From: Effrenium voratum
Lineage: Eukaryota; Sar; Dinophyceae; Suessiales; Symbiodiniaceae
Length of the DNA stretch: 64,000 nt
Assembly: GCA_963377175.1 (NCBI GenBank)
Contig: CAUJNA010003801.1
Span: 135,001 to 199,000, forward strand
Reading direction: 5' to 3'
The notes under the pieces were generated by a model. The model had not been told where the DNA came from, ran no database searches, and saw only the letters and a list, made by a program, of their open reading frames with translations. Position 1 is the stretch's first letter. Each line of letters begins with the position of its first letter. This document shows positions 1-64,000 of the stretch, piece after piece. The position numbers and the translations under genes are program-made.

Positions 1-1330
1 CGGCACACTTGTTGTTGACCTAGGGGTTCCTGCAATCAACGTTGGTTGGCCACGACTATTCGCTCTGTGCTCCTTTTGGTAGAAAAGCAAATTGGACGTG
101 GTCCAGCGAGCGGGCGCCGCGCCGACACAAAAACAGTGCGAAAGGCCGCAAAATAAACAACGCCTGCCCGCGACATCATTACATACGTTGTGCTGATGCT
201 CTGGCTCCGGCGGCATGGTCGGCGAACACAGCGGCGCAAGATCGCAAAACAGCGCGTCCAGCGATTGCCCTTGCATCAAGCGCGCCGTGCCCGCGAAGTC
301 AACAACCGTGACAAAGCTGCGGCGGCGGACTTTGGCGCCGGTGTTTGCGCAAGGTCCAAGTCCTAGTTGCTGGCATCATTGGACACATGCCTGCCCCACA
401 TCTGGGAATATCTGCCACGTTGCGTTGGGGAACCAGACCCACACGCAACGCAATGAGACCTTCCGACGCTCTTTGGAACTCGGTGTTCGGGAGCTTACGG
501 CACTGTCAACTGAGCCGGCATGCCACGCACCAACGCTACCGCAGTGCGACCGCACTGCTCAAGTGGCTTGTTTTGCGGCAGTGCAGTCGCAGCCAGCACA
601 GCCGTTTGGCGCACAAGGCATCTTCTCAAAGTGGCTCAAAGCTCACGTCAAGCACTCTTCGCGAGAGATCGCAAGTCAACACCAAAGCATGATAGCGGGG
701 CGTGCGGCCCGGGGCCGCGTCGAACGGCTTTCTTGAAATGCGCGTCCGCGGCAACACGCGGCACCGACGTCGACGCTCCGTTGCACAACCATCGCCCTTC
801 AAGCTTGGCGGCTCCCGCGCTGTCCATCTACAACGGGCAAACTTTTCCGCCCCACGCGGCACCGTAGTTCTCCAGCCCAAGCTCTGCTCCGATAGCCCTC
901 GCTGCTGGCACGCGCAACCTGCGGCAAACACTCGCTGTCTAGCCGGGTAGCCGTGCAAAAACGCCTTTAAACTAAGCATCCCCGCATCGAAAGGACGTCG
1001 TGAAGTTCCAGCACTTCTGCGCCGCCGTTGCTGCAGCCCCCCAACGCAGCCGCAGCCCACGCAACGCCAGCACTGTGGGTGGAACACTGTGCCACCCCGG
1101 AGACGGGTCTCAGCTGCCGCTGCGCCTTCCTTGCCGCACCCGCCCCATTGATGCCTTGGCTTCAGCCCTCCGCAAAGCCCGAGCCACATCCTCCGCTGTG
1201 CTGCTCTGCAGTTATGGTCTGAACTCCTTGCTTTTGGCCTTCGTCATCCTCCCGCACCGCAAAGTGACATGTGCAGCAAAAGCTTGATCTGAAGCAGAGA
1301 CCATGCTCCGAAACGACTTTAGCCACACAC
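1..1330. other. unassigned block with a partial open frame
   Basis: This block differs in texture from the rest of the flank: moderately GC-rich, with no microsatellite and few homopolymers. On the minus strand one frame is open from about position 372 to the window edge (about 124 codons without stop), so it could be the start of a coding region that continues outside the window. Its codons do not show the strong G/C third-base preference of the exon islands elsewhere. Overlapping open frames on both strands (for example minus 626-1189) give no recognisable motif. It may be a decayed mobile element or non-coding sequence. Confidence 0.25.
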
Positions 1331-1881
1331 GCTGCATGCTGGGCCGGGCTGAGGCGGGCAACGCGAAGCGTTTACAAATATAATGAAAGCATTGGAAAAT
1401 TAGCGAGTGGAAATAGTTGAAAAGTAGAGCGAAAAAGAGTGACAGAGAGAGTGATATTTTGTGGAAACTTTAGAGAGTCCCCCATGTTCTCCACAAGTGA
1501 GCTGTCCGGACATTCTGACCGAACAACCTCATACTCCGGACACAAACAATAGTTTCCCAAGAGGACATGATGAATTTGCTGCGCCCCTATTTTTGTGAAA
1601 CTTGGCCCCCACCTACCTCCTCTCATATGTCACGTTGAACACACAACAAGAAACAACCTCCCCAGCCCCAAGCAGGGGGTGTATCTTCTTTGATGGAACC
1701 CTTGGGTGGTTTCAAAAGGCCATCTGCAGTGCCAAACTCCACCGACCAAATGACTGGCTCACTTTGGTTTCCCCTGAACACCTGTGTTGAAAAGGGCCCC
1801 ATTCTTTAGGAACCAAACCCCCCAAATAGTGGCTTCCTTTGGTTTCCCTTGAAAACCGCTCCGAAATTGGGCGAGCTCAAA

Positions 1882-1884
<3 letters not shown>

Positions 1885-1938
<54 letters not shown>
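1885..1938. repeat. (AC)27 microsatellite
   Basis: An uninterrupted AC dinucleotide run. Protein-like frames reading Thr-His or Val-Cys across it are artefacts of the repeat. Confidence 0.97.
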
Positions 1939-1940
<2 letters not shown>

Positions 1941-2042
1941 TTGGGAGTGTCGTTTTTTGGTAGTACCCTTTTGGGGGCTGGTTTACAGGGAATCCAAAAA
2001 GGGAAACCGAAGCCATGTTTTGGGGGGGGTCCGATTCTCCGA

Positions 2043-2139
2043 CAGCGAGGCGCAGCATGGGCTGCTGCCTCAGCACCGCCTCCAGCGCTTCGCGCAACAT
2101 CGGCAGCTGGAGCTGCCTCCCCTCCCGCCGCAACAGGAC
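2043..2139 (-). CDS. candidate coding exon E26
   Basis: A minus-strand GC-rich island preceded by a pyrimidine tract and CACAG|G acceptor. It encodes a helical segment with the core LREALEAVLRQQ followed by PMLRLAV, almost every third base being G or C. The downstream edge is uncertain: AG|GC donors at about 2068 or 2089, or GT at about 2043. The pattern of a helix ending in xxPMLRL is reminiscent of condensation/acyltransferase-type domains, but this is too short to assign. It is the most downstream exon seen of the minus-strand gene. Confidence 0.5.
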
Positions 2140-2439
2140 CTGTGGTGGAGGGAAAAACGGGGACTCGGTGGCGAACTCTGCTCCCTGCTAAAAGGTTTTA
2201 ACCTTTAGTGGTTTAATTCGGAAAACCCATTAGTTGGCCAAAAGTCAAAGTCCTAACATCCAAGCAAAATGCAACAAAGGGGAGGTCACTGTCCCTCCAA
2301 AAGGGTGGCTTGGAGCCCGGTGCTTGGGGGTGGTGTCCATTTACCCGAGCTACAAGAACCAGACCGACTAAGGGTTACCTAATCATTGAGATCCCCCCCG
2401 AACAAAGAAACAAGTCAAGACAAGACAAACAAGTCAAGT

Positions 2440-2523
2440 CAACAAGCCAACCAACAAACAAACAAGCAAACAAACAACCAACCAACCAACCAACAAACAA
2501 ACAAACAAACAAACAAACAAGCA
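2440..2523. repeat. AACA/AACC tetranucleotide repeat
   Basis: Imperfect run of AACA, AACC and AAGC units. The Asn-Lys-Gln frames it generates are not genes. Confidence 0.9.
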
Positions 2524-4965
2524 GAACATGTAATTGTGGCAGAAACCTGCCTCAAATCTGGACAACCTGCTTGCACGGTCAATATCCACAAATGGCTCCT
2601 GCAAATTCTCCCCCGAACATCGGCGTCTTCCTTCCTTGTGACATTCCTTGCAAAGAGGAGCTCCAACTACACGTCAAGGAACAAGTGCGCAAAGAACCGC
2701 TGGACGCACGGAGGCCCCCCAAGACACCAAAGCCACCCACTCCCACCCTCTACAGTTTATTTTTTTTTTCAGGGGCCCCCAATCATACGGTTTTCCTTTT
2801 GGCCTCCCTTTACAACCACCAAAAAAAAAAGACACACACCCACTGGGTCCACCCACTAAGTTGGATGAGCACCCAAGCCAAAATCCTGCGGTTCACAGGT
2901 GCCAAAAAAAGACGCGGCCAAGGCTCATCCACCTGGCAGTCCCACGGCGCGTTGGTCGCGCCCTCGCGGTGGATCCTGGCGCTGCTCCAAGCGAAGCCCA
3001 AGACAAAACTGGGCTGCGCGTTTTTGGATCCCCCGCTAAAAAATAATTTGTGGGTTGAATGGAAATTATCACTAAACTAATAAAATTTAAAAAGTTAAGG
3101 AATCGGATGGTTGAGAGTCACCAAGAAAACCAGGGTTCAGAGGGGTATCTCCCCAATGGTCAAACGAAGAAAGGAGCAAACCTGAGAAGTCGTCGCCATA
3201 GTCCCTTGGCGCCAAACTCAAATCTGGCCTCAAGCAGCTGCGGCAAAGCCCAGTGAGAGGTCATGACCGGCCAAAGACGAGCATCGGTATGTAGACCTTA
3301 GAAATGGTATCATTGCTATGTCCATGCTCCTGTTGTTGAATACCAGCGTACTTGATCTCCTTGAGTCGTGAGCATAGCTCGAAACTGCCCGTCGCCCCAA
3401 AATCACGGACGATGGCAAATGTTGCTGGGACAGGCCTCAAAACGTGAGCGCATCGAAATGAATTTCAGAATATGGGCGACCTGTTGTCCCACAGTCTCCT
3501 CATATTGAACCGCTGCATGCTGCTTGCAAACATCCAAGGACAAAACGAACAGATTTGCTTTGAATCCACCTCCCAGTGATTCCAGACAAGCAATTCTAAG
3601 GTAACCTTGGATGGCCCCTCTTGGATAACGGTTTGCCTTGGAAGGAGCCCGGTCCAGCCTGAGGATCTTCCCACATTCAGGTGCTGGCCATGTTGAAGCA
3701 CCAGGCTGCCGACACGAGTGCACAGGGTTTGTGTTGCAGGAAGCTGCTTAAAACGGGGGTTCTGCACGCTCACAAGGTCACTTTGTGTTCAACCAAAGAC
3801 GGGCCAAAAGATGTCCAAAGGTACGCCCTAACCGAGCTTCAAACGTTTTTAACTGAAAAATAATCAACTATATGAACATGCGCCCAGGCCCCAGAAACCC
3901 AAACCGATCGACTCCTGACTCCGGTCAACCATCGCCGCAGCCGGCCGAGCAGGCTCGTTTGGGGGCCGCTGGCCTCCTGCGAGGTTGAATGGAACTCGGC
4001 TCTGATGTAAAAAGTGTGCTTGTGGTCCCGGAATCCTGCCGAATCTCGACAGCGTTCTGGAAGCCTCGAGGGGAGGGCCGTTCCGAAATTGCCCTCAGAA
4101 ACGAAACAAACACCTCCACATGAATCCCGACCAAGAAGCTGGGATCCACGAGCCCATCAATTCGTGGGAGATGGCTTCAACTGCAAGCTGATGTCTACCT
4201 GGGAAATGACCAGCTGGTAGATTGTTGGGAGGCGCCTCCCAAATGAAGCTGAAATCTCCCAATTAACCAACCAGTGGTTTTGTTCATTCAACCTAGCTGC
4301 CCTTTCAGTTCTTCAACACAAGTGACCTAAAAGCAGGGGTGCGCAAAGAACTGGGGACCCCCCTTCATATGTTTTAATGGGGGTCCAAAGGGAATCCCAG
4401 CATTTGTTGAGGTCCCCCTATGTGGGACACGCCCATATGTTCCGGGACCCATCTGATTGCAGAAAGTGGAAAAGAGTCTGGTGTGAACATAGATGTAAAA
4501 AATGGCTCTTTCCTCAGTGATACCAAAGTGGTTTCTTCCCATTTCCCATGACTACTTCATCCCTCTTGCAGTAAAAAGTAAAAGGATTCTCTAATCCGAT
4601 TTACCAACGATGGGTCGGGCTGCTGTCCAAAATCAGGACGCAATTTGAAACAACCATGCTGGTGCAAATGGCGGAAATTCGGAGAACCTCCGTGGCACTG
4701 CAGAAGGAGATAATCCACTTCGCACCAGTTGGGATGGATGAAACCCTGTGAATACTGAGATAAACCACCAACCGACTGCAGGATTTCTGTTGCTAGCTTT
4801 TTGCAGACAAGTTGAACTTACGATCGAGACAAATTTAATAAAACCTGCGCCCATCTCCTCCTGCGCTCCAACCTGGCCGCACTGACGGGTCCCGAATCCG
4901 GGAGGCTAGGTGAAACCGCCGGCAAAAGCTAGACGTTCAGCAGGGGATCTGGGAACAGCCCAGTA

Positions 4966-5063
4966 TTGTGTGTGTGTGTGTGTGTGCGCGTGTGCGTGTG
5001 CGTGTGCGTGTGCGTGTGCGGGTGCGGGTGTGCGTGTGCGTGTGTGTTGTGTGCGTGTGTGTT
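4966..5063. repeat. TG / TGCG microsatellite
   Basis: Alternating TG tract with many TGCG variants, a purine-pyrimidine alternation capable in principle of Z-DNA. Confidence 0.93.
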
Positions 5064-5976
5064 TTTGAACACTATCTTCCGCCGGTTTGTCAAACCCTAA
5101 AAACATGCGCTTGTTCGGTGGTTGGGACCATCCCCAATCAACCTGTAGGGTTCTGACAGACACTTGGCCCGGGCCTCTTGCTTGGAGGGAAGGTCCCACT
5201 ATCGAGGCGCAAGGTGGTTGTAAGATCTGGCAAACATCAACCAGGTTCCCACAACCCCCAAACATGAACAACACCCACCCAAGATCTTGGAACTTTGCAG
5301 CTCAAGGATTGATCTGTGCGACAAGGATCGCCTCAGAAAGCTTGGAACGTGTGGATACAAGAAACAACTGGTTGGTTGGTTTCTTGCTGACTTCCCTTCA
5401 AACAGTTCTAGCACACCCCATGTGCAGTGCTTCAGCAGTGCAGGTCAGTGGCGTTGTTCCTCAACGCGTCCTTTAGCTTCTTGCCCGGGCATCTTTCCGC
5501 TTGGCCTTGGCTGTACAGAATCGGAGCTTGAGATCTCCACACTCGGACTCTGAACAGCCACAGGCGGCCTCAATCTCGCGCGCTGCTGGCTGCTTATTCA
5601 TCCATCTCATGCCTTCCAGCATCTCGTGAGTCTGGTCCTGCCCGTGGTCCTTGATTCTCATCTCCAGGAACTCGCAAGGGGCCCCACGCCATTCCCCCCA
5701 TCGACCATCTCCATCCCAGACAGCCAGGCCATGGCCGAAGCCGGCCAATCGGGAGTTTCTCCCAGTGGCTCCTATCGCCTCAAAGCCTTCGCCCGAAATT
5801 GCTCCATGACTCCATGAGGACACCGACGAATCTTCGCGCCGCTCCGAAACTCCGCGGCACTCAATGCAGTTTGTCTCTGTCTCACAGTCAGCCCGATATA
5901 GAAAACTGTCAATTCTTTGGCGCTTGGCCTCGGCAGCACACCCAGCTCCTTCTTGCTCGCTGGCCCCAAGCCGCGC

Positions 5977-6027
5977 CTCCAGCCGCTCCTCCGCCAGATG
6001 CAGGAAGCTGGCCTCCTCACTGCAGGC
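5977..6027 (-). CDS. candidate coding exon E25
   Basis: Acceptor is a pyrimidine-rich stretch ending TTGCAG|G at 6027. The phase-0 reading is 17 codons up to an AG|GC donor, rich in Glu, Leu and Ala (core FLHLAEERLE), an amphipathic helix. The frame stays open past the proposed donor through RLGASEQE, so the exon may be longer. Third positions are mostly G or C. Confidence 0.42.
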
Positions 6028-6267
6028 CTGCAAGCAGACCCCGGAGAGAGGCTGGGGACGCAGCCGAAAAAACGCCCGATTCGGTTTTTCACTTGCAGCT
6101 AATGGCAAGCTACAAGCTGATGGTCCGATGGGGCATCATCAGCTCTGATGATGTATAAGAAAACCCCATGTTTTTTTCATAGAGCATTTCCAACCCCCCT
6201 CCCCAAACACGCCACCCCCAAATACAACACCAAAACAGCCCCCTTTGCCGTTCAGACCCCAAACACA

Positions 6268-6367
6268 NNNNNNNNNNNNNNNNNNNNNNNNNNNNNNNNN
6301 NNNNNNNNNNNNNNNNNNNNNNNNNNNNNNNNNNNNNNNNNNNNNNNNNNNNNNNNNNNNNNNNNNN
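6268..6367. other. assembly gap (100 N)
   Basis: Exactly 100 undetermined bases, a conventional placeholder size, so the real distance is unknown. Sequence immediately left ends ...CCCCAAACACA and sequence immediately right is a pure TG tract. Confidence 0.99.
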
Positions 6368-7060
<693 letters not shown>

Positions 7061-9295
7061 TTTGGGGGTCCCCTTCAGGGAGGTGCGAGTCCTAATACAT
7101 CTGACAACTCAACCCGCTTGATTACTGGAATATACCCCTCCCCTGGTTGGCCGGCAACAAAGAGTTTTAGAGGGGATCCGAATCACTTTGGAAACACCAA
7201 GAATCCGCCAGGTTGTTGCATTCCGCACGGTGAATCCCAAATCATCGGAATTTCCAGAAATGTGCCGTATTGCGGTAGGCGGGGAAAGGGGAACCTTTCC
7301 GAAACAGGCAAGCTGACAATTGGCGGCAACTGAGCCCATAACGTATGGGGACAGACCGTGACCCAAACAAAGCGAAAGAGGTGAGCTGAACAAGCAGCTT
7401 CATACCTTTCGAGAATAGACCAGATGTTGTACCACTCAAGTTCGCGAAATCGACAAAAAAGACCTTCCTCGATCTTGACCATGGCTTTACCATGCCTGGT
7501 TGGCCGAGTGCAGGAAGTGCCCCCAAACAACTTTGCAGAAAGATTGAACGCTGGGCAAAAAGAGATTAATTCGATGAAAGGACGAAAAACGTGTTTTTGG
7601 TCTAGTAACGATTGAGCCTCCCCCTCCCTCCACCCACCCCCCCTCTGGCGCAACCCAAAGGCCTCTCTCAGCTCATTGAACTCCAAGGGCTCTGAACCAC
7701 CTCAGGTGGGAGTCCCTCGTTCGATTGGCACACCCTGAATTGGGATTGTTGGATTGGAAAGGTTCCAATCCAGTCAGCTTCCAATTAGATTGGGAATATT
7801 TGTTTCGCCATAAATTGATTTTTGGTGGATTGGACATTGGCCAACCCGCCAACCCTTGGACACGCAGATCTCAAGTTGCTCTTCCGGACCTTGGGAGGGT
7901 TGCTATTCCCGGTGGGAGGAAACCGGAAACCCATCCTGCACCTTCCGGGTCGGCCTGAAAGATAACAAAAGATATGTCTGGGGAGGGACAGAGTTGGCCT
8001 GGGATGGGCGGATCTCCCTACTTGCAGATACAGCTATAGGGGTCCAACAGTGTCCCCCATACCCCACAAATGCAGCTAATGCGTGAACCGCAAGCGCAAT
8101 GGGCCCAAATTATATTCTTCAATGAGAACCACCAGTTGACAGTCGACTGTGAAAATCATGGTTACTATAACACTTGCGCTGTTCAACATGGAGGGTTGGC
8201 CACTCCTAAGCTGTCAAAAATGAGCAGCCCCTACCAAGAAAACCATCCTAAATAATATCCCAACAAAGGTCTGCTAAATTGCCTTTGAACAGCCTGGTGA
8301 AAAGACTTCCGGTATCCACCGTAGGTCAAAAGCATTTGGGTGTGTCTCTTAATAGGGGACCCCAAAAAATGGGGTGGTTCTCCGTTGGTGTCCTTCCAAA
8401 AACAAAACTGGGAACCTACAGAAAAGGGACAGCCAATTGACTTTGGGGCCGTTGGGCGGACTGGTGGGTAACGCCATCGAAACAAACAAATGCAGAACTT
8501 GTGGACACTGAGGGATGGACACTGAGACATGGATTGGGGGGTCTTCACCCCTCAGCAATCCATGGCAAGGCCCCCCAGTTGCATCCTCTTGAAAAGATAG
8601 ATGGAATCCAAATGAGTCTCGAGTCAGCGGAATCCATGGTATTTTCAACCTGACCCTTTATGCCACACTCATGGGAAGACCCACTAGCAACCAAACACAT
8701 CATGTTTCTTCTGCCGCATGGCGAGGTCATGCAGCCCTTGGTATGGCTGACGGACGAATGAACCACCGACATAGGTAATTGAGACCATCGCCACCCCGGG
8801 ATTTGAAGACTATGAATCATGTGCCATAGTCGTTGGAGGTCGTTTGAGGAGTCGGCTTTGATAAAAAGGTCCGGGTTGTCAGTTGTGACAAACAGTTGCA
8901 GCCGCGGAAGATCTCGTGGAACCTCATTTTGGGAAATTCGAATTCACTGAGAAAATCCCTGTGCGCCCGGTATAAACCTATGGCAATCTTTGAAACGACC
9001 TTGATGATCTTCAACCTGGTGGATACGAGCCTAGAACTCAGAAAGAAGGCACATCGGAATGCACCGAAATGGGGTTCCCATCCCCACATCATCTTCAAAC
9101 TAAATTTCAAAGAAACAAACTCCCGTGTCCAGCATGACCCCTTCTTCCATTTCCAGCCATGCGTTTGTTTTTTGTTTTTGTTGTGTTTCTGCTTTGTGAT
9201 TTTTGTTTGTTGCTGTTGTTGTTGTTTTGCCTTTTCTTTCTTCTTTTCGGCGGTCTTTTGCTTTTTCCCCGTCGCTTCCAGCCGCTGCCAGCTGC

Positions 9296-9402
9296 CTGCG
9301 ACGCTCGTAGAGCGCCATGGTCGCCACATGCGGCGCCATCGGCGAAGCGCCCGCAGCGGAGCGGAAGATCAAGGCCAGGCGCGGCGCGGCGAGCGGCTGG
9401 TC
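9296..9402 (-). CDS. candidate coding exon E24
   Basis: Minus-strand island with acceptor GCAGAG|G and donor CGCAG|GC. It encodes about 35 residues including LALIFRSAAGASP and MAPHVATMALYERR, with strong G/C third-base preference. No family recognised. It lies 240 bp downstream of E23 in transcription order. Confidence 0.55.
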
Positions 9403-9642
9403 CTCTGCGGCTTCTTGTTGCGCTGGTCTGGGAAAGAGTTCCTGTTGTGTCTTTTTTTGTCCGCTGCGGCTGGTCCTCTGTTTAGGATTCTTTAAACAAA
9501 AAAGAAGGAACCAGCTGAGGAAAAGAAAGCCAGGAACTTCGGAAAAGAGAGAAATCATGGAAAGAAACAGACCTTCCCCTGTGTGATCCTATGAATTTGG
9601 CTTCTACGTAGGGTACCTGTTTTTTGGTGACGCTTATGGCAC

Positions 9643-9707
9643 CAAGCCCCGGTCCCACAGCCGCGGCGGAAGCTCTCCGCCGCAGTCCACCGCTGTGAAG
9701 CCGCGGC
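9643..9707 (-). CDS. candidate coding exon E23
   Basis: Minus-strand island; acceptor AAAG|G at 9707 (an alternative TTGCAG|C lies 11 bases upstream), donor TTG|GT at 9643. It encodes RGFTAVDCGGELPPRLWDRG. Third positions are G/C-rich. Flanking DNA is AT-richer and full of stops in this frame. Confidence 0.5.
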
Positions 9708-10576
9708 CTTTCAGCGCTGCAAGCGCCTGGGCCAGATGAAAGGACCCCCAAAACAGGGGTTGAGGTCAATAAGAAGGTGTTTGTTTCCTTAGTTCCCTTT
9801 AAAACCAACCCCAGTGGAGGTTTAACAGGGATCCTTACATTGTACGCCTGAACATTGCAACTTGTAAATGGTGGCTTCGCTTTACTTTGGTGGAAAAAGC
9901 CATGTTTCAAATGAGCAAAATGTATCTTTTAAGGAGCCCTGCAAAACTGGTTGGTTTCCCAACCAAATGGGGGGGGTACCCTCAAAAAACGACACACCCA
10001 GGTTGGGGGGGACGGGGGTGGGGATAGTGCGTGTCTGCGCTAGCAATGTTGTGGAGTAGAAAGCCATGTATTTCAAAAGAGTCAGCATGGTATGAACCAA
10101 GGCGGCGTCTGTGTAAGCACCATGGGCTATCCATTCAGGTTTATCAAGCTCATTCACTGCCTGGCCTGGACAGTATTGCTTGTCAATGAGGAACTTTACT
10201 CCCCGCCAAGTTGGCAAGAAACCTCAAGAGGTGTTCTCCAACACAAGATTCCTGAAGACATCGGGCTTTGAGCAGATCACAAGCACTTTCTCCTGTGTCC
10301 TTCCTTTTTAATCTTCCGGCGAGCACGAGCTGAAGTCTGGAATGATGCATTCGCATATCATGCCATAGGTTTCTCCGTTGTTGCCGGTGCTGCCTCACTG
10401 ATGTTGACCCATAGGTTGATTGTCGTTTCACAAAACAGCTTTCAAGATTGGGTTGAATTTAAGGTTGAACCCCGCCCCAAGCTGGTTTAGAGCAGGAGAA
10501 TAGAAAGCAACTCAGTGATGCTCCTCACTATCAGTTGCCGGAGTGCTTCTGGTTCAGGGGTGCTTTATTTTTCCAT

Positions 10577-10662
10577 TGTTTTCTTCTTCTTCTTCTTCTT
10601 CTTCTTCTTTTCTTCTTCTTCTGCTTAGTATTCTTCTCCTTCTCCTTCTTCTTCTTCTCTCT
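10577..10662. repeat. TTC/CTT trinucleotide repeat
   Basis: Imperfect TTC run, a polypyrimidine-polypurine stretch able in principle to form triplex DNA. No coding evidence. Confidence 0.92.
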
Positions 10663-11091
10663 TGCTTTCGCTGTCCTCGCCTAGCATTCTGGTGGCGTTC
10701 TCTTCTGTGTGTTCCTTCCTCCCTTACTTTACTCACGACTTCCTTAACCTTATTTAGTATTTCGGGAAAGATGCAATGTGTTAATTATGTGAATCCAACA
10801 AACATCATCAGTGAAGCCCCAACCAACACTCCAGAGTAAACAGCTAGCAATACTTCCACAGCCCAAGAAAAGGCATTGAGATACAGAGAATCCTGTGATC
10901 TCCACCCTGCAAACCTCTCCTTGTCGCATTCTCGAGGGGTTGATTAGCGAGCGGGCACCAGTGAACCTCAATGATTCCTTCTCCAGGTCTCCTAGGAGAT
11001 ATCCTGCCCAGGATCAGCTTCCCACTTGGACATCCAGCCCACATGAGTGGTTGCAGTACCCACCATGGCCGTCCTACCCTGTACTCCAAGC

Positions 11092-11117
11092 TTGAGCCCT
11101 GACGGGAGTTGAGTGGC
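11092..11117. repeat. direct repeat copy 1 (26 bp)
   Basis: TTGAGCCCTGACGGGAGTTG plus six more bases, repeated at 11350-11375. Both copies are followed at short distance by TACCCTGGGTT, so the duplicated unit is about 45 bp and diverging. The two copies bracket exon E22. Confidence 0.9.
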
Positions 11118-11188
11118 CACTTTTACCCTGGGTTAGGAACCACTTGGGCCGAAGTCACCCAAAGCCCATGGCTTCAGCAAACCCCGGC

Positions 11189-11271
11189 CTCGCCTCCGGC
11201 AAGAGCAAGTCCGGCGCCACCAAGGAGACGCCCCAGCCCGGGCGCCGCTGGAGCTGCGAGATCCGGATCTC
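11189..11271 (-). CDS. candidate coding exon E22
   Basis: Acceptor TCCCAG|G, donor GCGAG|GC. Encodes about 27 residues (EIRISQLQRRPGWGV then LVAPDLLLPEA) with nearly every third base G or C. The plus strand of the same island is also open with biased third bases, so strand choice rests on the splice-site pair and on agreement with the other islands. Confidence 0.5.
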
Positions 11272-11349
11272 CTGGGATCTGAGTCTGAAGAACTTCGGGG
11301 CAGTTCAACAGGCTTGGAACCCATGCCGAACATTGCGGGGGAAGGATAG

Positions 11350-11375
11350 TTGAGCCCTGACGGGAGTTGAGTGGC
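11350..11375. repeat. direct repeat copy 2 (26 bp)
   Basis: Second copy of the 26-bp unit at 11092-11117, identical over the core. Confidence 0.9.
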
Positions 11376-12025
11376 TTATATACCCTGGGTTTGGCCGACA
11401 CGGCTGGAACCAGACAAAGGACACCACTTGCAACGGGAAGATCCGAAGATCTGGGACATGGAGCCCTGCCTCGGAGCCCCCGAAGCGGATCCCCGATGTT
11501 GGGGTCGACGTTTCCTGTTGCATTTCTACCAAACATGAGAACCAGCACTGGACGGGGAACGTCCGCAGGGCCACTTGAAGATTGAAAAGACATGTTGGAA
11601 GAGATGCGAGGACTAGAAAGGGAGGTACCCACAACAAAAAGTAAACTCAAGCAAAAACCAGGAAGCACGCAACTCAAACCAATCAAAGAGCCTATAAAAA
11701 TAACGTCATTCTCCCAGCAGAAACAACGGAAACATGATGCTCAGAGAAGCAAAGCAGCGAGGCAAATCAGCAAAAAGGGGTCATTCAGTTTGGGGCCACC
11801 CACGATCAACCGCTGTTGGGCGGGGTCAAAAAGCAGCTCCCACTTCACTATCCTGTCAAACATAGGAACTCCGGGGCGTCATCCCCAAAGAAACCATAGA
11901 CTACCAGGGCTCGAGGGTCTGTCGCTGAAAGCCTCAAACTGTAGACCCCTTTTTCCCTTTACAGGCGAGAAACGCTGGCCCCTCCCGCCCCTCGGCTTCC
12001 TGGTTGGTCCGGGCAGAGCCCAAAC

Positions 12026-12122
12026 CTCCCAGCACCACCACCGCGCACTGCACGCCCGAGCCCGCGCACGGCTCGGGCCCCGCGCCGGCCAGCAGTGCGC
12101 AGCTCCGCAGCACTGCGCCCAC
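12026..12122 (-). CDS. candidate coding exon E21
   Basis: Acceptor CATAG|G, donor GGAG|GTTTGG. Encodes about 32 residues rich in Ala, Gly, Val and Cys (VGAVLRSCALLAGAG, then VQCAVVVLGG). Every third base in the first 30 codons is G or C except one or two. A GT donor 16 bases earlier (12042) would keep phase 0. Confidence 0.58.
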
Positions 12123-12646
12123 CTATGGCCGGATCACCGGCGATCTGGGATTGCTATTGGGGTTACTTGTTGAATGAGCCGTCGAATGCGGAAAGCTCAT
12201 GATTGTCCGTGCAAGCAATCGGAACTCGGTTTCTCGGACCTGATTAGGGGACCGGAGCTATGATTCACGAATTGGGAATCTGGAAGTCTCAACCTTTTAT
12301 CATGGGGGAGCCCGTCTTACCCCCCAGTGAGCACCTGCTTCTGGCTCAATAGCTCTGGCATGGTGAAGTTCTCCCAGCCTAACACAAAAAAAAGAGGGAG
12401 CCATCCGGTGCCCATGCTTACGCAACGGGCATTGCTTGGAAAAGCAGACCAAGACCGACCCAACTCACAACCACAAGAAGAAAGGCCAAGCCGGAGTGGT
12501 CTAAACCAAACCACCCAAGACATTGAACCCAAGCAAGTCGCCAACATCCGCCTCAGAGAGGCCCACCAAATCAGATGGAACCAAACCAAAGATCGGTCTC
12601 ACAGGTTTGCCACAAACCACAGGGGCAAAACGGTCCGATCCGCTGC

Positions 12647-12709
12647 CTGCCCGGGCTGGGGCTTGTCCAGCACCACCAAGCACTGCCGCTCGCATGGCTC
12701 CAGCAACTC
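12647..12709 (-). CDS. candidate coding exon E20
   Basis: Acceptor GATGCAG|G and donor GGGCAG|GC enclose exactly 21 codons in phase 0: ELLEPCERQCLVVLDKPQPG followed by Gln. Third-base G/C bias is strong and ends at the proposed borders. Function unknown. Confidence 0.58.
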
Positions 12710-12783
12710 CTGCATCACTGGGTTGCTCTGTGACGCCCTCCAAAATTTAAACTGTTTGATGATTAGGTTCACTATTACAAGCG

Positions 12784-12819
<36 letters not shown>
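12784..12819. repeat. poly(A) run of 36
   Basis: A36 followed by CCT and a further A run. It may mark a retroposed sequence or a simple homopolymer; no target duplication was found around it. Confidence 0.9.
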
Positions 12820-12822
<3 letters not shown>

Positions 12823-13603
12823 AAAAAAAAAAACATTTCAAAGGTGAAAGGTTGTAGTAAAGATCTAACCTTGCACACCCCAAATGGGCTTACCAAAATC
12901 AGTGGTTGTAGATGAACTACAAAGGGCTTGTCCACGTACCATCTAGGGTACATACCCCAAAAGCCATCCGCATGTATGGCTTGCAGGTCGGGTATGTCCA
13001 TTCGGGCCATGTAGGCAAGACCTTAGATGGTGGCCGACTCGCAGAAAAGGCCCTTTCTAGCGACCACGGGCAAAAAAGGCACAACTCTGGGGGTGTGCAT
13101 TGCTGGGGTGGGGAACCAACTGCGCGAATGGCAACAGAACATTCCAAAGTAAAATACATGTCTAGTTGTGAAAGTTCAGACCAATATACTATATCTATGT
13201 TCAGTCTTTATATGTATTTATGTTCAGGTTCACCAAACGATTCGCTGCACAGCTTGCTTGCTTGCCGACCAAGATTGGCGCAACCTGGTTTACTTGTTGG
13301 ACAATTGCAGCGGGCATGTAAGGGATTGGAAACAGACCACGATAGGTCTTGGCCCATCTCTTGCATGCAATCGGTGCGCAGCTGCAAACTGCAGGCACGG
13401 TGGTGGGCGGAGTTTTTTTTGTCAATTTGCAAGAACGCAGTTCTTGCTTCTGCATGACCCACGGTTCTTTGCTTGCTCTTCGGAAGTTGCACCAAACTGC
13501 CTCATTTCAATTTGCCCTCTTGGTTCCTGTCATTTGCGTCTTTCAAAAAGAAATCATGGCTGATGTGATTTTCTGGCGGCTCACGGGGCCACTCCGCCCC
13601 CGC

Positions 13604-13663
13604 CTCCCAGCTACGGTTGAAGAGGCTCCGGAAGTAGGCGCGCTTCGAGCCGCTCTGCGGCGC
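13604..13663 (-). CDS. candidate coding exon E19
   Basis: Acceptor GGGCTGCAG|G and donor GGGAG|GC enclose 20 codons (APQSGSKRAYFRSLFNRSWE). A later GT donor (CCCC|GTGAGC, exon end 13585) would add EAGAEWP; both are plausible. Strong G/C third-base preference. Confidence 0.6.
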
Positions 13664-14182
13664 CTGCAGCCCCAGAGCTCAGGGCGGCTCAGGGCGGTGC
13701 CGGTGCTCTAAACGGAGGGCTGGAGTGCAAAGGCTCTCCCGAAACTCTCCTGCCACATGTGTAGCCAAGACAGCCAAAAGATGTGTTTGCCATCTGCTTA
13801 GGGGACACCAGCTTTCTCTCTTTCGAACTACCTGCCAAAAGTTTCAAGTTCAATCTGTCAGCCAAAGGTCAAGCCACAAGCCAAATCTTCCTTAGCACTT
13901 TCCCAAAAGCCTGGCTGCGCCCCAGTCCAATATGTTTCTTCCTAGATCAACAGAAGGAAGCCGCCTCTAGGTTCGATGCCACGTGTAAGAACGGGACTGG
14001 CTCTAGACAGTACGTTCTTCGAGTGCGCAACACGTGGCGAACTCCCTTGACGTTTCATCTCCTTCTATACCCTCCCCCCGGCGATCCCATGGAAGCTCCC
14101 AGAACCACGTTGATGGTTGCATTTGCAATGGCCTCTTGGGGGCTTCCATGCTCTGAGGGAAACCTGCCACTTCCTCCCACGC

Positions 14183-14290
14183 CTGGATGCGCGGAGGCGC
14201 AGCGCACCGTCGCAGCGCACGGAGCCGCGAGGAAAGGCCGCGGTGCGCCGCGAAATCGCGAGCGGGGGAGAGAAGCAGGGCCAGTGCCGG
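14183..14290 (-). CDS. candidate coding exon E18
   Basis: Minus-strand island with a CAG|GC donor at 14183. Open reading includes ALLLSPARDFAAHRG and SSRLRALRRCAAPP then RIQ. The upstream border is not clear (no good AG|G), so the start given is approximate. Third-base bias is present but weaker than in E19-E22. Confidence 0.35.
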
Positions 14291-14994
14291 CAGCAGACAG
14301 CAGGCTCTCTGCCATTGCATGGGGGGACTTTGCCCCCAATCTTCCACACCCGAAACCCCCCTCTTTGGAGAGGAAGCCTATCAACAGATGTCGTGCTTGT
14401 GAATTTTTTTTGCGGAATTCACTGACGCTTTCGGGTTGGGGTAGCTCTTCAAGGAGATGACTACCATCATCTTTGGCGCCTGAAGTGAGTCCCTTCCTAC
14501 ATATACGGGTTGGTGACACAACTGTATCAGGTACAACTCTGGCCAGTTGTCTTTGACTTGGGTCTTTCCAAACGGCGAATTATGGGCAAGTGGCTGCAAG
14601 TCCCAAGTCTTCCTAGCAGAACCATTCTGGCGCGATGTGTATGGAGCTGACAGCCTCGGCACGGCTTTGAGGATTCCACAGAGCAACCGAACGTGAGACC
14701 CATCACCCCCCCCCAACACGAAAGTTACCTCAAGAAACAAAACGGATGGTAAAGGCTGGGGTCACCGCAGCAGCTTTGGGTTGGAAAAATCACCAATTAA
14801 GTTGTATGCCGACAAGGCGCCAGCTCTAAGAGACCTCAATTGCCCACTGGACGGTGTCCTTGGCAAAAAAAGAGAGGGGGAAACAAGGCCCAGTCGTGTT
14901 CTAAAATGAGCTGCTTGGCACCCTTCGAGTAACGTTCCAGATGCAAGCGATGGGCCAAGCAACCGCAGGAAGTTCCAGACTTCCGTGTTTGTAT

Positions 14995-15125
14995 ATGCAG
15001 GGGTATGTACATATGTACATGTATATACATAAACCATGCATATATATATATATATGTCGATATATGTATACATATACATGTATATATATATATATATATA
15101 CATACACATATGCACGCAGATATAC
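14995..15125. repeat. TA/TATG-rich low-complexity tract
   Basis: AT-rich tract of TATATA, TACATA and ATATGC units. Tyr-Ile-rich frames across it are artefacts. Confidence 0.9.
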
Positions 15126-15153
15126 ATTTGTGTATGTGCCTTACGACACCAAC

Positions 15154-15228
15154 TTGCAGCGAGCCGCTCTTGGGCCGCATGTACTTCTTGAGCAGCACCG
15201 ACAGCCGGGCGATGCGCAGGGAGTCCAC
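15154..15228 (-). CDS. candidate coding exon E17
   Basis: Acceptor CGAAAG|G and donor CTGCAA|GTTGGT enclose 25 phase-0 codons: VDSLRIARLSVLLKKYMRPK then SGSLQ, a basic amphipathic helix with strong G/C third bases. The same frame remains open upstream to beyond 15320 (IDSFRGVLVWEADLARK), so a longer exon is possible. Confidence 0.55.
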
Positions 15229-15740
15229 CTTTCGAGCCAGATCCGCTTCCCACACCAAGACACCCCGGAAGGAGTCGATTTCCCGGTAAATACCGTAAGA
15301 CCAGGGTTCGAAACCAAAAGGCGTGTGAATTCCGGAATCAACAAAAATCATTCTCTTGAGCTTCTTAGGTGCTGCGAAATGGAGGTCGTACATCCACAGT
15401 AGGTGTCCTGTTTGGGAGAGAAATAGATGCGCCCTGGATGAACACTTTCTGGGAGTCTAGATGGATAATGAACCTTTCGGTCAACCAGGACTCGCCATCT
15501 ATGTTCCACCACAACCAAAAAGGAATCATAGGCACTTGCTCCACTTAAACCCAGGAGTTCCCTTTTAGCCCTTTTTTGGGGTAATGAACCAACCCGGTTT
15601 AAGTCTACCCTGGGGTAGTCACAAAGTGGAACCCTGACCATAGGTGTCTCTTTTTGAGTCTGAAACCTGGTCAACCGGGGCCATCGATTTTCTACCAAAA
15701 CTGCAAAAAGGCCACCTATGTATACAACCAGGGGTCTTCT

Positions 15741-15850
15741 TGTGGATGGACAAATCCACTACGCACAAGTTGGGATAGGTGAATTGTCAACCATTTTTTA
15801 TGGGTTTTCATCTACCCCAGGTGGTGCGAAGTGGATTTCGTCCACCCACA
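15741..15850. mobile_element. 110-bp foldback element, family C
   Basis: Inverted termini: left 15741-15766 begins TGTGGATGGACAAATCCAC; right 15824-15850 is its near-perfect reverse complement (about 24 of 27). No coding capacity. A related element lies at 56619-56717, and single-ended relics lie near 4690-4760, 15363-15402 and 61327. No clear target duplication. Confidence 0.65.
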
Positions 15851-16681
15851 GTATGGTCCGTTTCTCCTTTTTGGATTAAGCCAGCTGTGCATGGCTGTGT
15901 CTCGTGGCGGCATAGATATCCCCAATGAAGGAGCCCCTTTCGGATTCCTCAGGGTGCTTAGGGTTCCTTAGGGTTCCTTAGAGCTTCTTTTAGAGGTCTA
16001 TAAGCTTTGGTAGTGCTATCTTCCAAACGAAGATTGTTCTAGCCAGTTCTAGCAGTTGGGAAAATGTCTCGAAACTTGGACCTGCTGAATAGTTCTCTGG
16101 CTTCATCTGAGGTGTCCATTTTTGGGACGCCCCCCAATGGTGGCGACTCATTCCAACAATCTTAGCAACATGTTTTCACCCAAAGCCGCTTCCTTGCACT
16201 GGCCAACCTGCCTGCTAGGCTGATGACTGCTTCTCTGGGGCTCGACCCGGGGGTTGCATGAGGCAGAACGTGTCTAGTTGGTGCCATGTTGTAAAGAACC
16301 CCATGCTTTAAATAAACTGGTGACCCCTACGTGGGTTCTAAATTCCTTTCGGACGCTACATGATTTGTGCTTGGGTACAAGAACATGCTTGGCCCCTAAC
16401 TAAGCTAATCACGAGTATCTGTAGCAAATGGCCTCAATGTTGCAAATAGGGCATGCTTCTCCAGCTCCTCGCGCATCCTTGATTTCCTTGGGATAGGGTG
16501 TATCTTTTGTCGGACATATTCTTGGGGATGAACTCCTGCGGGTCACTTTGAGGGAAACCTTTTGGCTTGGGAGCGACAAAAGGCTTCATTCCTTTCATGG
16601 GGTTCACCCCCGCTTCACAATTCGGCAAGCTCATCTCATTGGGCCTGGTTTCTTGCGGATTTTTCTCAATGGCCAACCAGC

Positions 16682-16711
16682 CCGAGGCGCACTGCGGAAG
16701 TCCACGCCCGC
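16682..16711 (-). CDS. candidate coding micro-exon E16
   Basis: A pyrimidine tract (TTTTTCTTTCTTT) leads into GTCAG|G at 16711; ten phase-0 codons AGVDFRSAPR follow to a GG|GC donor. The polypyrimidine tract is the best argument; the short length makes the call tentative. Confidence 0.38.
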
Positions 16712-17506
16712 CTGACGCGAAAGAAAGAAAAACCAAGCGCCCGCTGGTTTAAAATGGGCCCATGTCAATATGGGTGTGTGGCAAAATAGGGTTGTGGACA
16801 CAAAAAACAGTGGCGCCGTTTTGGCTTCCCTTCGAACCAACCTGTGAAAGCTATCCCAAAAAATACACAAGCATCAAATGTAATTCTCAACTGGAAAAAA
16901 GGGAACAGACTCGCCCCTGTCCGAGCTATTCCTTTTGGCTTTTCCCGCACGTCTGATGCTGGTGAAAAGTGGGCAATCTGCGTGAGTCACGGATGAGACT
17001 CCTTGTTGCCCAACATCTTGGGCCCAATGAGAGAACCCTCAGATTATCTGCAGATTCCCCTTGGGGTCAAAGAACATATCCTTGTTGAAAGAGGCACGCT
17101 CAAACCCACTGGCACTCATTGGGAGGGTACCGTCATGGACTCATCGCCGTTCCCCACATTCAAGAGATCTTGCTCGAAAATCTGACCGCAGTGGGACCAC
17201 AGGCCCCATACCTCTTGCCCGAGACTGATGGGCCCGGTCTGAGGATGGTGCTTGATCTGTGGGTTGGTCTCAAAGGGGAACTCCAAAAGAGGGGGCCCGG
17301 AATGGGGGGGGGAGCCCGGTTCGACTCTTTGAATCCCTTTCCCAATCGTCCAAAACACAAGTCCCCTCAAAATCGCGACACGCCCACATGAGCCACAGCA
17401 TAAACAAAACAGTGGGAATGCCCTGATTTTGTAGTGGAAAATCGGTGTCATGTCCCTACCAAACTCATAGACGATATGTTTGATCCGTTCATGTGTCACA
17501 CCCCGC

Positions 17507-17569
17507 CTGGCGCGCTAATTGCTGCGCCAGCTGCTGCGCCCCCGTTGCCGCGGCCAGAACTCGTGGTGC
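17507..17569 (-). CDS. candidate coding exon E15
   Basis: Acceptor GTCAG|G, donor GCCAG|GC, exactly 21 phase-0 codons with a helical, Gln/Ala-rich core VLAAATGAQQLAQQLARQ. Two other frames are partly open, so phase is inferred from third-base G/C preference. Confidence 0.48.
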
Positions 17570-18290
17570 CTGACGTTTTGGGAATCGGGTGCCTATAAAC
17601 TTCCATGGGTCGTCTACAGAGTCTACACGTAGGAAGTGGAGACTTCTCCCTAGACTGAAACCTTCTCAAAACAAGGCAAAAACAGTGGGAACTTCCAATG
17701 CCGATACCCAATTCGACACGGAGAAAGGCAGGTCTACCACAGCTTCTGGCTCCAAGAAACATGACACTTGTAGAATCTATTGGCCGTCTTGTTCGTGAAC
17801 CTTGCCGTGGAAAACCATATCATTTGAGAGGTCCCGGTTGTTCAGGGTCCCTCCCTCCAAAACAAGGGAGCCTCGCCCTGTTCGCCAAGGCTATGAGAGA
17901 GTCCCTCTGCACTGAGTGGATCTTACCAAGCGAATAATCTAGCTGTGCTCAGGTTTGGAAACCCGCAAGGAAACCACTCCCTTGCTTTGGAGTCCCCGAT
18001 TTGAGACAAATTGGAGGAATGCACTAGCTTCACGACACGAGCAAATGAATCTACCAACACTGCAGAACAAAAAGGCCTTCAAAGTGAAACGTGTGAGATT
18101 GTATGAGTTGGACATGCATACCTTGGTCTCAGACTCCTTACCCTCTCCTGTCTCGTTCTACCTGCCGTTTTCTTCAATCTCTATATCATGTGTCCTAGAC
18201 TTCCTGAAGTCTTCTGTTTTTCCCTGGCAGAATCATGAGCCCAAACACACTGTTCACCTTCCATCTCGGTGAACTCGCCAGCCTGATCAC

Positions 18291-18351
18291 CCGAGACGCG
18301 GAAACTGCGAGGCCAATCGAATGCGTCGAGAGCCCTCCCGGGACTCGCCTC
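18291..18351 (-). CDS. candidate coding exon E14
   Basis: Acceptor CATGCAG|G, donor CTCGG|GTGATC, encoding EASPGRALDAFDWPRSFRVS. Third bases are mostly G or C. Function unknown. Confidence 0.48.
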
Positions 18352-19249
18352 CTGCATGCTGGTAGGGTCCTGGAGAAGCTGCGAGGGCAACGAGCAAACC
18401 CCCTTAAAGTGTCAGTTCAAGCGTGCGGCATGAGTCTGACTGCCCCGAGCACAAGGAAAGCCCGTCTCGGTAAGCCAGGCTTAACGATGATCATTCCCTT
18501 TCTGGGTTTCGTAACCCGCAGGAAGGAGTGTGGACTGCATCTTTTTGAGGGTGCCAGTTTGCCTGCATTCTGAGGAGCGTTACCGAAAACGGACACGCAA
18601 TATAATGCCACGCTTTCCAGGACTTCGGTTGCCAATTAAAATTAATATAAAAAAGCGTCAGTTGGGCGACCTACTGCAAACAAGGCTCGATAAGCGGACG
18701 CAAAAAGGCTCCTGGATCCAACACTCTCCTCTTCAGCAGGGACTTAGCTCATTGACAGCTGTCTAGACCTTGCAAGGATCCCAAAGGAGAAACCAAAGGA
18801 GTCAAACATTCCCGTGTCAAAGCAGGCGTTGACCAGTGGTCGCGTGCCTCCCTTGCAGTGCCAGATTTGTTGACCCATCACCAAAGCGCAAACATCTCAA
18901 CAGGTGACCAATTTCACTGGGTGATCAAAAACGCGCAACATCTGGTTGCCTCTCGCTTCAGAGACGGTTGCTTTTGGTGCCAGCCCTGTTGAACCTGCCA
19001 AGCCAAGTCCCTTTGTCGCAAAGATTTCCGCGCGAGAACACCAAACCCGTTTTGACGCTTACCGCCATGTTGAGACGAAGCCCAACTATTCTCCAGCGTG
19101 CTTGCGTGTCAATGCCATCCATGTTCAACCAAAATGACCTGCCCTTCTCCAACAATCAATGGGACCATGTCGGGTTCCGAAAGACAGTCCCTCGCCCACT
19201 TCCATTGGAAACAGAGGGTAGGTCTGAGGATCGGCTTCGGCAAATCCGC

Positions 19250-19348
19250 CTGCGGCACGTAGTCCGTCTCCACCCAGATCCGCTTCCGCCACATGCCGCC
19301 GCTCACGCGCTGCATCTGCGCAAAAGCGCCCTTATAGCCAGCGCCCAC
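19250..19348 (-). CDS. candidate coding exon E13
   Basis: Acceptor TTCGAG|G and donor CCGCAG|GC enclose exactly 33 phase-0 codons: VGAGYKGAFAQMQRVSGGMW, then RKRIWVETDYVPQ. The residue mix is typical of a folded domain and the third-base bias is strong. One of the most convincing islands. Phase agrees with E12 upstream (E12 ends in phase 0). Confidence 0.65.
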
Positions 19349-22300
19349 CTCGAAGCTTGGAGCGGAGGGGTTGCGCAACCCCAGTCAGTCGGGCCAAATC
19401 CATCGTCAGGGTAGCAAGTTGGCTCCAAGACAACAAAAGGAACCCGTTGACCAAGTTCCGACCAGGCAATTTGGGCATTTTGAGGTTCAGAGCAACTGTG
19501 AGATCGTGGTTGTTAAGAGGAATCACCCAAAACGAACTTCCAAAGGACCCTACTAGGAGTGCCGCACTAACATAGGGCTTTGCTTGACGCCGAGATGGTG
19601 TGTGACGGTTGTGAAATCTCCCTATGCTCCGCTATATTTTGATGCTCCCCGGCAACAATCAATAAGCCTGTATTAAATAAAGCGCTGGCTGATTCTTGGG
19701 GAGCGGGGTGGGAATCCGTCGTGAAGAAAGCATGGTGGCGAATCGCTGCCGAAGCTGGGGTTGCGCCCTTTCTGAGCCGTGCACGTGCAGCAACTCCATG
19801 GAAGGCTGGTGCAAACTACAAATGAGGAAGCGAAGGATGCGTTGACTTTCACTCTCAAAGGAGGTTTAGTGATCTTGGGCGACCCAAAGCATCATGGGAT
19901 GCGAACATATTTCAGCAGCCCAAACAGCACCTCGAGAATTTGACTTCGTCCCATCTACCCTCTACAAGGTGCAGGGGCTCAAATCCAAATCCAAAAACAA
20001 AAGCAAGGATGAAATGCAAGCAGCCAAAAGGAGTTTCCTCTCCCAAATCAAATCACCATCCAAAAGGGGCTTCCCCCCCGAAAGAAACAAGAAAGGAACA
20101 ACCCTTCGGGCATGACGGGTGGCCTGGTTCCCACTCCAAACCACCAACGTAAGGTGTGTTTCTGCAAGACAAACTGTTTGCGCGCCATCTGGCAGGTCTT
20201 TGACTACAGGCGTCCCAACCACCGGCCCCCTTCTATCAAAATCAAGAATTCAACCCATGCTTCGAAGACAGGAGAGGTCAAGGCCGAGTGTTGAAAGGCC
20301 TCTTTGATTTATATTTCTTATTAAAATGCATATTGGGATTGGAAGACGAGTCATCTCAAGTCAGTTGAAGCGTGGTGAAGGAGCTCCGACTTTCGAAGGA
20401 GTTGAACTTCTACAATGTCACAACGTTCGTTAGCACCCGTAAAAACTATACATGCATCTCTATATATGGGTGCGTCTTAAAATAGGGGGACGCTCCAAAA
20501 ACAGCGGCTTTCCTTTGGTTTCCCTTGAAAACTACGAACAAAATAGGTACGCTCGGAAAACAGACACCCCCACATGGCTGTGGGTCAAAATCCCGTACCC
20601 CCAGTGAACATCCTAATCCCAACTAAAATAGGTTCAAAAATGGGTGGTGAATTCACCTACCCCAAAATGGGATACCATTGGTTTTGACCCACAGCCACAT
20701 CTGTCTCACTCCAATCAATCCACCCCAGACCGCTCCGATCGCGCCTGGTCCCGAGCGCAGGGGCTCGGAGCTTCTGGCAGATGGCGCCAGGAAAAGTCCT
20801 GGCAGAAACGCCGCACCTTTACAACTCTTGGTATGGTAGCCCCTACCGAAAATGCACCAAACCAAAAAAACAAACCACAAAACTCGCCAACGACCGTGAA
20901 GCCGTTGCGACGCAAATCACTCCTGGTGTCTGACAAACATGAGATTGTTGCACAAACTTCTTCAAAGCCCCTGAGCGATTCACCGGGAACCCCCACAAAA
21001 TACATCTAGCGAGGAGATTTCTACAAGCGAGCGGGGGTTGAAGTTGAATGTTCCTATTCCGAGGAGTAAATCTGCACCGAGATCCAACAGCACTGAGCCC
21101 CTGAAACGCGGGGCCCTTCTTTAGCGAAGGAGAAAGCAAACCACAAACTAAGGGCCAAAACTTGTGAGGCACACCTGTCTCTGTCAGAATCCCGCATGTT
21201 CAAAACGCTTGGCAACAACGCAATCCTCAGGTGGCACGTTCGTTCGCTGGTGGATATTATCCGGTGTAGCCAGGCTAGTAGTGGGCATCCGTCAGGTCTT
21301 GCCGGTGCGGGTGATGTTCATTATGTCATGGCAAGCCTGAAAGCTCAGTGCTGACAATGCTGGTGCCGCAGGTGATGCGATTCGCATTGGCAATGCGAAT
21401 GTTGAAATCTGATGCTGTTGCAGAACAAGACGCGGCTGATGCAAATAGTGCAAGGAGGCAGCAATGGATGAGATTTTCTGATCTGGGGCAATGGGTCCGG
21501 GAGACGCGTGTTGAAATGGTTCCAATGGTTCCGTTCCGATCGACCACGCCGCAAGTTCGGGGCTCTTGGCGGCTTTTGGCGGACTTTCATCCTTCGCCGA
21601 CGCCGTTGCGAACGGAAAGCCGCCAAATGCCTCAAATTCGGAGCTTTTCCCCAAATGAATGCGAGTAACGGACCCATTTTCCGGCGACCGCTTGTAGGCA
21701 ACCCAGATTTCTTGGAGTTGTTGTAAGAGAGTCGCTTTTTAATCAAGGAGGTGGCTTAAGGTAGACTTCGGGTGGGTGTAGCATGGTTTTCTGGCTTGAG
21801 GTTTGGCAGAGTTCGATTTCCCCGTTTCGACGAATCTGACCTCGCTTCGATCCGAGGGAACAAGAAAGGCGCGTCCTTGAACTGGTCCTGAACGATGCTG
21901 GGCAGCGCAAGAGCAAACAGGACTGGGAAGCATGCCTCGGGTGAGCCGCAACCCTCGTCCCAAAAAAAAATATCTCACCGCAAGGAAACAAACATGAACA
22001 ACTTGAGACAATCATGGCAAACGAGAAATGGCAGCGCACAGGAGCAAGCAAATTCAAGCTTTCATGTAGCTGGAATCACAGGCACACTTTTGGGGGGCGT
22101 CCATAATTTCGGGAAGATTCATCCACTGCTGTCTTTGTTTGTAAACCATGTACCATGTACGCTTCTCAAAAATACATGTATCGTATGGCCTTTATGGATC
22201 TGCCCAGCCCCGGGCTACAGGGAACTGTATATATAAACAACATCCAGTGAGTGGTTTCACATTGACCCTGTTGTAATTCCCCCCTTCAAAAGGCCACATC

Positions 22301-22455
22301 AAATCAAAAGATCCAAGAGGTCGTGTCAAAGCGGCAAGAACAAAACTCCGATGGTCAGTTTCATGGTTTGACGGGTCCCTCTCCCAAACCGGCCCCCTTC
22401 GGAAAAGCGACACGACTCGTCGCCCCTTCTCTCCCCCAAAAACCACGGCGAACAC
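19349..22455. other. intron-like stretch between E13 and E12
   Basis: No convincing exon except a possible weak one on the minus strand near 21545-21640 (open, FEAFGGFPFATASAKDE). It carries MITE family A copy 1 and a family B relic near 20463-20545. The rest is unique-looking, stop-rich sequence. Confidence 0.45.
20576..20696. mobile_element. MITE family A, copy 1
   Basis: Perfect 15-bp terminal inverted repeats: GGCTGTGGGTCAAAA at 20576-20590 and its exact complement at 20682-20696, flanked by a 4-bp ACAT duplication (20572-20575 and 20697-20700). 121 bp, non-coding. Three relatives occur at 26574, 58588 and 59164. Confidence 0.8.
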
Positions 22456-22526
22456 AGGGCGAGGGGCCATGTAGCGCGCCGACTCGCAGGCGCTGGCTGC
22501 AAAGCTCCAGAGCTTCTGTGGCCAGC
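22456..22526 (-). CDS. candidate coding exon E12
   Basis: Acceptor AGAAG|G, donor CGCCCT|GTGTTC. Reading starts in phase 1 and encodes WPQKLWSFAASACESARYMA then PRP, with G/C-biased third bases. Ends in phase 0, matching E13. Confidence 0.52.
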
Positions 22527-24944
22527 CTTCTTTTGTCGTGAGCCTAAAGCCAAGGACTCCGCGAAACCCCGGAGCAAATTGGTGGGGCCTGGAAAGGAAA
22601 CCACCATGTGGGCGGCTCGTTTTTTTGGGGGGCTCCCCCGAAAATGACGCAACGGGGCTCCCTTTTGGTGTCACTTGAACATCACCAAAAGAGGAGGGCC
22701 CAAAAAAAGACATACCCATGTGGCAAACGGGGTGTATCAGCGCTCCTCAGACCCTGTCAAGCTAGACAGTGGTCCCCATTGACAAAAGCACCCAGCATCA
22801 TTTGTTTTACTCGTGTGGTCATGCTGAGATTCAGGACAACCTTGGTTATCCTCGCAGAGAAGTCAAAGGGAGTCCCTTGAAGAGGGTTCTGTTTTTAGAG
22901 AAGGCAACCATGGTGTACTCTCTCTTAGAGAGCTTTGCAGGGACCAGGGACCCTTGAAGACGAGGTTTACGTGTTTAGGCGGAACCCAGGAAATGTTGCA
23001 TGTCCTTCCTGTCTGCGATCCCGTTTCGTTTGGTGGTTGATTCCCATCCCCATGACCATCCCTATGACGATTGAATGTGACTTTAAAGGCGATTCCCTCA
23101 GCACCGTAGAAGTGGCCAAAAAAGTCAGCTATGAAGGGAACTCGTTTAATCTCTTCTTCCCAATAATAAAGGCCTCCCCGATACTTAAAAACATTGTCCG
23201 AAACTCCAAACACAGAGTCGTATTATTCTTGGGGGCTTTCAGAGCAAACAAAAACACCACTAAACCCATCAAATCCAAAATCATGTCAACCAATCAAATC
23301 CAAAATGATGTCCCCGATTTCTGTTGTCTAAATTCTGGCAAGCTCGAGAGTTTCGCCGGTTTGAGCCCCGATTTGTGGTAGCCCGGAAAAAGGGGGAGCG
23401 CCGAAGCCCCAAACAGAAACAGGTGTTTTCTGGTATAACCGACTTCTTAATTAGGTGGAACCCCCTTTTATTTGGGGGGAAAGGGGTTTAACGGGGGGTT
23501 CCATATACATCTTTCGGGGGATCCTGTTGTTCCCAAACTGTTTGACGACCCGACCAGGGTGAGGCCCAAAAGAAAGGATCTTCCGAAAAAGCCAGTTGTT
23601 CGTAGGGAGGATGATATTGAAACGGTTGGCCCATGTGTCGTGCGACCGTTCCAGGAACGGCAATGGTTCTTGCCATAGCAATTGGTGTGGCTGGTACACA
23701 TGGCAAATGGCGCGTGAGATACATGGTGTAAATGACACGTGATCAAGGGACTCCCGTGAAAGCACGCTGGGTCTTCGGAAAGTATTGCGGCTGTAGCTTC
23801 GGAAGGGGGCCTAGGCAAAATCAACCTGGCAGGATCTCAAAAAGAAAGGCCTTGCTTTCCTTTCTAGGGACCGTCCAAAGGAGACCCAAAATTTGAGTAA
23901 ACACTTGTTTCATGTTTATTCCCTGCCCAAAAGGTAAGTATCAGAAGCTTCTTTGGTCGAATCCAGACCTCTTCTCCCAGGCCCCTACCAACTCATCAAG
24001 GAATTTGGGGATCGACCGGCCCGCTTGCCCCCACCCCGCACGCCAATACTCTTGACTGCCCAAACAAATGCAAAATTCCGAATATATATTCCTCATATAT
24101 GAGATACCGTATCTCCATATATATATATACATATGTATATATAAGCATATGTTCTAAAGTATCTGCATGCATGTCTCTCGCCCCCATGGAAAAACAAACC
24201 TTTTGTTTGCCCCTCGGATACGTTTGTCCCTGCCTCCGGTTGCAGGTGTACAGCACCCAAAGCCCGAGGGAGTAGAGCCAAGTAACCTCCTGTTTCCAAG
24301 GCCGTACGAACGTGCACGCCGGGTTGTAATGTGAGGGGCCAAGCAATTACACACAATTCGGCCCCTTTTGCTACCTGCTGCCTCCCGCCCCCTTTTCAGG
24401 AGAATGCTGGGACGGTCTCAAAGAGAGCGTCTGGGGAGCTTTGGACGCACCGTTTCGGCGATGTATTCAAAATTGCTACCAAGATCTGGGAGGGTTCCAG
24501 TTTGAATAGTCGAAAAATGCAGGCTGCCACTGTGTCCCTTGCCATGGTCAGAATTTTGAGAATCCTGAAACGCATCAAGCGATGTGAGCACTACGGCCTA
24601 TGAAACCAAAGTGTAAATTTGGAATGCAAACAAACGAGCATCCGAACAAGTGCACATCTGCTGCCAAGTGTGACTTACATCATCACGGGCAAGTGTGACT
24701 TACAACATCAACACATGACAACAGCAGCAGAAGCAGCATCAGCAACACAACAAACCTGCGACGTACACACGTTTACACTTACACTTGCATTCACCAACGC
24801 GCAGCGACAAAAAAAAACACAATAACTTGCCATTCACCAGCAAGCGGCAAGCCACAAGCAAAAACCAAGAACCAACAACGGAGAACCGCTAACCAACAAT
24901 AATCAATAACCAACAACCAATAACCAACAACCGCCAACAAACAA

Positions 24945-25600
<656 letters not shown>

Positions 25601-25860
25601 GGCAGAAAGCAGAAAGCAGAAAGCAGAAACCAGAAAACAGAAAACAGCTGCGGAAGGAAGAGCAACATCAAGAACAAGAACAAGAGGAAGAAAAAGTGAA
25701 ACCACTAAAACAGGAACAAGAAAAAGAACAAGTAAAAACGAAGGAGGCGAAGAAGGATAGGAAGAAAGACACAAAGAAGAATGAAAGCAGAACAATAACA
25801 ATAACAATCACAAGGAGAAGGAACACACACATAACAAGAACAAGAACACCTACTACGCTA

Positions 25861-25942
25861 ACCCACCAACAAACCAACCAACAAACAGAATTAACAAGCA
25901 AGCCAGCCAGCAGGCAAACAAACAAACAAACAAAAATGGAAC

Positions 25943-26001
<59 letters not shown>

Positions 26002-26192
26002 TCAGGAAACCAAACAAGCAAGGCAAGCAAGCAAACAAACAAACCAAGCAAACAAACACACAAACAAACAAGCAAACAAACAATGAGCAAACAAACAACA
26101 AGCAAACAAACAAGCAAACAAACAACAAAAAAACAAGCAAACAAACAACAACAACAACAACAACAAGACAAGCAAACAAACAAACAAACAAA
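25861..26192. repeat. AACA/AAGC tetranucleotide field
   Basis: Runs of AACA, AACC and a pure AAGC block at about 25945-26000, again almost T-free on the plus strand. Lys-Gln and Leu-Cys frames are artefacts. Confidence 0.94.
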
Positions 26193-26253
26193 AACACTGA
26201 ATAAACTCATTTGCATTCCTGCCATAGCCAAGGAAAACTGGGAGTCTCGGGGC

Positions 26254-26310
26254 CTGCGGCAGGGCCCGCACCACCAGGGCCAAAGAGATGCAGAGCCGCA
26301 AGCTTCCAAC
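26254..26310 (-). CDS. candidate coding exon E11
   Basis: Acceptor CGCCAG|G, donor CCGCAG|GC, 19 phase-0 codons VGSLRLCISLALVVRALPQ, hydrophobic and possibly membrane-spanning or core helix. G/C third bases. Another frame of the island is also open. Confidence 0.48.
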
Positions 26311-26573
26311 CTGGCGAGACGCCCCCGAAACGGGGTCCCCTCGGATCGGATGGTGCCGGCGTGACTTGAGCGGACCCCAAGCAGATGGGAACCTGCTGGG
26401 TGGCTTGTCCATCAGAGATCACTTGACACCGGGCATGACAGAAAACCATTGCTCAAGTCCCCCGGGCTGAATTTTGGCGGCGCATGCTCTGCCCGGTGCC
26501 CAGTCCAAGCTTGAGTTTGGACCCGGCTGCGAAGGGAAGATCGAAGAAGATCATATGCGAACTACGGCAATCT

Positions 26574-26679
26574 GGCTGTGGGTCAAAAATAGGCGGCCAA
26601 AATGGCTTGCCCCTGTAAATGGAGACACGGACCAAAACCTGCGGTCCAATTCCTGGTGGTTTTAGTTTGACCCATACCC
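26574..26679. mobile_element. MITE family A, copy 2
   Basis: Starts GGCTGTGGGTCAAAA and ends with a sequence complementary to GGGTATGGGTCAAA; imperfect inverted termini. Flanking ATCT/ATAT could be a mutated 4-bp duplication. 106 bp, non-coding. Confidence 0.7.
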
Positions 26680-26876
26680 ATATCAAGACCACTTCTCGTC
26701 AATCAGGGGTCACGGACCTGCTACGATCCCCTGCTTTGCCCAGAATCAGTTGCGCAAGCGGTTTTGTAAGGTCTCAAATGGCGGCCTGTTGTCATTTTTG
26801 GGCACCGTGGCAAAGCCCCTTTCACAGAGATGGACACCCAAAGCGGCAACCGGCGGTTTTGGTTCAATCCAGTTAC

Positions 26877-26994
26877 AGCCAAGCGCAAGCTCCGCGCCTG
26901 GTCACGCAGCGCCTGCAGCCGTTCCAGCTCTTTGCTTTTTCCTTCGCATTTCCAAAGCGCCACCAGCGCCACCAGAACCGCCGACGCCAAGGAC
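26877..26994 (-). CDS. candidate coding exon E10
   Basis: Acceptor CAGAG|G (or CAG|AGG two bases earlier), donor GGCT|GTAACT. Encodes a hydrophobic segment SLASAVLVALVALW followed by a charged helix KSKELERLQALRDQARSLRLA: a possible membrane anchor plus coiled coil. With the earlier acceptor the exon is 120 nt in phase 0, compatible with E11. Confidence 0.58.
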
Positions 26995-27838
26995 CTCTGA
27001 ATCTGCCAAGCTGGGCTTGGCTTTGACTTTAGAGAGGCCTCACATTTCGAGTCCCTCCATTTTTGACCAGAAGGAAGGGTGCGAATTCCGGCAGGCTTGA
27101 AGCCCATCAAATTCAAGGCACTTCTGAAACCCAGGCCGCACTTCTGAAACCCAGCAGCCCCCATCAAACGGCCAAAAGGAAGGCTTGGGACATGCAGCCC
27201 TTCGCTCCCCCTACCCAAAAAAAAGCCGCCGGGGCTGGAAAAAAGGGCATAGCGGCTCGGCATGTTGTTGCCGCTAGATCAGACCCCAAAGAAGAACTAT
27301 GAGGCTCCAGCGCCGTTTCTGGGCTTGGTTGCCCTTCCTTTACTCCTTCTTAAGGGCCAATTTTCGTGAGTTTACCAGTTGGGTGTGTTGCAAATATAGG
27401 GGACTTCCCAAAACTGGCTGGTTTCCCTTTGGTTGCCTTTATACCATCCCGAAGGAGCTCCGTATTTTGAGACAGATCCATTCTTTGCCTGGAACCAGAG
27501 CTTAATCTGCCCTGGTCTGGATGCAAGCAAGGCTGCAAGGCTTGTTTGCAAAGCTTCGTGTTGAAGAATAAATGGAAACATCGATTTGAAGCAGGAATCC
27601 TCTACTATGTTGCTTGAAGCGGGAATCCTTTGAGGGTTCGATTGGGAAAAGGTCGGAGGCCACCGGTGCAACTACCCCAGGGTGTGTCTTTGTTTAGAGC
27701 CCGGTACACTCCCTCGGGTTAACATGGAAGCTCCCAAAAGGCCTCTGTACATGGAACCAAGTCTGACAAGGGGTCCCGGAACCTTCCATGGCATCGTACC
27801 GAAAACGGCGACCCTCAAGACCAACCACGCTGTCCCAC

Positions 27839-27958
27839 CCCGCTGTCCCAATGCCAGCGCTGTCCCTCCGAGCCGCACGGGGGAGGCGGCCAGCGCAAGC
27901 CCGGGCAGGCCCGCCAGCGGGCTCCAGGCACCCAGCTGCTTGGCTTGCGCCAAGGCGC
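27839..27958 (-). CDS. candidate coding exon E9
   Basis: Acceptor CCTGAG|G. Reading in phase 1 gives ALAQAKQLGAWSPLAGLPGL and continues ALAASPVRLGGTALALGQR, apolar, strong G/C third bases. Several possible donors, so the downstream border is approximate. Phase 1 matches E8, which ends with one extra base. Confidence 0.52.
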
Positions 27959-28552
27959 CTCAGGCGACAGAACTGGAACTGCTCCGAAGGATCTTATCGC
28001 AGAATACATCGCATTCTGTGAGTAGTTATGAAAATATATGGATATTTATATGCTTATCTACTTGTATACAATCATATATGCATGTATAGAAATATATATA
28101 GACATTCTGGCATCGTCAATCATGCGTAACGAACGTGTAGGGACACCCATGTGATATATTTGTGCATATTCTTATAGGGCATCCTCAGGGTGTCCGATGG
28201 GTTACCCGATGGGATGTCCGGCGTGGCATGCTGAAATTCTGGGACCTCCCTTCTCTGCATGGCGTTTCAAGGGAAACCAAAAGGAAACTCATGTGTCAAG
28301 GGTCCCCCATTCTTGGAAACGCCCAAAGAACTCTATGTTTGACACCCCGCCCCTGCCTTCTTAGCGTCCCCTCTTTTAAGGCCAATCCTGCTTGGGATGC
28401 TCGACTTCGCCGGGCCGAGCCTTCTTTCTCGCTGGCCCGGGGGTGGAACCCACTGACCAGATGGGCCCAAGCTGAGTCGTCGTTTGCATTCTTGATGTCC
28501 AACGGTTTTTGAGGCGGTTCCCCCCATGCCATGGCAAATCCGGCTCCGGCAC

Positions 28553-28586
28553 CGTAGCTCCAGGCAGCTAGCGCGAACTGCAGGAC
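28553..28586 (-). CDS. candidate coding exon E8
   Basis: Acceptor GGCTGAG|G, donor CTACG|GTGCCG, encoding VLQFALAAWSY plus one base. The frame continues open past the donor (GAGAGFAMAWGEPP), so a longer exon down to about 28530 is possible. Confidence 0.42.
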
Positions 28587-31500
28587 CTCAGCCGGACGAG
28601 AGACGCCCGAGGCTGGTGTGTTCCCAGGGCCACGTGCCATAAGGTTCCTACTACACAACAAGCAGATTCATCCAGGGGGTGGTTTTGGGGAGGCTCGGAT
28701 TCAAGCAAAACCTGGTGGATACATTGGAGGGCGGCTTTTTGCAGAAGACATTTCTCTTGAATGAGAATGCACCCTCCCGTTAGTCAACATTTGTGGTACT
28801 CGTTTGCAGTATTCTCCGAGGGATGTTTGCAACATCCTTCACCCTTGGCATGCTTTGACCTCATGGCATTCAACGTCTTGCTTTCCGGTCGAAGGGGGAA
28901 GCGGGAAGCACAAAAGAGCAGGGAGCTCACACAGCCCCGAGATGACTCGGGCGTGTCTCCAAATGGGCGGGACACCAGAAAACTTGATTTCAGTTTGGTT
29001 TCCTTTGAAATAACCTCACAAAGCATACCCTCAAAAAGGGAGACAGAGAGAGAGAGAGAGGAGAGAGAGCGAGAGAGACGGAGAGAGACAGACAGATACG
29101 GACACAGACACAGACACACGGACGCACAGTCACGCAGACACGCAAACAAACAGACACACAGACAAACAGCCACACAGGCACACAGACACAGAGACATAGA
29201 GACACAGACACAGACACACTGCGACACAGAGACACAGAGGCACAAAGGCACAGAGGCACAGAGGCACAGAGACGCAGAGACACAGAGACTCAGACACACA
29301 TTTGAAAGGGAGCATGTTTCCTCGGTATGCTGCTTCAAAAAGCATTTGCCCCCTTGCCTCTCAAACAGAGCCCTCTCCTCACGTGCTAGCCGCATGAGTG
29401 TGTATGTTCTGGGACCCTGTCTGGATGCTGTTGAAAAAAAAAGAGACGCCACCTGGAGGGACACCAAACTGGACTTTTGGGGATTATTCTATCAAGGAAG
29501 CCGACTCATTCAGACCTAACGAGGAAGCCCACCATATAGTCTCATTTTTGGGAGAAACTCCGCTTAGATCCAGGGGATCCATTCCCGTTCATGGTCCATG
29601 GTGGTTCGGGGAGGCAGTTCTTCTAAGACGAATGCCCGGTGGAAACATGTGATGGTCAAAAGACCCCTCTAGCTTGGGGTTGGTAGGGCTAGAAACACAT
29701 GATGGGGTGTATGCCGGGGAGAGTAGAGGTCGTCTCGTCTCCTCAAAGGAATTACAGGCAACCATCGACTTCTTGTTCGTTGCTCCCTTGTGCCATGAGC
29801 AAAACTCCACAATCCTGTTTTGGATGGGTCGAGATTCATTTTGGTGTTCTTCCCCATAGTGGATTCATTGCAAAGGGGCTGGAGCAACCCTGTTCAATAC
29901 TGCTGGTCCATGTTGGGACAAGATGCCAACTGATGAGGAGCCTGTCACTCCGGCACAAATACTCAAAGGAACACCCCAACCATTCTTCAAGCAGCTTGGG
30001 AACCCTCTGGCATAAATGCTCTAAGTTATCTAAGGCTACACCCCAACTCTACCTGAAATACTCATGACTAAATTCAAACAAGCTTGGAAACCCTACCTAG
30101 GAACAAACTCGGAATCCCCGCGTGTCCGTCCCGAGTTTCGTTCGTCCGAAAGGCGCCCTCCGGAGCAATGCCCAGCAATGCGAAGAGGAAGCTCTTGGGG
30201 TGGTACACGGCCTGAATTTCGCGGGTGCCTTTTTCACCATGCCTTGCAAAGAACGCGCAGGTTAAGAACAAAGACGGGAGATGAAAAAGAACACCAACCA
30301 TGCCTTACAAACATTCAGCTATGGTTGAAGAGGTGGCCGAGTCAAACCTGTGTCCCGAATGCTTGGCATGAACACTCCTGCTTGCAGCTCACCCGTGCAA
30401 CAAGTGCATTCTCGCCTAGATGCAAAATCCACCGAGTTCTCTGCATAGAGGCCCAGGAGACGCGAGGAAAACATGGAAGGCCTAGAATTTCTGCCTTGTA
30501 GGAGTTTAAAGCACCGTGGGCAGCCGTAACACTTGGAACTAGATGCATCAGAGGCAAAGCATGACAAAAGAGAGCTGAGAGAGCACCATCTTCTGTGCTA
30601 AATGAAGTGTACCCCAAAGGTTGCCCAGGTTGAGTCCAAAAAGCCAAATGATCCTGAACAAAGCGCACAAAATCAAGTATGAGACGCCAAGGTCAATGCA
30701 AGCAGCTGATCCGATAACTGCTGAGTACCCCGCAGCCGGGACAGAGAAAAGAACTACAGGCAGCACGAGGAGATCTGAATTGGAAGCCAGCCCCTCCAAG
30801 ATCCCGAAATCAAGCGCCGGTTCTGAGAAGCGTCTCCTCGGTACACCATGTGATCCCTGAGGGAAAGGGGTGGGTTTAGAACCAACGGCACGAAGCAACA
30901 AGACTGACCAACTGGTTTTTCCTTGGGATTCCACTTGGAGGACGATGGACACTAGTGTAGGTTGGTTGTCCTAAGTCTTTCTTTCGTCATATTGGAGCCA
31001 TGTCCCAATCAGGTGGGAGAGACTTACGGGTTGGCCCAGACATGGCTTCTCCGACCCTATCGGATTTACCATGCTACATGCGCTTTTCGCGATGGAGCTC
31101 ATGGATCAGCTACGAATGAATATGGTTCATCTTGAAACGAGAGGGACACTGGATGGGCTGTGTGCCTCAACTGATTAACCATTCCCTGAGGGCTCAAGAC
31201 TCACCAAAGAGCCTCAGCCCCGCTTCTACCGGCCTGCAGCAGGCGCAGAAGTGTTCGCGGCTGCACCACGCAGACTAGGAGAACCGGCCTGCGAATCGAA
31301 AATCCAGCCCGCCTACGGAAACCTCTTGTCAAACATCAGCAAACATCAAGATCTCGAGCAGACACATTTCTGTCAACTGAAAAGCGAACTGCAAGAAAGT
31401 TGTTTGGCTCGCACCCCTGCGATTCGAGGTGTTGTCTTGCAGGCCGTTTGCACATTCACCTGCTACGACCAAAGTTGTACCTAAATAATGCAACGTGCTC

Positions 31501-31860
31501 TAAACAGGAGGTTGGAGTAGGGCACATTCTCTTGCACCCGGCGTCCTCTTGCGCCTTTGAAATTCGAAGTGGCTGTGGAAAAACCGGCCAGGTCCAACAG
31601 TCAAAACTCATTGGGGCATGTGTGGTGTCTCCTTTGACACGATGAGAAAATGTTTGCGTATCTCCATCGCCCCAAGTTCATTTGTAGGAAAGCTAGTAGC
31701 CTATTGAATATGTTGACAAGCACCTCTCCCTCCTCCACAGCACACAGCATTTTGCGTTTTCTAGGTGTGGCAAATGGCCCTGGTTGCCGGATTCAATGAA
31801 AGTGCCCCCCTTTTACACTTCAGTCGCTCGCCCCTGACGGACCAAAGGACCTTCATCCCC
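28587..31860. other. intron-like stretch between E8 and E7
   Basis: About 3.3 kb containing a GAGA/CACAGA repeat field and unique-looking sequence. A minus frame at 30548-30952 reads an apolar segment (LLVLPVVLFSVPAAGYSAV) but lacks third-base bias and clear splice borders, so it is not called. Confidence 0.45.
29040..29301. repeat. GAGA then CACAGA/GGCACA repeat field
   Basis: GAGA units to about 29095 pass into CACAGA and GGCACAGA units; almost no T on the plus strand. Ser-Val-Cys-Leu minus frames here are artefacts. Confidence 0.92.
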
Positions 31861-31899
31861 GCCCCGCAAACGGGCGACGGATCGGTAACCTGCCTGGCG

Positions 31900-31965
31900 A
31901 TCCGCCAGTACCAGGCGGCCTGGGAGACTGGGCGCATGAGTAAGAAGCCACCGCCCTGACTCGGC
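31900..31965 (-). CDS. candidate coding exon E7
   Basis: Acceptor AGTCAG|G, donor GGCAG|GTTACC, 22 phase-0 codons GGGFLLMRPVSQAAWYWRIA then RQ. A further GT donor at 31861 would add VTDPSPVCGAGMK. Phase agrees with E6. Confidence 0.5.
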
Positions 31966-32263
31966 GCTTCCGTCCCTTGTTGCCCAAAAAAAGCGACTTG
32001 TTGCCACACCAGAAACGGTCCTTAAAGAAGATTTGATCGAGAGCAGTGAGCCCATGGAAGCCAGTTTGGCTCGGTGGGAATGCTGGATTTCGCAGGTCTA
32101 GCCAAAGGGCGGTCAAGTCATGTATGACTTGCGCCTTGTGAGCGGTTTCTACCAAGAGCTCTCGCCGCAACAATCCCAACCGTTGATCACCTTGAATCCA
32201 TGACAGCTGATTCTTGTCTTCCGGGTAGAGCAATACATTACTTGGCTGGTGGTGTAATATTGT

Positions 32264-32348
32264 TGGTTGTGTGTGTGTGTTCTCTGGTAGAGTTGCGTTG
32301 GACCCTTTATTCTACATAGGTCCCTTCTTTGCTTCAAAAACTCCTCTC
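32264..32348 (-). repeat. dispersed repeat with CA tail, copy 1
   Basis: Read on the minus strand, the sequence GGAGTT..TGAA.CAAAGAAGG, GACCTATGTAG, AAGGGTC.AACG and GCAACTCTACCAGA, ending in an ACAC tail, is shared with 59951-60053. SINE-like in having a short body and a simple-repeat tail; no tRNA-type promoter boxes were confirmed. Confidence 0.7.
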
Positions 32349-32664
32349 AGCAAAGAACCCTTTTCGGCTTAGCATGTCCTAGCTATGTTTTTTTGGGCAT
32401 GAACTTTGGATTTGTCGTTGCGGAAGTCAGCATGTTCACCATTTGTCGGTGAAATGGTACTCGTGCAGAAAATTTATTGGCTCTCCCGTCCCCTCCGCTC
32501 CGCTTTTTGCCCTCAAAGCCTCTCCATTTGCGAACCAGAATGCAGGCTGAGGATCCATCACGAGTACACATGCAAACCCTGATCAAACAAACTGCTCTGC
32601 CCACCGTAAAAAACAACATGTCTCTCAAGGGCTCACGCTGACTTTGGCCATCCTCGCCTGTCCG

Positions 32665-32750
32665 CGTTTGCCTGTTCGCCTGTCTGTCTCTCTGTCTATG
32701 TCTTTGTCTCTGTCTATGTCTCTATCTGTCTCTTTTTTCTATGTCTCCAT
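32665..32750. repeat. CTGTCTATGTCT low-complexity repeat
   Basis: Imperfect units of TCTGTCTCTG and CTATGTCT. Extends as a T/C-rich stretch to about 32870. Confidence 0.88.
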
Positions 32751-32908
32751 CTATGTCTATATCTGCTTCCATGTTTTCTTCGTCTCGTTTTGTTTTCTCG
32801 TTTTCTTGTTTTCTTCGTGTTGTTTTATGTTTCTCTGTTCTTCTCTGTTCTCCGTTTTCTCGTTTCGTTTCTTCCGTCGTCTTTGGTCCCCCCGCCCTCC
32901 CTTTCCGC

Positions 32909-33006
32909 CTGCGCGGCCTGCGCGTGGCGCAGCTGCCGGCGATGGGAGGCCTCCAGGTCGCTCTCCGCCAACCGCAGCTCCTGGACCAAACTCTTCTGCA
33001 CCTTGC
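32909..33006 (-). CDS. candidate coding exon E6 (coiled coil)
   Basis: Acceptor CTGCGAG|G, donor GCGCAG|GC. Reading in phase 1 gives a long charged helix: KVQKSLVQELRLAESDLEAS then HRRQLRHAQAAQA, nearly every third base G or C. It ends 171 bp upstream (in window coordinates) of the retrotransposon's target site and is the first exon island downstream of the insertion in transcription order. Confidence 0.6.
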
Positions 33007-33175
33007 CTCGCAGGCGGGGGAGGAAGGCGGGAAATCGAAGCCACCCATGGTGGCTTCTTCTTCTTTTCCCACGAAAATGGTGGTTTCCTGTTGGTGCCCC
33101 AAAAAGACAAACATTAAAACAAAGAATGGCCCGAATCTTATTTGGAGAAACCGCCATGTATGGTTGGGACCATCC

Positions 33176-33180
33176 CTTAC
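33176..33180. repeat. target-site duplication, left copy (CTTAC)
   Basis: CTTAC directly outside the left LTR, matching 56432-56436 outside the right LTR. Five-base duplications are typical of Copia and other LTR integrases. Confidence 0.96.
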
Positions 33181-33575
33181 TGCGGTTTTGGGCGGAAAGG
33201 GCGTTGCCCAGGGAATCAAAAGGGTTCACGTAATCCACGAAGAACCCAAAGAACCCGGACTCACGACTCAGTGGACTGAAGCCGGTGACCAGGTTGAAGG
33301 ACGTGATGATTGAAGTAGTAGTGGTGGAAGTGAAGGTTAAACAGTAAGTTGCAATAGATCACCTTAACCAAGCCCAGGCAAGTCCTGCCGCAGCACCACC
33401 TACCTCCTAGCACCAGCCCACCCCAGCGCCGAGAGTCCTTTCTCGGCGACGCAGCGAGATGCCGTGCTATGGCGAGTGCCGTGCTACCAAAACTAACCTG
33501 ACGGGAGGTTAAACTTGAGCCAAACGGCCATTCGGCCGATTCGCTTATGATAGAACAACACGTGAACGAAACACA
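33181..33575 (-). repeat. 3' LTR of the Copia element
   Basis: 395 bp; on the minus strand begins TGTGTTTCG and ends CCGCA. Identical to the other LTR except one extra A (in GTTAAACAGTAAG versus GTTAAACGTAAG). Contains a perfect 8-bp-stem hairpin, CGCCGAGA/TCTCGGCG with a 6-base loop, at 33427-33448. Promoter and polyadenylation signals cannot be pinpointed by eye. Confidence 0.97.
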
Positions 33576-34211
33576 CACCCCTCATCCGATATCTGGACGA
33601 GAGAAAGGATGCAAGACAGTTGAGTTCACGACGAAAGGAACCAACCAAAAATGCCAGTGTCACCTCAGAGGTGAGCCAAACGGCAGCCCAGTTAAAATCC
33701 CGCCACCACCCCGAATTAGCGGGGCGACAGGGTTATTTGACGAATGGGCCACGTGAGTGAACAAGGACATATTGGAGGAGCCAGACGAAGATTCCTCTCG
33801 TGCCGTTCATGTATTGTCATGGGACAGCAACACGCGGAGGGGGACCCTATCTGGATCACCGCGCCTCATAGCATGTCGCAATGTGGTTGGAGGTGGTACC
33901 GAGTTGGGAGGAAAAAGAAAGATATATAAAGATATGCTCCGAAACTGGTGAGAAAGTATCCGGCTACGGCCGGCCCGGCACTTCTAGTGCGGTCACAGCC
34001 TCACACAGGATCGTCAGGGGAACCGTCTCCAGCGCGCACGGCAGCGGTGCGGGAGGAGCACGAACAACGCCGGATCAGCGGTACAGGGCAATGGAGACCA
34101 TCACCCCCAGCAGTGCCGCATGGGCGAGAAGAGGATCGGTGCGGTCGCCTTTTTCGGCGACACGTGCGCCATCCTCGCCCTTCTAAGGCGGATGCTGATT
34201 GCGGTACCTGC
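33576..34211 (-). other. element 3' untranslated region and candidate polypurine tract
   Basis: The 636 bases between the last ORFX stop and the 3' LTR. The bases abutting the LTR read GGATGAGGGGTG on the minus strand, purine-rich and in the position of a polypurine tract for plus-strand priming, though interrupted by T. One minus frame stays open to 34001 but its residue composition does not suggest coding. Confidence 0.45.
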
Positions 34212-36287
34212 CTACCACCCAGAACCGGGTTCTTCCCGGTCCCTGAATGCGTCATCTCTCCGACGTCCACCGCGGTCACCTCGATCGCCTCCTCCATCCC
34301 GACGGCGATCCTTACCACCATCTCTACTGTGGTCGCCAGCCGGGGGTCGGCGAGGCGGAGGGGGATCTGATTGGTGACGTCGGTCATCCCTGCGCCGGTC
34401 TCTGTGGCGATCGCGACGGTCATCGGCGGGGCCATCACGTCCGCGGCGCTCATCTCGCCCCGGACCGCGCCTCTCGGAGGGCTCCTCACGGCGTGGAGGA
34501 GGTCGGCGATCATCGCGTCGGCCTCCGCGGGTATCCCTGCCACGATCATCCCTTTGTCGGGGCGGGCCAGGATCCTCGCGTCCACCTTTACCAGGTCGGT
34601 GTCTCCCTCGACCCTTCGCCTCACCCTTAGGGCCGCGACGATCCTCGCGAGCCCCAAGCGCGGTCCTTGATCGATCGTCATCTCGGTGGGGTCGCGACTC
34701 ATCGGCCGCACGAGTGGTCCGAGGCACGCCCGGAGGAAGCTCCCATTCTTCGTCGTCGTCATCGCGTGGGTCATAGCCGCCACGGCCGCCCAAGGAACCA
34801 GTGGCATCCCGTGGTGGGGACGCAGGAGTTCCGGGACCGCCAGACCGAAGACGAACCCGGGGAGTCGCGTCCTCGCCGGTAAAAGGATGGGTGTAGAACC
34901 CCTTGGTCCTGCCCCTTCTCTCCCCTTCTTCCGCACCGCTTCTTGCGGGGACCGGGGATGGACGGGCAGGCTGGGCCATGCTCTTGGAGCTGGGTTGCCC
35001 GCCAGGCGGGATGTGAACGCTCCCCTGCCCTTTCTCGGGCGCGGGGACCCGACCACGAGATGTCCTCCTGGCCTTGGGTTGGTCGGTGTCAGCCTCCAGC
35101 TCGGACTCGGTGTCAGGGACACGAGTATTGACGGCCATGTCCTCTTCCTCAAACGGATCCCCAGCCGTTGTGACGCCCGCAGCAATAGGAACGGGGGGAG
35201 GAGGAGGAGGAACTGGCACAGCTCCGCCAGAACCGACGCCTGTGTGGGACACCACGGGGGTCTCCGGTTCTACCGGGACAGGCGGCGCGGGAGGAGCCGG
35301 GGGCGGTGGCGGAGGGGGAGGGATCTCCTCCTCATCTTCGCCCATGGGCTCGTCAAGGTCATCAGGCTTCTCATCGTCTTCGTGCGAAGATCCATCCGAT
35401 CCCAGCTCATCCTCCGCTGATCCAGCAAAGTCGGGCTCTTCTTCGTCTTTCACGCCAGGGCCTGGTGTAAGGCGGATTCCGGGTCGATGGCGATCGCGGG
35501 GTCGGAAGCGGTATTTCCTGGGTGCAGGATCGGCCAGCTCCTGTTTGATGTCGTCCTGGGTTTGCGGACGGTCGGCCAAGCACGTGTCGTAGGCAACGGT
35601 GGACGTCCGGTAGATCAGCTCATCCATACTGCTGAGGTCGTTGAGCGTGTAGGCGTAGCCCTTCTTTACGCCTTCCCGTACCGCGTCCATAGCCTGCTTG
35701 AGACGCGCGGCGGGATCGAAGCCGGCCCTCCTCCGCATGGCTCGCATCACCCCACAGTGTTGTGCGAGCAGCTCCACCTGGGCCTTGAACGTCTCCCCGG
35801 ACACATCGTTCGGGACTATCGGAGAAAGATGCCCGGATCTCAGCCCAATGATATGAGCTTCGACCATGTAGTATGACGTGTAAAAGCCGCAGCGGTTGGC
35901 GTTGAAGTTTGCGGTGGTTAGGCGTCTGCCCCACTCAGCCGCATACCCTTCATATTCCTCGAAGAAGTCGGGGACGGTGTTCCCGTTGAAAGCAAGACCC
36001 CTTACCAAGATCGCCTTTGCGACCCACTCTTCCACATTGTGGTCAACAGTGTCACGGTATTTGCCGTCAAGAACCTCGTCTCGGAGCGAGTCGTGGAGTT
36101 TCTGGAAAATGCCGTCCACGTCCTCTTTGTCGAGGTACATAGGAGGTCGCATCCCAGACATCAGCAAGGACCGGGCGTCAACGGCGGGACTCTGTGAGTA
36201 GAGGGCCATTCCGATGGCGTTGGCGTCTGCGTTGTTGCACAGAACGGGGACGACGCCCCCGTATTTCCCCAACCAGCTGGGAATCAC
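34212..36287 (-). CDS. ORFX segment X7: folded N-half, disordered Pro/acidic/Arg-Asp tail
   Basis: 691 codons from an internal Met; the frame is open upstream to about 36320, overlapping the end of X6. Residues 1 to about 245 look globular (GKYGGVVPVLCNNADANAIG near the start; YTSYYMVEAHIIGLRSGHL near 120). From about 260 the chain is disordered: an acidic block (DEEEIP), proline runs of eight and six residues, then about 200 residues dominated by Arg, Asp, Gly and Pro with RDR and RGG-like repeats, as in RNA-binding tails. No family recognised. The opposite strand also carries a long open frame over part of X6, but the minus frame continues the chain of overlapping segments and is preferred. 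Likely the C-terminus of one long ORFX product. Confidence 0.6.
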   Translation of the reverse strand: MIPSWLGKYGGVVPVLCNNADANAIGMALYSQSPAVDARSLLMSGMRPPMYLDKEDVDGIFQKLHDSLRDEVLDGKYRDTVDHNVEEWVAKAILVRGLAFNGNTVPDFFEEYEGYAAEWGRRLTTANFNANRCGFYTSYYMVEAHIIGLRSGHLSPIVPNDVSGETFKAQVELLAQHCGVMRAMRRRAGFDPAARLKQAMDAVREGVKKGYAYTLNDLSSMDELIYRTSTVAYDTCLADRPQTQDDIKQELADPAPRKYRFRPRDRHRPGIRLTPGPGVKDEEEPDFAGSAEDELGSDGSSHEDDEKPDDLDEPMGEDEEEIPPPPPPPPAPPAPPVPVEPETPVVSHTGVGSGGAVPVPPPPPPVPIAAGVTTAGDPFEEEDMAVNTRVPDTESELEADTDQPKARRTSRGRVPAPEKGQGSVHIPPGGQPSSKSMAQPARPSPVPARSGAEEGERRGRTKGFYTHPFTGEDATPRVRLRSGGPGTPASPPRDATGSLGGRGGYDPRDDDDEEWELPPGVPRTTRAADESRPHRDDDRSRTALGAREDRRGPKGEAKGRGRHRPGKGGREDPGPPRQRDDRGRDTRGGRRDDRRPPPRREEPSERRGPGRDERRGRDGPADDRRDRHRDRRRDDRRHQSDPPPPRRPPAGDHSRDGGKDRRRDGGGDRGDRGGRRRDDAFRDREEPGSGW

Positions 36288-36291
36288 CCCG

Positions 36292-37956
36292 TCAGTGCTG
36301 GCTATCGTGCAAGGGCCGCCGTCCGTGTCTCCGGTGGGCAGGACACCCTCGAAGGTAGCAGGCAGTGCACAGGTGAGCGCCGATCAGATGAGTCGTCATG
36401 CACCTATGGCATGGAACAGACAGCACCTCCCGGACATGCTCCGCCTTGGTGACCTGGTGAGTCTTCTCCATCTCGTCCCGACACTTCCTCGGGTTCTCAC
36501 TCACGGAGCTGAGGAAGTTGGGCGGATAGCACCATGGCCTCAAGTAAATGATGGAGCAGTCCTCCTTGAAGTAGACGCATCTCCAGTACCCGATCGTGAT
36601 GTTCTCGCGCGATGCAAAGGTACCCTGACGAGTAATATGCATGCCCCCATTTTCCATGGAGAAGAAACGTGCATCGAGGGCCATGACCACATAACGGGGA
36701 TCGCTCCTCTGGCGTCGACCCGAGGTGTGCAGCTCCGTCACATTGCTGTCGGTGATGCGGTCGACAGTGTCGTTGGGGCATTCACCGTGATCACGGATGG
36801 GTTGGTACTCGTCCGGCCTGGAAGGGAGGAGCTCAATCATGGCTCGCCCACCCCGAATGATCGCTCCACGTTCTACGTAGAGCCGATACATCCGAAGTGG
36901 CACCACCTTGTAGAGTGTCTTGGGAACCGACTTAGAGGTGACAGGAAGACAAACAGGGCTCTCGTAGAGCAAGTATTGATATCGTTCACGAAATGCTCGG
37001 TAATCAGTGTCAGATCCGATCTCAAGCGACCTTACCGCCGCTATGCGGGCGGAACCAGGCAGCAAACGACGCTCCTTGTCGCGAATGACGGTGATGATGA
37101 TCTCGAACATTCCCACCCCGTCTTCGAGGAAAGAAGACAGGAGGTACAACGAGAAGGCATCGTCGGACTCGATGCTGGTCCCGAAGTAGTGGCTCAGGTA
37201 CTTCTTCAGTTGTATCACCGAAGTGACGTTCCCTTGCCCGCTGGCAGACGAGGCCTCCAATTCTGGGTCCTTGACCGCGCCTGCATTTCCAGGCTGCACG
37301 GCTGTTCCACGGAGCGCGTCGCGTATTTCCGCGCATGCTCTCCTGTAATAGTGCGAAGAGGCGCCCGCCCTACTCTCCACCTTCTGACGGATCTCGTCGG
37401 CGAAGTAATCCAGAAGCTCCGTGGGGGCGGGAACAATGGCCTGGATCATCAGGTCAGGGTCACTCCTGGTCGGGAGGATAGGTCCTGCTCTGGTTCTCAC
37501 TCCCATCTCCAGGAATCGGGCAATATCCCCGACTTTAGCGCACAGAGTAGCGACCGTGTTTCCGATCCTGGGGGCGATATCTTCGCCTCTCCTGGCGCCA
37601 AGGATGACCACATTCTTCTTGATGGATTCTTCCTTCAGCTTCTCGAGGTTTCGCCGGGTGGCCTCAGTGCCCTTCACCGCGCTGAGGCGAAGAACAGCAG
37701 GCTCTGGCTTGTCCGGTCGCACGAGCTGGCCGTCGGGAATCTGGTCAAAGATACGCAAGGCGGATTTCACTGCTGGAACGTTCCTATACTGACCCGGCAC
37801 GCTGTAAAAGGCGTAGGAGAGAGTGTCATGCGAAGATGTCTCCCAATACGTGTACTCCTCGGAATCACGCGGGTCGCCAACGACGCGACTCACGGCCCTC
37901 AGCTCGGCCAGAGCACGCTCCGCCTCGAACTGTGAGGTCATGGTCGTGGGCAGCAT
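36292..37956 (-). CDS. ORFX segment X6: unknown protein with terminal Cys/His cluster
   Basis: 554 codons from Met; without requiring Met the frame opens near 38138, overlapping X5b. The composition is that of a folded protein with few low-complexity stretches and strong G/C third bases. Near the C-terminus is a potential metal site, CHRC...HLIGAHLCTACYLRGC, 20 to 45 residues before the stop. A one-base shift between about 38120 and 38138, where CCCC occurs, joins it to X5b; another near 36320 joins it to X7. Function unknown. It could be structural (virion-like) or enzymatic; nothing in it matches a polymerase, protease or envelope motif that I know. Confidence 0.6.
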   Translation of the reverse strand: MLPTTMTSQFEAERALAELRAVSRVVGDPRDSEEYTYWETSSHDTLSYAFYSVPGQYRNVPAVKSALRIFDQIPDGQLVRPDKPEPAVLRLSAVKGTEATRRNLEKLKEESIKKNVVILGARRGEDIAPRIGNTVATLCAKVGDIARFLEMGVRTRAGPILPTRSDPDLMIQAIVPAPTELLDYFADEIRQKVESRAGASSHYYRRACAEIRDALRGTAVQPGNAGAVKDPELEASSASGQGNVTSVIQLKKYLSHYFGTSIESDDAFSLYLLSSFLEDGVGMFEIIITVIRDKERRLLPGSARIAAVRSLEIGSDTDYRAFRERYQYLLYESPVCLPVTSKSVPKTLYKVVPLRMYRLYVERGAIIRGGRAMIELLPSRPDEYQPIRDHGECPNDTVDRITDSNVTELHTSGRRQRSDPRYVVMALDARFFSMENGGMHITRQGTFASRENITIGYWRCVYFKEDCSIIYLRPWCYPPNFLSSVSENPRKCRDEMEKTHQVTKAEHVREVLSVPCHRCMTTHLIGAHLCTACYLRGCPAHRRHGRRPLHDSQH

Positions 37957-38077
37957 GGCCCTCTCCTCCTCCGTGCAGTCGACGTATATGAACTGGCCGG
38001 TATGCAGGTCCCTGGGCGCGGCGAATGGCCCTGCAGTGTCGTGAACACCCAGCAGAGTGCTTCTCGCCTCGGCCTGG

Positions 38078-39055
38078 CTAGGGAGTGCATCCGCAGGAGG
38101 ATGGGCGGGCTTGGCAAGCTCCTTGGGGTTCGTTCATGTCAACGTCATCATCGGGTTTGTGACCTTCTTTCTCCGCCTTTTTCCTGGACTCCTTGATCTC
38201 ACGTGCTGTAGGACGTCGATAAGCCGGCCAGGGGATGCCCATGATTTTTTTTTCACCACGGGTAAAGGCGGATTCATCTCTGCGAATGATAACTGCCCGA
38301 TCCTCTCGTGATCCAGACATGGCCAAAGGGCCGCACATGGATCGGAAGATCTGCGCGACTGATTGCGCCAGGCAGTCCGGATACTCCCCTCTGAGCGCGG
38401 TGGTTCGCCATGTATCAGGGATGTTGGGCTCCAGCTTGTTGCCACGGTCGTCAACCCGATCAAGTTCACCTACGATCTGGTGAAAGGGCAGCGAACCTAG
38501 CCGGGTCTTGCGGTGAGCGGCGTGGAGGCAGTCATAGAATGTCCTGATCTTCTGCAACCCAGCCACAGCACCGGCCACGTGCGAGTGGACGTGCCCCATC
38601 CTCCAGGCGGTCGCCAAAGCCATATCAAGGCCGGCACGGACCGCGGAGAGTTGAGAGTTAAGGTCATAGGCGTTCATGTACTCTGCCGTCCAAAAGGCGT
38701 CATCCAAGGGGATGACCTCGCCATTCCGGGAATCGACCATCCCAAGTCGGGTTCCGTCGTGCACCATTGCATCGCACCGAGTCCTGTTTGGGTACGAATT
38801 GGAATTCCCAAGCGGCTGCTTGGCTTTTCCGAAGATGCCGGTGTGGTGGTCGCCGGACTCGCCCTTTCGGGTTACGAACTTGGAGTCAATCTGATCACGA
38901 ATCTCCGGTGGGCTCGGTTCTATCCGTGGCCTCCTTTCCGAAGTGGACATACTGGTGTTGCCTGGGGCCATGCACAGTGCATTTGTCCGCATATGCGTGG
39001 GCCCAGTCAACCAGTGTGGCACGCTTGGCCATTTCACGTTGCCCATGGCGATCAC
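38078..39055 (-). CDS. ORFX segment X5b: unknown
   Basis: 325 codons from Met; the natural entry is probably near 38905 by a one-base shift from X5a, around the codons for PEIRDQIDS. Contains WTAEYMNAYDLNSQL and FRSMCGPLAMSG, then ends in a Lys/Glu-rich stretch (KESRKKAEKEG). The natural continuation is into X6 (NEPKELAKPAHPPADALPS) after loss of one C from CCCC. No homologue recognised. Confidence 0.5.
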   Translation of the reverse strand: MIAMGNVKWPSVPHWLTGPTHMRTNALCMAPGNTSMSTSERRPRIEPSPPEIRDQIDSKFVTRKGESGDHHTGIFGKAKQPLGNSNSYPNRTRCDAMVHDGTRLGMVDSRNGEVIPLDDAFWTAEYMNAYDLNSQLSAVRAGLDMALATAWRMGHVHSHVAGAVAGLQKIRTFYDCLHAAHRKTRLGSLPFHQIVGELDRVDDRGNKLEPNIPDTWRTTALRGEYPDCLAQSVAQIFRSMCGPLAMSGSREDRAVIIRRDESAFTRGEKKIMGIPWPAYRRPTAREIKESRKKAEKEGHKPDDDVDMNEPQGACQARPSSCGCTP

Positions 39056-39377
39056 TGGCGATGGCAGCGTTCAGCGTCCTCGATTGATCACCCTGTTCTT
39101 TAGTCACCTGGTCCGAGTTCCTCGCCTTGTTTGCGTAGCTGGCCACGATCGGCTCGAAATTTTTCTCTCGAGCGGCGATGTGATGAAGTACAAGCTTGTC
39201 GGGCCGGGTGAATGCTTCGTCAAGGGGGATCGATCCTCTCTTCGGCTCCTTGTCCTCGCCATAGTAGTTGGGATTCCGTTCTTCGGGTTCCTCGAGGCCA
39301 CCGTGTACCGGGTCCGTCGACTCTGTGGCGCTAGCCCGGACGACCCTATGTCGGATGATCTCCGCTGAGCTTTCCAC
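38895..39377 (-). CDS. ORFX segment X5a: unknown
   Basis: 160 codons linking X4 to X5b. It is entered from X4 by a shift in the opposite direction to the other junctions (near 39370). Charged and hydrophilic: PNYYGEDKEPKRGSIPLDEA near residue 36, and DWAHAYADKC near 123. No recognisable motif. Confidence 0.45.
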   Translation of the reverse strand: MESSAEIIRHRVVRASATESTDPVHGGLEEPEERNPNYYGEDKEPKRGSIPLDEAFTRPDKLVLHHIAAREKNFEPIVASYANKARNSDQVTKEQGDQSRTLNAAIASDRHGQREMAKRATLVDWAHAYADKCTVHGPRQHQYVHFGKEATDRTEPTGDS

Positions 39378-40576
39378 GCCTCAAGCGTCTGAAAGGTCTC
39401 CTGCGAGTCAGGGTCAAAATACTCACCGTCGGGGGTGATGACATATCCCTCAACGGAGACCCCCGGGTCCCCGGTGGAGGTGCGGGCATCGGGGTCTACC
39501 TCATCGAACTCTGAGAGATCCTCCTTTGTCGGAAGCCCCCCCGATCCGGTGCTCCCCCCTACTTCCATTGACGCAGCAGGATAGGAATCGACGTCTGGTA
39601 CATCGTCAGTCGTCTGATCAAGGGCCTCCATGAGGTCCTCAAAATTCTCCACACCACTGAGGTCGACCGGCCTGGCCACTGGCGCCGCGGGCGGCGCGCC
39701 TCCAGGGGCAGGGGTGGGGGCAGTGGCGGGGGCGGCCGGTTCTACCGGCGTGCCGCGCCAATATGCCTTCTCAGCGTCAACATCCATGTCGTCATCCTTC
39801 TCCTCGACGGTAGGGAGCGCGGGAACATCCTTCTTTTCACTGCCCGTTGGTTTCTTCAGCTCCTCAGCCTTCTTCTTGGCCGCCTCTGCAGCCTTGCGAG
39901 ACGCCTCAGACGTAGCAAGGCGCGGGAAATTGCTCTCGTCCTTCCCGGGCGGAGTCAGCACAGATTTGGGCAATGGGCCCCCCCAACGGGGGGCCTTTGG
40001 TGGGTCAGCTGGCTCGGGAACCGGCGAACTTCCTCCGGAAGTGTGGGTATTCGGTGCCCGAGCGGGAGGGGCACCCTTGGCAGCCGTAGAACCGGGATCC
40101 GGCGATCTAGCTGGCATGCCACCCTTTGCGGGCACGGTAGGGACAGGGGCCTTGGGGACACTTCTAATGTCAATGGCCCCCTTCGCCTTGGCCTTGCTGG
40201 GCGAGGCTTTCGGTGGCGAGACAGGGCGCGTCGGTGGCGGCTTCGTCTTCGGTGTGGGGCCTTTGGGCTCGGCCTGACGGGCTGGGGCCTTCGCTTCAGA
40301 GGGAGCCGCCACCTGTGCGGGGGGCGTCACCTCGGATGCCGCATCAGTCATCTCCACGTCATGCGACTGGCCAGAGCTATCTGTCCCGGCGATCTTCGCT
40401 GACGAGGCGGCAGAGTAAGTCAGTGAATCATCCCAGACCTTAGTCTGCAGAATCCTCTCCGCCTTCACCTTCGCGTCCTCGTCGGGCGGGTACATGGTCT
40501 TCTTGTACAGCAAGCCCAACGTTTTCGCAGCATTGGCCGTACTCATGACGCGGTGTAGCGTCCACGAGATGTCCAC
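39104..40576 (-). CDS. ORFX segment X4: Pro/Ala/Lys-rich linker region
   Basis: 490 codons. Before the given Met the frame is open from about 40655 (ATPANKYRAALALPALVSAA), continuing X3 after removal of one T from a T5 run. The first ~60 residues are ordered (STANAAKTLGLLYKK). Residues 80-330 are low complexity: Pro, Ala, Lys and Ser with PPTRPVSPPKASPSK-type sequence and an Ala/Lys helix (RKAAEAAKKKAEELKK). Residues 330-440 are acidic (FEDLMEALDQTTDDVPDVD). The last ~60 residues are probably out of frame. Confidence 0.5.
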   Translation of the reverse strand: MDISWTLHRVMSTANAAKTLGLLYKKTMYPPDEDAKVKAERILQTKVWDDSLTYSAASSAKIAGTDSSGQSHDVEMTDAASEVTPPAQVAAPSEAKAPARQAEPKGPTPKTKPPPTRPVSPPKASPSKAKAKGAIDIRSVPKAPVPTVPAKGGMPARSPDPGSTAAKGAPPARAPNTHTSGGSSPVPEPADPPKAPRWGGPLPKSVLTPPGKDESNFPRLATSEASRKAAEAAKKKAEELKKPTGSEKKDVPALPTVEEKDDDMDVDAEKAYWRGTPVEPAAPATAPTPAPGGAPPAAPVARPVDLSGVENFEDLMEALDQTTDDVPDVDSYPAASMEVGGSTGSGGLPTKEDLSEFDEVDPDARTSTGDPGVSVEGYVITPDGEYFDPDSQETFQTLEAWKAQRRSSDIGSSGLAPQSRRTRYTVASRNPKNGIPTTMARTRSRREDRSPLTKHSPGPTSLYFITSPLERKISSRSWPATQTRRGTRTR

Positions 40577-41153
40577 TGCCGCGCTGACGAGTGCCGGGAG
40601 CGCTAACGCAGCTCTGTACTTGTTCGCGGGGGTCGCCCCAAAAAGCGAAATCCGCAGGAACCACGATCAGGTTCCTCTTCATCGCTGCCCTGATGAAGGT
40701 CGTGATGACGCCGAGCATGTTTGTATTACGTGCGGGCTGAAGCCACGACGCAACCGAAATGAGGATCACCACATTCGATCCAGCCCTCCTCACGGACTCA
40801 AGCCTTTCCAGGGTGAGGTGGATGAGGGTCTGCGCGTTGCTCTTGATGACCGACACCTGCTTTTTCTCATCCCAATCGGCCAGGTCATGGAGGCGGGTCG
40901 CAAAGATGCAGGTGTCATACTCCATGGCCTCTCTTCCAACCGCTTTCTCGCGGTCATGAATGAGCCGTGTGGCCTCTTCGACCAGGGTGGCGATGGGGAT
41001 GTGGTAATCATGATCCCCATATGGGCAGTGGAACTGGACCTTCACTATCAGTGGACCGGAGAATGTCCAATTGCGCACTGAATTCGTCCGCCGTGATGTA
41101 TGAGCCCTTCTTGGTCTTCCCGCGCGATGCAAAGCAAAGATCGTAGAAGACAA
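40440..41153 (-). CDS. ORFX segment X3: unknown globular domain
   Basis: 237 codons; the natural part starts near 41090 (VKVQFHCPYGDHDYHIPIAT) and ends near 40660 (VVPADFAFWG). It reads as an alpha/beta domain: LIHLTLERLESVRRAGSNVV then ILISVASWL, and a helix-strand pair FIRAAMKRNLIVVPADFAF. The periodic strand-helix pattern and the motif ADFAF are the only handles; no family is recognised. The final ~70 codons past 40655 look out of frame. Confidence 0.5.
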   Translation of the reverse strand: MSSTIFALHRAGRPRRAHTSRRTNSVRNWTFSGPLIVKVQFHCPYGDHDYHIPIATLVEEATRLIHDREKAVGREAMEYDTCIFATRLHDLADWDEKKQVSVIKSNAQTLIHLTLERLESVRRAGSNVVILISVASWLQPARNTNMLGVITTFIRAAMKRNLIVVPADFAFWGDPREQVQSCVSAPGTRQRGSGHLVDATPRHEYGQCCENVGLAVQEDHVPARRGREGEGGEDSAD

Positions 41154-42432
41154 GCACCTGGGCGTTGGCCTTGATCGTTGGCTCCTCCAGATATGTGGGA
41201 GGCCCCCATCCCGCCGCCATTGCGGCGAGGATACCAGTGATTCCGGTTGTGCTCATAGGCAGGAGGCCCTTCAACACCGACGGTATGGTCGGAACATCAG
41301 AATCGATGCATGTGAGGGCGAACTCCGGGAATACGGTCAGGATGACGTTCCTGAACATTTGGTTTCCCCAACCCATCCACTCTTTTTCGAGGGCGTTCTG
41401 GTCATACGTAGTCAGGTGAGAGGTCTTGGGCCTGCTCAGGCTAGGAAGCACATCACTCTCGGGGTTCGTGATCCACTCCTGTTTGTACTTTCCGATCATC
41501 TTGTCGATGTCAAGGAATATGGTAGATGGCGCCAGATGCTCTTCCATGATGTAACCCGGATATTTCGGGTACTCATTTTCAAGTGCAAATGGGATCGATG
41601 ACCCAGCCTCCTGCACCTTCACAGCGTAGGTGTTGCTGACAAGGCGATGCCTGGCGAACTCCGGGCTGAATCCACCAGTCTTCGTAGGGGTGCTAGGAGC
41701 AGCCAATCGCTCCAGTTCGCGCTTGGTCGCGCCGATCTCCCCGATGGCATTAGGCTGAAAGAAGGCGCGCTTCCTCCAGGAGAGCGATGGAGAGCAGGGG
41801 TTAACCTCAATGTAAGGGTTGAACCGTTGCAACTCACTGTCTCCATTCGAGTAACACGTGGAGAACCCCTCACCACCCGTGATCAACTCCAGGTCATGGG
41901 AGAACTTGATGGCGAGAGCGAAGATAGGTGCCCGAGCCAACATGAGACGCCGCGTTTTGTCCCCGCGGGGGTTGTCGCCGTTGGCAGCGTCCACGGGGAG
42001 CATGAAGGATAGGTGGGCCCAGATTCCTTGGCCGTAGTGCGCCCACGGGGTGTACCCGAGCGCTTGGCTGTAGATCAGCGACGTCCAAATCCCGAGCTTG
42101 TCCTCGGACTCGGAACTCACCACTTCTTCATGGGCGATGGAGGCCCAGAGGGAGAATTGGCTGAGTCCGTGAGCCCAGAGCTTGTTCTCAATGCTCCCCT
42201 GCTGCCAGTGGTTCCAATTCGGGGATTCCGCATCAATGATGGACGAGAGAGAAGGTACGATCCAGTACCCCTCGCCGGCCGTGATGCCGTTGTCGTGGGC
42301 CACGTTGGTCACCCCGGGGGTGGCGAGCCTCTCAACCTTTTCCCACAGGAAGAATTGGTCAAGCACGGTAGCGACCTTCAGCTCAGAGGTCATGTGCTCC
42401 GCAAATGCACCAAACCCGCCGTAGGCCTCCAT
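41008..42432 (-). CDS. ORFX segment X2: unknown, Trp-rich
   Basis: 474 codons from the Met of MEAYGGFGAFAEHM at 42432, overlapping the end of X1 by 50 bases. Trp-rich stretches: NWNHWQQGSIENKLW at about residue 70, then SLWASIAHEE and YTPWAHYGQGIWAHLSFMLP. Later parts contain EWMGWGNQMFRNVILTVFPE and STTGITGILAAMAAGWG. Composition is that of a large folded protein, perhaps a shell or coat type, but that is only a suggestion. Joins X3 by a one-base shift near 41065-41085. Confidence 0.58.
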   Translation of the reverse strand: MEAYGGFGAFAEHMTSELKVATVLDQFFLWEKVERLATPGVTNVAHDNGITAGEGYWIVPSLSSIIDAESPNWNHWQQGSIENKLWAHGLSQFSLWASIAHEEVVSSESEDKLGIWTSLIYSQALGYTPWAHYGQGIWAHLSFMLPVDAANGDNPRGDKTRRLMLARAPIFALAIKFSHDLELITGGEGFSTCYSNGDSELQRFNPYIEVNPCSPSLSWRKRAFFQPNAIGEIGATKRELERLAAPSTPTKTGGFSPEFARHRLVSNTYAVKVQEAGSSIPFALENEYPKYPGYIMEEHLAPSTIFLDIDKMIGKYKQEWITNPESDVLPSLSRPKTSHLTTYDQNALEKEWMGWGNQMFRNVILTVFPEFALTCIDSDVPTIPSVLKGLLPMSTTGITGILAAMAAGWGPPTYLEEPTIKANAQVLVFYDLCFASRGKTKKGSYITADEFSAQLDILRSTDSEGPVPLPIWGS

Positions 42433-43294
42433 AGATATGGTCGATCGATCTGCTAGCGGCCCTGTCCTGACACATGTTGATGATGTCCTCCAAGGTTCTA
42501 TCCTTAATGAGGGAGATGCCGTCAACAACGATCTCTGGGGGTACAAACATAGCAAGGGGGCGCATCTGTAGCCACTTTCTCACTATGGAGGGCTCGTACT
42601 GAGTGAAGCTGCTGATGCCTCCCGTGTGTTGGGAACGACGCGGATCAGCCATGTCATAGCAGTCGTGCGTGAAGCCGACGTAGCTTCTGTACTGGTTCTG
42701 CCTGACCGCCGAGTACTCAGTCCTCCATCTTTTCTTCAATTCCCCGTCGGCGTTCGTGATGGACGAAGACCACCCTCCTCCGGATGGTCGACCGCAGGGG
42801 TATACTGCCGGGTCGACGTCATTCGCCTCATCAATCCCGAGCGGCGCTATGCGGGCATCAGGGATGTAATGGGTGGCAGAGCCACGGACAGGGATCGCAT
42901 CGCACAGAACTGCCGCAGCTGTCAGGGCATTGTGCTCGGTTGCGACAAAACCAGAATCCTTGAGCAGGGCGACGATGTTACCTCTTCGGTAATTTAGGAT
43001 CTTGGTCCTAACATCCTCGGGAAAGGAATCGTAACTGTCGCACTTGACGAGACCATTGATCATAGTCTCCACCTGCTCTCCGGTGATCACATCGCTCAAA
43101 CGGGCAGCCTTTAAAGCCGCACGACCGTTAAGCTTGGAAACCCAGCCGTTGAAGCTGTTTTGCAGGATGTTGGCCACGGCTTTGACGCGGCCGGTGACAG
43201 TGTAGGGAAACCGCAACGAGGATGCGCTGCGAGGTGTGGGGAGGCTTTTCTCAGCCCCAGCCCTTGCGATCGACCCGCTCTCCGCGGAAGCCAT
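42383..43294 (-). CDS. ORFX segment X1: unknown, first segment after pol
   Basis: Start chos­en at the Met of MASAESGSIARAGAEKSLPT (43294), because residues encoded upstream are Pro/Leu-rich and atypical. About 304 codons to the stop at 42383. Contains AAVLCDAIPVRGSATHYIPD and SYVGFTHDCYDMADPRRSQ. Near the end, DHIYGG overlaps the start of X2, and a one-base shift there gives DHIYGG-YGGFGAF. The AUG here could start a second product from a subgenomic or spliced RNA, as for extra genes in complex retroelements. Confidence 0.55.
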   Translation of the reverse strand: MASAESGSIARAGAEKSLPTPRSASSLRFPYTVTGRVKAVANILQNSFNGWVSKLNGRAALKAARLSDVITGEQVETMINGLVKCDSYDSFPEDVRTKILNYRRGNIVALLKDSGFVATEHNALTAAAVLCDAIPVRGSATHYIPDARIAPLGIDEANDVDPAVYPCGRPSGGGWSSSITNADGELKKRWRTEYSAVRQNQYRSYVGFTHDCYDMADPRRSQHTGGISSFTQYEPSIVRKWLQMRPLAMFVPPEIVVDGISLIKDRTLEDIINMCQDRAASRSIDHIYGGLRRVWCICGAHDL

Positions 43295-43527
43295 ATCACA
43301 GAACTCGCATTGATGCAGCGGAAGTAGGAAGTGGTTCAAGGCGACCGCCGGCGGCGGTGCAGGAAGGCGATGGAGATCACCAATGGCCGCACAGCAGCGG
43401 TGCGTGAAGGTGGTGAAGATCACCAGCAGCCGACCGGCGGCCAAGGCCGGGGTGGAAAGTCCGTCTAGGACACGTCACCCGGGCCAGGGAATGTCGCAGC
43501 AGCGGCCCAGAGCGCGAGGCGGGGCGG

Positions 43528-43884
43528 CTACGTGCAACACTCAGGTTCACACAAATAAATGAGGTAGAGAAGCTCAATTTGATCAAATGAGGAATCATAC
43601 ACATTCTCAAGATCGACAGTACCATCAAGAATAAATAAAAAGTCAAAGCCCCGCGTGTAGGGGAAGTTCCCTAAGGTCCTGATGTGATCAGTAATGTACG
43701 TCACTTGCCGATGTCGATTTCCGAGGAAGTCGTAGTCAGCTGGGAGAGCCAAAAAGCGGCATGTAATACGCTTAGAATCATCCCATACTGCATGGCGAGC
43801 AACATGTGTGCAATGGTTCAAAAAAAAAAGAAGTGCCGGAACTTCCTGATCTTGGACCAATCCCTTTTGCAGGAATCCGGGCAT
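43528..43884 (-). CDS. short AT-rich open frame between pol and ORFX
   Basis: 118 codons from Met, same frame as pol but separated from it by stops and apparent shifts at 43930-44110. The last 85 codons read well (ITCRFLALPADYDFLGNRHR, then FDFLFILDGTVDLENVYDSS and IELLYLIYL). The DNA is visibly more AT-rich than pol or ORFX and includes a run of about ten T on the minus strand near 43821-43830, where frame could be lost. May be the tail of a protein of different origin. Confidence 0.35.
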   Translation of the reverse strand: MPGFLQKGLVQDQEVPALLFFLNHCTHVARHAVWDDSKRITCRFLALPADYDFLGNRHRQVTYITDHIRTLGNFPYTRGFDFLFILDGTVDLENVYDSSFDQIELLYLIYLCEPECCT

Positions 43885-44058
43885 GAAGGAAAAATATTGA
43901 AGATGGCAAAATTATCTCTTTTTCCTTTTCACCCAGGATACGTAGAGATCCCTCCGGTACCTCCATCATCGAGATCGATTTTTACGACTCTGTGCCCGCG
44001 CTGAGGGGGCAGGAGTGGCAACACAGAGGAGTCAATGACGACGGTCAGGCTGTCATTC

Positions 44059-47000
44059 TCAGACTCTCGTTGATTGAAATCCTGCAATCTGAGATGTTGG
44101 CGTCGTTGATGAAGGCGTTGAACTTTGAGTCATGATCGGATTCAATGCGAACCCCCCTGATTGGTGGAAGAGCAGGAGCGGCAGGGGGAATATGCACGGG
44201 TTGGGTGGGGTGGGAGAGATATGATTGCAGAAACCCTGCTTGAACATCCCAAGGGTGTGGAGATTTTTGCTCCATACGATCTTGTCGACACACGCCTTGG
44301 TGAGGATGTCGGCCCCCTGATAGTCCGAAGGGCATGCTACGAAACGGAATATCTTGTCATTATATCGCTCATTGAGCCACGCGATATCAACCCGTTGGGT
44401 ACGTGACATGTACCGCATGTTCGGGTTGTTGCCTGTGACGATTATTCTGCAAGCAGCTTCATTGTCCTCAAGGACGCTGATGGGTTGTGGGATCGAAGCG
44501 TCATATTTGATTTTGCACTTACACACGATCGAGTCAGAGGAGCCGTGACCGATGGCAAAGTGCCAGAGAGCGGCGAGCATCATGGCCTCCTTAGAAATGC
44601 CGTGATCGAGGGCGACAATTTCGGCCTCGGGAGTAGACTTCGAAACAGATGTCTGTTTCTTGCTCACGGCGGTGATGGGCATGTAGGTGCGGGGGCCAAC
44701 GAGGCACACGAGGACCCCGGACGTGCTTTTTGCGTCGGTTCGATCACCGGCGAGATCAGCATCGCAGTAGGTGACGACTTCAATCATATCAGATCGATCG
44801 CCAACACATCCATAGAGGTGTAACTCAATGGTGGGGTTAATGTATGACACGAGCCGGTGAAGCTTCTTGTCGCACAATTGGTTCCACTTCGTGATTCTGC
44901 TGGCAAGCGCTTGCACAGGTCGGATTAAATCATATCGGCCCATTCGAGCACCATACAGGATCTTCATTAAGACTTGTGCTGCTGCGTCGCCAAGGACGCC
45001 AGGCCTGGCAGAGATAATCTCGATGTCTTCTTTCTGGTCGACGAGTTTGTCAAACTCCGGGTTTACCGGGTTCTCGTCAAATTCGGGCTTGCTCTCGTCG
45101 AGGAACGGGGTCTCGACAGTCTGGAGAGCCTTGGGAAATTTCGATTGGCATAGTTCGAGGTAACGTTCAACACATGCCCGCATGAAGCAAGATTCGTTGT
45201 ATTTGATGAGGTTGATCTTGACTTTGCCGCGACATGCGTCGGCAGCAGGTCTTCGGTCCGGCCCAAAACGCATCTCGGGTATAGGCTTTGAGGGAGGATG
45301 TCCAACCGTCCAAGCAGTTCTTGGATCGAAGGGCCCATCAACGGTGGCTGATCTGAATTCGTGTTCACAGCCGAGATATTCCATGAGAGGACGGGGCTCC
45401 TCCATGTTGATGACGGAACCTATGAGTCTCCATCCCTCGGCGAGGTTGGCCGATGGGCCACTTTGCTTGAAATCGTCAACATAGACGACGAGAAAGGGCC
45501 AATCGGGAATGGGCACGAAGCCAACCTTTTTAAGTTGGGTCTCGCAGTGCTGTTCCCAGAAACCTCCAGCGTCAGGATGTCCATAGAGCGCAAGAACAAG
45601 GGGGCATACTGGGTCCTGCATGGTCTCCCACTCCTTCGGCCATTGGTCACGGGGAAGGCGTATCCAGGTCTTGGTTCCGCCGAGCAACGCCTGCGTATAC
45701 GCGGATTCTCCGTCGCTAACCTCAAGCGAGTTTCCTGGCAGTAGTCCGTATGCGTCAGCAACCTTTCCCGCCGCCATGGTGGCAGGGCACGAAGTGATTT
45801 CGGAAAACAGTGCCCAGGCATTGGATTCGTCTCTAACATGACACCCCTCGAAGACAACACGGCCCTTGAACTTCCTGTTCGGGTCATCCTCGCCGAGTTC
45901 GTGATTCTTTTCGACGCATATGTCAAAGATTCGGCCGACATGAACTTTGGTCCCTTCTCGTTTTGCCTCAGCAGCGACGTCACGCCACTCACGCACCCTG
46001 GACTGGTCCCAACAGCCAAGATCCCTAAGCTTCTTCCACTCCTTTTCTAGGGCGGCAAAGGCCTTGGGATTGAGCTTTGCCTCCTTCCGAGGCACAGGGC
46101 GAGCAACGCAGGCGCTGAACGGAGGAAGCCCGAGAAATGGACTGTGACCGGATCCATCGGCCCCACGAGGCATGGCAAACCACTCGGTGTTTCCAGTGGA
46201 GGACCACAAATGTGAGGGGAAAGTAGCAGATGCAGCGGGGGCACCTTTGTCAGTGCTGCCGAATCCTTGCCCCCCTCTTTCGGTGGCACGCGGCTTTTGC
46301 ACGCATATGACGGGCTCAAGAATAGAGACACGCTCAAGAATGAGTTGCGCGATTTTGTCTCTGTTTTTGATGAGGAAGTCGCTGTGTGAATGGTTGAAGA
46401 TTACAACCTTGATCTCTCCGGTATAGTCGGGGTCAATAACGCCGGCCCCGATGTCAATCATGTGCTTGGCCGCAAGGCCAGAGCGGGGGGCTATTCTCCC
46501 GTAGACCCCCTCGGGAATGGTGATGGCGAAGCCGGTCCCGATGGTGGCTTTGTCGCCAGGAACTTTGTGGTCATCGGCCGAGCGAACATCCAGACCAACG
46601 CTTTCAGGAGTCCCGCGATTAGGGACAGTGACCCCTTCCCAAAGAGGGTGGATGTAGAGTGCATGGGGGTCCCTCTTCCATGCAGCACGGTTGTTGGGCT
46701 CGGCGACAGCGACAGGAATCGTAGACCTCTCAGTCCTCCCTTTGTACCAGGACTTGATGATTGTCTGGCACATCTGCTTCGGATAGAGGGCAGTGAGCGG
46801 AGTGAGGGATCCCTCAATCCTGGCGTGCGCAAACCCCTTTTCATGGTGACATGTTCGGCCCCCAAGCGCGGCGGCGAGGTCGGAAGAGTTCGTGGCGATT
46901 CTCCACTGCTTCCGGATGGGCGTCCCGTTTTTGTCCTTCATTCCGAAGTCGCATCCGTCAATATTGACAGTGAGAATCTCAGGGTCGTCAAGAAACTTTT

Positions 47001-50000
47001 TCATGAAGGGTTGAGACCACCCAAGGCAATGACGTGGCCATTCATAGGCAATTCGTCCGCCACCCTTCCGCACTTCACGAGAAACACGAATGAAGGCCGC
47101 GAACATGATTTGGGACTGTCTTCGAGCGTCGTTGAGCTCGGCAGCGAACTCGGGTCCGTACTGAGAAAGGTTAACGTATTGCCAGGTACTCCAAGGTCCA
47201 CAGGGAATAGAAGACCAAAGATCGCATTTAGGATTCTTCCTAACGATCTCGATCAGTCTCCTAACATCCTTACCCTTAAGGATATCAAAGGAGTCCTTGT
47301 GCACGCGAATGGCATCTCCACCGTATTCGAACATCGTGGCGGAAAGTGCGGAATCGGCTTCGCACGCAAACTCAATGAGGAGTGATTTAGTGGAGGTGGC
47401 CGGAGCGCCAGGGGGATCGTCGCCGGACTTGGAGCGAGACTTCTCAACCTCAAGCTCCCTCTCAGTGCTGACATAGATCCTTCGCGCAATGAGCGACATG
47501 GCTCTCCAATCATCGGAAGAGATGGAGTTGGGTTTTCCCGTCCCGGTGTAGGGACGTTCTTTGCGCTTGGAGGATTGAGGATAATCGATATCCTCTTTAC
47601 CTCCCGGTGACACGTCTTCGCAGAGCGGTTTCTTGGGAGAGGGACGCCTCCTCTTGGGCGCGCAGCCTTTGTCAAAGAGGATGGTAACCCCGGTCCAGAA
47701 CTTGTGTGTCCTAACCCGATGGCCGCTGGCATATACATCACGGGAATCGCGATAGACCTCGTCTCTGGAGTCGAGGAAGGTGCAATGAGTGATCCTCACG
47801 TCGTCGAGATCAGCTTGGATCGGCCCCCCTGAAGGCAGAGGACGGGTGTCGTCTCCAAAGAAGTCCTTTCTCGCCTTGACATGGTATCGATGCCAGGACC
47901 TTTCTTCTTCAAAGCGTACCCAGTAATCATCCCTTTTGTCAGGGGAAGAACCGTCCGAGATGTGACGATCAATGAGGTCAGTCTTAGGAACATTGTCGAA
48001 GTCGTCATTCTGTCGATGATTTTGACGATCACCCTCGTCGTCTTCAGGGTCAAAGCGTCCCTCGTCGAAGCTGAACGACTCGTCTTTTTGGGGCAGATTC
48101 TTCCCGCTGAAGTGATCAGGGCTTGACAGGCGATCATGCTTATATGATGCAATTTCACGGGTACGAGCCTCATATGCTTTTAGCAGAGGAAAGACGTACG
48201 GTTCTTCAGCATTGTGGTAGATCTGCTTCACTTGGTGGATACTGGGTCGAACAACTCCAGCCTGAAAGTGCTCGAGGTCGGCAACATAGTAGTCGCCCTT
48301 CCATTTCCCTCCGGGTTCGAACCGGTAACCAAGGAAAACACCAGGTTTGGCGACAGGAGCGAACTTGGGAGCCTTATATTGATCGTGCTCTTCACCAGGA
48401 ACAGCGGGAGCGATACTAGATTCTTCTTCAGCAAAGTCAGCAAGGGGATCATAGTCGCAGTCACGCAGAGCTTCCTCGATTTCTTCGGCTGACATGGGTT
48501 CATATTCATCATCAGAAAGGGGTGCGCCTTCCTTTGAGGTTTCGCCCCATTTCTCGAGAGCGTGGACGTCGACCTGAAAATAGGCTTCGCCAATCCAATC
48601 TTGCGATTGATCATCTCTATGATCACTCAGGTTCCTCCACGTGGTTGACTGAATGGAGTCATTTTCACCGTTGAGATATTTAATGATGGTGAGAGTTTCG
48701 TCAGCGAGGAAATCAACGTCGATTGGGCAGTTGGAGCCCCTTGGATCGAAGAGTTTCTTTCTGGGCGTCCGGTGTATACGGATAACGCACTCATTCTCAT
48801 CGTCTTTGCTCCAATAGTCATCGTCAGCAGACTTATTTTGATCTTCGGGAGCGTTTTTGACCCCCCCCTTTTCAACTCGACGCGGTTTGGGAGCGACGGG
48901 GAAGAAATCAACCAAGCAACCGAAGGGAAGAAGCTTGCCGTTGAAAGGAAGGGGGGCGTGTCTTTTGGACCACGCGCTTCCACCTCCCCGATTCTCGATG
49001 TTCCTAGCGACGGCAAAGTACTTTGTTGCGTAGGGCCACCATCGGGCTTCTAACCCGGCTTGACGTAAAAGCACACGTGCACCATGAAGGACTAATTTGA
49101 CTTTGTTTTCAATGATGCCGTTGGTCTTTGGCATCCCCGGAGTAGACCATTCGTGTATCCAGCGCAGTTCTTTGCAAGCACTGACAAGTTCTTTAGCTTG
49201 ATCAGTGTGCATCATCTTGATGTCGTTTTGAGGCCCTGCGAAGCGGTTAAAAGCGTCAACGGTGTTCGCATCAGAGCGGCTCATGACAGGCATGACATCA
49301 ATCCACGAAGTGGCGAGATCGTAGAAGACGATGGCATCGGCCTCGCCGTTGATGCCTCTGTCTCGTAGGCCTTGCAGAACCATTGTGTCGGCGGTGACTA
49401 GGTCGCCAAAATCCTCGGCTCCGTGACCAGTCGCGTCCTTCTTCCGGAACAGTCTAACATTCTCCATCTTGGCACGTTGGCAGTGAGAGCAAAAAGGGTT
49501 CTTGGGAAGATGGGTCATCATGTGGCGGAGGGTCAAGGCATCAGCTCTCCAGTCTTCGGCGCTACGCAGAGGGCCGTGGCCTTCAAGCTCGACGGTATCC
49601 TCATTTGGATCAGAGGCAGGAGGATCAGGGTCAGGTGAACCAGGAAGGCCTTCGGATGCCGCAGGCATGTCCTTTGTTGCCTCCGGGATGACATCCCCGG
49701 AAAGAGCAGAAGGAGCGGGAACAGCAGGGATGTCAGGGTACTGGTCAGTCACCGGAGAACTGAAGTTACAACGTGAGGCAGGCAAGTACGGGACGTTGTT
49801 CAGCACGTCGAGTACAATCTCCTTGCCACCAGGTCCTTGAAGGACGGGAAGCTCACCTGCGGGCCAGGTGAAGGTATAACCTTGCTCCATACAGCGTTTA
49901 CCGATTGAGATGAGCGATGGCGTGTTCTGCATGACGTGGGCATCGATCACCTCGTCAATGTCCTGCATATCAGCAGCGATGCTTCCGACGAGGGTCGATG

Positions 50001-50862
50001 CCGTACCGTTGGCGGTCTGCAGGGCGTGGGTACGTCCAGCTTTCTTCACCAGACTCTGCTCTCCGGCGCTAAGTTCGTTCAGTCCAACAAGATCGATGGG
50101 GCAGCCTGTATCAGCAAGCCAACGGATCGATCGTTCGTGTCCAGGAGCGGATGGAGTAGAGGACATGCGCGATGCTCTATACATCATGCGCCGTCGAATC
50201 GGTTTAGATTCGAGGTATTCGCCCTCCTGATCAATAGCGACCTGCTCCTGCATGGATAGCGCGCGGAGAATGGCCTTCTCACTTTGGCGCTCAATGGTGA
50301 TCTTTGAAGCATTCTTGAATTCCCCGGAGTGAGTATAGGATGGATTTCGAGACTTCTGAGAAACATGAGAAATCTGCTTCATGAGAATGTTATCAGCAAC
50401 GACGATATACTCAATCATGGCGGAGTCATTCATTTGAACTGTCCGGCTGCGATCGTCGTTGTAGACGTTCGGACGCATAGCAGCATTCCAGGCGGCACGC
50501 TTAACAGGATCAGTATATGACCAAAAAGTAGTTTTCACGTCGCCGGTAAAACCGATAGGGCAGAACATCCTATTCCGCGAAGTGTCAGAAGTGATGGGAA
50601 GGTCCTGGATAACCCGTCCATCGAGGATGGAAACGGTCCGTCTCCACACCACATGCTGTAAGTCGGGGCCTCCACCTGTGGGTCCCTGAAACATGCAAGC
50701 CCGGTGATCGGTTCTAGACCACTCCTGTGCATCAGTGGGAGGAGAGCGGCCAGGTGTCTTGTCAGAAAGGGCACCCATCAGGCCACCATGTCCGCACTTA
50801 GTCGCTGGGCACGCGATAGATATTCCCGGCGAGGCCTGTGGGTAACGGCCCGCCCCTCTCAG
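44059..50862 (-). CDS. pol: Copia-type Pol polyprotein with extra methyltransferase-like and dUTPase domains
   Basis: Made as Gag-Pol by a -1 shift; the Pol frame opens at the CTG at 50862 and its first Met is at 50778 (2239 codons from there, numbering used here). Protease: LADTGCPIDL, Asp at 223. Integrase: HMMTH with CSHC near 420-435, catalytic Asp464, Asp526 (HTDQ) and Glu557 (GIIEN), then a GVFLGYRF C-terminal element. Residues ~1130-1340: Rossmann-methyltransferase-like region. Residues ~1370-1515: dUTPase. RT: SDGESAYTQALL (Asp1689), YGHPDAGGFW, YVDDF (Asp1768/1769). RNase H: YCDADLAGD (Asp2006), STPEAEIVAL (Glu2051), EDNEAA (~2104), DILTKA. No internal stop or frameshift over 6.7 kb and all key catalytic residues are present, so the copy may be active. 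Confidence 0.95.
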   Translation of the reverse strand: MRGAGRYPQASPGISIACPATKCGHGGLMGALSDKTPGRSPPTDAQEWSRTDHRACMFQGPTGGGPDLQHVVWRRTVSILDGRVIQDLPITSDTSRNRMFCPIGFTGDVKTTFWSYTDPVKRAAWNAAMRPNVYNDDRSRTVQMNDSAMIEYIVVADNILMKQISHVSQKSRNPSYTHSGEFKNASKITIERQSEKAILRALSMQEQVAIDQEGEYLESKPIRRRMMYRASRMSSTPSAPGHERSIRWLADTGCPIDLVGLNELSAGEQSLVKKAGRTHALQTANGTASTLVGSIAADMQDIDEVIDAHVMQNTPSLISIGKRCMEQGYTFTWPAGELPVLQGPGGKEIVLDVLNNVPYLPASRCNFSSPVTDQYPDIPAVPAPSALSGDVIPEATKDMPAASEGLPGSPDPDPPASDPNEDTVELEGHGPLRSAEDWRADALTLRHMMTHLPKNPFCSHCQRAKMENVRLFRKKDATGHGAEDFGDLVTADTMVLQGLRDRGINGEADAIVFYDLATSWIDVMPVMSRSDANTVDAFNRFAGPQNDIKMMHTDQAKELVSACKELRWIHEWSTPGMPKTNGIIENKVKLVLHGARVLLRQAGLEARWWPYATKYFAVARNIENRGGGSAWSKRHAPLPFNGKLLPFGCLVDFFPVAPKPRRVEKGGVKNAPEDQNKSADDDYWSKDDENECVIRIHRTPRKKLFDPRGSNCPIDVDFLADETLTIIKYLNGENDSIQSTTWRNLSDHRDDQSQDWIGEAYFQVDVHALEKWGETSKEGAPLSDDEYEPMSAEEIEEALRDCDYDPLADFAEEESSIAPAVPGEEHDQYKAPKFAPVAKPGVFLGYRFEPGGKWKGDYYVADLEHFQAGVVRPSIHQVKQIYHNAEEPYVFPLLKAYEARTREIASYKHDRLSSPDHFSGKNLPQKDESFSFDEGRFDPEDDEGDRQNHRQNDDFDNVPKTDLIDRHISDGSSPDKRDDYWVRFEEERSWHRYHVKARKDFFGDDTRPLPSGGPIQADLDDVRITHCTFLDSRDEVYRDSRDVYASGHRVRTHKFWTGVTILFDKGCAPKRRRPSPKKPLCEDVSPGGKEDIDYPQSSKRKERPYTGTGKPNSISSDDWRAMSLIARRIYVSTERELEVEKSRSKSGDDPPGAPATSTKSLLIEFACEADSALSATMFEYGGDAIRVHKDSFDILKGKDVRRLIEIVRKNPKCDLWSSIPCGPWSTWQYVNLSQYGPEFAAELNDARRQSQIMFAAFIRVSREVRKGGGRIAYEWPRHCLGWSQPFMKKFLDDPEILTVNIDGCDFGMKDKNGTPIRKQWRIATNSSDLAAALGGRTCHHEKGFAHARIEGSLTPLTALYPKQMCQTIIKSWYKGRTERSTIPVAVAEPNNRAAWKRDPHALYIHPLWEGVTVPNRGTPESVGLDVRSADDHKVPGDKATIGTGFAITIPEGVYGRIAPRSGLAAKHMIDIGAGVIDPDYTGEIKVVIFNHSHSDFLIKNRDKIAQLILERVSILEPVICVQKPRATERGGQGFGSTDKGAPAASATFPSHLWSSTGNTEWFAMPRGADGSGHSPFLGLPPFSACVARPVPRKEAKLNPKAFAALEKEWKKLRDLGCWDQSRVREWRDVAAEAKREGTKVHVGRIFDICVEKNHELGEDDPNRKFKGRVVFEGCHVRDESNAWALFSEITSCPATMAAGKVADAYGLLPGNSLEVSDGESAYTQALLGGTKTWIRLPRDQWPKEWETMQDPVCPLVLALYGHPDAGGFWEQHCETQLKKVGFVPIPDWPFLVVYVDDFKQSGPSANLAEGWRLIGSVINMEEPRPLMEYLGCEHEFRSATVDGPFDPRTAWTVGHPPSKPIPEMRFGPDRRPAADACRGKVKINLIKYNESCFMRACVERYLELCQSKFPKALQTVETPFLDESKPEFDENPVNPEFDKLVDQKEDIEIISARPGVLGDAAAQVLMKILYGARMGRYDLIRPVQALASRITKWNQLCDKKLHRLVSYINPTIELHLYGCVGDRSDMIEVVTYCDADLAGDRTDAKSTSGVLVCLVGPRTYMPITAVSKKQTSVSKSTPEAEIVALDHGISKEAMMLAALWHFAIGHGSSDSIVCKCKIKYDASIPQPISVLEDNEAACRIIVTGNNPNMRYMSRTQRVDIAWLNERYNDKIFRFVACPSDYQGADILTKACVDKIVWSKNLHTLGMFKQGFCNHISPTPPNPCIFPLPLLLFHQSGGFALNPIMTQSSTPSSTTPTSQIAGFQSTRV
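46230..46690 (-). other. dUTPase domain within Pol
   Basis: All five signature motifs of trimeric dUTPases occur in order: I VGLDVRSADD (Asp1397), II RIAPRSGLA (Ser1433), III GAGVIDPDYTGEI (catalytic-water Asp1449 and the uracil-loop Tyr two residues after the next Asp), IV DKIAQLIL (~1477), V GGQGFGSTDKG (~1506). Motif V, contributed to the neighbouring subunit's site, is complete. The enzyme hydrolyses dUTP to dUMP and pyrophosphate and would limit uracil incorporation during reverse transcription. Its place, between integrase and RT, differs from that in lentiviruses (between RNase H and integrase) and betaretroviruses (before protease). Confidence 0.93.
46760..47390 (-). other. methyltransferase-like domain within Pol
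   Basis: About 205 residues (Pol ~1130-1337) with spaced motifs resembling a cytosine-C5 methyltransferase: LIEFACEADSALS (~1134, like motif I FAGxGGxS), SIPCGPWSTWQ (Cys1193, like the motif IV Pro-Cys), and RIAYEWPRHCLGW (Glu1246, like motif VI). The canonical PCQ and ENV forms are not present, and a target-recognition domain is not evident. Retrotransposon-borne cytosine methyltransferases have been reported from dinoflagellates, and I recall similar Pro-Cys-x-x-Trp-Ser-Thr-Trp-Gln sequences in dinoflagellate Pol proteins, but assignment here is inference. Confidence 0.5.
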
Positions 50863-50868
50863 AAACCC
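50828..50868 (-). promoter_or_regulatory. -1 ribosomal frameshift signal between gag and pol
   Basis: The heptamer GGGTTTC (50868-50862) is in the Gag frame as G_GGT_TTC, fitting the X_XXY_YYZ rule, immediately before the Gag stop TGA (50861-50859). After a 7-base spacer comes a GC-rich hairpin: GGCGGGCC (50854-50847), a 10-base loop, and GGCCTCGCC (50836-50828), eight pairs with one bulged U. A -1 shift reads CTG AGA GGG and enters the Pol frame with no stop. Confidence 0.9.
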
Positions 50869-53800
50869 TCGTCAACCCCAGGTGCCGGACTGTCAATCCG
50901 CCCATCAGGATAGGGATTCGACGAATCACCCCCTTGCTCAGTAGCAGGGGCACCGGGCTTCCTGGGAAGCGGAGCTAGGTCAGGAGGGGGCTTCTCATGC
51001 TTGTATGTACACTTCGGACGCGTGCATTTGCCGGCGTTTAGCCACTCTCTGCAGTACCCTGGGTATATGGGACCGTCGTCATCGCGGGGAGATTTCGGTT
51101 TCTCCTCATGGTGCGCAAAACGGCAGTCAGAACCGCGCCTACATTGCCCCTTCTGCCAATCATGACAAACTCCAGGGGTGGCAGGATGCTCATGGCGGCG
51201 ATCTCTTCCTGGAGAAGGACGCTCCCTGCTATTTCGCCTGGGGTCATCAGACCGCGTTTTTCCGCGATCACGGTCACCTGATCTCTCGTCCCCTGTCTTG
51301 CGAGTATCCCCGAAGGGCGAAGGACGGCGTACCCCAGGAGCGGCGGCATTCGGGTTGCGATCAGCATGTGGCGATCGGGAGTACATTCGATCCTTTATCT
51401 CAGAGACATTGTACCTCGTCCTCCACCTCGATACAGCGTTACGAGCGGCCCTCATGATCCAGTCGTAATTTTGCACGTCTGGATTACGATCCCAGTGTTG
51501 TACGTCAGGCATCAAGCATGGTGAATGTCGAACTTGCTCAAAGAAAACATGCTGAAGAACGTGATGATCAATCGGTGCGGTGATTCCGCCCAGGAGTCCT
51601 TCCCATTTATCAAGGAATTTCTCAAGCTGAGGTTCGCCAGACCCGGCAGCTCTGCCGAGGGATAGGCGAAGAAGTTCATTCGTGCGGATAGACTGACTCC
51701 CGACTTCATCAGGACGAAGGTACTCAATCAGACAGAATAGGATCTGGCGGCTTTTCAGCCTCGTTCCCCTTTTTATCTGAGCCTCTTCAGTCAGCCTGCT
51801 GATCTTGGCGACTATAGGTTTTGATGTGATGCATTTTCTCAGTGCAGCATTGAACCTACTGTCAAGGATCGGGTAGAGGCACTCTTCATCAAGTTCCTCT
51901 ATTGTGCTGGCGTTCTCGACACTCATGACCCAAGACATGGCATATGGCGAGTCATAGCTGAATGCGTTGCTCACGATTTCTCTCGTGGAAATGATCCAGT
52001 CTCGCAACTCGTGCGGCGCAGGCTCTTTCTCGAGCTCTATGTTGGCGCACTTGTTCGCCTCAGATGGCAACGAAGTTAAGGGCGGCCGAGTGGCCTGCCC
52101 AAAAACATGGGGAGGTAGAACGCCGTCTCTGCCAATGGATATGGCACAAAGAGAGCAACTCCCAGACGATGGTGGGCAGCATGCGGCACACAAAGAAGTG
52201 CGGCACAACGAACAAGTTTGGAAGCATGGAGGTGTCCCGGGGATGCTGGACTTGACATTGATGTTGCATCGAGGGCAGACCCTTTCTTCAGCAGAAGATC
52301 GGCGAAGGTCGGGAGCCCCAATACCGCCGACGCCACCGGCGCCATGCACACCCTTACCGAGTCCTGGTGGAAGAGAGAAACCAGCTGGCCCGCCAGAGTT
52401 ATCCTGTACTCTGTGATGAGACTGTGGATTCTGCTGATTTGTCACAGCAGTGTCAGGCCCGTACCTTCCACGAATGACTCCCTGAGACGTTCCATGCTCA
52501 ACATGACCAGTGAAAATTCCCCCCGTAGGGGAACATCCGGGATACGTGCCGATGGTTCCCCTCGGAGCTGCTCGCCCGACTACGGGCGATGACATTGCCC
52601 TTGGCGGCATCGGCCCGGCGGCTCCGGCGTGGGAACAGAAACCAGAGTTTCCTTGTTGCGGTTCAGGACTGCGATGTGACGGATCTCCACGTGATGGCCC
52701 GGATCCAGGATCAGGAGCAGTGCCATCCCGCTGATTATGGTCAGGAATGCAACCAGGTCCTCCAGGCCCCGCACTGGGACCACGATGCTTGGTTTTCCCA
52801 TCGGGGTCAACTCTCAGGCAGCCGAGGCTAATAGGTCGAACATTTGACCCAAAACGGCGCACATCGTCAGGTGAAGCGATGTGTTGATCGCAGTACTCAT
52901 CCCTGCATATGAGACACGTTACAAGTCCGTGTCTCCCCCCTCTTCCTCTGCATGCGCGGCATCTAGGAAACTGATCGCTACACTTGAAACATGAGTTACA
53001 ATCATGATCAAAACAGTCTTCGCAGACTGACTTGCCGCAGCTTCGGCATGGATAGCGAGGTTCCCGATGCAGTGGATGCCCGGGCTCCTCATGAGCGCAT
53101 CTGGCCCGGTTATCAGGGGCAGCACCGGCAGCCCGAGCAACGGCCCTCGTTCTAGAGGGATCCCTGCCAAAGATGGGGGCTGATGGTGACGGTGGGGGTG
53201 GCCCTGAAGGAGGAGGAGGTGGAGGAGGTCTCGCCGAGCTGACGACACGAGCATCGCGAGGAGGAGAACCTCTAGGAGCCCTTCCCTGGGTCAAGGGATC
53301 CGTGTCTCCAGATTTCTCCCAGGGCCCCGTCCCGGCGACCGAAACAGCGCCAGCACTTGAAGATGCGCAGGCAGCAAGAGGTTGTTCCCTCAATTCAGCG
53401 ATCTGCATGTTGATCTCATTGACCCTCAACACAAGTTTCATAAACTGCTCTTGCATGTCCCTCGGATAGGGGCCTAGGCTTTTATCATGAAGGTCCTTGA
53501 CGCACCTAGCAATACGGGACAATTGAAGCTTGAACTCTTCCTGTTTCTGTGAGTTCTCGTTGAGGGCTCCGGACATCCTATCACTGAACTGCTTCAGGTC
53601 GGTCGCAGGAACGAGGTGCTGGATGTACGTCTCGACGTTCCCACGGATGGTTCTTTCCCTTGAGATGGTTCCCTCAATGTCAATGACACTGCGAGAGTTC
53701 GCCTCAACTTCGTCCTTGATTCTTCGAACCTCGGCCTCAAGGGCCCCGATCTCGGAGAACCTAAGGAGCTGGACCTTGACGTTCTCAAGTGACTCGGCCT

Positions 53801-54719
53801 GCTCGCGAAGCTCAGCAGCAGATATGACGATCGAGTTGGACCTCTCATCATACATCTTGAAGCGCTCGTTCATCTCCTTCTCGCTTCGGGCGACCCACTC
53901 GTGGAAATCACGGAACTTGGCCTCGTGTCTTGAGAGCGTTCCGGCGACGGCAGAGAAAGATGATTCAACCTTCTTCTCGAAGGTGTCAACACGGTTATTG
54001 ATCTTCTTGATTTCACCGACGCAAACGTTGATATCATCCCTGCATGAACGAATCTCAGTTCTGCACCCCTGGATTTCGGCCTTGCATCCCTTGACCTCGT
54101 TGTGGATCGCGAGAAGCAGTCGCTGAAGCTCAGATGCAACCGGATGGCCGTCACTTGTGGATGCAGACGGGGCAGGACGACTATCAGCGTCATGAGCTCC
54201 GCGCCTATTCTCTTTCCTGTCAGGAGTGCAGCCCGGAGTTCCGATTTGAAAGAATGTAGGGATGAGGGAGTTGTCGACCGGTTGATTTGATGGAAGCCCT
54301 CCATTTCCAGGGGCAACGGTGCTAAGTCCAGGTCTCCGGTTCCTGGGCGTAGAGTTGATCCCGTCATCAGTCTCCTTCTCAGACATCGGGGCATTGGAGC
54401 TGAGCCCAGATCCCGCGGAGTGGATAGGAACGTCAACAGGGTCGTGATGAGCGGGGGGATTAGATCGCAATCGGAGGGCAGCTTCACGTCTTTCGGGTGA
54501 CTCAGAGCTCCTCTTTGTGGCTCGCGAGTCAGTGCCGGTTTGTCCCGACATGTTATCGAACGATGACGATCCGCGATGTTGAGCTTGATCTGGATCAGGT
54601 TGAGTGAGATCAAGCCGTTGAGCTACGTCATCATTGAATGGCTTAGGGGAAAGTACTTTGGCAACGCGGCTCGGCGGGAGCGATGTCGTTCGTCTCTCTG
54701 GTGTGACCTGGGGCCTCAT
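50859..54719 (-). CDS. gag: Gag polyprotein with coiled coil, Cys-rich modules, capsid-like domain and two CCCH fingers
   Basis: 1286 codons, Met at 54719 immediately after an in-frame stop (TAA TCG ATG). Residues 1-200 are disordered. About 205-430 is a charged helical region (EIKKINNRVDTFEKKVESSF) likely to oligomerise. About 541-615 is Cys/His-rich (CRSCGKSVCEDC, CLICRDEYCDQH), like B-box or treble-clef modules; a second Cys cluster is at ~815-865 (CPRC...CSLCRTSLCAACC). About 890-1130 is helical and matches the position and length of a Copia capsid domain. Two CCCH zinc fingers follow: C-x7-C-x5-C-x3-H at ~1185 and C-x8-C-x4-C-x3-H at ~1223. No CCHC knuckle is present. It ends VDEGF at the frameshift site. 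Confidence 0.85.
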   Translation of the reverse strand: MRPQVTPERRTTSLPPSRVAKVLSPKPFNDDVAQRLDLTQPDPDQAQHRGSSSFDNMSGQTGTDSRATKRSSESPERREAALRLRSNPPAHHDPVDVPIHSAGSGLSSNAPMSEKETDDGINSTPRNRRPGLSTVAPGNGGLPSNQPVDNSLIPTFFQIGTPGCTPDRKENRRGAHDADSRPAPSASTSDGHPVASELQRLLLAIHNEVKGCKAEIQGCRTEIRSCRDDINVCVGEIKKINNRVDTFEKKVESSFSAVAGTLSRHEAKFRDFHEWVARSEKEMNERFKMYDERSNSIVISAAELREQAESLENVKVQLLRFSEIGALEAEVRRIKDEVEANSRSVIDIEGTISRERTIRGNVETYIQHLVPATDLKQFSDRMSGALNENSQKQEEFKLQLSRIARCVKDLHDKSLGPYPRDMQEQFMKLVLRVNEINMQIAELREQPLAACASSSAGAVSVAGTGPWEKSGDTDPLTQGRAPRGSPPRDARVVSSARPPPPPPPSGPPPPSPSAPIFGRDPSRTRAVARAAGAAPDNRARCAHEEPGHPLHREPRYPCRSCGKSVCEDCFDHDCNSCFKCSDQFPRCRACRGRGGRHGLVTCLICRDEYCDQHIASPDDVRRFGSNVRPISLGCLRVDPDGKTKHRGPSAGPGGPGCIPDHNQRDGTAPDPGSGPSRGDPSHRSPEPQQGNSGFCSHAGAAGPMPPRAMSSPVVGRAAPRGTIGTYPGCSPTGGIFTGHVEHGTSQGVIRGRYGPDTAVTNQQNPQSHHRVQDNSGGPAGFSLPPGLGKGVHGAGGVGGIGAPDLRRSSAEERVCPRCNINVKSSIPGTPPCFQTCSLCRTSLCAACCPPSSGSCSLCAISIGRDGVLPPHVFGQATRPPLTSLPSEANKCANIELEKEPAPHELRDWIISTREIVSNAFSYDSPYAMSWVMSVENASTIEELDEECLYPILDSRFNAALRKCITSKPIVAKISRLTEEAQIKRGTRLKSRQILFCLIEYLRPDEVGSQSIRTNELLRLSLGRAAGSGEPQLEKFLDKWEGLLGGITAPIDHHVLQHVFFEQVRHSPCLMPDVQHWDRNPDVQNYDWIMRAARNAVSRWRTRYNVSEIKDRMYSRSPHADRNPNAAAPGVRRPSPFGDTRKTGDERSGDRDRGKTRSDDPRRNSRERPSPGRDRRHEHPATPGVCHDWQKGQCRRGSDCRFAHHEEKPKSPRDDDGPIYPGYCREWLNAGKCTRPKCTYKHEKPPPDLAPLPRKPGAPATEQGGDSSNPYPDGRIDSPAPGVDEGF

Positions 54720-55179
54720 CGATTACATCGAGGATCCCAGGGATGGTTTCATCATCTTCATTTCCTCTCCTGGGTGGCTGATGGAAGGGGATGTCGAGAA
54801 GGTCGAAGGGAGTAGACCCAATACCAGGTGTATCCTGCTCGGATCCATCGCTGGTACGGTGGCTGGACTGCTCCTCGAGGTCGATGACGTCGGGGGCGGA
54901 CTCTTTCCGAGTCCGATGCCGATTGAAGGCCGCGAAGAGACCGGCATGGCTTCTTGACGAAGTGGAGGAAGGATTTGGGCCTGCTGTTTCGCGGCCCGCG
55001 TCCGATCGATGAGTACCTGATGCTTGATTTGGCGGATTTGAGCCCGCGTTGTAGCGGTTCGCGTCCCGACCTTGAGTACCTGAGGAGAGCGGTGGATTTG
55101 GACCAGCGTTGTAGCGGTCCGCATCCCGGTCGCGGGTACCTGACAAGTGAGATGATACTGCATCAGGGATGAAGTCCAT
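54643..55179 (-). CDS. gag-leader frame G2: disordered repeat protein
   Basis: 178 codons from Met; the frame is open upstream to about 55262 (IEDWPQIAGLPPVSGSSDID), overlapping G1. Contains three imperfect copies of a ~20-residue repeat with core YNAGPNPP / YNAGSNPP / ETAGPNPSS and GT.RDAD, then an acidic tail. It overlaps the start of gag by 77 bases in another frame and ends TTC CCC TAA. Either an N-terminal Gag extension split by two compensating frame changes, or a separate small protein. Confidence 0.45.
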   Translation of the reverse strand: MDFIPDAVSSHLSGTRDRDADRYNAGPNPPLSSGTQGRDANRYNAGSNPPNQASGTHRSDAGRETAGPNPSSTSSRSHAGLFAAFNRHRTRKESAPDVIDLEEQSSHRTSDGSEQDTPGIGSTPFDLLDIPFHQPPRRGNEDDETIPGILDVIDEAPGHTRETNDIAPAEPRCQSTFP

Positions 55180-55247
55180 ATCCGCCGGACTGGGGTGATC
55201 GTGAACGATGTCAATATCGGATGAACCTGAGACAGGAGGAAGGCCAG

Positions 55248-56003
55248 CTATTTGCGGCCAATCCTCAATCGCCCGTTTGCCCGCCTCGGGTTGGGCCGAA
55301 CCTGCAACTTGAGAAGGGGAGAAATCTTCATGGGGTCATTTTCTCCATCATGAGGAAAACCCTGAATAGGCTCATGCGTTGGCAGGGCGTCGAAAGATCT
55401 GTCAATCCGGGAAGGTTGAGATCTCCAATCAGCATCAATAAGGGATTGAATATCCAGATTCCCAACCGAGATGGGGGCACCCGAGTCGAAGTCGAGTCGA
55501 CCGAAATCAGGCGGTGTGGCCTGCGATCCACTGCCGAGGAGCTGGTCAAACTGATCCCATGTAAGGGACCAAGATTGAGCCGGCTCCGGATGAGCAGCAT
55601 GATGGGCAGCCCGGTCTTCGATCTGGAGCACCACGAACGGAACAGTAGGCGAAATCGACGAGGGCACCTGATTTGGAGGAACCACAGCCTCTTCTAGAGG
55701 GGGTTCGTCCTCGATCTGTAGCACTGCCGCCGGGATAGGGGCCTCCGCATCCTCATCAAACACGACCTGAGAAAGGATCCAATCGTCCGTGATCACCCCG
55801 GGATTGGGCTCTGCGCCCACCATCGGGGGAATGGGCCACAGCCGGCTGTCTAAGCCGGGGGCAGCATGCGCGGCGTTGCCGCGAAGGGCGTTGGCCTCGT
55901 CGTCCACGAAGCCTGGCCCACGATGTGAAGCTCCAGGGGACGCCATTGTGTGTACAAGTAGGCGAGGGAGCAGGTAGCGGGTCACGTCCCGCAACCGGAT
56001 CAC
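55248..56003 (-). CDS. gag-leader frame G1: first open frame after the primer-binding site
   Basis: 251 codons from the first Met, or 232 from the Met of MASPGASHRGPGFVDDEANA (55946). Acidic and Pro-rich, with a twice-used motif VLQIEDEPP / VVLQIEDRA, SWSLTWDQFDQLLGSG and IQSLIDADW. No recognised domain. The stop at 55248 is overlapped by frame G2, which can be reached by a -1 shift near AACGGGCGATT. Likely the N-terminus of a longer Gag precursor. Confidence 0.5.
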   Translation of the reverse strand: MIRLRDVTRYLLPRLLVHTMASPGASHRGPGFVDDEANALRGNAAHAAPGLDSRLWPIPPMVGAEPNPGVITDDWILSQVVFDEDAEAPIPAAVLQIEDEPPLEEAVVPPNQVPSSISPTVPFVVLQIEDRAAHHAAHPEPAQSWSLTWDQFDQLLGSGSQATPPDFGRLDFDSGAPISVGNLDIQSLIDADWRSQPSRIDRSFDALPTHEPIQGFPHDGENDPMKISPLLKLQVRPNPRRANGRLRIGRK

Positions 56004-56008
56004 CAGCC

Positions 56009-56023
56009 CCAGCTTCTAGCTGG
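56009..56023 (-). other. hairpin adjoining the primer-binding site
   Basis: CCAGCT-TCT-AGCTGG on the plus strand: a perfect 6-bp stem with a 3-base loop, starting within the last bases of the primer-binding site. Possible part of a structured priming complex or packaging signal. Confidence 0.5.
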
Positions 56024-56037
56024 TACGGCTGATAACC
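56022..56037 (-). promoter_or_regulatory. primer-binding site, half-tRNA type
   Basis: Directly after the 5' LTR the minus strand reads GGTTATCAGCCGTACC. Its complement, GGTACGGCTGATAACC, ends exactly like an anticodon arm: stem ..GG, seven-base loop CTGATAA (anticodon GAT), then C39-C40. Drosophila copia uses the same arrangement with GGTTATGGGCCC and a cleaved initiator-Met tRNA, the primer ending in the 3' side of the anticodon stem. The 3'-CCA-end type of site (TGG...) is absent. Confidence 0.7.
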
Positions 56038-56431
56038 TGCGGTTTTGGGCGGAAAGGGCGTTGCCCAGGGAATCAAAAGGGTTCACGTAATCCACGAAGA
56101 ACCCAAAGAACCCGGACTCACGACTCAGTGGACTGAAGCCGGTGACCAGGTTGAAGGACGTGATGATTGAAGTAGTAGTGGTGGAAGTGAAGGTTAAACG
56201 TAAGTTGCAATAGATCACCTTAACCAAGCCCAGGCAAGTCCTGCCGCAGCACCACCTACCTCCTAGCACCAGCCCACCCCAGCGCCGAGAGTCCTTTCTC
56301 GGCGACGCAGCGAGATGCCGTGCTATGGCGAGTGCCGTGCTACCAAAACTAACCTGACGGGAGGTTAAACTTGAGCCAAACGGCCATTCGGCCGATTCGC
56401 TTATGATAGAACAACACGTGAACGAAACACA
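56038..56431 (-). repeat. 5' LTR of the Copia element
   Basis: 394 bp, one base shorter than the 3' LTR and otherwise identical. Minus-strand ends are TG...CA. The hairpin seen in the other LTR is conserved at 56283-56304. It should contain the promoter. Confidence 0.97.
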
Positions 56432-56436
56432 CTTAC
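56432..56436. repeat. target-site duplication, right copy (CTTAC)
   Basis: Second CTTAC, immediately outside the 5' LTR. Removing the element rejoins ...GACCATCC-CTTAC-GATTGGGAC.... Confidence 0.96.
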
Positions 56437-56618
56437 GATTGGGACTCAGTCCCTTCTTTAGCGGAACCTCCAACATGATGGGCTTTCTTTTGGCTTCCCT
56501 TTAAATACCAGTAAAAAAATGGTACCCTACCACAACAAGTTACCCCCCCGCCCCGCTTGGTATAAACGGGAAACCAAAAGGACCTGGAGAGGGTCACTAA
56601 TTCTGAGAAACACCCATA

Positions 56619-56717
56619 CTGTGGATGGACGGAATCCACTTCGCAGTTGGTAGGGGTCTGTGGTCTATCCCATAATCGGGGTTCATCCCTCCCATGCAGG
56701 ATTTTGTCCATCCACAG
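56619..56717. mobile_element. 99-bp foldback element, family C
   Basis: Left end CTGTGGATGGACGGAATCC (56619-56637); right end 56699-56717 is its complement at 17 of 19 positions. The inner bases CACTTCGCA match the inner part of the family C copy at 15741-15850. Non-coding, no clear target duplication. Confidence 0.65.
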
Positions 56718-57733
56718 TTGGGAATTAGAGGGAACCATGGAGAGTTGGGTTTCCGAATAAGGACCCACAAAAAGCCATGGAAGCCATTAACCACAAGGAA
56801 CCCCAAAGCAAAAGGCAGAGGGAAGCATAGGAAAACCAAGAAGAAAGCCCTCGGGATGCAGAGGCAAGACTCAGTTCTGGACAGAAGGCAACCGGCCAAT
56901 GCACAAAACAAAAGGACCCTGGAGTGAAAAGTCTGTTGATTCATCTGGGTTGAAACGGAAAATACTGGCCCCATCCACTGGAATGTCTTGCTTGCTCTTA
57001 GGGAATATGGGCTTAACATGCAAACCAACAAGCTTTGCAGAGCATGGTAGGGCATCAACCTGCTTTTCGGAAAGAAACCTGCAAAGCCTGCCTGTTAAGC
57101 GCGCGGCTGCATTGCTTGTGCTGAACAAAAACCTGCTGACCATCTCAAAACCAAACACACTGTCCACTTTGTATTCTTTAGAGGAAATTAATGGGGTGAG
57201 CGGCAAATGGGGTGAGGCCCGAGGACGAAAACGACAAGAAAACACCGCAAACACCCGTGTTTCCCCGGAAAAGCACGTTCTTTCCTTCCGGCGCTGAAGG
57301 TAATTGTCTCCAGGGCTTGCTGGCTTGCTGGCTTGCTGGCTAGCTTGCTTGCTTGTGTTTGGTTGCTGTGCTGCGCACAAAGCGGTCAAGCCATTTATTG
57401 CTGCACGCATTCTTGAGGGCACGTTTAGTGTAGAAAGGCAACCAGTTTCTGCGTCGTGGCGTTGATTCGGTGTTTCAGGCTGTTCTTAATATCACCCATG
57501 TTCGGCCTGCAACAGGCAACACAATCTCAGCGGTCTTTAACACAATGTGTCAGCTTACTTAGACGCATGCCCTAAACATAGAACCGTGCAGGAAGTGAAA
57601 AGTTGCTACGGAAAGCCGGTGTTGGCCACGACTGCTGAGTTCCTATATATCGTTGTGGGCTTTAGCACGACTTCTTAAGATTTCTCAACAGAAATTGACC
57701 GACGCATCAAACTCAGGAGTGTCATTGTGACAA

Positions 57734-58279
57734 TGGGTGTCACCGTTTGGGACCATGGGTGTTTGGGACCCACAATTTGGGACCATGCGTGTTTGGGACC
57801 ATCGTTTGGGATTATGGGTGTTTGACCACCCTTTGGGACCATGCGGGTGTTTGGGAACACTGTTTGGGACCACCTTTTGGGACTATGGGTGTTTGGGACG
57901 CACGGTTTGGGGCCGGGCGTTTGGGACCATGGGTGTCTGGGACCAGCTGTTTGGGACCATGGCTGTTCGGGACCAGCTGTTTGGGACTTACCAGCTGTTT
58001 GGGGATTGGGACCGGGTGTTGGGGACCAGTTGGCTGGGACCACCGTTTGGGACTATAGGTGTTTGGGACCACCGTTTGCGACCATGGGTGTGGGGTGTTT
58101 GGGACCAGTTGTTTGGGAGCATGGGAGTTCGACAGGTGTTTTGGACCATGGGTGTTCGGGGTTTGGGGCCATGGGTGTTTGGGACCAACTTGGACCACTG
58201 TGTTGGGATTATGGGTGTTTGGGACCAGCCGTCTGGGACCACCGTTTGGGACCATGGGTGTTTGGGACCACTGTTTTTG
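57734..58279. repeat. minisatellite of TTTGGGACCATGGGTG-type units
   Basis: More than twenty imperfect units of 16-36 bp, with variants in which CCATGGGTG is replaced by ACCACCG, ACCAGCTG or ACTATGG. Long open frames on both strands (Gly-Pro-Trp-Val-Phe-Gly-Thr and Lys-His-Pro-Trp-Ser-Gln-Thr repeats) follow from the repeat because most units keep a multiple of three; there is no other evidence of coding. Confidence 0.93.
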
Positions 58280-58587
58280 GGTGGAAGGAGGAACCATCGC
58301 AACCCCAGCTCCCAAACCCATATGATTGTTGCTTTTTGTCTGTCTAAAATCAACGGCTGTTTTCTGCTGTTTCATGGTTTTTTGCGCTGCTTTCTGCCTT
58401 CGTCTGCCCTGAAGCCTCGCCCCATTGCCCTTCACCCCCTTTATTTTTCTCTGAATTCTGGTATACCGTCCCACCAACAAACATGGAAATGAACATGCTC
58501 CCTCCAACAGGAAAGCAGTCTTCCAAAAGGGTCTGTGCACCAAACCAGGTTTGTCGTTTGGAGGGCAATTACCAGGTTTTGAGGTAT

Positions 58588-58686
58588 GGCTGTGGGTCAA
58601 GAAGATGTACCCCAAATGGAACCCTGCTAAGTGGAAAATATGAACCAAAACCTGGTCGCCTGGTAGTTTGATTTTGACCCATACCC
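58588..58686. mobile_element. MITE family A, copy 3
   Basis: Begins GGCTGTGGGTCAAGAAG and ends ATTTTGACCCATACCC; flanked by GTAT at 58584-58587 and 58687-58690. 99 bp, non-coding. Confidence 0.8.
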
Positions 58687-59067
58687 GTATGTTCTCACCC
58701 ATCATGCACTTCACAAGCGCAGGGCTCGAAGCGAAGTGTGATTTGTGAACTGCCTGGTGCAGCCTGAGAGGTGCCTGCAACCTGCACAGCGAGCCCGCTC
58801 ATGACCCAAAAGGTGGGTTCCGGTGTCACGGAGACCTGTGCAGGGGGTTGGTGTGGGTTCGAAAGCAGGATGCAATAATTAGCACTGCTGAGGACCTTCT
58901 TGCGCAGGGAAGAATAAGTGTTCAGCAACCTTGCCAAAGGCTTGGCTCTGTTAATCTTCCGGCATTTTGATATGTAAAAGTCGTATGTCTCTGTACCAAC
59001 CCCCTTTCTCACGGCTTAGGAAAAACGCTCAGCCCCAAACTCAGCTCTCCTCGAGCTCTCGGGTGGC

Positions 59068-59138
59068 CTCCCTCGAGCCACACGGAACCGGAACCCCGGC
59101 GGCCTGTGCTCTCGTTCCGCGGCATCTTGCACACGAAC
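59068..59138 (-). CDS. candidate coding exon E5
   Basis: Acceptor CTCCGAG|G, AG|GC donor near 59067. The frame with best third-base bias reads FVCKMPRNESTGRRGSGSVW then LE; the phase-0 frame (VRVQDAAEREHRPPGFRFRV) is also open, so phase is unsettled. Last exon island before the retrotransposon in transcription order. Confidence 0.42.
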
Positions 59139-59163
59139 CTCGGAGCGCGCGGCCGAAAAATAT

Positions 59164-59268
59164 GGCTGTGGGGCAAGAATAGGGTAACCCCAAAATGGCT
59201 TGCCCTGGCAAATGGAAACATGGACTAGAACCTGCGGTTTTCTGTTGGTGGAATTTTGACCCATACCC
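59164..59268. mobile_element. MITE family A, copy 4
   Basis: Begins GGCTGTGGGGCAAGAAT and ends ATTTTGACCCATACCC; flanked by ATAT at 59160-59163 and 59269-59272. 105 bp. Internal sequence (AAAATGGCTTGCCC, AAATGGA.ACA, GGAC.A.AACCTGCGG) is shared with copy 2. Confidence 0.82.
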
Positions 59269-59950
59269 ATATGAGGATCCCTCCAACGGCGAGGAGAACA
59301 CCCGTAGAACTGCTGGGCAAAGCACTCGGTTTCTAGCCAACGCGGAAAAACTCAGGCAGGTGAAACAGCCAGGCACTGGATGCACCATGTCTGCGGCTCG
59401 CCTTCGACGTTGTGCTAAGACTCAAAATTAGGATGCCTTAATCTTCACGACAAATACAAGCTCCTGGTCACAAATTCGGAGTCCTTTCAGAATCCAGCAG
59501 CAAAAAAAAGAGGATATTGGTTCCACAAATGAAAAACATCCTGCATTGAAGGCTTCCTGTTCGCTTGACCAACGTCCCGCGCACGAGCCGGCCCCAAAGT
59601 TACAGGATTGCCGCAAACATGCCTTGACTTTCTTTTGCCTGCGGTCAAAAATCGAGTCTCCCACTTTTGGGGTGGCATGCACCGAGGCCAGTTATTTCAC
59701 AACTAGCCATCCGGGCACCGGGCACAAGCAGCTGGGGGAGTTGTTGAAAACACACGGAGCCCAAGGCCCATCTAAGCCAAGGAAAAAATAATAATGCCTC
59801 AGATGGCCAAGTTCAGATTGGACCCAAACATGCGAGAGAAAAAAATAAGAAAACAAAAACGACCCACAAATACTGTAATCAAACCCAAGGTAGGAAACGC
59901 CCACTTTGGAACAGCCAAGCGTCACCCCCGGCAAGCCAGTCATGCCCGAG

Positions 59951-60053
59951 AGGAGTTGTTGAAACAAAGAAGGGACCTATGTAGCATCAAGGGTCTAACG
60001 GAGGCAACCGCAACTCTACCAGAACACATACGCACACACTCACACACACACAC
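59951..60053 (+). repeat. dispersed repeat with CA tail, copy 2
   Basis: Same family as 32264-32348 (opposite strand), with an extra GAGGCAACC insertion, ending in a CA-rich tail that runs into the duplicated block at 60048. Confidence 0.7.
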
Positions 60054-60351
60054 TTATCTCGAGAGGCTTCACTAGCCGAGATGAAAAAACGCAGTCAGTG
60101 AAAATGCTTGAATGCAAATGCAAATCAACAGGTCACAACATCGACACCGAACAGGAAGCAACAGCGGCAAACAGAAACCGCAAAAGGAAACAGGAAAGAG
60201 GAAGAATGCAGGTACGTCCACATCGCGTCCGACGTGGATTTCACATCCTCTACAGCAGCGTCTTTGTTAGGCAGCGACTGCTGTAGGGACCACTGCCCCC
60301 CTGCTGCTAAAAGTTTTGCGTCCGTGCTCCAGGACGGTTCACACACACACA
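60048..60351. repeat. ~300-bp direct repeat, copy 1
   Basis: Near-identical (two differences seen: one A in a poly-A run, and GGAAACAGG versus GGAATCAGG) to 60800-61102. Starts with CA-rich sequence then CTTATCTCGAGAGGC and ends TTCACACACACA. Contains the inverted pair ATCTCG...CGAGAT. Confidence 0.93.
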
Positions 60352-60563
60352 AAGAAACAATAAAAGACAACTGCGGCATGGGCAGGCACGATGTAGCAAC
60401 TGATTCACACATGACCTGTGCCTCACAAAAGCTGCCTTGTCGGTCCAACTCATGTCAATGCAGGTGTCGCTCGGACGTGAACGTGAATTGAACTGATCTG
60501 AGTCAGCGCAGAGCGTGAATCAATGAACTGCAAAGTCGGTGTCTGACCGGCTTGTCACTCGCG

Positions 60564-60699
60564 CATGAAGCTGCCGGAGCCTGATACCTCATGAGAGCTG
60601 CCTTGTTCAAAACGCAGGCAGTGCAATGCGAATGAAGCTGCCGGAGCCTGATACCTCATGAGAGCTGCCTTGTTCAAAAGGCAGGCAGTGCAATGCGAA
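60564..60699. repeat. 68-bp tandem duplication
   Basis: ATGAAGCTGCCGGAGCCTGA and the following 48 bases occur twice in tandem (60564 and 60632) with a one-base difference (AACGCAGG versus AAGGCAGG). It lies between the two copies of the ~300-bp repeat. Confidence 0.9.
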
Positions 60700-60799
60700 G
60701 GTGAACTGAACTTGAACTTTTGAACGTCATCCCCTCGCAGGGGGCTCCCGCATATGGCGAGTCCAGCCCACAGCGCCATGTCGGACAGGCCGTGGGTAA

Positions 60800-61102
60800 A
60801 CACACTTATCTCGAGAGGCTTCACTAGCCGAGATGAAAAACGCAGTCAGTGAAAATGCTTGAATGCAAATGCAAATCAACAGGTCACAACATCGACACCG
60901 AACAGGAAGCAACAGCGGCAAACAGAAACCGCAAAAGGAATCAGGAAAGAGGAAGAATGCAGGTACGTCCACATCGCGTCCGACGTGGATTTCACATCCT
61001 CTACAGCAGCGTCTTTGTTAGGCAGCGACTGCTGTAGGGACCACTGCCCCCCTGCTGCTAAAAGTTTTGCGTCCGTGCTCCAGGACGGTTCACACACACA
61101 CA
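60800..61102. repeat. ~300-bp direct repeat, copy 2
   Basis: Second copy of 60048-60351, offset 752 bp. It ends in a slightly longer CA run. Confidence 0.93.
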
Positions 61103-61473
61103 CATGCAACACAGACAAACAATCTTGCACCACCAGCAACCAAGTATTGCTCTCACCGAGAAGAGAAGAATCAGCTGTAATGGAACGTGTGGAAGATTTG
61201 GGAAGGGAATCTTTCATTGTTGCTGAGTGGGCCCAAAATAAAAGTCCAAACTGGTTGATTGCCACTGACATGGGCCAAACTCAAAAAGCCGGCGTCTAAG
61301 GTCCGAACCGGAAATCCAGTGAATGAATACTGTGGACGAAATCCGTCACCGCTTTGAACCATTGAAACACAGGGGAATCAGAAACCAGGGTTTCTGAACG
61401 GTGGCGCGAAATGGAGTAAAGTGTCCGAGCCCTGAGAGATGCAGCAAGAGAAGATCCGGCCAGGGCACAGCAC

Positions 61474-61542
61474 CGGCATCCGGAGGAAGCTCGCTTGCTG
61501 CAGGCTGTTCCGTAGCGACCACTGGTCTCCCGCCCGCAGTTC
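61474..61542 (-). CDS. candidate coding exon E4
   Basis: Acceptor TCCCTAG|G and donor ATGCCG|GTGCTG enclose exactly 23 phase-0 codons, ELRAGDQWSLRNSLQQASFL then RMP. Phase agrees with E3. Confidence 0.5.
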
Positions 61543-61806
61543 CTAGGGAGGAAACGGGGGCCAGAAGTGAACAAGTTTCAGCTTGGACATGTCCTTTGAA
61601 CTTTTGGTTGTCGCAACATTGAGAAAGGAAAATGACCACTTCGAGGGGAAGCTGACCTCTGGTCTGAGCTGTGGGAAAAAGGAACTCAAATGAAAACCAA
61701 TTTGGATATGGTCAAAATAGGGACCATCCAAGCTATTTTAAAGCGAGCGTGATTTAAACCACCAACCTAAAAAGGGGCACCTTTTGCACCAGCACCACCA
61801 CGCCAC

Positions 61807-61926
61807 GTTTTCGCAGCAAGGCGCGAGCACCACGGATGCGCCGCCCTCCACGTGCACGGGCTCCGTGATGCAGCAGGCGGCCACGTCCCCGCCGTGCTCC
61901 AGCTGCACCTGGCCGCTTGTGCGGGC
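61807..61926 (-). CDS. candidate coding exon E3
   Basis: Acceptor TCGAAG|G and donor GAAAAC|GTGGCG enclose 40 phase-0 codons: ARTSGQVQLEHGGDVAACCI then TEPVHVEGGASVVLAPCC. Nearly every third base is G or C, and the residue pattern suggests beta-strands. A later donor (AAAAG|GTGCCC, 61781) would add VAWWCWCK. Phase 0 at both ends agrees with E2 and E4. One of the strongest islands. Confidence 0.65.
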
Positions 61927-62775
61927 CTTCGAAAGGCGGAACCAACCAAGCAGAGGACCCCTGTAGCAGAAAATAGGCGCAAAGTTCTCACAAAACGGTT
62001 CCAAAAAAAACATAACACCAGAATATTGTGTTTGACCTCAGAGCCAAGTTTTCCAGAATTGTGCTTTGTTTGGGTCATGAGAACCAAGTTGATTGATCAA
62101 TGCCCGCTTGATTGTGATTGGCTGCTGCCGACCACCATTCTAGTTGGGGGAAGAACCCCGTCTTAATTCGCCGGGTTAATCGATCCGGGGTGAACAATGC
62201 CTGTAGTATGTGCAACAAATCTGTACTCCTTTTTGGTCCACTGCAAAAGAGAGCACCCACATGAAGCCCACCATTGGGGGGGCAGGCCTGGTTGCAAGAC
62301 ACAATTGCTAGTAATTTGAAATGATGCATGAAATAGACTGGTGGGATGTGGTGCAAAGTGCGGTGGCCTAATGTGATGCTGTGTAGTGCAATCTAAATAT
62401 TTAACTGCGCAATAAAACGGAAGCTGAACTATGGCGTAAATCAATGCAGTGCAAAGCGTGCCATGCCAGCGTCTGTCATGCCATGCAACACAATACGATA
62501 CCATCACGTGCCGCACCACGAAATGTCAATGCAATGCCCTCCACTGCCATGCCATGCATGTGGTGTGCTGTGCTGTGCTCACTTGCGTGATGCAGTTTGA
62601 AGTAGAGTGACGACACATCGTGTCATACAATGTCCTTTGTCATGCCTCGCCTTGCCTATGTAAATATGGACGTGCCATAAGCCTGAATGTTTTTTCATGT
62701 CACCCATTTCCTCATCCCGTCGATTTCTGGTGATCTCCTCGCTTACTACAAGGCTCCGCAGCCCCGTCGCTCGGC
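61927..62775. other. intron-like stretch
   Basis: Unique sequence with a degenerate GCCATGC/GCAATGC-rich patch at about 62440-62590. No exon seen. Confidence 0.5.
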
Positions 62776-62831
62776 CTCCACCGTGTTGGTGGACATCAGC
62801 ACGCCTCCGCGCACCTTCACCGTGCCACCGC
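62776..62831 (-). CDS. candidate coding exon E2
   Basis: Acceptor GCCCAG|G, AG|GC donor. Reading in phase 1, it encodes GGTVKVRGGVLMSTNTVE, a beta-rich pattern with strong G/C third bases. The plus strand is also open; the minus strand is chosen from the splice pair and because its phases fit E1 (one base left over) and E3 (phase 0). Confidence 0.52.
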
Positions 62832-63786
62832 CTGGGCCGCTGGATCACATCCATACGCCAAAAACAGGACTGGGCAAGGATGGAAGTCAGGCAGGACCGC
62901 CCCCAATTTGTTCAACATTCAACATCGAAAAGGAAACTCGCGAGAAAAAATGGACCCAACATGTGATGTGTGAAACCACCAAAGTGGGAAATATGGGAAC
63001 GCTGTACTTGATTGCAGACACCCGGAGTTAGTCCTTTTAGAGCGGATCGGGACTACGTCCCTGGACAGAAGCTTTTGAGGCTCGAGGCATTCTGGAACCC
63101 AAATAACCCCGCGGGCTAGTAAAAATGCGGTTTCAAAGTAAACATCTGGGTGAATTGAATGAAAGCCGTCTGCAACTCTGGGTGGCGCCAATCGGACAAA
63201 TGTCCTCCTTCCAATGAAGGCCAGGTTCCTTTCAGGGAACTTGTCCACGTCCCTTTTGGCAAAAGAGTAGGTGTTCCCTATAACCGTCAGTGGCTACAAA
63301 TTGCCCAGACTTCGAGGAAAACCGCCCCTGGGCTCCGTGTTGTGATCGGGTAAACTTACGCTTGAATTCTCCAAGCTGGAACCTGTTTTTTGGGGGTCCT
63401 TAGAAAAGATGTGCACGGTGTCCTTTGGGTTTGCCTTTGAACCATCCAAAAGGCGGACATCTAGGACCGATACAGGCTGAAGATGATCCCCCAAAAATGA
63501 TCACATGAGCGCAACAACATACGTCTAACGTCTTGTATGGCAACGGCTGTTCCTGCCGACATCCTGAGACATCCACCGGGCGCTGCTTGGGTGTCTGTCC
63601 GTTAAGGGTACCCTTTTTTAGGGTACCCTTTTTTGGTGGTTTTCTAAGGACCACATATTTTTCTTTTGGGGGCGCAAGGGGTCCTCCAAAAAAAAACAAG
63701 ACATCCATGAACCCACGAAATCTCCAAAACCCCTACCAAATCGACTCGCGAAAAGAAAAGAAAAAAGTCGCAACAAAGTCGCTCGC
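62832..63786. other. intron-like stretch
   Basis: Contains family B-type inverted-repeat relics near 63380-63440 and 63605-63712 (TTTTTTGG / CCAAAAAA arms). No exon seen. Confidence 0.5.
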
Positions 63787-63871
63787 CTTTAATGGGTCTA
63801 TTCGCGCCTCGACCCACGGACACGAAGCTGTTGTCGGGCCGGCGTTTCATGATGTCCTTCGGCACCAGCAC
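63787..63871 (-). CDS. candidate coding exon E1
   Basis: Acceptor GCGCTGAG|G, donor TTAAAG|GCGAGC. Encodes VLVPKDIMKRRPDNSFVSVG then RGANRPIK plus one base. The first exon visible of the minus-strand gene, whose 5' part must lie beyond the window. Confidence 0.52.
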
Positions 63872-64000
63872 CTCAGCGCAGAGACCAGCGAGCCCAGGGC
63901 TTGAAAGGCATGGGAAGGCCCTGGTTCATCTCAGGTGGCCAAAAACGGCCCAGGCGTGTCAAGCCCCGCACCCCTCAGGGGGTCATTTTTGAGGGAGTTT

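Follow-up and report, generated by a model that had tools for sequence, protein, structure and literature searches.

A large constrained third gene downstream of pol in a giant copia-type retrotransposon family of the dinoflagellate Effrenium voratum

The question raised by this locus is whether a long series of open reading frames that follows the pol gene of a retrotransposon is passenger DNA or a gene of the element itself. The window, i.e. the whole stretch of 64,000 nucleotides of Effrenium voratum DNA analysed here, carries on its minus strand a complete insertion of a copia-type LTR retrotransposon of 23.25 kb (33181-56431). It is recognizable as such by paired TG..CA LTRs (5' LTR, 56038-56431; 3' LTR, 33181-33575; both on the minus strand) and by a 5 bp target-site duplication, GTAAG, found next to its 3' end (33176-33180) and again next to its 5' end (56432-56436). 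The two LTRs show no substitutions and a single one-base indel, and the copy in the window inserted recently. Its internal region of about 22.5 kb exceeds the 20 kb that defines giant LTR elements, and its LTRs are spaced 22.9 kb from start to start, as compared with 23.4-23.5 kb in seven other LTR pairs of a family whose element size is about 23.4 kb.

From 5' to 3', the gene order is gag, pol and the region in question, here termed ORFX. The gag-like ORF (50859-54722, minus strand) contains CCCH zinc fingers in a Pfam search (the best at 51108-51170) and is preceded by frame-broken N-terminal pieces, seen as ORFs at 54643-56015 (minus), such that gag of the window copy lies in three frame-broken pieces. 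For the pol ORF (44059-50871, minus), the ORF itself, motifs and profiles give the order integrase, dUTPase, reverse transcriptase (RT) and RNase H. Integrase-like D,D,E motifs at residues 493-584, a YVDD motif at residue 1797 and RT-like and RNase H-like segments were picked by eye and place the integrase ahead of RT, as in Ty1/copia elements. The dUTPase domain (46252-46632, minus) is clear (Pfam PF00692, E 3.8e-34; PDB, E 4.4e-35). Profile support for the other domains is weak, with rve (E 7.5e-4) and RVT_2 (E 0.14) both below Pfam's cut-offs and no RVT_2 match for the whole pol ORF, which is why we regard pol as a divergent copia type.

That the host is a dinoflagellate follows from exact copies of the spliced leader in its genome: the 21-mer taken from the available part of PMC6050394 has 251 exact matches (111 + 140), including a dense array on one contig, and the reversed control has none (0 + 0). 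A spliced-leader-like match also occurs in the LTR, where its score was reached by 7 of 2,000 shuffles on the sense strand and by 12 of 2,000 on both strands. Elsewhere in the window, two parts score higher, and chance alone would account for the 12-mer match, so that a spliced-leader relict inside the LTR is at most a possibility; the host assignment rests on the exact genomic copies.

One reading frame behind eight segments

The eight open segments that a preliminary description had reported after pol, in the same orientation and each overlapping or abutting the next, are present on the minus strand at 34212-43474. The same description had put the region at about 9.2 kb; the region is real, with a start Met at 43294, 0.77 kb past the pol stop, and a stop codon at 34212, and the exact size in the window copy is 9.08 kb. 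The minus-strand pieces, to which homologous proteins align, are X1 (42422-43294), whose Met is where the database proteins P0010 and P0018 begin; the Trp-rich X2 (41035-42435); X3 (40632-41066); X4 (39353-40630), by composition a Pro-rich and acidic linker; X5a (38913-39353); X5b (38123-38911); X6 (36352-38127); and the C-terminal X7 (34212-36383), which ends at the proper stop. Together they hold 3,055 codons, in line with the joined product of roughly 3,000 residues proposed earlier, and the unbroken gene is one ORF of 3,162 codons, or 3,102 amino acids counted from the Met.

Three kinds of evidence bear out that these segments are coding, namely codon usage, homologues that cross the junctions and a single ORF in other genomic copies. 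A codon-usage score trained on pol follows the frame of each piece in turn along the region and is highest in a minus frame in 55 of 63 scoring intervals and in an antisense frame in eight. A search with X6 against 5.8 billion proteins gave seven matches, several of which read through the junctions of the window in one frame. In P0006 and P0003, X6 continues into X7 without a change of frame. With a long query, the one match was P0008 (2,088 amino acids), which starts at the end of X1 and reads into X6 in a single frame, apart from its last 73 residues, which are off frame, and a third protein search gave 13 matches. These homologues align to the pieces in order, every junction is crossed by at least one of them, and the start Met is common to P0018 and to the divergent P0010 (about 50% identical). 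Some rows of the junction list were set aside, i.e. those of P0009 and P0014 with crossed anchors at a single junction, and an in-frame gap in P0016; none has a bearing on any frame break. An antisense gene, for which several long antisense ORFs might have spoken, was rejected because the codon score favours the minus strand and the homologues align to it. One short antisense match of P0003 is an exception among these alignments.

Compared with the junction-spanning homologues and, base by base, with two genomic copies, the window copy carries seven deletions of 1-104 nt in ORFX, each of which breaks the frame; they are not present in those copies. All seven breaks are deletions, and there are no stops inside the pieces. 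Programmed frameshifting or introns do not account for the eight frames, since other copies read through without interruption at the corresponding positions of the DNA. Microhomology at the breaks is 0-2 nt relative to the two copies and gives no support to a microhomology route for the deletions. The database relatives have breaks of their own (six deletions and one insertion, as read from the junction list), and other genomic copies show insertions as well as deletions.

Could the gene in the window be whole and its breaks be errors of assembly or sequencing? The near-identity of the two LTRs, the uniform nature of the breaks and the isolated frame breaks in many other copies would fit this, but the deletions are unusually long for consensus errors, at more than 10 nt in five cases out of seven and more than 100 nt in one, and we consider this explanation improbable. 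For the family as a whole, scattered breaks are expected either if proteins of other copies move the young ones or if the assembly contains indel errors. The lesions were also considered as proof that ORFX is dispensable. This argument was dropped because both other copies examined for pol have a broken pol along with a whole ORFX; of these two copies, one has gag as a single longer ORF and the other has it broken.

Overall, our data show that ORFX is a single gene, the third of this element family, whose product is a single multidomain protein some 3,100 residues long. Of the options raised in the preliminary description, a novel second polyprotein thus agrees with the unbroken copies as well as with the constraint and the old association with gag and pol described below; a gene cluster was wrong, as there is one reading frame, and a captured coat finds no support, with structure models too poor outside one domain.

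Conservation across copies and lineages

Captured host or viral DNA that decays as a passenger would be missing from other copies of the element or riddled with stops there. We searched the window's own assembly (1.156 Gb), where 40 of 464 candidates in an LTR search were scored and seven LTR pairs 23.4-23.5 kb apart were found among those 40; a pair spaced 20.3 kb on contig C3383 and others with a spacing of 39-41 kb were not counted as full-length. ORFX sequence adjoins all 15 sampled 3' LTRs other than that of the window (seven chosen by pair spacing and eight not, three of the latter with flanks that reach no further than the tail of ORFX). In three of the seven full-length copies it is one ORF of 3,162 codons. 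The other four have at least one break, with one to two frame switches each, a count that is a lower bound because the method detects five of the window's seven breaks. Among five more 3' ends (8.8-9.7 kb), one is open throughout and the others show 1, 3, 3 and 6 switches. Thus, across 12 further copies with at least 8.8 kb of the region, frame switches range from 0 to 6, again as a lower bound, and internal stops are found in one copy, the one with six switches, which has 14. A protein search gave open frames of at least 3,107 codons at 17 of the best 39 of 19,760 candidate places, a list taken best first and hence biased to good copies. In the six of the seven LTR pairs that were compared, the LTRs differ by 0-1 substitutions and 1-2 indels, so the sampled copies are young.

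ORFX is under purifying selection. Between the window and one other copy, dS is 0.322, dN 0.045 and dN/dS 0.138 over 3,045 codons. By piece, dN/dS rises from 0.048 in X2, the most constrained part, through X5b (0.073), X5a (0.085), X6 (0.144), X1 (0.175), X4 (0.185) and X3 (0.200) to 0.203 in X7; between near-identical copies the values are 0.164 and 0.167. Measured on the same footing, gag (0.085-0.086) and pol (0.068-0.093) are lower, which puts ORFX under somewhat weaker constraint than its neighbours.

The association is also old. A second lineage, lineage B, is represented by two loci that are 86% and 99% identical to P0010. Both keep the order gag-pol-ORFX, and ORFX is broken at both. 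Identity to the window family is 61-62% for gag, 57-78% for pol and 47-67% for ORFX (pieces of at least 50 residues). Between the lineages, silent sites are saturated (pS 0.756) and pN is 0.356, over 879 codons; within lineage B, dN/dS is about 0.19. Because selection and the gag-pol-ORFX order extend across two lineages, we take ORFX to be an old, constrained gene of the family, and constraint together with presence across copies and lineages makes it a conserved additional ORF rather than passenger DNA.

The seven breaks in the window copy, the two broken lineage B loci and a third-position GC content of 0.63-0.72, above that of pol (0.58) and gag (0.53), are what the passenger reading has in its favour; the higher GC of ORFX may reflect a separate origin. 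Against it stand the unbroken copies, the purifying selection and the company of gag and pol in a lineage so distant that silent sites are saturated. This reading fits the state of the window copy only; for the family it is already refuted, and we give it next to no probability.

The ORFX protein and its possible role

The compositional features noticed earlier recur in the whole protein of 3,102 residues, i.e. a Trp-rich part (residues 301-450), Pro-rich linkers, a Cys cluster and an Arg-rich tail. X6 ends in a zinc-ribbon-like CxxC..CxxC motif (36352-36411, minus), all four Cys of which also occur in the divergent P0005; the Arg/Asp/Gly-rich tail forms the end of X7 (34212-34886, minus) and reaches 30% Arg and 18% Asp in its last part. 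A low-confidence model of P0010 residues 706-900 suggests an SGNH-hydrolase-like alpha/beta domain, corresponding to the end of X2 and X3 (40632-41180, minus) and making up about 6% of the polyprotein. When the SGNH blocks are placed by eye from motif order and model, YDLC stands where GDS is expected and R..H/A-D where GxND is expected. The catalytic Ser of block I and Asn of block III are not conserved, and this module is probably not catalytic.

The X6 model (mean pLDDT 34) was unusable, and X2, the most constrained part, yields no usable model. Sequence matches to bVLRF1, DUF5610, Zot, aspartokinase and HrdB were at chance level, and a match to phrog_18247 (E 0.0014), a phrog without known function, became weaker after trimming. 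Whole-model viral fold matches were left unused.

Does ORFX then stand in for an envelope or coat and allow the element to leave the cell or become partly infectious? It occupies the position of env in retroviruses, and the available text of PMC5408684 mentions a suggestion that GDSL/SGNH ORF3s aid membrane passage in rotifer LTR elements. In keeping with the preliminary description, however, Pfam, PHROGs and PDB sequence searches gave no envelope, polymerase or protease signature. In hydropathy plots, no 19-residue interval of the 3,102-residue protein exceeds 1.6, i.e. no transmembrane segment is seen, and the N-terminus is hydrophilic, without the signal peptide or hydrophobic start of an Env-like ORF3. 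The window copy's own X4 has one hydropathy interval at 1.61. Nor did the parts searched have relatives in viral contigs, GTDB contigs or phage records, and the BFVD matches listed for the models, which are poor outside one domain, have TM-scores of at most 0.12, the sole match with E below 0.001 having an rmsd of 49. That the VIA list does not name capsids carries no weight against a capsid reading. We regard an envelope or coat function as very improbable.

Alternatively, ORFX might be a large accessory protein directed against the host, which counteracts silencing or changes chromatin, transcription or the nucleus in favour of element spread. The winged-helix hint in this direction, taken from a model whose mean pLDDT is 34, lies within the noise of the method; no silencing-suppressor, methyltransferase or ubiquitin domain is recognizable and there is no Pfam match, and X2 gives no model by which such a role could be judged. 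An anti-host role appears unlikely to us, though not negligible.

Our preferred reading of ORFX, which we hold with about even confidence, is that the constrained third gene of this giant copia family encodes a trans-acting multidomain protein that builds particles or ribonucleoproteins (RNPs). ORFX would be translated from its own messenger, most simply via spliced-leader trans-splicing by the host, and its protein would act in trans, in which case a copy broken in ORFX or pol could still be mobilized. Most likely it would serve particle building and movement: the globular N-terminal modules, one of them SGNH-like, the zinc ribbon and the Arg-rich tail, which could bind RNA, might package, scaffold or localize the very long genomic RNA. 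In a more far-reaching version, which we put forward tentatively and with less confidence, a dinoflagellate copia lineage may have turned into a giant, virus-like three-gene system, whose trans-shared polyprotein of 3,100 residues builds or steers a particle around a 23 kb RNA by means of an enzyme-dead SGNH module and the Arg-rich RNA-binding tail. If so, ORFX would represent a class of structural gene unseen in other retroelements, with a polyprotein whose ancestry is unrecognized.

With ORFX, the packaging and copying of a 23 kb RNA by a retroelement become open to experiment, and the gene bears on the richness of dinoflagellate genomes in retroelements and retroposed genes. It also offers a conserved protein family for structural work, in particular X2, which has no assigned fold.

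Comparison with known systems

Additional sense ORFs between pol and the 3' LTR (aORF-3S) are a known kind in LTR retrotransposons, as described in the available part of PMC7264820, and ORFX resembles them in position, sense orientation, presence in sampled copies and possession of its own reading frame. The plant sense aORFs are discussed as env-like in that text; by contrast, ORFX has about 3,100 residues and no transmembrane segment, and belongs to a copia-type element of a dinoflagellate.

Also comparable are the bdelloid rotifer elements Vesta and Juno, which, according to excerpts of PMC5408684, carry a GDSL (SGNH) or DEDDy ORF3 past pol and, in some lineages, a dUTPase, as does the window element. 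Their invariant catalytic residues are intact and were detected by HHpred, whereas the possible SGNH fold of ORFX is only modelled, lacks the conserved Ser and Asn and is a minor part of a giant polyprotein. The nearest functional parallel may be ORF1 of CR1/ZfL2, which bears an SGNH domain and is believed to take part in RNP assembly and in localization that depends on membranes; there, according to the same excerpts, the domain is active, unlike that of ORFX.

In size, the element compares with Burro, the giant LTR element of planarians, which in the accessible part of PMC6431247 also has an internal region above 20 kb, a very large multidomain polyprotein and a dUTPase between other pol domains. 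Burro is of the gypsy type, with its extra domains in ORF1 or accessory ORFs, whereas the window element is copia-ordered and its extra coding capacity is a separate gene past pol. Among dinoflagellates, Symbiodinium LINE and DIRS elements with DNA methyltransferases, described in the available text of PMC5890265, likewise carry extra coding sequence; they belong to other retroelement classes, and the abundant copia elements of Symbiodinium are reported there to be without any DNMT domain. Among the literature matches listed, which include few subscription journals, no title or opening of an abstract describes a comparable gene for copia elements or for elements of dinoflagellates. Additional post-pol ORFs and giant LTR elements are already known; what is new here is an unusually large orphan third gene.

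Pol and a gag-ORFX fusion

Between the integrase and the dUTPase of pol lies a segment (46640-47430, minus strand) that carries a PCGPWS motif and looks like a degenerate segment of C5-methyltransferase type; a Pfam search returned no match for it. In the database protein P0019, a gag coiled-coil stretch is joined directly to ORFX; this protein derives by internal deletion from a related element.

Repeats flanking the element

Just beyond the 5' LTR, at 57741-58276, TTTGGGACCATGGG-like units are repeated in a degenerate tandem array, and two identical direct repeats of 267 nt, with starts 751 nt apart, lie within 60085-61102. The flank at 24854-26192 is an ACAACA/AACA-rich repeat tract of about 1.3 kb.

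The LTR and its inner border

Both LTRs contain a spliced-leader-like stretch on the minus strand (33514-33535 and 56370-56391), for which 7 of 2,000 shuffles scored equally well or better against the dinoflagellate spliced leader; its 12-mer match to this leader is no more than chance gives. The stretch may be what remains of a transcript that was trans-spliced. In the host assembly, exact spliced-leader 21-mers form a dense array (contig C722, 109307-122977), many spaced at about 136 nt, which is probably the host's spliced-leader RNA gene cluster.

The internal sequence directly after the 5' LTR (55990-56037, minus strand), starting GTTATCAGCC, looks like a complemented tRNA anticodon loop and not like the complement of a tRNA 3' end, as in elements that use an internal tRNA segment as primer.
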